Virus record (IMG/VR): IMGVR_UViG_3300048834_001245
Coordinates: 1-27,460 of that record
Direction: 5' to 3' (one strand)
Source of the DNA: a virus
Length of the DNA: 27,460 nucleotides
Under the pieces are notes generated by a model. It had not been told where the DNA came from. It ran no database searches and was given only the letters and a program-made list of their open reading frames with translations. The first letter of the stretch is position 1; every line of letters starts with the position of its first letter. Below, one piece after another: positions 1 to 27,460 of this stretch. The position numbers were made by a program, and so were the translations under genes.

Positions 1-103
1 TCAGAACCATGCGCTCAGAAACACCGAGAGATTTCGCGGCAGTATCGACGCTTACCTCAAGCTGGGAGTGGGGCTGGCTGCGGCGTGGCATCGCGGGCGA
101 CAT
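1..103 (-). CDS. Partial HTH protein (ParB/excisionase-like start), cut by window edge
   Basis: An open frame starts at an ATG (complement of 101-103) and runs off the left edge, so only 34 codons are seen. After a short basic leader, the residues VSVDTAAKSLGVSERMV resemble the helix-turn-helix found near the N-terminus of excisionase-like, ParB-like and phage or plasmid DNA-binding proteins (pattern V.vd.AA..LgVSer.V). An AAGGA lies only 2 nt before the ATG. A second ATG four codons later is an alternative start. The palindromic repeats at 175-339 lie just upstream and could be its binding sites, which is inference. The exact family cannot be decided from this fragment. Confidence 0.5.
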   Translation of the reverse strand, partial: MSPAMPRRSQPHSQLEVSVDTAAKSLGVSERMVL

Positions 104-174
104 GATCCTTGATTAGGAGTGCAGAGTACCCTAGCAGGGGGCATGCTCGCTCAAAAGGGGAAACATTCCGGACT

Positions 175-241
175 GGCATGATTTCCGAAATTTCGGAAAT
201 TTCCGAAGTTGCCGAAGTGACATTTCGGAAGTTTCGGAAAT
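175..241. repeat. CCGAA/TTCGG palindromic repeat cluster A
   Basis: Six CCGAA or TTCGG words, arranged head-to-head and head-to-tail with spacing of about 9-12 nt, fill this stretch. The first 33 nt (175-207, beginning GGCATG) are repeated exactly at 305-337. The core is overlapping palindromes such as TTTCCGAAATTTCGGAAA. The arrangement suggests several adjacent protein-binding half-sites (operator, partition site or iteron) or a mobile palindromic repeat. Confidence 0.7.
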
Positions 242-304
242 GACGGCTGATCATAAAACACGCATAGTCAATTAGATTAGCATGTTACGTTAACGTGCTG
301 TTTC

Positions 305-339
305 GGCATGATTTCCGAAATTTCGGAAATTTCCGAAAT
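305..339. repeat. CCGAA/TTCGG palindromic repeat cluster B
   Basis: Second copy of the 33-nt repeat that begins GGCATG. It contains two perfect 18-bp palindromes overlapping by 9 nt: TTTCCGAAATTTCGGAAA at 312-329 and TTTCGGAAATTTCCGAAA at 321-338. It sits just downstream of the fibre gene and its 3' hairpin. Confidence 0.7.
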
Positions 340-346
340 GGAGCCG

Positions 347-365
347 CTGGGGGCTACGCCCCCAG
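347..365. other. Perfect hairpin downstream of the fibre variable region
   Basis: CTGGGGGC and GCCCCCAG form a perfect 8-bp stem around the loop TAC, about 40 nt beyond the fibre stop codon. There is no following T-tract on the minus strand, so it is a poor intrinsic terminator. GC-rich hairpins or cruciforms just downstream of the variable region are known to assist mutagenic homing in DGRs such as that of Bordetella phage BPP-1, and position and shape fit that role. A plain transcript-end hairpin remains possible. Confidence 0.5.
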
Positions 366-404
366 ACCCCAACACCAAGGACCAAGGTCCAAGAAACCAA
401 GGAC

Positions 405-3400
405 TTAGTGGGCATTGGAGAAGGCGCAGCGGAAGCCCACGACGCTGTAGACGTCCGACGGCCCATTGACCAAATAGGCGGCGAACACGCCGGCGTACGA
501 GCCATCGTTCCAGTAGGCGCCGCGGAGCAGGGCATTGCCACTCGCGGTGCACCCATAATACTGACCGGCCCCGTTAGAGGAGGTCAGCGAGCCACTCGGG
601 CCGGCTACCAGCTTTTCCCAGTCGGTCACGTTGGCGTTGTTCCACTCGACCCATCCGGTGGTGTACCAGCTGGTCGTGTCGCACTGTGCATCCGTCCATT
701 CCCAGACGTTGCCGGCGAGGTCCCAGATGACATTGCCGTTGCTGAGGACGTGGGTGCGCATTTGCGATTTGTTGGCGGCGCCAGCCGAATAGGCTGTGCT
801 GTAGCCGTTGCCCGTGCCGTAGTAGCCATAGTCGGTGCTGTTGCCAGCATTGGTGCCGGGGCCACGCAGGGCGCAGGAGTTGTTGCTGGCATTCGATAGT
901 TCCAACGTGAGCGTGCAGCTCGAGAGCGAGGGGTCGGCCACTGCTGCCAAGGCGCTGGCCGGAGAGTTATCAGAGTGGCCAGTGGCAAGCTGAATACCGG
1001 CGGCCGAGTCGATATCGTTAATGGCGGTGGCCTCGATGTTGCGGGCGATGGTCATCCACTCGCCTTCGTTGACGAGGTGGCCGCCGACCCGCTTGCAGGC
1101 GCTTTGCGCCTCATACCAGGAGACGTTGACCCAGGGGGTGCCCGCAGAGGTCGACACTGCTTGGCCGGTGGTACCGTCCTTTTTGGCCTCGTACTTCATG
1201 ACGCAGAAGCTTGCGTTGGTGAAGCTCGCATTGCCCGGCACCAGGATATAGCCCGTGGGGCAGGTGAGGCTTGCTGTCGGCAGATTGGTGAGCTGCGAGC
1301 CGTCGACGGCCGGCAGCCGGGCACTGCCGTCGAGTTGGACCACTTTGCTCGCGGTGGTACCGACATCCAGTGTGGCAGCCGTGCCGAGGCCGAGGCTGGT
1401 GCGCGCCGTGGCGGCGACCAGGCCGGTGCTGCCGCCGTCCCATTTCATGCGGTCTGTGTAGGCGGTGTTCCAGTTTGCAGAGTTGTCGGCGACGACGCTG
1501 TAGGTCCCTGCCGCGGTGCGTGCCATTAGGCCGTCTGAGCCGAAGTCGCCGTTCATCACGGCGCCGGCGCTGTCGACCGCAGCCGTCGTGACGACGCCTG
1601 TGAGCTGGGAACCGTCGACAGCCGGCAGCTTGGCGGTGCCGTCTAGCTGCACGACATTGCTCGCGGCAGTGCCGACGTTCAGCGTGGCAGCTGTGCCGAG
1701 GCCGAGGCTCGTGCGGGCGGTCGTCGCATTGAGGCCGCTGGCGCCACCGTCCCACTGCAGCCGATCACTGTAGGCGGTGTTCCAGTCGGTGGCGCTGAGA
1801 GCAAGCCACGACGTCGTGCTGCCGTTGGTCGAGAGCACCTTGCCGGAGTTGCCGGTCTGGGCCGGCAGAAGACTCGTTAGCGCTCCGTCGGCGGTCGTCG
1901 CGCCGGTGCCGCCCTTGGCGACGGCCACGGCCGCGCTGAGGTTGGCGGGAGTGAGGTTTGAGACGGCCGAACCGTCGACGGCTGGCAGCTTGGCGGTAGC
2001 GTCAAGCTGCACCACTTGATCGGCGGCGGTGCCGACATCCAGCGTGGCGACCGTGCCGAGGCCGAGGCTGGCGCGGCCGGTGGCGGCCACGAGACCGGTG
2101 GCGCCGCCGTCCCATTTCAGGCGGTCGTCGTAGGCGGTGTTCCAGTTGGTGGTGCTGAGAGCAGTCCACGAGGCCGCCGTGCCGTCGGTCGAGAGCACCT
2201 TGCCGGAGTTGCCGGTCTGCGACGGCAGCAAGTTGGTGAGCGCCGCACTGGCGCTGGCGGCCCCGGTGCCGCCGCGGGAGATCGCAAGCTGCGCCTCGGA
2301 GCTCATCACGCCGCTGCCGTCGTTGACGAGCACGTGGGAGGCTGTGCCGGACGCCAGTTTGGCGCGGGCGATATTGGCACCCGCCTTGATCTCCGAGTCC
2401 TCGATGTTGCTGATCGTGTTGTTGTCGGCGTTGATCGTCTTGTTGATGAACGTGTCGGACGAGCTGGCCGTGGTCGCGGTCGCCCACGTCAGCACACCCG
2501 AGCCATTGGTCGACAGCAGCTGGCCGGCCGTGCCGTCTGCGGCAGGCAGAGTCCAGATTTGATTGCTTGCAACCGCGTCGGGCGCCTTGAGGCCGACGTA
2601 GTTATTCTCGAGCCCGTCACGCTCCTCAAAGCGCAGCTCGCCGGTTTGCCCGGCACCGCTGCCATAGCCGTCAAGCGTCACACCCGCTTGAAGGTCGCTG
2701 GTGAGCGAGCCGACCGGAAGGACGGTGGCCGCAGTAATGGCCGCCTGCTTGGCGTTGAGTTGGGCTTGGGGGTCCGAGGTCAGGCCCGCCAAATAATTGA
2801 AGTGCGTGTTGTCGACTGCTCCCGTGCCGATCTTGCTGGCGGCGATGTTGGCCGAAGCGCTGATGTCGGCATTTACGATGGTCCCGTCGGCGATGATGGT
2901 CGACGTGACGTCGCCGGTGCTCAGGCCGCCGCTGACAACGTCGTTCATGAGCTTGAAGCTACTGGTGGCGTTGTCCCACTTGATGACCTTTTGGTCGTTG
3001 CTGGCATCGAGAGTGTCGGTGAAGGCCTTGCCGCGGATCTTGGTGACCACCGTGGCATTCTGCGTGCCGGTGACGTCGCCGCTGAGGGTGCCGGAGAAGC
3101 TCTGCGCCTGTTTGATGGCGGTGATGTCGCCACCAGCGTCGACTTCGACAAAGGCATTGGTCGCCTTGATCACGCCCGGTGTAGTCGCGCCAGCAGTCGG
3201 GAGCGTGGCGGTCAGGCGGCCGCTTTCGTCGAACGTCACGGTGCTGCCGTCGACCGGCACCCGGGCTGCCAGCGGCACGACTGCAAAGCGCTGCCGAGGA
3301 TAGGTGCGCGCGTTGGTTTGATCGGTGATCTCGATATAGGCGGCCGTCTCAGCCGAGGGGAAGATCGCGCTGTAATCCTCGACCGGGAGATCGAGCGTCA

Positions 3401-3647
3401 GCTGAAAGACCCCCTCCTGGAGGGTCACTGCGGGGACGACGACTGGCTCGCCCAGCAGCGGACTGCCGCCGGTCTCACTTCGGAAGAAATGGACGGCAAG
3501 ATCGACGGGCCCCGCAAGCGGGCTGCCGGTCGGACCTGTCAGGCGGCCACCGTAGGAGAGCGGGAATGGGCCGGCGCTGGCGGCCAGCGGCGCCAGGGCG
3601 AGCCACAGCCCGGTCAGAGCCGAGGAGAGTTGGTGGTGCTTGGGCAT
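405..3647 (-). CDS. Secreted mosaic fibre/adhesin with DGR-type C-type-lectin tip
   Basis: A 1080-aa exported fibre-like protein, probably a trimeric surface adhesin. Residues 1-25 are a signal peptide ending LAASA|GP. Residues 26-145 form a beta-rich domain (GGRLTGPTGSPLAGPVDLAV onward) like the N-termini of mosaic adhesive trimer proteins of Bdellovibrio-type bacteria. Residues 180-460 contain phage-fibre-like text such as DGTIVNADISASANIAASKI. Three repeats centred on WNTAY.DR..WDGG start near residues 502, 622 and 726. Residues 796-1080 are a formylglycine-generating-enzyme/C-type-lectin fold (GHLVNEGEWM, NVIWDLAGNVWEWTDA, VGFRCAF). The last 40 residues match the layout of DGR variable regions. 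The ATG has GGAG 8 nt upstream. The signal peptide argues against a virion tail fibre. Structural class is well supported; ligand and host role are unknown. Confidence 0.85.
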   Translation of the reverse strand: MPKHHQLSSALTGLWLALAPLAASAGPFPLSYGGRLTGPTGSPLAGPVDLAVHFFRSETGGSPLLGEPVVVPAVTLQEGVFQLTLDLPVEDYSAIFPSAETAAYIEITDQTNARTYPRQRFAVVPLAARVPVDGSTVTFDESGRLTATLPTAGATTPGVIKATNAFVEVDAGGDITAIKQAQSFSGTLSGDVTGTQNATVVTKIRGKAFTDTLDASNDQKVIKWDNATSSFKLMNDVVSGGLSTGDVTSTIIADGTIVNADISASANIAASKIGTGAVDNTHFNYLAGLTSDPQAQLNAKQAAITAATVLPVGSLTSDLQAGVTLDGYGSGAGQTGELRFEERDGLENNYVGLKAPDAVASNQIWTLPAADGTAGQLLSTNGSGVLTWATATTASSSDTFINKTINADNNTISNIEDSEIKAGANIARAKLASGTASHVLVNDGSGVMSSEAQLAISRGGTGAASASAALTNLLPSQTGNSGKVLSTDGTAASWTALSTTNWNTAYDDRLKWDGGATGLVAATGRASLGLGTVATLDVGTAADQVVQLDATAKLPAVDGSAVSNLTPANLSAAVAVAKGGTGATTADGALTSLLPAQTGNSGKVLSTNGSTTSWLALSATDWNTAYSDRLQWDGGASGLNATTARTSLGLGTAATLNVGTAASNVVQLDGTAKLPAVDGSQLTGVVTTAAVDSAGAVMNGDFGSDGLMARTAAGTYSVVADNSANWNTAYTDRMKWDGGSTGLVAATARTSLGLGTAATLDVGTTASKVVQLDGSARLPAVDGSQLTNLPTASLTCPTGYILVPGNASFTNASFCVMKYEAKKDGTTGQAVSTSAGTPWVNVSWYEAQSACKRVGGHLVNEGEWMTIARNIEATAINDIDSAAGIQLATGHSDNSPASALAAVADPSLSSCTLTLELSNASNNSCALRGPGTNAGNSTDYGYYGTGNGYSTAYSAGAANKSQMRTHVLSNGNVIWDLAGNVWEWTDAQCDTTSWYTTGWVEWNNANVTDWEKLVAGPSGSLTSSNGAGQYYGCTASGNALLRGAYWNDGSYAGVFAAYLVNGPSDVYSVVGFRCAFSNAH
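429..530 (-). other. Putative DGR variable region (VR) in the fibre tip
   Basis: Codons 1040-1073 of the fibre read LLRGAYWNDG SYAGVFAAYL and continue to GFRC. DGR targets of the C-type-lectin/FGE type share RGG.W.NGS.AGVFA.NL..P......GFRCA, with variable positions at AAY codons in the template. Here the expected variable sites carry Ala1044/Tyr1045, Asp1048, Tyr1051, Tyr1058, Val1060, Asp1065, Val1066, Tyr1067, Ser1068 and Val1069. Most of these codons (TAC, GAT, TAT, GTC, GAC, AGC) can be reached from AAC or AAT by changing only A. The framework codons between them are conserved. The assignment rests on pattern only: no template repeat or reverse transcriptase is present here. Confidence 0.65.
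1281..2144 (-). repeat. Three in-frame repeats in the fibre shaft
   Basis: Codons 502-565, 622-685 and 726-789 encode copies of one ~64-residue unit: WNTAY.DR..WDGG..GL.A.. followed by R.SLGLGT.ATL.VGT and VVQLD..A.LPAVDGS. The first two copies are each preceded by a GGTGA....AL..LLP.QTGNSGKVLST segment (about 458-500 and 578-620), giving a 120-residue super-repeat. Such repeats usually form trimeric beta or coiled-coil shafts in fibres. Variation in copy number by recombination is plausible. Confidence 0.8.
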
Positions 3648-3810
3648 TCGGGCAACTCCGAGCAGGCACGGATTCCTCTAGGCAGCTTGTAGGAGGAGGT
3701 CGGACTTTTGCCTCAAAGTCTTTAGGGAAAGTGAGAATCTGGCTCAACAGCTCGACTTTTATGGAAGGAGTAGAGGGGCTTGGGATGACGTCGGATAGGG
3801 CGGCTAGAGT

Positions 3811-3840
3811 TTGTACTTTAGGACAAATTTTTCATATAGT
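3811..3840 (+). promoter_or_regulatory. Candidate sigma70-type promoter for the toxin-remnant/HTH gene
   Basis: TTGTAC (3811-3816) and TATAGT (3835-3840) are separated by 18 nt in a locally AT-rich stretch and point toward the HTH gene at 3963. Spacing and hexamers fit a housekeeping-type promoter; there is no other support. Confidence 0.4.
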
Positions 3841-3842
3841 AA

Positions 3843-3959
3843 AATCAAAGGAAATCCGATAAGAGAAGGACGGGGGTTATCCTGCTCGTCGGTGGTGACA
3901 AGGGATCGCAAGCATCCGACATCGAAACTGCTCGAAAACGGCTGCAGGACAAGGAGTAG
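3843..3959 (+). pseudogene. C-terminal remnant of a RelE/HigB-type toxin
   Basis: The frame ending at TAG 3957-3959 encodes GVILLVGGDKGSQASDIETA followed by a short basic tail. This is the characteristic C-terminus of RelE/HigB-like (phage Gp49-like) toxins, normally LLLCGGDKssQ..DI..A. No start codon or N-terminal two-thirds is found in frame: upstream is AT-rich sequence with stops in every frame. The fragment ends 3 nt before the HTH gene, exactly where a host-inhibition toxin would precede its HTH antitoxin. I read it as a decayed toxin whose antitoxin survives. Confidence 0.55.
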
Positions 3960-3962
3960 GCC

Positions 3963-4313
3963 ATGGCTCGCTTTACCAAAGAGCGACTTGAACAATTCCA
4001 GGACGTCGACGAGCTGCTGAATGCGCGCCTGACGCCAGAGGAGCGAGCGGAAAGCAGGCTCGAAGCTTTGCAAGAGCTTGCCGATTTGAAGGCGATGCAG
4101 GAAGAGCTGAGCAGGACTGTGGTTGAGTTCATGGCGACTGAAAAAATTGGGGTTCCCATGCTCACCTCGAGACTGGGAACGAGCACACGGCAGGCTTATA
4201 AGATCGTCAATGCGGAGGCGAACCTCACGCTAGCCAGTCTTGTGGAGCTGGGGCGGGTGTTAGGCAGGCGTCCTCGGATTGTTTGGGATCGGCGCGAGGA
4301 TGAACAAGAGTAA
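3963..4313 (+). CDS. HTH antitoxin-like transcriptional regulator (HigA/XRE-like)
   Basis: A 116-aa protein. The N-terminal half is charged and helical (LTPEERAESRLEALQELADL). The C-terminal half carries an XRE-like helix-turn-helix: GVPMLTSRLGTSTRQAYKIV, then NLTLASLVELGRVLGRRPRI, as in antitoxins of HigBA-type modules. AAGGAG lies 6 nt before the ATG. The toxin-type remnant directly upstream makes this the antitoxin half of a broken module, now an orphan regulator or anti-addiction gene. It probably binds its own upstream region. Confidence 0.7.
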   Translation: MARFTKERLEQFQDVDELLNARLTPEERAESRLEALQELADLKAMQEELSRTVVEFMATEKIGVPMLTSRLGTSTRQAYKIVNAEANLTLASLVELGRVLGRRPRIVWDRREDEQE

Positions 4314-4409
4314 GCAAGCGGCTCTCCCGAGGTCGCTAGCCCTCTTTATCTGCAAAAAGACGATGCACCCAGCCGATCGACCCTAGCCTAGCGCCATTCT
4401 GAGATGTCA

Positions 4410-4437
4410 GGCGGCCCCGAGGGGGTGGCCGGCCGCC
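4410..4437 (+). terminator. Possible terminator-like hairpin after the HTH gene
   Basis: GGCGGCC (4410-4416) and GGCCGCC (4431-4437) form a 7-bp GC stem with a 14-nt loop, about 100 nt after the HTH gene and before the next operon. No T-run follows, so an intrinsic terminator is uncertain. Confidence 0.35.
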
Positions 4438-4551
4438 CTCTTGAGCGACGGGGACGGGTGCTTTGTGCTTCAGCGCTTGCCGAAAGGTTCCGATAACGGT
4501 ACTCTTAACAGCTATGCGGGGCTTTCGCTCTGTGAAACTGAGGAGTTACCA

Positions 4552-4872
4552 ATGCTTAACTTCAAGACCGTGACCCTCACCGACCTGAAGAAAGACTCAA
4601 ACGCCCTCTTTGCCGGCGTGACGCGGGAGCAGCCCTTGCAGGTGCTCCACCGTGCCCACCCGGTCAAGGTGGTCATCCCGCTCGACCACTACCTGGATCT
4701 CGTTACCTGCTGGCACAGTGGCGAGAGAGGGAAAGAGGTCGTGCCGAAGGCGCTCGAGCAGGAGCTGCGCGAGGTGCGCGAGCAGTATCGTGCGTTGATG
4801 CTGAAGCTTGAAGGCAGCAGCGACCACGACGCCGGTGATTCTGCCGCGAAGCCTGAGAGTGAGACGGCTTGA
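4552..4872 (+). CDS. Phd/YefM-family antitoxin-like protein
   Basis: A 106-aa protein. Residues 5-50 match the Phd/YefM fold: VTLTDLKKDSNALFAGV, then QPLQVLHRAHPVKVVIPLDH, a beta-hairpin/helix DNA-binding domain that represses its own operon. The C-terminal half is acidic and helical (PKALEQELREVREQYRALML), where such antitoxins wrap their toxins. The ATG at 4552 is chosen because GAGGAG precedes it; the frame is open further upstream to a TTG at 4441 but without homology. The TGA overlaps the next gene's ATG (TGATG), implying coupled translation. No recognisable toxin follows, which is unusual. Confidence 0.65.
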   Translation: MLNFKTVTLTDLKKDSNALFAGVTREQPLQVLHRAHPVKVVIPLDHYLDLVTCWHSGERGKEVVPKALEQELREVREQYRALMLKLEGSSDHDAGDSAAKPESETA

Positions 4873-5192
4873 TGACGAACCAGAAGCGGGCGACATGGCG
4901 GTGGCGTTCGCCGGCCGTCTATCAGGCGGTATTGCGCCGGGCTCTGGACAAGGCGGATTATTCAGGCGCGATCGAGACGGCCGAGAAGTATCTCACGAAG
5001 ATCCGCTTTGTCATCGAGACGGCCGAGCGCAATCCGGAGCTTTGGACCTCGACCGGCAAGCCACCCTATCGATTTACGCCGCTGCCAGGTCCCTCTCCTG
5101 GCGAGGGGGACGTTGTTGTTTGGAGCTGGGACGGCGCCGAGCTGGTGGGCGAGGGTGTCTATTCGTGTTTGCCGCCGGCTTACCAGACGTAG
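4872..5192 (+). CDS. Unknown protein coupled to Phd-like antitoxin
   Basis: A 106-aa protein I do not recognise. It begins MTNQKRATWRWRSPAVYQAV, has a helical middle (AETAEKY-type and FVIETAERNPELW segments) and ends with a Pro/Gly-rich stretch and beta-like VVVWSWDGAELVGEGVYSCL. No signal peptide or membrane segment is seen. It overlaps the Phd-like gene by one base, so the two are probably made together. Position suggests a partner of that antitoxin, but the sequence resembles no toxin family known to me (Doc, YoeB, RelE). Confidence 0.6.
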   Translation: MTNQKRATWRWRSPAVYQAVLRRALDKADYSGAIETAEKYLTKIRFVIETAERNPELWTSTGKPPYRFTPLPGPSPGEGDVVVWSWDGAELVGEGVYSCLPPAYQT

Positions 5193-5196
5193 GCGG

Positions 5197-5212
5197 AGCG
5201 CCGTGAGGCGCT
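5197..5212. terminator. Hairpin between convergent operons
   Basis: AGCGCC-GTGA-GGCGCT is a perfect 6-bp stem with a GTGA tetraloop, 5 nt after the stop of the rightward gene. A second short inverted repeat (AGCGA/TCGCT) lies at 5246-5262. The 94-nt gap between convergent genes is where a bidirectional terminator is expected. The lack of a T-tract keeps confidence low. Confidence 0.35.
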
Positions 5213-5264
5213 AGGCGCCGAGCGGCGTCGGGGGCTGCGGAGGAAAGCGAGTAGTCTTCGCTGG

Positions 5265-5585
5265 CCGCTTGACCGCTTGCTTTGCTCTAGCGTCCCTCGG
5301 AGACGTCAAGCGGCGTCACGCCTAGACCGCGGCTCTCCAGCAGCTTGCCGAGCTGCTCGAGGGCGGCTGCCGCCTTTTCGAGCGATGCACAGGCGCTTGG
5401 CATTTCGCGCGGGGTCATGGCGCCGCGTGCCCAGGTGACGTGAGCGCGGATGCGCTCGAGCCAGCCGGCAAGGTCGGTCGGCGGTTCGCTGGCGCTAGGG
5501 GAATACCACCAGGTGGCGGCGGCTTGAGGGCTGGGTTTCTCATTGTTTGTCATGGCTAGCTCCTGTGTCGTAGGCCTCCTTGGGT
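5265..5585. repeat. Long direct repeat, copy 1 (carries P88a)
   Basis: About 320 nt that recur at roughly 6815-7135 in the same orientation. The repeat covers the whole 88-aa gene, its ribosome-binding region and a short 3' flank (CGCTTG...CTAG.GTCCCTCGG). Identity is highest within the gene and fades outside it. There are no terminal inverted repeats or transposase, so this looks like gene duplication or recombination rather than an insertion sequence. Ends are approximate. Confidence 0.75.
5287..5553 (-). CDS. Unknown 88-aa protein, copy P88a
   Basis: Small soluble protein of unknown family. Visible features: TWWYSPSASEPP near the N-terminus, then DLAGWLERIRAHVTWARG, a conserved MTPREMPSACASLEKAAAAL helix and a C-terminal GLGVTPLDVSEGR. 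It is probably helical, with no membrane segment. The start at MTNNEK is preferred over the upstream in-frame ATG (5613) because AGGAG precedes it and the second copy starts at the same place. It differs from P88b at 9 of 88 residues. It is the last gene of the leftward run, 60 nt after the DUF2283 gene. Confidence 0.7.
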   Translation of the reverse strand: MTNNEKPSPQAAATWWYSPSASEPPTDLAGWLERIRAHVTWARGAMTPREMPSACASLEKAAAALEQLGKLLESRGLGVTPLDVSEGR

Positions 5586-5613
5586 CTTGTTCGATCACGG
5601 ATTGCGACAACAC

Positions 5614-5904
5614 CTAACGATTTGACGACCGCTGCGCTGCTGTCGATGACCTTCGGTTTTCCGCGTTTTCTTGCCGTCTGCTGCCTGGCTGCTGCCTACG
5701 CGCTCGGGCGGCTGGACCGCTGGAGCCGCTTGCTTTGAGCAGCGGCGCGAGTTGGCTCAATGCTAGCACTTCGATCCCAAGCACCTGGCCGTTCTTGTCA
5801 AGGTCGAACAAGATGCCCGGGCGCAGCTCGACCGTGGATGCGACCTTGCCGGTGCGGAGCTTGATGTATGCGACGTCTAGCTTGGCGTCTTTTGTCACCT
5901 TCAC
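5614..5904 (-). CDS. DUF2283 family small protein
   Basis: A 96-aa protein. Residues 1-50 fit DUF2283: VKVTKDAKLDVAYIKLRTGK, then STVELRPGILFDLDKNGQVL, then GIEVLALSQL, with the family's DxxxD.ayi.l and giEvl...l signatures. The family often sits next to DUF4258 genes as a suspected antitoxin partner, and here it starts 4 nt after one. I choose the GTG at 5904, with GGAAGGA upstream. The last ~40 residues are a basic, low-complexity Arg/Gln/Ser tail absent from typical members, perhaps from loss of an earlier stop codon. Confidence 0.7.
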   Translation of the reverse strand: MKVTKDAKLDVAYIKLRTGKVASTVELRPGILFDLDKNGQVLGIEVLALSQLAPLLKASGSSGPAARARRQQPGSRRQENAENRRSSTAAQRSSNR

Positions 5905-5908
5905 GGGC

Positions 5909-6136
5909 TCAGTCCTTCCAGTAAGCGGTGATGAGGAGATATCCACCTCGCACCTTCAAGTAAACCACTAGCAGGGTTCGGCGTGCGAGGGGAAGCTCCG
6001 CGATGAATCGGCCGCTGATATCGATGCGTGTTGTCTCTCCGAGCGCAATGCAGCGACGCACCTCAGTGCGCGAGATGCGACGCTCTTTGAGGCGGAGTGC
6101 AGCGTGCGGGGAGACTTCAAGAGGTGCGGGAGCCAT
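5909..6136 (-). CDS. DUF4258 family protein (putative RelE/MqsR-like toxin)
   Basis: A 75-aa protein with the DUF4258 pattern: SPHAALRLKERRISRTEVRR, then a Gly-containing turn, RRTLLVVYLKVRGGYLLITA and a terminal YWKD. Members are small, fold like RelE/MqsR-type endoribonucleases and commonly pair with YgiT-type zinc-finger/HTH proteins or DUF2283 proteins. Both kinds flank it here. The ATG has GGAG 10 nt upstream. RNase activity is inference. Confidence 0.75.
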   Translation of the reverse strand: MAPAPLEVSPHAALRLKERRISRTEVRRCIALGETTRIDISGRFIAELPLARRTLLVVYLKVRGGYLLITAYWKD

Positions 6137-6244
6137 TGCCTAAAAACTCCACCAGCAAGAAATGGGTCAGCGCGCTTTGCGTCGGCAGAACGTGTACGGC
6201 GAGCGCACTTGTGTGCCGACCTTTGGCTAAGCCCCCCTTCGTCT

Positions 6245-6805
6245 TTAAAGAGCGAGGCGGTTGAAGAGGTCATTGCTTTCAATGCGCTGTGGCAGATGGA
6301 CAGTCTGATCAGGGTCGAGATGATCAGCGATACGTGCCAGCTCATTCAGATCGAGCCCAAGACGGCGGGCATAGATCACCCGGAGACGAAACTGCCGGTC
6401 GATGCTGAGATGGCGGGTCGTGTTGTTGACCGATTCAAACTTATTGTACTCTTTGACGTCCATGTTGAGGGCACTCGCGGTTTCTTGCTGGGTCAAGCCG
6501 GCAACGATGCGAAGAAACCGCAACTGCTGCTTGTCGAGAGCATGCGCATCGTTGATGAGCTGTGTGGCAATGCCGAGCCTGAGATTCTGCTCGAGCCCTG
6601 GGTAGAAATAGAGCGTCTCACAGGTATCGCACTCGACAAAGGGCGCCTTGACCAGGAGGACCATGCCGAGCCCTTCGATGGTGTGGGGGATGTTTTCTCG
6701 GATTGTGACCTTCCAGGTGCCTTTGCAGTCACACGTGGCGTGGGCGTCGTCGAACTCATCTTGGAGACGGCGTTCGTCGAGGCTCCTAAGGTTACCAAAA
6801 GTCAT
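6245..6805 (-). CDS. YgiT-type zinc-finger/HTH protein (MqsA-like antitoxin)
   Basis: A 186-aa protein with the MqsA architecture. The N-terminal zinc-binding domain has CDC (Cys25/Cys27) and CDTC (Cys59/Cys62) around PHTIEGLGMVLLVKAPFVE. The first pair is CxC rather than the usual CxxC. Residues ~90-125 form an XRE-type HTH (LRFLRIVAGLTQQETASALN, then EYNKFES). A further helical region (RQFRLRVIYARRLGLDLNEL) follows. The known role of MqsA-like proteins is to neutralise a partner toxin and repress the operon. The likely partner is the DUF4258 protein 108 nt downstream. It begins 32 nt after P88b. Confidence 0.75.
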   Translation of the reverse strand: MTFGNLRSLDERRLQDEFDDAHATCDCKGTWKVTIRENIPHTIEGLGMVLLVKAPFVECDTCETLYFYPGLEQNLRLGIATQLINDAHALDKQQLRFLRIVAGLTQQETASALNMDVKEYNKFESVNNTTRHLSIDRQFRLRVIYARRLGLDLNELARIADHLDPDQTVHLPQRIESNDLFNRLAL

Positions 6806-6814
6806 ATGTCACCC

Positions 6815-7135
6815 GTCGCCGGCCGCTTGATTCGTTCTAGTGTCCCTCGGAGACGTCAAGCGGCGTCACGCCAAGACCACGGGTCTCCAGCACCTTGCCG
6901 AGCTGCTCGAGGGCGGCTGCCGCCTTCTCGAGCGATGCACAGGCGCTTGGCATTTCGCGCGGCGTCATGGTCCCGCGCGCCCAGGTGACGTGAGCGCGGA
7001 TGCGCTCGAGCCAGCCGGCAAGGTCCTTCGGCGGCTCGCTGGCGCTTGGGGAGTACCACCAGGTGGTGGCGGCTTGTGGGGCAGTCTTCTCATTGCTCGT
7101 CATGGGCAGCTCCTGCGGCGTCGCGCTCCTTGGCG
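6815..7135. repeat. Long direct repeat, copy 2 (carries P88b)
   Basis: Second copy of the repeat described at 5265-5585, same orientation, about 1.55 kb away. The YgiT, DUF4258 and DUF2283 genes lie between the copies, so recombination between them could delete or amplify that three-gene block. Confidence 0.75.
6837..7103 (-). CDS. Unknown 88-aa protein, copy P88b
   Basis: Paralogue of P88a, identical at 79 of 88 residues by eye; substitutions are scattered and mostly conservative, so both copies look functional. It overlaps the end of the CopG/BrnA-like antitoxin gene by 14 nt and has AGGAG 7-8 nt before its ATG, so it is translationally coupled as the third gene of that module. Function is unknown. 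Occurrence behind two different TA-type modules suggests an accessory antitoxin, chaperone or selfish passenger. Confidence 0.72.
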   Translation of the reverse strand: MTSNEKTAPQAATTWWYSPSASEPPKDLAGWLERIRAHVTWARGTMTPREMPSACASLEKAAAALEQLGKVLETRGLGVTPLDVSEGH

Positions 7136-7482
7136 CGCCTTAGGCGGATGTACTCGGTGACGGCCATCTTGATAAAGCTCTGGTAGCCGATGTTGAGGCG
7201 CTTGGCCTCTTCCTTGGCGTTGGCAAGCAGCGACTCTGGCCACTTCATATAGACGGGCGCCAGGGGCTCGTCGCTTTTGGGCCGGCCGCCGCCGTGACGC
7301 TTGGCGAGGTTTTCTTTGACCTGCCGGTCGATCTCGTGGATCTCAGAGAGCTCGTCGTCTTGGGCGGCCACCCAGTCGCTTTGACGGCCGGCTCGAAAGT
7401 CTTCTTCGAGTTTTTGGGCCTCTTTAAGGTCGGCCTCTCTCTCAGCCTTGGTGCTTGGATCGATGGGGTAGTTGGAGGGCAT
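7090..7482 (-). CDS. CopG/BrnA-like antitoxin
   Basis: A 130-aa protein. The N-terminal two-thirds are acidic and helical (AEREADLKEAQKLEEDFRAG). The C-terminal part carries a ribbon-helix-helix-like segment (GGGRPKSDEPLAPVYMKWPE, then AKRLNIGYQSFIKMAVTEYI), as in BrnA and related CopG-type antitoxins, which bind DNA as dimers and neutralise a small RNase toxin. The ATG at 7482 is chosen because AAGGAAG lies 6 nt before it; an in-frame ATG at 7509 lacks such a site. It starts 17 nt after the toxin gene. Confidence 0.75.
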   Translation of the reverse strand: MPSNYPIDPSTKAEREADLKEAQKLEEDFRAGRQSDWVAAQDDELSEIHEIDRQVKENLAKRHGGGRPKSDEPLAPVYMKWPESLLANAKEEAKRLNIGYQSFIKMAVTEYIRLRRAKERDAAGAAHDEQ

Positions 7483-7498
7483 TGTTAGCTTCCTTTTT

Positions 7499-7780
7499 TC
7501 AAAGCTCATCGAGCCACAGTGCTGTTTTGAGTTTGAGTTTTCGCCTGTTGCGATCGGGGGTCAGAAAGAGGACCAGCACCCGGTCGCTCATGGTTGGCGC
7601 GATGATGCGCCAGGTTTCGGGCGGGTCGTGCCGCGGGTTGCGAGGCCGCCTCCAGTCTGCGGGCGAAGAGTTGCAGTAGGCTTCCTCCACGTCGGTTTCT
7701 GTGACGCCATGCTCGGTTGCGATTTTCTCCAAGACCCATGGGGAGATCTCGAGGGTGTAGCCGTCAAACTCCCTCACCAC
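7499..7780 (-). CDS. BrnT-like toxin
   Basis: A 93-aa protein beginning VVREFDGYTLEISPWVLEKI and continuing with TETDVEEAY, a Trp/Arg-rich loop and RVLVLFLTPDRNRRKLKLKT. Size, the late beta-strand RVLVLFLTPD and gene order (toxin before a CopG/BrnA-like antitoxin) fit the BrnT/RelE-fold toxins, which cleave mRNA. The GTG start has GAGAGGAGG 8 nt upstream, a strong site. The AT-rich stretch at 7800-7860 probably holds the promoter for this gene and perhaps for the whole seven-gene run. Confidence 0.65.
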   Translation of the reverse strand: MVREFDGYTLEISPWVLEKIATEHGVTETDVEEAYCNSSPADWRRPRNPRHDPPETWRIIAPTMSDRVLVLFLTPDRNRRKLKLKTALWLDEL

Positions 7781-8256
7781 CAGGTGAGCCTCCTCTCTCT
7801 AGTCGGCACTATTTTATATATACTTTAGCTCAACCGACCCTTCCTAGCAAAAATATATGTGAAACCATCCTAATTCCTGCGCAGGGACGCAAGTCCGCAA
7901 AATTTTTCATTCTCTAGTGAGCTGCTGCGGCGCCGCCGGCACCGCAAAAGGGGGGTGGGAAAGGACCCGTTTGCACGCTTTCTACGCACTGTGTCGGAAG
8001 CTGTGGCCGCTTTGGCAAAAGCCGTAAACATGCCGTCTTTTGTCTGCTATCTTAGCGGCATAGGTTCATTTCCCGACAGAATGCATGGCCGTGCGCGAGG
8101 GCTCCTTGTGGCTCAAGGGTTTTGCGTCTCATCTTCGGCGGGCGTCCGGCCCCTCGGAGTAACCCTGTCTTACCTCCTACTTCTCACGACGAAGAAAGGG
8201 GTAGGGATCGGGCGCTATTTATTCGCAAAAGGGTGCTGGGGAAGGAGCAAGGTCGG
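7781..8256. other. Divergent intergenic region; likely left end of the prophage
   Basis: 476 nt between the leftward TA run and the rightward recombinase. 7800-7920 is clearly more AT-rich than its surroundings, with TATATATAAAATAG on the minus strand as a possible -10 region for the toxin operon. A GC palindrome GCGGCGCCGC lies near 7927. The frame of the recombinase is open back to 8122 but without homology. An integrase-proximal att site is expected here; I found no matching core in the right-hand 300 nt by eye. Confidence 0.45.
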
Positions 8257-9849
8257 GTGCTGACGATCTACTACGTGTCGCTTGGTGGCTCACTGGAGGA
8301 GATGAAGCGGATCTACCGGGCGCAGGAGGAGAGGCGGCATCCCGGCAAGATGCTGCCGCACCTGGACGAGCGCATGAACAAGGTGCGGGTGGTACTCGAA
8401 AAGAATACCTCCTTTCGCTCGCTGATGCTGACGGCCGAAGACCGCAGTGTGGTGGTGATCGATGGCCTGAACCACCCCAGGCTCGACATCGACCTCTTCG
8501 TCGACCTCTACGAGAAGCGCAGGAAAGACGGCCTCTACGTGCGGCTGCTTGATGAAAACCTGCTGCTTGATCCCAAAGAGCAGATGACCAGCTCGTTTCT
8601 CACCGGGGTCATGAACGCTCATCAGAAAAAGCTCCGCCCCCGACGGCTTCCCAGCATCGCCGAGGCCCATGGCAAAAGCTTTATCTCCGACATGCAGCGC
8701 GAGAGGCGAGAGGGCGCAACGCTGGAGGCCTTGGCAAAAAAGTACGGCGTGTCGGTGAGCGCTGCCCATCGCTACACGCGCGGCCACCAGCGACCGCTTG
8801 CGCGCAAGGTGGAGGGCGACAAGTCCGAGCCGGCCCCAAGCCTTGCCAGGCTTGGAAACCTCGCAGAGACGCCCGAAGAGAGGCTCGAGCAGCTTCTCGA
8901 GATCTTTCTTTCCGGCCAAAGAAAGCCCGCCACCGCCAAGCTCTACCGCAAGCACCTGGGCACCTACCGAAGCTTTGCGGCCAGCGTGCTCGAAAGCCCC
9001 GTCGACCGTCTCGACAAGTTCACGCTGGAAAGCGTCGTGGCCTTCAAGCAGTACCGAAGTGAGCTTGGCAAGCAGCCGGCCACCATCGCCAGCGAGCTGT
9101 CGGCCGTCAAAGCCTTCCTGGGGTTTTGCGCTGGCGAAGAGGAGATCCCCAAAAACCCGCTTCAAAGGCTCAAGGTTCCAAAGGTCGAGAGAAAGGTCCA
9201 GACCGAGGCGCTCACCCGAGACGAAACCGCCAAGGTCATCGCCACGGCCCAGGAGATCTTGAAGTCGACGCCGCCTTTGAACATCCCCCAGCGCTGGAAG
9301 GCCCACCGCGATCTTTTGGCCGTCTACCTCCTGGCCGGCGTCGGCATGCGCCACAGCGGTCTTTTGTCGCTCAGAAAGTGCGACCTCCTCGAAACACGCC
9401 GCGGCAAAAGCCTCGCCATTGAAAGCAAGGCCAACGCCGATCGCTACACCGTCGGCGTCTCAAAGCCAGTCGCCGACATGGTCGAGGCCTATATCGAGCG
9501 CTACTTTCACGACGCTCCTCCCGAGGCCTACCTTTTCTCGGCCTCTCTCGAGGTCAAAGACAAGCCGCTTGGCATCTCGACCAGCTGTCGCCGCATCAGT
9601 AGCCTTTTTGACAAGGCCGGCATCACCCCGATCACTGCCGGGGGAAGCCAAAGAAGAGCCCACAGTCTCAGAGTCTCTTGGGCCAAGTTTGCCTACGAAG
9701 ATGGCGCCGATATCCGTAGTATTCAGCTCAAAATGAATCACAGCGCCGTCGACCAGACCTACGCCTATCTTAAAATCGACGACGCCGAGGTCGACACCAG
9801 GTGGCTGCCGACTGTCCGTCTGCAAACCTCCACCGGAGTGAGGCTTTGA
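8257..9849 (+). CDS. Tyrosine recombinase fused to a degenerate serine-resolvase-like domain
   Basis: A 530-aa protein with two recombinase-type parts. Residues 1-130 (VLTIYYVSLGGSLEEMKRIY, VVVIDGLNHPRLDIDLFVDL, YVRLLDENLLLDP, FLTGVMNAHQ) follow the layout of serine resolvases, but the YaRvS arginine and the LdRl.R arginines are not conserved, so this part is probably not catalytic. Residues ~146-178 form a resolvase-type HTH (GATLEALAKKYGVSVSAAHR). Residues 205-530 are a tyrosine recombinase with a SAM-like core-binding domain and candidate catalytic Arg365, Lys391, His469-x-x-Arg472, His495 and Tyr504. GTG 8257 is chosen for GAAGGAG 9 nt upstream. Its stop overlaps the terminase gene (TTGA). 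Likely role: integration and excision of the element. Confidence 0.85.
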   Translation: MLTIYYVSLGGSLEEMKRIYRAQEERRHPGKMLPHLDERMNKVRVVLEKNTSFRSLMLTAEDRSVVVIDGLNHPRLDIDLFVDLYEKRRKDGLYVRLLDENLLLDPKEQMTSSFLTGVMNAHQKKLRPRRLPSIAEAHGKSFISDMQRERREGATLEALAKKYGVSVSAAHRYTRGHQRPLARKVEGDKSEPAPSLARLGNLAETPEERLEQLLEIFLSGQRKPATAKLYRKHLGTYRSFAASVLESPVDRLDKFTLESVVAFKQYRSELGKQPATIASELSAVKAFLGFCAGEEEIPKNPLQRLKVPKVERKVQTEALTRDETAKVIATAQEILKSTPPLNIPQRWKAHRDLLAVYLLAGVGMRHSGLLSLRKCDLLETRRGKSLAIESKANADRYTVGVSKPVADMVEAYIERYFHDAPPEAYLFSASLEVKDKPLGISTSCRRISSLFDKAGITPITAGGSQRRAHSLRVSWAKFAYEDGADIRSIQLKMNHSAVDQTYAYLKIDDAEVDTRWLPTVRLQTSTGVRL

Positions 9850-10142
9850 GGGAAGAACACAAAGGAGGAGCCCTCGAGGCCGAGCAGGTGCGGCTCACCA
9901 AGGTGAGAGCCGACAAGCTCGAGCTGGAGCTGCTCGAGAAAGAGCGTCAGCTCGTGCCAGTCGACGAGGTGAAAAAGCTCTGGAAGGCGGCCGTCATGGC
10001 GGCCAAGGCCAGGCTTCTTGCCATCCCAGCCTCTAAAGCGCCCACCCTGGCTCTGCTTGGCGAGCCAGCCGAGGTCGAAGAAGTGCTCACAAGGGCCATC
10101 GACGACGCCTTGGCCGAGCTTTCCAGGGGAGAGGTCATTTGA
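9846..10142 (+). CDS. Small terminase subunit (Nu1-like), short form
   Basis: A 98-aa protein. AEQVRLTKVRADKLELELLE, then KERQLVPVDEVKKLWKAAVM and ARLLAIPASKAPTLA match the second half of Nu1-type small terminases, which bind the large subunit. The N-terminal winged-helix half that recognises the cos or pac site in ~170-180-aa relatives is absent. The frame is open only about 15 codons further upstream, inside the recombinase gene. I place the start at TTG 9846, overlapping the recombinase stop, with GGAG/GAGG just upstream. AAAGGAGG at 9862-9870 could instead serve a GTG near 9888. Confidence 0.7.
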   Translation: MREEHKGGALEAEQVRLTKVRADKLELELLEKERQLVPVDEVKKLWKAAVMAAKARLLAIPASKAPTLALLGEPAEVEEVLTRAIDDALAELSRGEVI

Positions 10143-11983
10143 GGGCAGAAAGAGAGCTGCTCGAAGTCTTTCGCGAAGCCTTTGCCCCGCCGCCTCGGCT
10201 TTCCATCTCGGACTGGGCCGAGCGCTACCGTGTCCTCTCGGGCGAGGCCTCGGCCTCGCCTGGCCGCTGGCGCACCGACAGCGTGCCATATCTTCGAGGC
10301 ATCATGGAGGCCGTCAAGGCGCCAGACGTCAAAGAGGTCATCGTCAAGGCCGCAGCCCAGGTCGGAAAGACCGAGTTTCTCCTCAACTGCATCGGCTACT
10401 ACACCCACCAGGAGCCAAGCCCCCAGCTGGTGCTTCTGCCAACGCTTGAGCTAGCCGAGATCTGGAGCAAAGACCGCCTGGCCACCATGATTCGCGACTC
10501 CAAGGTCCTGGCCAAGATTGTCGAAGACCCCAAGGCCAAGGACAGCTCCAACACCATGCTGCACAAGCGCTTTGCCGGCGGTCACATCTCGCTGGCCGGC
10601 GCCAACTCGCCGGCCTCGCTCTCGTCACGGCCGATTCGCATCGTCTACGCCGACGAGGTCGACCGGATGCCCGACTCGGCTGGCTCGGAAGGAAGCCCGC
10701 TCGATCTGGCGCGAAAGCGCTCGTCGACCTTCTACAACCGAAAATTTATCGCGACCAGCTCGCCCTCTAGAGAGCGCCGGACCTCCAAGATAAACCGCCT
10801 CTACGAGGCCTCAAGGCGGCACGTCTTTGAGCTGCCCTGTCCCCACTGCCGCGCCTTTATCGTCCTTGAATGGGAGGGGGTCGTCTGGGAGGAGGAAAGG
10901 ACTGAGACAGCCTTCTACCGCTGCCAGGAGTGTGCCGGCGCCATCTACGACGGCCACAAATTGGCAGCCCTCAAGGCCGGTCGCTGGCGCTGTCTTGACC
11001 CCGACAAGCGGGGGGCAAGTGTCGGCTTTCACGTCTCGGCCCTCTACTCGCCGTGGGTCTCTTTTGGCGAGACGGCCGACGAGTACATGGCAGCCCAGCG
11101 CGACACCGAGAAAATGAAGGTCTTCTACAACACCTTTCTTGGCGAGCCCTACGAGGACGAGGTCGACACGGTGGCCTCGAGTCTCCTTTCCACGAGAGCC
11201 GAAGACTACGAGGCCGAGGTGCCACGTGGCGTCAGGGTGCTTTGTCTTGGAGTCGACGTCCAAGACGACCGCCTTGAGGCCCAAGTCATCGGCTACGGCG
11301 AGGACTGGGAGGCCTGGGTCATCGGCTACTACGTTCTTTGGGGAGACGTCGCCACAGAGGCGCCGTGGGCTCTTCTCGACGAGCTTCGCACTAGGGAGTT
11401 TCGCCACGAGTGGGGCTTTCCCGTCCGGGTCGTGGCAACGGCCGTCGACTCGGGCGACAACACCAAGATCGTCTACGACTACGTGCGCGGCAAGACCGGC
11501 CAGAGGGTCTTTGCCGTAAAGGGCGTGCGCGGCACGGGAAGGCCCGTGGTCGGTGCGCCGAGTAGACGCAAAAGCCCCTCGGATGGGCGCGAGGTGGTGC
11601 TTTATCCCTTGGGCGTCGACGAGGGGAAGGCGCTTCTCTACCAGAGGCTCAAGCTCACAGAGCCCGGCCCCGGCTACATACATTTCCCCATGGCGCTTTC
11701 TGCTGATTACTATAAACAGCTTACCTCAGAACGCGTGAAGATCACTTACCAAAATGGCCACCCCGTCAAGGTCTGGGAGCTGCCGCGGCACCGCCGCAAC
11801 GAAGCTCTCGACACGGCCGTCTACGCGCACGCGGCCGCCGTGATCCTCAATCCGCTCTTTCGCGAGATCACGCAAAGGATGGAGCGCCTTAGAGACAGCC
11901 ACGGCAAGGCAAGCGAGAAAAAAAGACTCCTCATCAAGAAGCGAAGAGACAGCGTCGGCTTTGTGAACGCCTGGAGAAACTAG
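10139..11983 (+). CDS. Large terminase subunit (GpA family)
   Basis: A 614-aa DNA-packaging motor of the lambda GpA type. Residues 71-79 (AAAQVGKTE) are the Walker A loop, and IVYADEVDR (168-176) is the Walker B region with Asp172/Glu173. Residues 234-265 hold a zinc ribbon (CPHC...CQEC). The C-terminal nuclease begins near GVDVQDDR (~369-376), with VVATAVDSGDNTKIVYDYV further on. Length is typical of the family, so ATPase and nuclease both look intact. Starts at a TTG overlapping the previous stop (TTGA), with GGGGAGAGG upstream. Confidence 0.92.
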   Translation: MRAERELLEVFREAFAPPPRLSISDWAERYRVLSGEASASPGRWRTDSVPYLRGIMEAVKAPDVKEVIVKAAAQVGKTEFLLNCIGYYTHQEPSPQLVLLPTLELAEIWSKDRLATMIRDSKVLAKIVEDPKAKDSSNTMLHKRFAGGHISLAGANSPASLSSRPIRIVYADEVDRMPDSAGSEGSPLDLARKRSSTFYNRKFIATSSPSRERRTSKINRLYEASRRHVFELPCPHCRAFIVLEWEGVVWEEERTETAFYRCQECAGAIYDGHKLAALKAGRWRCLDPDKRGASVGFHVSALYSPWVSFGETADEYMAAQRDTEKMKVFYNTFLGEPYEDEVDTVASSLLSTRAEDYEAEVPRGVRVLCLGVDVQDDRLEAQVIGYGEDWEAWVIGYYVLWGDVATEAPWALLDELRTREFRHEWGFPVRVVATAVDSGDNTKIVYDYVRGKTGQRVFAVKGVRGTGRPVVGAPSRRKSPSDGREVVLYPLGVDEGKALLYQRLKLTEPGPGYIHFPMALSADYYKQLTSERVKITYQNGHPVKVWELPRHRRNEALDTAVYAHAAAVILNPLFREITQRMERLRDSHGKASEKKRLLIKKRRDSVGFVNAWRN

Positions 11984-12240
11984 TGGAAGAGGTCAAAGCT
12001 GCGCTCGAGCGCGCACGCGAAATCTCGCGCGCCATCGACTCGACACTCGCTGGCCGCGTCGGCAAGGACGTCTCGTCTTTTGAGATCGAGACCAACCTCG
12101 GACGGCGCCGCCTCGACAAGATCCCGCTTCCAGAGCTTCTCAAGGCCAAAGACTACTACCAAAAAGAGATCGCCCGGCTTGAGGAGAGGCTTAAGCGAGG
12201 CGACTTGCCGCCTGCCCGGCAAGTCCTCGTGAGGTTTTAA
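11983..12240 (+). CDS. gpW-like head-tail joining protein
   Basis: An 85-aa protein between large terminase and portal, the position of gpW in lambda-like heads. LERAREISRAIDSTLAGRVG, EIETNLGRRRLDKIPLPELL and YYQKEIARLEERLKRG follow the family's helix / beta-hairpin / helix plan. gpW-type proteins fill the portal channel after packaging and provide the tail attachment site. GTG start overlaps the terminase TAG (TAGTG). Confidence 0.75.
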   Translation: MEEVKAALERAREISRAIDSTLAGRVGKDVSSFEIETNLGRRRLDKIPLPELLKAKDYYQKEIARLEERLKRGDLPPARQVLVRF

Positions 12241-12246
12241 AAAGGC

Positions 12247-13722
12247 GTGGGCTGGTTTGCGAGAGTCTTTCTCAGGCGCAAAGACAAGGTCCAAAGAAGG
12301 GGGTTTGACGCTGCCAAGACCTCCAGGCTTCAGGCGGCAGGCTGGGGGGCTGACACCCCCTACGACAAGGACATCCTCTCTTCCCTTTCAAGGCTAAGGG
12401 GGCGCTCGCGCGATCTGGCGCAAAATAACGACTACGTGAAGCGCTTTCTCGCACTCCTCAACACGCATGTCGTCGGCCCCAAGGGCATTCAGCTCAGGTG
12501 CTCCTTCAAGGTGCAGGGCGAAATCGACCACTCGGTTAACGACGAGATCGAAGAGCAGTTTCGCCGCTGGGGGAAAAAGGGTGCCTGTGACGTTACCGGG
12601 AAACTCTCCTGGCGAGACGTCCAGAGGCTTGTCCTGCAAGGGGTGGCGCGCGACGGCGAGGCCTTCGTGCGCTTTGTCTACAGCGAGCGCTACCCCTACG
12701 GTCTGGCGCTGCAGGTGATCGACCCGGCCCTTCTTGACGAGCAGCTCTCAGAGAGCAAGGGCGAGCGGCTCATCTCGATGGGAGTCGAGCTTGACGAGTG
12801 GGGAAAGCCGACTGCCTACTACTTCAAGTCAGGCCGCGACACGGGCGAGGTGGTGGCAGGTCGTCACTACCGGCGCATTCCGGCCGGCGAGATCCTGCAC
12901 GTCTTCATGCAGGACATGCCGCAGCAAACCCGCGGCGTGCCGTGGATTCACACGGCCATGAGTCGCCTGAAGATGCTCGGTGGCTACGAGGAGGCCGAGC
13001 TGGTCGCAGCCCGGGTCGCCAGCACCAAGATGGGCTTTTTCAAGCAGACCGGCGGCGCGGGCTATGTCGGCGAAGACCTCAAGCCCGACGAGGATGGAAA
13101 CGTCATCCAGAAGGCCGAGCCGGGGAGCTTTGAGCTCTTGCCCGAGGGGGTCGAGTTTCAACCCTGGGAGCCCGAGCACCCGGCGGGGAATTTTGGACCC
13201 TTCGTGAAGGCCTGTTTGCGCGGCATCTCGGCAGGTCTTGGCATCTCCTATAACTCGCTGGCCAACGACGTCGAGAGCGTCAGCTACTCGTCCTTGCGGT
13301 CGAGTCTTCTCGAAGAGCGCGACCACTACGTCTGCCTGCAAAACTGGCTGGTCGAAAACCTGTGCGAGGCCGTCTACGCGAAGTGGTTGACGGGAGCGGT
13401 GCTTTCCAAGAAATTCACGAAAATCACAACGGTCAACATGGACCGCTTTGACTCGCCGCAGTGGGTGGCTCGGCGCTGGGCCTGGGTCGACCCGCTCAAA
13501 GACACCAAGGCCAACATCCTGGCGCTGGAGGCCGGGCTCAAATCTCGAACCGAGATCATCTCCGAGCAGGGGAGGTCGCTGGATGACGTCTTTTCAGAAA
13601 TCGTAGCCGAGAAGGCTAAGGCCGAAAAATTCGGCCTCTCCTTTGGAGAGGGCAGTGAAGAAGATAGCGGAGACGAAGCTGAGGCAGAGGCTCTTGAGCC
13701 AGACGAGCAGTATCTCTCATAG
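12247..13722 (+). CDS. Portal protein (lambda GpB family)
   Basis: A 491-aa protein whose features match lambda-type portals: DILSSLSRLRGRSRDLAQNN near the N-terminus, NTHVVGPKGIQLRC, GEAFVRFVYSERYPYGLALQ, IPAGEILHVFMQDMPQQTRG, and the late GISYNSLANDVESVSYSSLR. It forms the dodecameric ring through which DNA enters the head and to which joiner and tail attach. The C-terminus is acidic. It begins at a GTG 6 nt after the gpW gene. Its 3' end overlaps the protease-capsid gene by about 70 nt. Confidence 0.92.
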   Translation: MGWFARVFLRRKDKVQRRGFDAAKTSRLQAAGWGADTPYDKDILSSLSRLRGRSRDLAQNNDYVKRFLALLNTHVVGPKGIQLRCSFKVQGEIDHSVNDEIEEQFRRWGKKGACDVTGKLSWRDVQRLVLQGVARDGEAFVRFVYSERYPYGLALQVIDPALLDEQLSESKGERLISMGVELDEWGKPTAYYFKSGRDTGEVVAGRHYRRIPAGEILHVFMQDMPQQTRGVPWIHTAMSRLKMLGGYEEAELVAARVASTKMGFFKQTGGAGYVGEDLKPDEDGNVIQKAEPGSFELLPEGVEFQPWEPEHPAGNFGPFVKACLRGISAGLGISYNSLANDVESVSYSSLRSSLLEERDHYVCLQNWLVENLCEAVYAKWLTGAVLSKKFTKITTVNMDRFDSPQWVARRWAWVDPLKDTKANILALEAGLKSRTEIISEQGRSLDDVFSEIVAEKAKAEKFGLSFGEGSEEDSGDEAEAEALEPDEQYLS

Positions 13723-15550
13723 GCTCTCTGACCTGGCCTCGGGCGAGATCAACGACGAGGCGAGAACGGTGGTGCTCACGTTTTCGTCGGAAGCTCCGGT
13801 CGACCGCTGGTTTGGCAGAGAGATCCTCGACCACTCGTCGCGGGCTGTGCGCCTGTCGAGGATAAACCGCGGCGGAGCTTTTCTCTTAAACCACGACAGA
13901 AACCAGCAGGTCGGGGTCGTGCTGGAGGCCACAGTCGAGGGGCGGCGTGGCAAGGCGCTTGTCAAATTTTCCAGAAACAAGCTTGGCGAGGAAGCCTTCC
14001 AGGACGTCAAAGACGGCATCCGCACCAACGTGTCGGTCTCCTACCGCTACCACGAGCTAAAGCTCGAGGAGCAAAAAAGCGAGGGAGCCGACACCTACCG
14101 CGTCACCGACTGGGAGCCGCTCGAGATCTCGCTTGAGGCCGTGCCGGCTGACCCGACAGTCGGCGTCGGCAGGGGTAGTCACTTTGAAGACATCAACATG
14201 CTAGGCGGCCTCCAAGAGGAGCGCGCCGCAGAGCCAACGAGGGAGGAAGTTTCCGTGGCAGCAGGCGCCGAAGACGAACGCAAGAGGGCTCTTGAGATCA
14301 TCTCGCTTGGAGACAGGTTTCAAAAACCAGACCTGGCGCGCGCGGCCCTGATGGAAGGCCTGTCGGTCGACGAGTTCTCGCGAAAGCTTCTTATGGCAAT
14401 GGAGTCGCGCCCCGAGCTGCCAGCGGCAGCCCCCGCGTCGGCACGCGAGAACATCGGTCTAAGCCGCGACGAGTCAAAGAAATTTTCATTTCTCAAGGCC
14501 ATGCGGGCAGCCCTCAACAACGACTGGCGGGGGGCCGAGTTTGAGCGCGAGGTGAGTGAGGCCGCAGCGGCGAAGTTTAAGCGGCAGACGAGCGGCTTTC
14601 TCGTACCGTCAGACGTGATTTTTGCCTCGCGCTTTGAGACGACAACGGCGCCGGGCTCGGCCGGCTCGCTGGTTGCCAGCAATATCCCGCCTGGCAGCTT
14701 TATCGAGGCGCTTCGGGCACGGCTTGTGATCCGCCAGCTCGGGGCCAAGATCCTCTCGGGCCTGGAAGGCAACGTGACCTTGCCCAGGATGGCCGGCGGC
14801 GCCAAGGCCTTTTGGGTGGCAGAGACCAAGGACGTCGAGGAGCAGCCCTTTAAGACCGACCAGGTGCCGCTTTCGCCCAAGTCGGTGGGTGCCTTCACCG
14901 ATATTTCCCGGCGGCTTATTCTGCAAAGCTCCATCGACGTCGAGGAGGTCGTCAGAGAAGACCTCGCCACGGCCGTGGCGAGCGCCATCGACCTGGCAGC
15001 CATCGCCGGCAGCGGCAAGGACAACCAGCCCCGGGGCATTCTCTCGACCGAGGGCGTCACCAATGTGCCGCTCACCGATTTTGACTTTAACGCCGTCGTC
15101 ATGCTCGAAACCGCGATTGCCAAGGCCAACGCCAATTTCGGCTCGCTCGCCTATCTCACAAACCCCAGGGTCTCGGGCATGCTGAAAACCACGCTCGTCA
15201 ACGAGAACAGCAGCAACTTTATCTGGGGAAGCGGGCCTAACGGCCGCGGCATCGTCAACGGCTACCCGGCCGAGGTCTCGACCATCGTCCCCGACAACTT
15301 GAACACCGACAAGAGCGCCATGATCTTTGGCAACTGGGCCGACCTGGTGATTGGCGAGTGGGGGGTGCTCGACGTGCAGGTGAACCCTTATCTGAAGGGC
15401 ACCTCGGGGACGGTGCGTATCCGAGTCATTCAAGACGTCGACATCGCCATCCGCCACCCCGAGTCCTTTGCCTTCTACGACACCATCAAGCCGCCTCAGG
15501 GGCCAGCGCCAAGCCCTGACCGCGCGCGGCCGCGGCGAGGCGAGAGTTGA
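13655..15550 (+). CDS. Prohead protease-major capsid protein fusion
   Basis: One ~631-aa reading frame carries two head functions. Residues ~20-180 are an HK97-type prohead protease (VDRWFGREILDHSSRAVRLS), with candidate catalytic His80 in LLNHDRN and Ser127 or Ser129 in TNVSVSYR. A charged linker follows (~185-250), a likely scaffold/delta region. Residues ~255-615 are an HK97-fold capsid protein (SGFLVPSDVIFASRFETTTA, IPPGSFIEALRARLVIRQLG, GNVTLPRMAGGAKAFWVAET, GAFTDISRRLILQSSIDVEE, DLAAIAGSGKDNQPRGIL). GTG 13655 lies just after GGAGAGGG; TTG 13643 is possible. The protease probably cuts itself off and trims the capsid subunits during maturation. Confidence 0.9.
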   Translation: MKKIAETKLRQRLLSQTSSISHRLSDLASGEINDEARTVVLTFSSEAPVDRWFGREILDHSSRAVRLSRINRGGAFLLNHDRNQQVGVVLEATVEGRRGKALVKFSRNKLGEEAFQDVKDGIRTNVSVSYRYHELKLEEQKSEGADTYRVTDWEPLEISLEAVPADPTVGVGRGSHFEDINMLGGLQEERAAEPTREEVSVAAGAEDERKRALEIISLGDRFQKPDLARAALMEGLSVDEFSRKLLMAMESRPELPAAAPASARENIGLSRDESKKFSFLKAMRAALNNDWRGAEFEREVSEAAAAKFKRQTSGFLVPSDVIFASRFETTTAPGSAGSLVASNIPPGSFIEALRARLVIRQLGAKILSGLEGNVTLPRMAGGAKAFWVAETKDVEEQPFKTDQVPLSPKSVGAFTDISRRLILQSSIDVEEVVREDLATAVASAIDLAAIAGSGKDNQPRGILSTEGVTNVPLTDFDFNAVVMLETAIAKANANFGSLAYLTNPRVSGMLKTTLVNENSSNFIWGSGPNGRGIVNGYPAEVSTIVPDNLNTDKSAMIFGNWADLVIGEWGVLDVQVNPYLKGTSGTVRIRVIQDVDIAIRHPESFAFYDTIKPPQGPAPSPDRARPRRGES

Positions 15551-15894
15551 CACCAAAAGATGCCTTTGGCGAGGGGGACATTACCTTTTTTTTTAGAGGA
15601 ACAGACCTCGTCCACCGGGGGGTGTTCAAATCCGGGAAGCTTTCCGGCAGAGAAGTGGCCGGCGTCTTTGACGTGAAGTTCTTCGACGAGGACCTCGGCT
15701 CGATGCGTGTTGCGGCCGAGAACAGCCAGTTTCTCGGCCTGACGAGTGATCTTTCGGGGGCTGAGGCTGGGGATGTCTTTACCGTTGAGGGCAGGCGCTA
15801 CCGGGTCGCCGCCTGCCACGACGACCTCACCGGGATGAGCCAGCTTGATCTTGCCGAAGAGCTCGACAGCGAGATCGGAGAAGACTTCGCTTGA
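15547..15894 (+). CDS. Head-tail connector / head completion protein
   Basis: A 115-aa protein just after the capsid gene. The text FGEGDITFFFRGTDLVHRGV, then a run up to DVFTVEGRRYRVAACHDDLT and GMSQLDLAEEL, resembles the lambda gpFII/Gifsy-2 type of small beta-barrel connectors (pattern v.i.G..Y.V....D..G...l.L), which seal the head and provide the tail docking surface. TTG start overlaps the capsid stop (TTGA). Family assignment is from pattern and position. Confidence 0.6.
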   Translation: MTPKDAFGEGDITFFFRGTDLVHRGVFKSGKLSGREVAGVFDVKFFDEDLGSMRVAAENSQFLGLTSDLSGAEAGDVFTVEGRRYRVAACHDDLTGMSQLDLAEELDSEIGEDFA

Positions 15895-16394
15895 GTCTTG
15901 AAAGGGAAATCGAAGGTCTCGCCCAGGCAGCCCAGATGTCTGAGAAGACGCTCGAGGCGGCCATCGCGCGGGCTCTTTCGCGCACGGTGAGGACTTTTGC
16001 CCGAGAGCTGGCCAAAGAGACGGCAGACGAGGCGAGAGTGCCGCTAAGGCCCGTGCGCCAGAGGATCAAGACGAGAGGGCGCGGGATGAAAGCCACCCTC
16101 TCGATGATCACTCACGACCTGCCCTTGATCCTGGCGGGCGCCAGGCAGGCTCGGGCGGGGGTTGCGACCCGCCAGGGGGGGCAAGTCGAGGGCGCCTTTA
16201 TCGCTCGCGGCCGGCTCGGGCGGCTGGAAAGAAAGGTCTACCGGAGGGTGTCGAGAGCGCGCCATCCGCTCGGGGCCCAGAAGGTGGAGCTGCACACGGC
16301 CGCCGCTGCCGCGGCGCTCCAGGTGGACGTGCGGGAGGTGTTCCTGAGAAACCTGCTGCACGAGGTCAAATACCGCGGAGGCCTACTCGGGTAG
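15891..16394 (+). CDS. gpZ-like minor tail / neck protein
   Basis: A 167-aa basic protein. EARVPLRPVRQRIKTRGRGM followed by KATLSMITHDLPLILAGARQ and GAFIARGRLGRLERKVYRRV fits the prophage minor tail protein Z family of lambda-like phages, which acts at the head-proximal end of the tail. Gene order (connector, Z, terminator) agrees. TTG start overlaps the previous stop (TTGA). The N-terminal third is helical. Confidence 0.7.
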   Translation: MSLEREIEGLAQAAQMSEKTLEAAIARALSRTVRTFARELAKETADEARVPLRPVRQRIKTRGRGMKATLSMITHDLPLILAGARQARAGVATRQGGQVEGAFIARGRLGRLERKVYRRVSRARHPLGAQKVELHTAAAAAALQVDVREVFLRNLLHEVKYRGGLLG

Positions 16395-16401
16395 AGACGA
16401 G

Positions 16402-16857
16402 ATGTTTGGCGAGATCTACCAGAAGATCGGTGACGAGCTTAGGCGGGTTTTTCCGAAAATCCCCGTCTACGACGCCTATCCCGAGACCAAAAAGATCGAG
16501 AAGGTGCCGGCCATCTTTTTTGAGATGACCGACTTTGAGCCCGAGGGCGACCCGATGACAGGCGAGATGGACTTTGAGACGCGCTGGGAGGCCCTGGCCG
16601 TCTTGCCGCCCGCTCGCGGCCGCCAGCAGGTGACAGCTCGCGACGTTGCAGCCCGTATCGCCCTTGCTATTCATAACCAGACATTTGTCGACTACGCGCG
16701 GCAGGCGCGGGTCATTCGCTGCGTCGACTCTCGGTTTGACCTTGCCGTTGCAGGCTACGAGGTGTGGTCTTGCGAGTGGGCGCAGCTGGTGCGTCTTGGC
16801 GTCAACGACTGGGACACTCTCGCCATGTACCCAGAGGCAGCGGAGGTGCCGCCGTGA
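16402..16857 (+). CDS. Probable tail terminator / tail completion protein
   Basis: A 151-aa protein starting MFGEIYQKIGDELRRVFPKI, with PAIFFEMTDFEPEGDPMTGE, then TRWEALAVLPPA and VARDVAARIALAIHNQTF-like segments. Size, the alpha/beta pattern, the middle 'ETRWE...V' strand and position after gpZ and before the tail genes suit the tail terminator, which caps the tube and sheath and joins tail to head. The family is not certain from sequence alone. ATG follows GAGACGAG, 7 nt after the previous stop. Confidence 0.5.
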   Translation: MFGEIYQKIGDELRRVFPKIPVYDAYPETKKIEKVPAIFFEMTDFEPEGDPMTGEMDFETRWEALAVLPPARGRQQVTARDVAARIALAIHNQTFVDYARQARVIRCVDSRFDLAVAGYEVWSCEWAQLVRLGVNDWDTLAMYPEAAEVPP

Positions 16858-17510
16858 CCAAAAGAAAGCACGTGGTGCTTGATTTCACTGAAGAGGCCAC
16901 CAGGCTTGGCTACCTGCCGTTTACGGCCTTTGACCCCTTCTCCAAGCTGGCCTTTGACGGCTACGTCGGCGAGTGGGCCTGGCCGCTGCTTGAAAAAAAG
17001 CTCAAAGAGCCCGGCAAGGCCTCCCCCCTCTGGACCGTCCAGTTTTGCTCGGCCATCCTCAAGCTAGGTCTTGACGTCTGCAGCAGCCAAGACGACCTCT
17101 ACGAGTTTGTCACAAGAAGCGAGGCCTTCAAGGCCGCAGCCAAAGCTCGAAGGAGCTGGCAGTTTTGGACCTGGAGGCATTTTGACAAGCTCAAGGCCAA
17201 GCTTTTGGACCTGCCCCCTGAGATTCGCGAGAGGTCGCTCAAGAAATGCTCCGACTTCGAGCACGGCTTTCGCGGAAAGCACAAGATTCCAAAGCCCAAG
17301 AAGGCTCCGCCACCGCCCAAGGAAAAGACCGCTAAGGCAGCGCCCAAGCCAGCGCCCAAGCCGGCAGCCAAACCGGCGCCAAAGCCTGCGCCTCCCCCGC
17401 CAAAGCCGCGGCAGGGGGCTAGCAAAGCACCGGTGGTCGTCGTGCGAAGAAGCACGGCACCCGCTCCCGTCATCGTGCGCAAGACAAGGCTCACGGAGGA
17501 CAAGCGGTGA
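16854..17510 (+). CDS. Unknown protein with Pro/Ala/Lys-rich C-terminal tail
   Basis: A 218-aa protein of unknown family. Residues 1-140 look globular (HVVLDFTEEATRLGYLPFTA, FDGYVGEWAWPLLEKKLKEP, SAILKLGLDVCSSQDDLYEF, RRSWQFWTWRHFDKLKAKLL). Residues ~145-200 are a low-complexity KPKKAPPPP...PKPAPKPAAKPAPKPAPPPP region, and the end (VVVVRRSTAPAPVIVRKTRL) is basic. The tail resembles extended, DNA- or envelope-associated linkers. It lies between tail terminator and spike, where P2 has no equivalent. GTG 16854 overlaps the previous TGA (GTGA). Confidence 0.65.
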   Translation: MTKRKHVVLDFTEEATRLGYLPFTAFDPFSKLAFDGYVGEWAWPLLEKKLKEPGKASPLWTVQFCSAILKLGLDVCSSQDDLYEFVTRSEAFKAAAKARRSWQFWTWRHFDKLKAKLLDLPPEIRERSLKKCSDFEHGFRGKHKIPKPKKAPPPPKEKTAKAAPKPAPKPAAKPAPKPAPPPPKPRQGASKAPVVVVRRSTAPAPVIVRKTRLTEDKR

Positions 17511-18064
17511 AGGCGTTTGAGGCAGCTGAGATGCGGCGCCAGCTTGCAAGCCTTGTGAGCTTTGGCGTCGTCACGGCCACCCAGGACTTCGGTGCAAGAG
17601 CACGGGTCAGGATCGAGGGCGGCCTGGAGACCCCGCCGCTTTCGACTCTGAAACGAAGAGGACGAGGCGACCGCGAGAACTGGCCGCTCGAGGTCGGAGA
17701 GCAGGTCCTTTGTCTTTTTCCGTCTGGCTCGCTTGCTCAGGGGGTCATTCTCGGGGCTGTCATGACAAAAGACAGCTTGCCGAAGGAGGATGGTCACCGT
17801 CTGAGCTATAGCGACGGCGCGAGCGTGTCCTACGACAAGGCGGCCAAAGCCATGCGGGTCGTCTTGCCCGAGGGGGCAAGGCTCGAGGTCGAGGGCGGCG
17901 CCAGCATCGTCGTAAAGGCCAAGGCGGTCGTCGTCGAGGCTGAAACAGTAGCGCTCGGCGGCGCCGACGCGGCCGCAGGAGTTGTGACGACAGAGGCCGT
18001 CTGCGCCTTTACCGGGGGGCCGCACCCGCAGGGCTCTACCCGCTGCAAGGCCAAGCATGCTTAA
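17507..18064 (+). CDS. V: Baseplate spike protein gpV
   Basis: A 185-aa P2 gpV-type baseplate hub spike. The N-terminal OB-fold is seen in LVSFGVVTATQDFGARARVR, then WPLEVGEQVLCLFPSGSLAQ and GVILGAVMTKDS. A beta-helix region (GARLEVEGGASIVVKAKAVV) with short hydrophobic repeats forms the needle. The end, VCAFTGGPHPQGSTRC, is PAAR/gpV-tip-like with His and Cys residues suited to metal binding. The trimeric spike pierces the target envelope. GTGA overlap with the previous gene. Confidence 0.85.
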   Translation: MKAFEAAEMRRQLASLVSFGVVTATQDFGARARVRIEGGLETPPLSTLKRRGRGDRENWPLEVGEQVLCLFPSGSLAQGVILGAVMTKDSLPKEDGHRLSYSDGASVSYDKAAKAMRVVLPEGARLEVEGGASIVVKAKAVVVEAETVALGGADAAAGVVTTEAVCAFTGGPHPQGSTRCKAKHA

Positions 18065-18242
18065 CGAGGCCGAAGTGAGAGAGAGGATACTCGCCAAGAT
18101 GAAAGAGCTGGGCTTCAAGCTCGACGCCGAAGGGGCCAGGGGAGGCGTGTTGGCCGATCTTCTCGCCGAGCTTGTCGCCTACATCGTCGAGAAAAACGAG
18201 GTTCAGGTCGACCCCGGCAGCGGGAAAGGAAAGTTTGGATGA
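18057..18242 (+). CDS. Small unknown protein in the baseplate operon
   Basis: A 61-aa protein, MLNEAEVRERILAKMKELGF and onward, with an amphipathic helical middle (GVLADLLAELVAYIVEKNEV) and a Gly/Lys-rich end. It overlaps gpV by 8 nt and gpW by 4 nt, so it is translated as part of the operon. I recognise no family. Its position between V and W, normally adjacent in P2, makes it an inserted extra gene. Confidence 0.6.
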   Translation: MLNEAEVRERILAKMKELGFKLDAEGARGGVLADLLAELVAYIVEKNEVQVDPGSGKGKFG

Positions 18243-18583
18243 TGTCGCGCCGCACGGGAAAGAGGCTCTCTCCTGAGGAGCACATTCGCCAAAGCCTCGA
18301 AGACATCCTCTCGACGCCCAAGGGCTCGCGCGTCATGCTCAGAGACTATGGCTCCAGGCTCTTTGAGCTGCTCGGCAGGGGGATCGACAAGATGTCGATC
18401 TTTACGGCTGTCCACGAGGCCGTAGCCCGCTGGGAACCCCGGGTGAGGCTCAACGCCGTCAAGGTGCTCGATGGGCCAGAGGAGGAGAAAAAGCTACCCG
18501 ACGGGAATGTCTCCATCCTGCTTGACGGCGTCATCAAGCTGACAGACACGCCGTTTTCGCTCGCTGTGAGGCTTGAGCGGTGA
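18239..18583 (+). CDS. W: Baseplate protein gpW (gp25-like)
   Basis: A 114-aa gp25/gpW-type baseplate wedge protein. EHIRQSLEDILSTPKGSRVM, LRDYGSRLFELLGRGID and EAVARWEPRVRLNAVKVLD are hallmark segments (R..yGs.l.ell, i..W.pRv...). In contractile machines this lysozyme-fold protein starts sheath assembly on the baseplate. ATGA overlap with the previous stop; a second ATG follows directly. Confidence 0.92.
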   Translation: MMSRRTGKRLSPEEHIRQSLEDILSTPKGSRVMLRDYGSRLFELLGRGIDKMSIFTAVHEAVARWEPRVRLNAVKVLDGPEEEKKLPDGNVSILLDGVIKLTDTPFSLAVRLER

Positions 18584-19443
18584 GAGGCGGGGTGATTGAT
18601 CTTCGTCGTCTGCCGGCGCCCGAGGTGGTGGAGACCTTGAGCTTTGAGGCGATCAAGCGCCAGCTACTCGAAGACTTTCGCGCTCGCTACGGCGAAGAAG
18701 TCGACCTTTTCGAGTCAGACCCCGCCGTCAAGGTGCTCGAGGTTTGCGCCTACCGCGAGCTGCTGCTGCGCGCCCGGGTGAACGAGGCCGCGCGTGCCAC
18801 CATGCCGGCCTTTGCCCGGGGGGCAAACCTCGACCACGTCGCAGCACGCCGCGGCTTGACGCGGGCCGCTGGCGAGACAGACGAGAGTCTGCTTGGCCGG
18901 TTTTTAGACGAGGATGATCTCTTGTCGGCTGCCGGCTCCAAGGTCTCTTACATCGCTCAGGCCAAGGCCGTCCGGCTTTCCGGTGGCGGCTACGTCGTCG
19001 ATGCCAACTGCGCCGAAGTGGGGCCTGCGAGGGTCAAGCTGTGGGTGCTTTTTGATCCCAAAGCCGAAGCGGCTGTGCGCGCGGCAGACCTGGCGACTCT
19101 GCGCGAGAAGATGGCCTACGTTAGAGCGCTGACCGACGAGCTCACAGTCGAGGAGGCCTCCCTCAAGCGCTTTCGTCTGCACGCGCGTCTTAAGGTGCCC
19201 TACGGCGCCGACTGGCGGATGGTGCGGGGGCAGGCCGAGGCCTCGCTCAGAGAGCTTTTTAAGAGTCGCTTTCGGGTGGGGGCAAGCCTCGAGCTGTCTG
19301 TCCTCTACGCTGCGCTTCATGCCCAAAACGACGTCACCGCAGCCGAGGTGGTCGAGCCCTCAGGCGGCGTCTTGTGCGAGGCCTTCGAGGCGCCGCTACT
19401 TGAGGAGAGCACCGACGGCCTCAAGCTGGAGATGACCTCGTGA
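18580..19443 (+). CDS. J: Baseplate protein gpJ
   Basis: A 287-aa P2 gpJ-type baseplate wedge protein. The typical start is present (IDLRRLPAPEVVETLSFEAI), with ESDPAVKVLEVCAYRELLLR, ARGANLDHVAARRGLTRAAG and the C-terminal ELFKSRFRVGASLELSVLYA before a 'sGV' segment (VVEPSGGVLCEAFEAP). It links spike hub to wedge and fibres. Length is close to P2 J (~300 aa). GTGA overlap at the start. Confidence 0.92.
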   Translation: MRGGVIDLRRLPAPEVVETLSFEAIKRQLLEDFRARYGEEVDLFESDPAVKVLEVCAYRELLLRARVNEAARATMPAFARGANLDHVAARRGLTRAAGETDESLLGRFLDEDDLLSAAGSKVSYIAQAKAVRLSGGGYVVDANCAEVGPARVKLWVLFDPKAEAAVRAADLATLREKMAYVRALTDELTVEEASLKRFRLHARLKVPYGADWRMVRGQAEASLRELFKSRFRVGASLELSVLYAALHAQNDVTAAEVVEPSGGVLCEAFEAPLLEESTDGLKLEMTS

Positions 19444-20006
19444 CAAGCCTACTGCCGAAAAACTCTACGCCGCTTGAGAGAGCACTCGAAGAGGTCGCAG
19501 GAGAGCGTCTTCATGGCCTCTCTTTTGACTTTGCCTCGCTTTTTGACCCCGCCACCTGCCCGCCGGCCTTTCTGCCGTATCTGGCTTGGGAGCGGGGGGT
19601 TGAGCTTTGGGACGAGGACTTTGTCGCAGTAGGGGGCGAAGACGACCTGATCAGGCGGCGGCGCGAGATCATTGGGCGCTTTGACAAGATCAGGCGGCTG
19701 CGCGGCACTCTTGCTGCGATTGACATGGCCATGGAGACCCTTGGCGTCAGGGCAAGGATTCGCGAGTGGTGGGACCACCCCGAGCCAAAGGAGCCCTACA
19801 CCTTCAAGGTCATCCTCCTCAACAAGGACAACCGCCCCCTGGGCGAGGCTGATCGGAGGCGCATCCTGCGGGTCATCGAGTCGCTAAAGCCCCTTAGGTC
19901 CCGCTTTGACCTCGACATCATGTTTGAGGCCGACGCTGCCGTCGGGGCCGCGATGTTTGCGCGCCTGACTCGCATCAAGCGCATTGCCGCGCTCGTGGAG
20001 CGCTGA
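19440..20006 (+). CDS. I: Tail protein gpI
   Basis: A 188-aa P2 gpI-type baseplate protein. It begins SLLPKNSTPLERALEEVAGE, with CPPAFLPYLAWERGVELWDE (the family's 'P...LP.LAwe..vd.Wd'), RRREIIGRFDKIRRLRGTLA and AIDMAMETLGV. It sits in the wedge between J and the fibre H. GTGA overlap with J. Confidence 0.9.
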   Translation: MTSLLPKNSTPLERALEEVAGERLHGLSFDFASLFDPATCPPAFLPYLAWERGVELWDEDFVAVGGEDDLIRRRREIIGRFDKIRRLRGTLAAIDMAMETLGVRARIREWWDHPEPKEPYTFKVILLNKDNRPLGEADRRRILRVIESLKPLRSRFDLDIMFEADAAVGAAMFARLTRIKRIAALVER

Positions 20007-21136
20007 TGGCTCTGTCGCGTCCCAAGATCACAAGACGCGGGCTAGAGGCCCTGGCCGAGGCCGAGGCCAGGGGCAAGAGGCTTCGCTTTGTCGGCATTGA
20101 GTTGGGCCGGGCGTCTTATGACCCCACCGGCTTGGAGGAGGCTCTCAAGGATAGGGTCGAGGGCTCGAGCCTTGCCGACTCAAACCGGGTCTCTGGAAAC
20201 CGCGTTCACCTCACAGCCGAGTTTCGCGGCGGGGGAGAAGGCTATGACGTCGGCGAGATGGGGATTGTGGCAAGCCTCGAAGGGGTGGACGCGCCCCTTC
20301 TCTTTGCAGTCCTCTCCAAGAGAGGCGAGATCCTCGCCAAGCGGATAGCGTCGGAAGACCTGCTTTTTGGCATCGACCTCATCCACGAGGAGATCCCCGA
20401 CTCGCTCATTGCAGTCGATGGGGTCGGCGAGCGCCTCAACCTCTCCCTGGCAAGAGAGCTTGCCGCGGTGGCGCTTTCTCTCACTCAAGGCCAGCGCCAC
20501 ACGCTCGAGCTGATGCGAGACCTCGCGGCCACCCGCGGGGAGCTTTTGACTTTGAGGGAGGTCGCCAAGGCCTCGCTTGCGGCGCTTCGTGGCGAGCTTC
20601 AGGCCCAAAAGGCCGAGACGGAGAGGCTTGTTCAGGGGGTCAAAGCGGAGCTTGAGGCCGCAAAGGCTGAGGCGCGTGATGAACTTGCCCGCTACAAGGG
20701 GCGGCTGGGGGCTCTTATCGGCTGGCCTGCCGGGGCGGGGACTCAAGCTCTCCTGCAAGAGATTGAGCTCGACCTCTCGTCTCCAGTCCGAGATACGGGG
20801 CTTATCGACTACAGGTTTACCAAGAAGACGACCGGCAGCCTAAAAGTTGGGATCAGGGACCTCTGGCTTCTGCGCACGGCCGCGTCTTTCCCGCGCGAGC
20901 TGACGCTGGAGTTTTATCTGGATGCCACCTATCAACGACGCTTTCGCCTGGAAACGGCCGCCTACAGCGAGAAGTATCTCTATCTGAGCTGCGGGCTTGT
21001 CGAGTTTGAGTTCTCCGAGGCAGACGTTGCAGCTTTGGGCTTAAAGGAGGGGCTTGTGAGCCTAAGGATACTGGAGGAGGAGCAGGTCCTTTTTTCTCGC
21101 TCGGCGCGAAAGCCTGCCATTTTCTTTATGGAGTAG
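20006..21136 (+). CDS. H: Tail-collar fibre protein gpH (short, no adhesin tip)
   Basis: A 376-aa protein. Residues 1-150 match the N-terminal tail-collar domain of P2 gpH-type fibres (baseplate-binding part): AEARGKRLRFVGIELGRASY, DVGEMGIVASLEGVDAPLLF. Residues ~165-235 are a coiled coil (LRGELQAQKAETERLVQGVK). The rest (240-376) is a compact beta domain unlike the long collagen-like or chaperone-dependent tips of full fibres. No fibre-assembly gene G follows. ATG overlaps the previous stop (TGATG). Host-recognition capacity is therefore unclear. Confidence 0.8.
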   Translation: MALSRPKITRRGLEALAEAEARGKRLRFVGIELGRASYDPTGLEEALKDRVEGSSLADSNRVSGNRVHLTAEFRGGGEGYDVGEMGIVASLEGVDAPLLFAVLSKRGEILAKRIASEDLLFGIDLIHEEIPDSLIAVDGVGERLNLSLARELAAVALSLTQGQRHTLELMRDLAATRGELLTLREVAKASLAALRGELQAQKAETERLVQGVKAELEAAKAEARDELARYKGRLGALIGWPAGAGTQALLQEIELDLSSPVRDTGLIDYRFTKKTTGSLKVGIRDLWLLRTAASFPRELTLEFYLDATYQRRFRLETAAYSEKYLYLSCGLVEFEFSEADVAALGLKEGLVSLRILEEEQVLFSRSARKPAIFFME

Positions 21137-21140
21137 GGAC

Positions 21141-21293
21141 GTGACTCTCGAAGAGCAGATAGCGCTTCTGGTCGACGAGACGAGAAGGCTGCAAGAGCTG
21201 ATGGCAAGCGAGATGAGATCCCTGCAGACGAAAGTCAGCGAGCAGGAAGCTAGGATCACGGCACTCGAACAGGGGAGGTCGCCAGGTGGCTGA
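21141..21293 (+). CDS. Small 50-aa coiled-coil protein
   Basis: GTG 21141 to TGA 21291-21293 encodes a 50-residue, strongly heptad-patterned peptide: TLEEQIALLVDETRRLQELM, then ASEMRSLQTKVSEQEARITA, then LEQGRSPGG. GGAG lies 7 nt upstream of the GTG. Its last 8 nt overlap the sheath gene start, whose ribosome-binding site (AGGGGAGG) lies inside it. The operon has no other unexplained gap here, so it is probably real. It may be a small fibre-bundling or baseplate accessory protein. Confidence 0.6.
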   Translation: MTLEEQIALLVDETRRLQELMASEMRSLQTKVSEQEARITALEQGRSPGG

Positions 21294-22449
21294 AGGTTTT
21301 TGGCATGGAATCGAGGTCGTGCCGGTCACGACGAGAGCTGCCCCGGGGGTGAGAACCCCTGCCACGTCGGTCATCGGCGTCGTCGGCACGTCGGCTCTGT
21401 CGGACAAAGTGACAGCCCACACGCCCTTTCTTGTCAGAGGGGCGAGAGAGGCCAGAGAGCTTTTCGGGGGACTCGATGCCCCAGGGAGTTTGCCAAAGAC
21501 GCTGGCCGCGATTTACGAGGAGACGCCGGCCGTTTGCGTGGTCGTCACCGTCGGGCCTGGCGAGGCCGACGCTCTGGCTTTTCAGGTGGCGGGTGGCCAA
21601 GGCGAGCTGACAGGGGTATACGCTCTGCTCAAAGCCAAGGCTGCGCTTGGCGCCCAGCCGCGCCTTGTGATCGCGCCCGAGTTTTCAGCCGACGAGTCGG
21701 TGAGGGCCGCCCTGAGCGTTGTGGCAACGAGGCTGCGTGCTGTGGCACCGATTGAGGGCCCCGGCAGCGGCGACCTGCAGGCGGTGATCGGGAGCTTTCA
21801 AAGTCTTCGCGGCTCGAGGCTCTATCCCATCTATCCCAACGTCCGGCTTGCCGCTCCGATCGGGGTCGTCGGCGGCTCGGCTCTCGCAGCCGCCCTGATC
21901 GCCAAGACCGACGCTCAGCTTGGGTTTTGGGTGTCGCCGTCCAACCGGCTTTGCTCGTCGGTGGTCGGAGTGACCCATCCCATCGAGTTTTCCTTGGACC
22001 CCTCGTCGGGCGAGTCCGGCGCCAACCTTTTGAACAAAAACAAAATCGCCACATTCGTGAACGAGCAGGGCTTTCGCCTGTGGGGCAACCGGACCCTTTA
22101 CGATGAGGCCGATGCGCTCGACAGCCGGCACAAGTTTATCAACGTGCGCCGCTTGCGCGACTTTATCGATGACGCGATCTTGGCTAGCCACCTTTGGGCC
22201 GTCGACCGCAACATCACCAAGAGCTACGTCGCTCAGGTCACAGAGAGCATCAACAACTACTTTCGCGACCTCAAGGCCCAGGAGGCAATCCTCGGCGGTC
22301 ACTGCTGGATAGACCCCGAGGTCAACACGATCTCCCAGATCACAGATGGCCACGTCACGTTTGACTACGAGTTTACGCCGCCCTATCCGGCCGAGCGGAT
22401 CACCTTTCGCTCGCTGCTGTCGGACGACCACGTGAAGGAGGTCTTTTAA
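21286..22449 (+). CDS. FI: Tail sheath protein gpFI
   Basis: A 387-aa P2 FI-type contractile sheath subunit. It starts AEGFWHGIEVVPVTTRAAPG, with TSVIGVVGTSALSDKVTAHT, VRLAAPIGVVGGSALAAALI, FWVSPSNRLCSSVVGVTHPI, EQGFRLWGNRTLYDEADALD and the conserved RRLRDFIDDAILASHLWAVD. Length is equal to P2 FI (~396 aa). Sheath contraction drives the tube through the target envelope. GTG start with GGGGAGG upstream. Confidence 0.95.
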   Translation: MAEGFWHGIEVVPVTTRAAPGVRTPATSVIGVVGTSALSDKVTAHTPFLVRGAREARELFGGLDAPGSLPKTLAAIYEETPAVCVVVTVGPGEADALAFQVAGGQGELTGVYALLKAKAALGAQPRLVIAPEFSADESVRAALSVVATRLRAVAPIEGPGSGDLQAVIGSFQSLRGSRLYPIYPNVRLAAPIGVVGGSALAAALIAKTDAQLGFWVSPSNRLCSSVVGVTHPIEFSLDPSSGESGANLLNKNKIATFVNEQGFRLWGNRTLYDEADALDSRHKFINVRRLRDFIDDAILASHLWAVDRNITKSYVAQVTESINNYFRDLKAQEAILGGHCWIDPEVNTISQITDGHVTFDYEFTPPYPAERITFRSLLSDDHVKEVF

Positions 22450-22452
22450 AAC

Positions 22453-22971
22453 GTGACGCTGCTTAACAACCTTCCGCAGAAGCTCACGCATTTTACGCTC
22501 TTTGTCGACGGCCGCGGCTACGCCGGCATGGTCGACGAGATCGTCTTGCCAAAGCTCACCTACAAGGTCGAAGACTACCGCGCCGGCGGCATGGACGTGC
22601 CCATTCCCATCGAGATGGGCATGGAAAAGCTCGAGGCCGAGTTTACGCTTGGCGAGTACGACCGCTTTGTAATCCAGCAGCTTGGCTTCCAGGAGGGCGG
22701 CCCCATCGCGCTGCACGTCAGGGGAGCCCTCAAGCGGCATACGCTGGCCATTCCCGTCAGCTGTCATATGCGGGGCGTCATCACCGAGATCGACTTTGGC
22801 ACCTGGAAGGCCGGCGAGACGACTGCCATGAAGTTTCGTCTCTACTGCACCTACTACCGCTACGCGCATGCCGAAGAGGTGCTGGTTGAGATCGACGCCG
22901 ACAACATGGTGCGCCGCATCAACGGCGTCGACCAACTGGCAGCCGTCAAGGCTGCCCTCTTGAGAGGATGA
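22453..22971 (+). CDS. FII: Tail tube protein gpFII
   Basis: A 172-aa P2 FII-type tube subunit: LPQKLTHFTLFVDGRGYAGM, VDEIVLPKLTYKVEDYRAGG, MDVPIPIEMGMEKLEAEFTL and YYRYAHAEEVLVEIDADNMV match the family along its whole length. It polymerises inside the sheath. GTG start 3 nt after the sheath stop. Confidence 0.95.
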   Translation: MTLLNNLPQKLTHFTLFVDGRGYAGMVDEIVLPKLTYKVEDYRAGGMDVPIPIEMGMEKLEAEFTLGEYDRFVIQQLGFQEGGPIALHVRGALKRHTLAIPVSCHMRGVITEIDFGTWKAGETTAMKFRLYCTYYRYAHAEEVLVEIDADNMVRRINGVDQLAAVKAALLRG

Positions 22972-22976
22972 AGGGC

Positions 22977-23231
22977 ATGAAAAAAGAGGTAATCGAGCTT
23001 TCTTATCCCGTCGAGCTTTCCGGCCGGGGGCTGGTGCGCACCATCGAGCTGAGAAGGGCCAAGGTAAAAGACCTCGAGATGGTCGACTGTCACGACAGCG
23101 AGGCCGCCAAGACCTTGCATCTGATCAGCCACCTGGCCGAGTGGAGCCCCGACGAGGTGCGGGAGCTGGACTTTGCCGACTACCGCAAGGTGTCTGACAA
23201 GGTGGCTGGTTTTTTAGGCCTTGCTCCCTAG
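22977..23231 (+). CDS. E: Tail assembly chaperone gpE (0-frame product)
   Basis: A ~84-aa gpE-type chaperone (KEVIELSYPVELSGRGLVRT, IELRRAKVKDLEMVD, HLISHLAEWSPDEVRELDFA, DYRKVSDKVAGFLGLAP), which helps the tape measure recruit tube subunits. ATG 22977 is preferred because GAGAGG (22962-22967) is 9 nt upstream; ATG 22968, overlapping the tube gene stop, is possible. A TTTTTTA slippery site near the end gives a longer product. Confidence 0.85.
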   Translation: MKKEVIELSYPVELSGRGLVRTIELRRAKVKDLEMVDCHDSEAAKTLHLISHLAEWSPDEVRELDFADYRKVSDKVAGFLGLAP

Positions 23232-23398
23232 GGGAGCTGCCGGCGGGAAGACGGGCACTTCTTGAGGTGAAGGCCGACCTGGCCTTTGTCTTTCACTGGA
23301 CGATCGAGGCCATCGACTCACTTTTGGCCGACGAGCTTGCCCTCTACCACCAGCTAGCGCTTGAGAGGCTCAGGTCGACATGGCCGATTTCAAAATAA
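22977..23398 (+). CDS. E': gpE+E' (gpG-T-like) -1 frameshift product
   Basis: If ribosomes slip -1 at TTTTTTA, the frame continues from codon AGG 23216 to TAA 23396-23398, adding 60 residues, including ALLEVKADLAFVFHWTIEAI and DELALYHQLALERL. This is the typical E' sequence (a.ladlAfvFHW....l..l.l.el..y...A). In P2 and lambda the extended chaperone binds the tape measure while the short one binds tube subunits. The end overlaps the tape measure gene. Confidence 0.85.
23210..23216 (+). promoter_or_regulatory. Programmed -1 frameshift site TTTTTTA
   Basis: The heptamer T_TTT_TTA is in the correct register of E (codons GGT TTT TTA), so both tRNAs can re-pair one base back on TTT TTT. The E stop lies five codons later and the -1 frame is open into the E' domain. 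The downstream GC-rich stretch (AGGGGAGCTGCCGGCGGG) may form a stimulatory structure. P2 also uses a T-run slippery site here. Confidence 0.85.
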
Positions 23399-25548
23399 GG
23401 GTAAGCCTTGCCGCCAAGGACCTTCTCTCCCTGCCGCTAAAAAACCTCTCTGGGGTCACCCGCGGGCTTGGCGGTGAGCTGAAGCGGGCAAGTCTGGCGC
23501 TCGACGAGTTGCGCCGCCACGACAAGCTTGCCGGTCAGATGCGGGGGCAGGCCAAGGCCACCCTTGAGGCCCACTCCCAGTGGAAGACAGCCGAGGGACG
23601 GGTGAGGGCGCTTGCCGCCGAGATCAAGGCTGCCGGCGAGCCGAGTCGGCGCCTGGCCAGAGAGTTTGACGCAGCAAGAGTCTCTGCCTCGCGGCTAAAA
23701 GACGCCTTTGAGACAAAGACCGCCCGGCTTCGCGGCCTAAAGCGCGAGGCGCGGGAGGCGGGGCTCTCTGTCCGAGGGCTCTCTGAGCGGCTTTCCGAGC
23801 AAGAGAAGGTCTTTGATCGCCTCAAAGCTAAGTCGGACCGGCTGTCGGGGCTGCGGCGGTCGGCAGAGGGCTTGAGCAGCAGGGCTTCCGAGCTTGCCAT
23901 GATCGGGGGTGCTGCTTCGGGATTTGGTCGCGGGGTGCTGGCCCAAGCGTCGCTGCCGCTTCAAACCGCCATGAGCCTTGAGGCCGTCATGGCGCGCGTG
24001 CGCTCGCGGGTCTTGTCGGGTCCAGACTACAAGGACAAGGCCCGCCAAGAGAGAGACCTTGCGACTCTGGAGCGCATGGCAGCCCGGGTGTCGACCCAGT
24101 TTGGCTACACGGGCCAAGAGGTTGCTTCCGCGATGATCCAGATGGGGACTGCCGGCCTGCAGTTTAAAGACATCACCGAGGCCAACCTCAAGGCTGTCTT
24201 GGCGGTCGCCAAGGTCGGAGACATCTTGCCCCAGCAGTCGGTGAGTCTTCTCACCGGCATTGCGCATGCCTTCGAGCTGCCGATCTCGCGGCTCTCGCGC
24301 ATTGGCGACGTTGTCCAGTACACAGCCGACGTCTCCGACACCAACCTCACCGAGATCGCAGACGTCCTAAAGCACGTCGGCTCGGTCGCCAACGCTGCCA
24401 AGATCCCGCTTGAAACAGTGATGGCGTCGGTGGCGATGCTGGCAGACGTCGGGGTCAAGGGCTCGGTGGCGGCCACAGCTCTCAAGGGAGCGTTTCTTGA
24501 TCCGCTGGTTCACGACACCCTCGGCGGCACGCCAAAGACCGAGCAGGCCAAGCTGCTCCGGGCGCTTGGCATCCGGGTCGTCGACCCCAAGACGCGCGGC
24601 ATGCGGCCTTTTATGTCTGTCATGGAGGAGCTTGGCGCAAAGCTCTCTCCCATGGGGTCGGGTCAGCGGCTCAAAATCCTCGAGAAGCTTTTCGGACGCG
24701 AAGGTCTGGCGGGCATCTCAGAGCTTGTAAATGTTGCCGTCAAGGCCGCTCGCGGCGACAGTGGGGCGGCCTCCAGGCTGTCGGCCCTCAGAGCGCGCGA
24801 GGCTGAGATCAGGACCCTTTCGGAAGGGACAGCACTTGAGAAGCTAGGAATCGAGGGTGCGACGGCGAGCGCCTCGCTGCTCAGGCTCAAGGCCTCGCTG
24901 TCAGATCTTTTGAACGTGCTCGGAAAGCCTCTCCTTTCAGACCTCGCGCGGCTTGCCAGTACTCTGGCAGGGGTGGTCGACAAAACGCGCGACTGGGCGC
25001 TTGCCAATCCGGGGGTCACAAAGGCTCTCTCGGGCGTGGCGCTTGGGGTGGGCGGCGCGGCTGCGGCGCTTGGCGCCCTTTTTATTCCGATCTCAACCGC
25101 CCTCGGGGCAGTCGCTCTCTTTAAGGGAGCCTGGATCGGTTTTGGAGCGGCAGCCTCGGGAGCTATGGCGGCGGCTACGGCGGGGGTCGGCGCGCTAAAA
25201 ATCGCGCTCCTTGGCTCAGGCATTGGGCTTGCTGTCGCAGGGCTTGCCGGAGCCTCCTACCTTGTCTACGAGAACTGGGACAAGATCACGCAAAGCCTCC
25301 AGGCGGGCGGAAGGTCGGTGGCAGACTTCATGACCCGCATGACCTCCTTCAAGGCAACCGGCACGGTACCGCTGGCTCTTGCCGCAGCTCAGCGGGGGCC
25401 GAGTCAGTCGATCCTAAACGCTCCCATCACCGTCAATGTCACAGAGCCCAAGGCCACCACCGCCGAGATCGCTGCCAAGCTCAAAGAGGTTTTGCGCGAG
25501 GTCAAAGACGAGGAGGCCAGAGCCTTGAGGGCAAGGCTTTATGACTGA
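23380..25548 (+). CDS. T: Tail tape measure protein gpT
   Basis: A 722-aa tape measure that sets tail length. Residues ~20-190 are a long Arg/Lys/Glu-rich coiled coil. Residues ~195-480 match the TP901/P2-type core (MSLEAVMARVRSRVLSGPDY, ARVSTQFGYTGQEVASAMIQ, DVSDTNLTEIADVLKHVGSV, GVKGSVAATALKGAFLDPLV). Residues ~545-640 are hydrophobic, Ala/Gly-rich membrane-inserting helices. A short end (ITVNVTEPKATTAEIAAKLK) matches the tape-measure C-terminus that docks at the spike. ATG overlaps the E' end. Confidence 0.93.
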   Translation: MADFKIRVSLAAKDLLSLPLKNLSGVTRGLGGELKRASLALDELRRHDKLAGQMRGQAKATLEAHSQWKTAEGRVRALAAEIKAAGEPSRRLAREFDAARVSASRLKDAFETKTARLRGLKREAREAGLSVRGLSERLSEQEKVFDRLKAKSDRLSGLRRSAEGLSSRASELAMIGGAASGFGRGVLAQASLPLQTAMSLEAVMARVRSRVLSGPDYKDKARQERDLATLERMAARVSTQFGYTGQEVASAMIQMGTAGLQFKDITEANLKAVLAVAKVGDILPQQSVSLLTGIAHAFELPISRLSRIGDVVQYTADVSDTNLTEIADVLKHVGSVANAAKIPLETVMASVAMLADVGVKGSVAATALKGAFLDPLVHDTLGGTPKTEQAKLLRALGIRVVDPKTRGMRPFMSVMEELGAKLSPMGSGQRLKILEKLFGREGLAGISELVNVAVKAARGDSGAASRLSALRAREAEIRTLSEGTALEKLGIEGATASASLLRLKASLSDLLNVLGKPLLSDLARLASTLAGVVDKTRDWALANPGVTKALSGVALGVGGAAAALGALFIPISTALGAVALFKGAWIGFGAAASGAMAAATAGVGALKIALLGSGIGLAVAGLAGASYLVYENWDKITQSLQAGGRSVADFMTRMTSFKATGTVPLALAAAQRGPSQSILNAPITVNVTEPKATTAEIAAKLKEVLREVKDEEARALRARLYD

Positions 25549-25963
25549 AGGCAAAGCGCTCTTTGCGCTGGGCTCTTTTCGCTTTCTCTCCGGCAGAAGC
25601 ATGTTTGAGCGCCTGACCCGCGGCGAGAGCTTTCTTTGGAGCGAGCAGGAGAGGCTTGGCAGCGTGTCTTCGCTGAGCTACGTGGGGCGCAGGGCGCGTG
25701 AGGTCGAGGTGACGGGCGAGACCTATGCAGAAAGAGCCTCCACCGATGACCCTTTGAAAGCGCTGAAAGACGAGGCTTACAAAGGTGAGCCGCTTCTTCT
25801 GGTCGACTCGGAGGGGCGGTCTCTTGGCAGCTGGGCGGTGGTCTCGCTAAGCGAGGAGCTGTCGAGTTTTCGCGGTGACGGCAAGGCGCGCAAGGTGGCC
25901 TTTCGGCTATCGCTAAAAAGCGTGAGAGTCGATGACGCTGCCAGTCCGGCCAAAGCCCTATGA
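25541..25963 (+). CDS. U: Tail protein gpU
   Basis: A 140-aa P2 gpU-type protein: ALGSFRFLSGRSMFERLTRG, then ERLGSVSSLSYVGRRAREVE, LLLVDSEGRSLGSWAVVSLS and FRGDGKARKVAFRLSLKSV. Its job is tail/baseplate completion around the hub (an extended LysM-adapter or peptidoglycan-facing part in related systems). It overlaps the tape measure gene by 8 nt. Confidence 0.88.
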   Translation: MTEGKALFALGSFRFLSGRSMFERLTRGESFLWSEQERLGSVSSLSYVGRRAREVEVTGETYAERASTDDPLKALKDEAYKGEPLLLVDSEGRSLGSWAVVSLSEELSSFRGDGKARKVAFRLSLKSVRVDDAASPAKAL

Positions 25964-26169
25964 TCTACCTGACGCGAGGGGGCGAGGTGCTGGATCTCAT
26001 CTGCTACCAGGTCTTTGGCAAGACCGCTGGCATTGTCGAAGAGGTGCTCGAGCTGAACCCGCAGCTTGCAGGGCTTGCGGCCGTCTTGCCTGAGGGGGTC
26101 GAGATCCTTCTTCCAAGCCCCCCGCGTAGCGCCAGGCCCGAGCGAAGAGAGATCTCGCTTTGGGACTAA
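25960..26169 (+). CDS. X: Tail protein gpX
   Basis: A 69-aa gpX-type, LysM-like protein: IYLTRGGEVLDLICYQVFGK, then TAGIVEEVLELNPQLAGLAA and LPEGVEILLPSPP, the typical 'G.tLd.iawr.yG...g.ve.vl..Np.La......lp.G..i.lP'. It joins hub to tube. ATGA overlap with U. Confidence 0.92.
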   Translation: MIYLTRGGEVLDLICYQVFGKTAGIVEEVLELNPQLAGLAAVLPEGVEILLPSPPRSARPERREISLWD

Positions 26170-27149
26170 AGCCGGGGGTTTCCCTCACAATCGACGGCGA
26201 GGAGAAGAAGGGGGTCTACCGCGAGAGGCTTCGGCGGCTTGTCATCAAAGACGAGCGCGGTCTGCTCTCCGATCAACTCGAGCTTGTTTTCGATGACTCA
26301 GACGGCAGGCTCGCTGTCCCTGAGCGTGGCCACCGCCTCAGCGTGGCGCTTGGCTGGGGGGAGAGTCTCACCCCCATGGGGAGCTTTTTTGTCGACGAGG
26401 TGTCTGTCTCAAGCCGCGGCGTCATGCGGCTTACCGGCAAGGGCTTTGACACCCTAAAAGACTTAAAAACCGTTTCCTCCAGGCTCTACGCGGCAGGCGA
26501 CCTCAAGGGGGTTTTGGACGAGCTCGGCCGCATCTACGGGCTCAAGGTGAAGGCCGCCGCCGCGCTTTCCCGCGTGAGGGTAGCGGAGGTCTCCCAGAGA
26601 AACGAGTCGGCCGTCCACTTCCTCTCAAGGCTTGCTGGCGAGCACGCCCTCTCGCTCAAGCTCCAAGGCGACACGGTGCTTGTCCTGCCCCAGGGGGCTG
26701 GAGAGAGCGTCTCGGGCGGAGCGCTGCCGGTTATTGAGGTGGAGGCGCTCGGCGGCAAGGTTCTCGCCTGGGACTTTGATTTTGTGAGCCGGCCGCTTTA
26801 CGCCTCGGTTGAGGCCGAGGCCTTTGACCTTGAGACGGCGCAAAGCGAGAAGGTGGTCGTCGGCAGCGGAAAGCCCGTCTTTCGCTTTCGCGAGGTGTTT
26901 TCCTCTCGCGAGAAGGCCGAGCAGGCGGCCGCGTCCAAGCTTGCTCTTGCCCGGAGGCAAGGCGTCACGGGAAGGCTCGAGCTGGAAGGCGAGGCAAGGA
27001 TCTGTGCGGACTCAAGGCTCAGGCTTTCGGGGTTTCGCGCCGCAGTCGACGGCCTTTGGAGCGTGACATCTGCCACCCACACCGTGGCGCCCGAGGAGGC
27101 CTACACCGTCAGCCTCTCATGCGAAAGGCTGCCAGACCAACCGCGATGA
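26160..27149 (+). CDS. D: Tail hub protein gpD
   Basis: A 329-aa P2 gpD-type hub protein. LKPGVSLTIDGEEKKGVYRE, DQLELVFDDSDGRLAVPERG, RLSVALGWGESLTPMGSFFV, then SQRNESAVHFLSRLAGEHAL and TSATHTVAPEEAYTVSLSCE correspond to the beta-barrel hub domains. Here it is the last recognisable gene of the operon, as in P2, where D ends the FI-D run. TTG 26160 overlaps the X gene; another start inside the first residues cannot be excluded. Confidence 0.92.
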   Translation: MGLKPGVSLTIDGEEKKGVYRERLRRLVIKDERGLLSDQLELVFDDSDGRLAVPERGHRLSVALGWGESLTPMGSFFVDEVSVSSRGVMRLTGKGFDTLKDLKTVSSRLYAAGDLKGVLDELGRIYGLKVKAAAALSRVRVAEVSQRNESAVHFLSRLAGEHALSLKLQGDTVLVLPQGAGESVSGGALPVIEVEALGGKVLAWDFDFVSRPLYASVEAEAFDLETAQSEKVVVGSGKPVFRFREVFSSREKAEQAAASKLALARRQGVTGRLELEGEARICADSRLRLSGFRAAVDGLWSVTSATHTVAPEEAYTVSLSCERLPDQPR

Positions 27150-27246
27150 CGAGAATGGTAAGTATAAGGCCGGCCGGAATCCGACGGGCAGGGGGTGTTG
27201 TGCCGAGCGTATAGACGGCGCGAGCCAGAGTGAGCTTTTTGACCAT
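27109..27246 (-). CDS. Possible 45-aa single-span membrane protein
   Basis: A minus-strand ATG (complement of 27244-27246) opens a 45-residue frame: a basic N-terminus MVKKLTLARAVYTLGTT, then a very hydrophobic stretch IPAGLILTILVIAVGLAAF and a short basic end. The profile is that of a small inner-membrane protein. There is no strong ribosome-binding site, and the 3' end is antisense to gpD, so it may be chance. Confidence 0.3.
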   Translation of the reverse strand: MVKKLTLARAVYTLGTTPPARRIPAGLILTILVIAVGLAAFRMRG

Positions 27247-27342
27247 GGCTTTGAACCTGCGATGAGTCTTCTGGAGCGCAACAGTCTAGCACGCAGCGCA
27301 TTGTGGAGCCCGCACATGCGCTGATGGCTCGGGACAGTCTCT
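27150..27342. other. End of the phage operon; no lysis genes seen
   Basis: After gpD the plus strand has only a 22-codon frame starting at ATG 27146. There is a GGCCGGCC palindrome near 27163 and the hairpin at 27332-27346. No holin, endolysin or integration-site core was found. The right end of the element probably lies in or beyond this stretch. Confidence 0.45.
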
Positions 27343-27346
27343 GTCC
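27332..27346. other. Perfect hairpin at the edge of the tandem repeat
   Basis: GGACAG-TCT-CTGTCC is a perfect 6-bp stem with a 3-nt loop. Its 3' arm overlaps the first unit of the 15-bp tandem repeat. It could act as a terminator stem (no T-run) or mark a slippage-prone boundary. Confidence 0.45.
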
Positions 27347-27460
27347 ACACAGACTGGGTCCACACAGACTGGGTCCACACAGACTGGGTCCACACAGACT
27401 GGGTCCACACAGACTGGGTCCACACAGACTGGGTCCACACAGACTGGGTCCACACAGACT
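27343..27460. repeat. 15-bp perfect tandem repeat, about 8 copies, running off the window
   Basis: The unit GTCCACACAGACTGG is repeated without a mismatch 7.9 times to the window edge. Unit length is a multiple of three, so every frame is periodic; one minus-strand frame encodes repeated Trp-Thr-Gln-Ser-Val. There are no spacers, so it is not CRISPR. Total length is unknown because the array is cut. Confidence 0.9.

Follow-up and report, generated by a model that had tools for sequence, protein, structure and literature searches.

The window, by which we mean the whole 27,460-bp stretch of DNA analysed here and which is an entire IMG/VR record, carries near its left end a gene for a long fibre whose C-terminal tip contains a DGR-type variable region (VR), and the record stops on the left inside the gene adjoining the fibre gene (Table 1). 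Scanning viral contigs with the fibre tip domain gave six relatives, five of them close and one distant. One of the close ones, L002 (record G001), is near-identical to the window, with 14 mismatches in 11,274 matching bp, and extends beyond its left end; the first 103 bp of the window (minus strand) are collinear with L002 11172-11274, and the window and G001 can be aligned over 15.2 kb. The window itself contains no reverse transcriptase (RT) gene and no second copy of the VR repeat. An earlier note, made from the window sequence alone, had predicted that RT and template would be encoded outside it, to the left of position 1, and both are indeed present in G001 beyond that end.

Read along the coding strand, the cassette consists of the fibre gene with its VR, a hairpin, two clusters of operator-like repeats, and the genes for an HTH protein, bAvd and the RT, followed by the template repeat. 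The accessory protein is a bAvd relative that scores under both curated cut-offs. The RT matches phrog_1423 with 237 bits, and its best solved relative, at 1e-31, is 8ub7, which we take to be the BPP-1 RT. The template lies after the RT in both G001 and G002 and is itself followed by a 15-bp hairpin with a GAAA loop. By sequence, the DGR is established as complete. A single fused HTH-Avd protein after the fibre was considered and rejected, as the HTH protein and bAvd are encoded by two overlapping genes. The structural model of the HTH protein has reasonable confidence for the N-terminal HTH only, and fold searches gave weak excisionase-like matches. The protein was not found at the other RT loci searched, and its helical C-terminal domain of about 120 residues (L002 11172-11861) was likewise unseen in the other DGR loci searched.

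Table 1 Features of the DGR cassette. Positions are those of the window unless L002 is given.
Feature	Position (strand)	Evidence or remarks
DGR target fibre gene, 1,080 aa	405..3647 (-)	ORF; start MPKHHQLSSALTGLWLALAPLAASAGPFPLSYGG, end ...ALLRGAYWNDGSYAGVFAAYLVNGPSDVYSVVGFRCAFSNAH
Signal-peptide-like N-terminus MPKHHQLSSALTGLWLALAPLAASA	3573..3647 (-)	Sequence inspection; kept in all relatives
N-terminal ~110-aa domain, common to exported cellular proteins	3237..3572 (-)	hhalign 98% probability, P 1.5e-13
Repetitive shaft	1272..3236 (-)	360-bp tandem repeat at 1609-2273
FGE/C-type-lectin-like tip domain carrying the VR	408..1271 (-)	Sequence matches
VR, 114 bp	421-534 (-)	11/11 template mismatches at template A; 12/14 differences to G001 (window 1-14,085)
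Invariant, IMH-like end of VR	about 421-440 (-)	3', GC-rich
Hairpin CTGGGGGC GTA GCCCCCAG, 8-bp stem	347..365 (-)	Sequence; 55 bp downstream of VR
Iterated 9-bp palindromic repeat cluster, VR-proximal, ATTTCCGAAATTTCGGAAAT	311..339	Sequence
Second such palindromic cluster, ahead of HTH gene	181..244	Sequence
HTH_17 (excisionase-like) gene, first 34 codons, cut by left end	1..103 (-)	Collinearity with L002
HTH_17 protein	L002 11172-11861	HTH_17 36 bits
bAvd-like accessory protein	L002 11851-12228	bAvd 35.9 bits (cut-off 40), DivGenRetAVD 47 bits (cut-off 80)
RT	L002 12182-13159	DGR-type motif IGNLTSQ and YMDD; RVT_1 61 bits
Template repeat, 114 bp	L002 13213-13326	54 bp past RT end in G001

The N-terminus of the fibre has KHH, then a hydrophobic stretch and ASA ahead of G26, a layout that bears out the secretion-type start read by the earlier note as far as sequence resemblance goes. 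In the shaft, residues 521-791 show piecewise similarity to a phage tail fibre protein, that of HMO-2011. The tip scores 22 bits against FGE-sulfatase, slightly below the cut-off of 23.3, and residues 1025-1078 match phrog_2889 with 52 bits. The best solved relative of the tip profile is TaqVP (5vf4), at a weak similarity of 33 bits (E 5e-7), and the profile of the whole fibre has no solved relatives at E <= 0.1. Structure prediction of the tip gave an unusable model (pLDDT 28).

The template, read from the near-identical record, translates as ALLRGANWNNGTNAGVFAANLNNGPSNVNSNVGFRCA. It has 22 adenines in 114 positions, all in codon positions 1 and 2, and the only codons that bear them are ten AAY codons, one ACG and one AGC, so that a stop codon cannot arise. 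The template allows about 9e12 proteins, with up to 12 residues altered. When the window VR is compared with the G001 template, every one of the 11 mismatches falls on a template adenine (hypergeometric p = 1.1e-9). The VRs of G001, G002 and G004 show 14, 13 and 14 mismatches, respectively, the last scored against the G002 template since G004 ends before its own, and over the four alleles all 52 mismatches are at template adenines. The variable region proposed for the fibre tip has its framework where the earlier note had read it and is pinned to the 114 bp given in Table 1, and the predicted limitation of substitutions to template adenines holds without exception. Between the templates of G001 and G002 there are three differences, all at non-adenine bases, and at every one of them the VR of each lineage mirrors its own template, which is a mark of copying.

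Up to position 14,085 the window and G001 differ at 14 bases, 12 of which lie in the VR (binomial p ~7e-24). This cut was set after the data had been seen, since the block at 14086-15059, with 55 alignment differences in the major head protein gene, looks like a mosaic tract acquired by recombination; over the whole aligned stretch, 12 of 69 differences fall within the 114-bp VR, where about 0.5 would be expected. Chance is excluded as the source of the VR differences. In principle, point mutation or recombination of the ordinary kind could make the tip vary, and the template would then be a pseudogene fragment; the recombination-like block shows that such exchange has a counterpart elsewhere in the window. 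We regard this explanation as extremely improbable, because no difference in the repeat lies outside template adenines in any of the four alleles, because nearly all differences up to the cut are in the VR, and because an RT and bAvd adjoin the supposed fragment. That near-identical phages differ chiefly in the VR indicates, from comparison of their genomes, that the DGR has been active in nature. VR alleles are identical within the pair G002/G003 and within G004/G005, across samples, so that turnover is not fast everywhere and change is not constant.

The genome around the cassette is that of a phage. In the window, PHROGs matches identify genes for both terminase subunits, small and large, and for the portal, head, baseplate, sheath and tape measure, together with a late tail gene and, at the usual site behind the baseplate genes, a separate tail-fibre gene (20006-21133). 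A tyrosine recombinase gene, called Xer-like, lies at 8122-9849. In G002 (34,824 bp), a single molecule carries the RT, the fibre, the recombinase, the head and contractile-tail genes and ParA. The gene is therefore not host-chromosomal, and the description of the adhesin as host-encoded in the earlier note has to be given up. L013 begins at the template, runs via patatin, endolysin, a primase-like gene and ParA to the tail genes, and joins the remaining two ends into a circular map of about 38 kb assembled from overlapping records. No flanking host DNA was recognised at any record end, and a search via the fibre, the terminase and the genome contigs found no host. To judge from its genes, the carrier of the cassette is a temperate phage with a contractile tail. 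ParA (above cut-off in three records), the Xer-like recombinase, several toxin–antitoxin-like genes and iteron-like 15-bp repeats together suggest that it is probably a phage-plasmid; neither ParB nor a replication initiator was recognised.

The hairpin downstream of the VR has a stem that is identical across three lineages and a loop of 3 or 4 nt, and is a candidate target-recognition hairpin. In addition to the two palindromic clusters in Table 1, a third is found within the HTH gene, at about G001 5813-5859, where the repeats encode the linker of the HTH protein. In all records checked, such clusters occur at the DGR locus only, and they are conserved though the intervening DNA diverges. 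The cluster ahead of the HTH gene is a candidate operator of the DGR operon. The simplest reading of this arrangement would be control of the operon by the HTH protein, with the palindromic repeats as its binding sites; it is also possible that the repeats act in homing.

The hydrophobicity of the fibre N-terminus ranks second among the 37 ORFs of G002, which does not single out the fibre and makes hydrophobicity alone weak, only suggestive evidence. The domain that follows points more strongly to export than the hydrophobic start does. It matches an Armatimonadota chromosomal protein at E 0.004, and a profile built from phage and cellular copies had 35 hits, spread over 6 of 61 Armatimonadota genomes. 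All 25 of the N-terminal cellular copies are directly preceded by a hydrophobic, signal-peptide-like segment. Aligning the phage profile with the cellular profile in hhalign gave a probability of 98%, a comparison that is partly non-independent since the cellular set was gathered with the mixed profile, the match at E 0.004 being independent. The same TR/VR rule, run on other RT-bearing viral contigs, gave 27 targets (some duplicates, two doubtful), of which a single one, L032 from a contig of 4.4 kb, clearly has a signal-peptide-like start on the same strand. In the survey of Benler et al. 2018, phage DGR proteins are without signal peptides, and Roux et al. 2021 report that cellular DGR targets have signal-peptide-type N-termini and that viral targets carry tail annotations. 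By the features of its target, the present locus crosses this divide between phage and cellular target types. What appears unusual is the target itself, a phage DGR fibre built like a host-exported surface protein and unlike a part of the virion.

Export to the cell surface is the better-supported reading of the fibre when set against a place in the virion, and we hold it with moderate confidence. Were the fibre instead the receptor-binding fibre of the virion, with the DGR shifting phage tropism as in BPP-1, its N-terminus would merely resemble a signal peptide, which agrees poorly with the invariable signal-peptide-like segment ahead of its cellular relatives and with the other phage DGR targets surveyed. 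The gene would also be out of place, being distant from the late genes and read from the other strand, and the site usual for such a gene, following the baseplate genes, already holds a tail-fibre gene. This alternative, the main rival and in our view clearly the less likely of the two, draws on the residence of the gene in a phage genome, on the likeness of its shaft repeats to those of the HMO-2011 tail fibre, on the known use of DGRs on phage tail fibres (BPP-1, hankyphage) and on the fact that, in the main clades, most targets of viral DGRs bear a tail-protein annotation (PMC8144416).

The best explanation of the locus, which we consider reasonably probable, would be that a phage-borne DGR diversifies an adhesin shown by the lysogen. 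The RT and bAvd would copy the template RNA, erring at adenines, and the mutated cDNA would then replace the VR, changing up to 12 residues of the tip; this step of mutagenic retrohoming is taken from the known DGR mechanism. The Sec pathway of the lysogen would export the fibre to act as an adhesin on the cell surface, and the phage would in this way give its host a changeable means of binding. The virion would rely on its ordinary tail fibre (20006-21133), and the HTH protein would regulate the operon via the palindromic repeats. An exported fibre might also serve the phage itself, for instance by acting on the outer surface as a decoy for competing phages or a block to them, or by holding released virions. 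It would have the same anatomy as the adhesin, and the position of the gene among cargo amid toxin–antitoxin modules would suit it, but nothing ties the tip to other phages and we think it improbable. Returning to the lysogen's adhesin, we put forward more tentatively, at somewhat less than an even chance, that the whole amounts to lysogenic conversion by targeted hypermutation, with a plasmid-like temperate phage, a DGR regulated by its own HTH protein and operator repeats, and an exported target resembling a mosaic adhesive trimer (MAT).

The DGR of Bordetella phage BPP-1 (Mtd tail fibre, Avd, bRT) is likewise phage-borne, with a C-terminal VR in a C-type-lectin-type domain (to judge from sequence matches, probably also the case here), an Avd-type accessory protein, a hairpin after the VR and an RT related to 8ub7. 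It differs from the present cassette, in which the template follows the RT, an HTH protein and palindromic repeats are added, and the target combines a signal-peptide-like start with an N-terminal domain of cell-surface type. The hankyphage of Bacteroides is also temperate, with about 1e12 variants, and two of its genomes were reported to differ in the VR only and to be otherwise identical; in contrast to the present phage it is Mu-like, and the protein that it diversifies is regarded as a tail fibre (PMC6199706, PMC12135933). The variable protein of the Thermus aquaticus DGR (5vf4, TaqVP) is prophage-encoded and has the C-type-lectin fold, although its similarity to the tip is weak (33 bits) and it is not described as a long exported fibre (PMC6328139).

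Display of the target on the bacterial surface, the mode of working proposed here, is found for the DGR proteins of Legionella and Treponema cited in PMC8144416. The Legionella protein is a lipoprotein encoded outside such a phage; the present fibre is long, phage-encoded and starts without a lipobox-like sequence. For the MATs of Bdellovibrio, PMC10769870 gives a signal peptide directly followed by a beta domain of about 130 residues, a trimeric shaft and an exchangeable C-terminal tip; one of them, Bd2740, has a C-type-lectin tip whose trimer is matched only by Mtd. In the passages considered, these proteins are chromosomal and are given no DGR. The earlier note had called the fibre MAT-like, and in its layout of signal-peptide-like start, domain of about 110 residues, repetitive shaft and C-type-lectin/FGE-type tip the comparison is plausible, as an analogy of architecture.

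A chromosomal DGR of Parcubacteria/Patescibacteria (L071 2-3196, SURF_57) has a tip 51% identical to the phage tip over about 281 residues, and a bAvd-like gene and an RT downstream. It lies on a cellular contig, its shaft is of another kind and its RT is only distantly related. So close a tip beside distant RTs suggests that the variable domain has been exchanged between phage and cells.

DGRs have two textbook uses, the alteration of tail fibres by phages and of surface proteins by bacteria. The cassette appears to join the two, as a phage-borne DGR directed at a fibre of cell-surface type. If the fibre is indeed exported, phages can supply their hosts with a ready-made adhesin that diversifies itself, and some of the DGRs counted as 'viral' need rereading as host-surface systems. 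Two phages that are nearly identical over 14 kb and differ chiefly at the VR also provide a clear natural example of DGR activity.

Some further features of these genomes may be recorded. Between the fibre and the recombinase, at 4.4-7.8 kb of the window, lies variable cargo, large parts of which cannot be aligned to G002; it includes toxin–antitoxin-like genes (Phd/YefM-like, CopG/BrnA-like, DUF2283, HTH). The segments 5273-5583 and 6823-7133 are 311-bp copies, 89% identical, that code for paralogous proteins of about 90 residues with no assigned function. The right end of the window (27343-27460), on the ParA side of the genome, holds about eight perfect copies of the iteron-like 15-bp repeat GTCCACACAGACTGG, and this array is probably the point where assembly stopped. 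Near the template repeat, a patatin-like phospholipase gene (L002 14694-15626) adjoins a GH108 endolysin gene.

Follow-up and report, generated by a model that had tools for sequence, protein, structure and literature searches.

The window analyzed here is a 27,460-nucleotide stretch (positions 1 to 27,460) of the IMG/VR record IMGVR_UViG_3300048834_001245, a viral contig and not part of a bacterial genome, and the gene under study occupies positions 8257 to 9849 on its plus strand, encoding a protein of 530 residues from a GTG start codon. In all complete relatives the conserved N-terminus, MLTIYYV or MLTIYFV, begins at this GTG, and comparison with the relatives revealed no conservation in the DNA immediately 5′ of it; thus, the ORF is real and 8257 is its true start. 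From N to C terminus, the protein contains a domain with a predicted serine-resolvase fold and a lost active site (residues 1 to 130; 8257 to 8646), a basic arm and Hin/resolvase-type helix-turn-helix (HTH; residues 131 to 180; 8647 to 8796), an unconstrained linker (residues 181 to 205; 8797 to 8871), and the core-binding (SAM-like) domain (residues 206 to 310; 8872 to 9186) and catalytic domain (residues 311 to 530; 9187 to 9849) of a tyrosine recombinase. Serine and tyrosine recombinases are unrelated in fold and chemistry. The original prediction that the two classes are joined in this one ORF was upheld by profile and structure methods, and the protein appears to be a natural serine-resolvase/tyrosine-recombinase hybrid, in which the N-terminal resolvase copy is predicted to be catalytically dead and the tyrosine copy is seemingly working.

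Immediately downstream of the fusion gene are a small terminase-small-type ORF (∼9843 to 10142) and the gene for the terminase large subunit GpA (10139 to 11983, plus strand), which matches GpA_ATPase and GpA_nuclease with E values below 1e-80. The same contig encodes lambda-type portal, capsid and contractile-tail (sheath) genes. The fusion was found in ten records, in each a short way 5′ of the terminase, representing seven distinct lineages with identities down to ∼52%, and all known members belong to one related group of metagenomic contigs. Close relatives were few. Because family scans were empty and a single-sequence structure model was useless, diverged relatives were sought through the neighboring terminase, which added L027, L028 and L032 (51 to 53% identity); these three encode the same fusion architecture in the same place and gene order by the terminase. 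In L027, a BrnT/BrnA-like toxin-antitoxin pair, recognized by eye, lies between the fusion gene and the terminase-small-type ORF (1522 to 2113, minus strand). Each of the ten records contains exactly one Phage_integrase match and no PF00239 match, and the fusion is the sole site-specific recombinase detected in each.

The C-terminal half was readily assigned. Phage_integrase (PF00589) scored above its cut-off in the Pfam scan with an E value of 5e-16, the core-binding domain matched Phage_int_SAM_1 (E 5e-4), and the best curated models were XerC/XerD (E ∼1e-24), spanning residues 223 to 512. The PHROG integrase match had an E value of 2e-32. The R-K-HxxR-H-Y catalytic set, R365, K391, H469, R472, H495 and Y504, is unchanged across seven aligned sequences (A3). 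Residues 206 to 530 are, as originally predicted, a complete tyrosine recombinase, of the Xer-like (simple, two-domain) type, and its activity is predicted from these sequence matches.

The N-terminal half matched no Resolvase family model from Pfam, NCBIfam or PHROGs over residues 1 to 196, and the fused protein showed no match to PF00239, in both cases up to an E value of 10, so that profile and structure methods were needed to assess its resemblance to resolvases. Single-sequence searches gave hints only, to gamma-delta resolvase over residues 56 to 164 (E 0.88) and to a Paenibacillus recombinase family protein over residues 27 to 181 (E 7). Searches of phages and plasmids with N-terminal queries returned insignificant matches only, some of them annotated as recombinase family proteins. 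A profile built from seven relatives (A4) ranked Tn3/gamma-delta resolvases first among PDB sequences, with E values of 0.05 to 0.16 and collinear alignment through residue 179, once two higher-scoring, repeat-summed protein A chains were set aside. When the N-terminal profile was compared by hhalign with 13 aligned serine recombinases assembled for this analysis, the match had a probability of 96%, an E value of 2e-9 and a score of 61.9; the highest score among 100 column shuffles was 22.0, the reversed profile scored 13.6 and, as an internal control, the core-binding and catalytic domains of the same protein scored 13. The alignment runs on through the HTH region, which also matches Pfam HTH_3 (E 1e-3). 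For residues 1 to 130 by themselves the score was 33.3, and shuffling gave no more than 23.7. Global hhalign limited to these residues was weak (probability 12%), and the resolvase-like character of the first 50 residues is therefore based on the structure model alone.

Structure prediction from one sequence gave an unusable model (pLDDT 46.7), and AlphaFold2 run from seven sequences a model of medium confidence (pLDDT 64.6). Its secondary structure elements follow the resolvase order, with a strand at residues 4 to 6, helices at 13 to 27 and 53 to 59, a strand at 65 to 68, a helix at 78 to 89, a strand at 94 to 97 and a helix at 109 to 125, followed by a three-helix HTH; it departs from resolvases in having a helix, residues 34 to 41, in place of strand 2. 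Every one of the top 17 Foldseek matches in the PDB was a serine recombinase (best E 2e-5), and several of them covered catalytic domain and HTH together. VIA-align superimposed residues 2 to 127 on gamma-delta resolvase (2rsl) with a Z score of 8.6, and residues 130 to 178 on the HTH of Hin (1ijw) with a Z score of 5.7 and an rmsd of 1.8 Å over 46 residues. The named best matches among predicted viral structures were recombinases, resolvases and integrases. Thus, residues 1 to 178 are predicted, from sequence profiles and a model with a pLDDT of 64.6, to adopt a serine-resolvase fold followed by a Hin-type HTH.

The collinear alignment of relatives points to loss of the serine active site. 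Specifically, S10 of gamma-delta resolvase corresponds to G10, R8 to S, P or E8, R45 to N or T50, D67 to N, D or E72, R68 to H, S or A73 and R71 to L, V or I76, and the serine-recombinase catalytic residues are absent from every member aligned. S12 is invariant among the relatives and the register around residue 10 is uncertain, but serine chemistry is implausible in any register because the arginines are lost. With catalytic serine, arginines and aspartate replaced, the fusion protein is not an active member of the serine recombinases. The sequence-based prediction had thus anticipated the resolvase fold of residues 1 to 130, the resolvase-type HTH and the missing conserved arginines; all three were recovered across the relatives or in the model, and the serine and aspartate proved to be gone too. 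The structure prediction for residues 1 to 130, which could have overturned the original prediction, spoke for it.

To measure selection on the domains, dN/dS was calculated by the Nei–Gojobori method for pairs of relatives from 85% to 48% identity. Residues 1 to 130 gave values of ∼0.1 to 0.45 (0.13 to 0.45 per pair), comparable with those of the core-binding (0.2 to 0.5) and catalytic (0.1 to 0.4) domains. The linker, residues 181 to 205, is only 8 to 26% identical in distant pairs, with dN/dS of ∼0.5 to 1.7 where measurable; in several of these pairs the ratio is close to 1 or higher. Change in the HTH is faster than in the other domains (0.4 to 1.0 in distant pairs). No loss of the resolvase part was found among the complete members examined. 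Unlike the linker, the resolvase domain is held by purifying selection comparable to that on the tyrosine half, and it is therefore probably in use and not decaying.

A ParA ATPase (AAA_31, E 1e-30 to 1e-42) is encoded 3′ of the tail genes in five of the ten records; it falls outside the window itself, whose contig stops before that point. In L061 (17734 to 18756) and L062, the ParA ATPase downstream of the tail genes has an N-terminal extension that resembles an HTH. A replication gene was matched weakly, by PriCT_1 (primase C-terminal, E 0.014). G009, the longest contig, overlaps at its right end with the left ends of four other contigs, and the map closes into a circle with the order recombinase, terminase, head, tail, ParA, weak primase-C-terminal protein, GH108 endolysin, patatin and accessory genes. 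Phage structural genes (terminase, portal, capsid and sheath) and the partition gene ParA thus occur together in the group, and the presence of ParA in five of ten records and the closed gene map suggest that these phages are phage-plasmids. Scans of bacterial and archaeal genomes, of a sensitivity limited by exact-peptide seeding, found no relatives, and no tRNA genes were found in the window.

Upstream of the fusion gene, a conserved non-coding element of 80 bp (7894 to 7974) sits between divergent genes, 280 bp from the fusion start codon. It contains a 21-bp near-palindrome, TGCGGCGCCG-c-CGGCACCGCA (7926 to 7946), which occurs in each of the six distinct lineages compared and whose inner 19 bp are identical in 6/6. 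The element is 86 to 91% identical even to that of L028 and L032, whose recombinases are only ∼52% identical. Homology among all lineages starts sharply at ∼7894, the 280 bp after the element are barely alignable, and the left flank consists of accessory genes that differ from lineage to lineage. Beyond the phage group, a search of all viral contigs with the element pattern returned only two A+T-rich chance matches. By its conservation, and with flanks as expected beside a recombination site, the element is the best candidate for an att/res-like site.

The region to the left of the element, ∼3730 to 7890 in the window and also seen in L055 to L060, is an accessory island of toxin-antitoxin and other small genes. 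These have been shuffled between phages, with identities of up to 97 to 98% and breakpoints that fall within genes and at microhomologies. One small gene of the island is present in two 311-bp copies (5273 to 5583 and 6823 to 7133) that are 89% identical. In L032, a GTPase/ATPase-type gene and a second gene, together resembling a McrBC restriction pair and recognized by eye, lie immediately left of the recombinase (8 to 2506, plus strand). Farther left in the window, a large FGE-sulfatase-type protein (405 to 3644, minus strand) is the likely target of a diversity-generating retroelement, and a copy of the variable repeat of the retroelement lies at 418 to 534. The retroelement was located in L055 (3765 to 3881; 3935 to 4912, minus strand; 6254 to 6370), where the reverse transcriptase adjoins the repeats; the 117-bp template and variable repeats show 14 differences, 13 of them at template adenines on the coding strand.

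In the fold of residues 1 to 130, the order of catalytic domain, arm and HTH, and size, the N-terminal half resembles Tn3/gamma-delta resolvase. The fusion differs from that enzyme in having S10, R8, R45, D67, R68 and R71 all replaced, in the helix modeled at strand 2 and in being joined to a second recombinase. The C-terminal half shares its core-binding and catalytic domains and the full catalytic set with XerC/XerD, the simple tyrosine recombinases and Cre of P1; simple tyrosine recombinases do not have the 205-residue N-terminal extension of the fusion, and its best phage and plasmid matches are ∼22 to 28% identical. Lambda-type integrases have a common layout with the fusion, an accessory N-terminal domain ahead of core-binding and catalytic domains, but the accessory domain of the fusion is predicted to be a dead resolvase with HTH rather than an arm-binding fold, and no arm-binding domain was matched among Pfam models. 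Hybrids in which a recombinase is joined to another DNA-binding domain have been engineered. Among 50,697 phage and 72,556 plasmid records, we found no serine–tyrosine fusion and no phage or plasmid record covering 80% of the fusion protein; plasmid matches that extended into residues 121 to 205 were ordinary tyrosine recombinases without a resolvase part. A literature search, covering mainly open-access papers, returned no natural serine–tyrosine recombinase fusion. Within the phage and plasmid records and the literature searched, the protein would thus be a tyrosine recombinase with a new accessory domain.

We consider it probable that the protein is a chimera in which the tyrosine half is the catalyst and the dead resolvase half a non-catalytic module for DNA binding, dimerization and pairing. 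A small serine resolvase, with catalytic domain and C-terminal HTH, would have lost its active site and become joined ahead of an Xer-like tyrosine recombinase. The tyrosine half would carry out all strand cleavage and exchange, while the resolvase half would attach to accessory DNA next to the crossover site, dimerize and juxtapose partner sites with a defined geometry, biasing which recombination occurs. It would stand in for the arm-binding domain of lambda-type enzymes, or for the dimers that resolvase forms at accessory sites in Tn3 res. The DNA site acted on would be the conserved element a short way 5′ of the gene. As its biological task, the protein would either resolve dimers of a plasmid-like prophage, as Cre does for P1, or serve integration and excision, because ParA is carried and no other recombinase was detected. 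DNA binding, dimerization, site and task are all properties that we infer for the fusion.

Published work offers parallels. Circular replicons require a dimer-resolution system (PMC11724359). Tn3 resolvase inactivated by S10A still permits efficient recombination if it occupies accessory site II or III, whereas at site I it does not (PMC9943657). The suggestion in the original prediction that the dead part could provide site choice, dimerization or directionality is consistent with this behavior and with the purifying selection on the domain. A further analogy is provided by Xer/cer and Xer/psi, in which non-catalytic proteins on accessory DNA (PepA and ArgR/ArcA) direct a tyrosine recombinase and give Xer/cer its direction at plasmid sites (PMC5357621); by comparison, the proposed architectural protein of the fusion is covalently linked and itself a former recombinase. 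The dead half might even build a resolvase-type synaptic complex at accessory sites, as a built-in topological filter for tyrosine strand exchange, which we regard as somewhat unlikely. Of the Tn3 resolvase R-interface positions R2, R32, K54 and E56, only E56 is clearly matched, by the conserved E61, and a Tn3-like synaptosome is therefore not assured.

The protein might instead be an ordinary phage integrase acting at a host attB, its resolvase module a replacement arm-binding domain with no topological role. This reading, to which we give a little less than an even chance, overlaps the chimera reading in that it shares the same domain mechanism and differs in biological task. The temperate-style gene content and the mosaic accessory genes beside the conserved element agree with it, and integrases that have an additional DNA-binding domain make up most of the tyrosine recombinases of phages; in a survey that distinguishes simple and arm-binding-domain types, phage enzymes with such a domain are in the majority, 410 versus 27 (PMC8138268), which also speaks for the chimera reading. 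The ParA of the relatives, however, points to an extrachromosomal state, and no integrated copy was found in the bacterial and archaeal genomes scanned, within the sensitivity allowed by exact-peptide seeding. It is improbable that the N-terminal half is mainly a transcription regulator of the recombinase or of the neighboring leftward genes, acting from the conserved element. That element does bear a palindrome and lie between divergent genes, and the HTH has weak but present similarity to regulators, but its 280-bp distance from the start codon and the left flank that changes between lineages are more in keeping with a recombination site than with a promoter operator.

Readings that deny the resolvase half a function or an ancestry fare worse. 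Were it a functionless vestige of gene fusion, the lost active site and the failure of any Resolvase model to recognize the domain would be explained, but residues 1 to 130 are constrained like the tyrosine half down to ∼50% identity next to a linker that is free to vary, and the domain is kept in every complete member; we judge this very unlikely. We give no more credence to another alpha/beta domain, for example a receiver-like one, that merely resembles a resolvase. Response regulators are the nearest other natural fold, appearing lower in the fold list (VpsT, Foldseek E 5e-3; RcsB, VIA Z 4.8), and the model is of medium confidence, but resolvases lead in sequence profile, profile–profile and fold comparisons, the resolvase/Hin-type HTH is correctly placed, and the shuffled and internal hhalign controls fail. 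Finally, phage integrons are known (PMC9892861), and the fused enzyme could conceivably insert and remove the toxin-antitoxin cassettes to its left, the recombinase being divergent from accessory genes that are shuffled between contigs at 97 to 98% identity up to a constant border at ∼7894. Since attC-like repeats were looked for and not found, and the cassette borders, many of them within genes or at microhomologies, share no common motif, we dropped an integron-like system as extremely unlikely.

If, as the chimera reading holds, the dead resolvase still pairs sites, the fusion would allow a direct test of whether the topological filter of resolvase operates apart from the resolvase's own chemistry, a question for which engineered Tn3 and Bart resolvases have so far been mixed (PMC9943657). 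The fusion would then also represent a second route, besides the arm-binding domain (PMC8138268), by which a simple tyrosine recombinase can gain an accessory DNA-binding domain.

Free-standing resolvases were seen in two other phage records. The Megaira phage OP381185.1 (L054), which also has a patatin gene, carries an intact-looking resolvase gene at 7983 to 8555, directly upstream of the terminase and so in the slot of the fusion, an arrangement that is a possible model for the origin of the fused domain. A gut phage record, MT839397.1 (L044), encodes a stand-alone small serine recombinase with degenerate catalytic motifs, apparently a dead resolvase, which has VVVDSMAALTSS in place of the usual VVWKLDRLGRS.
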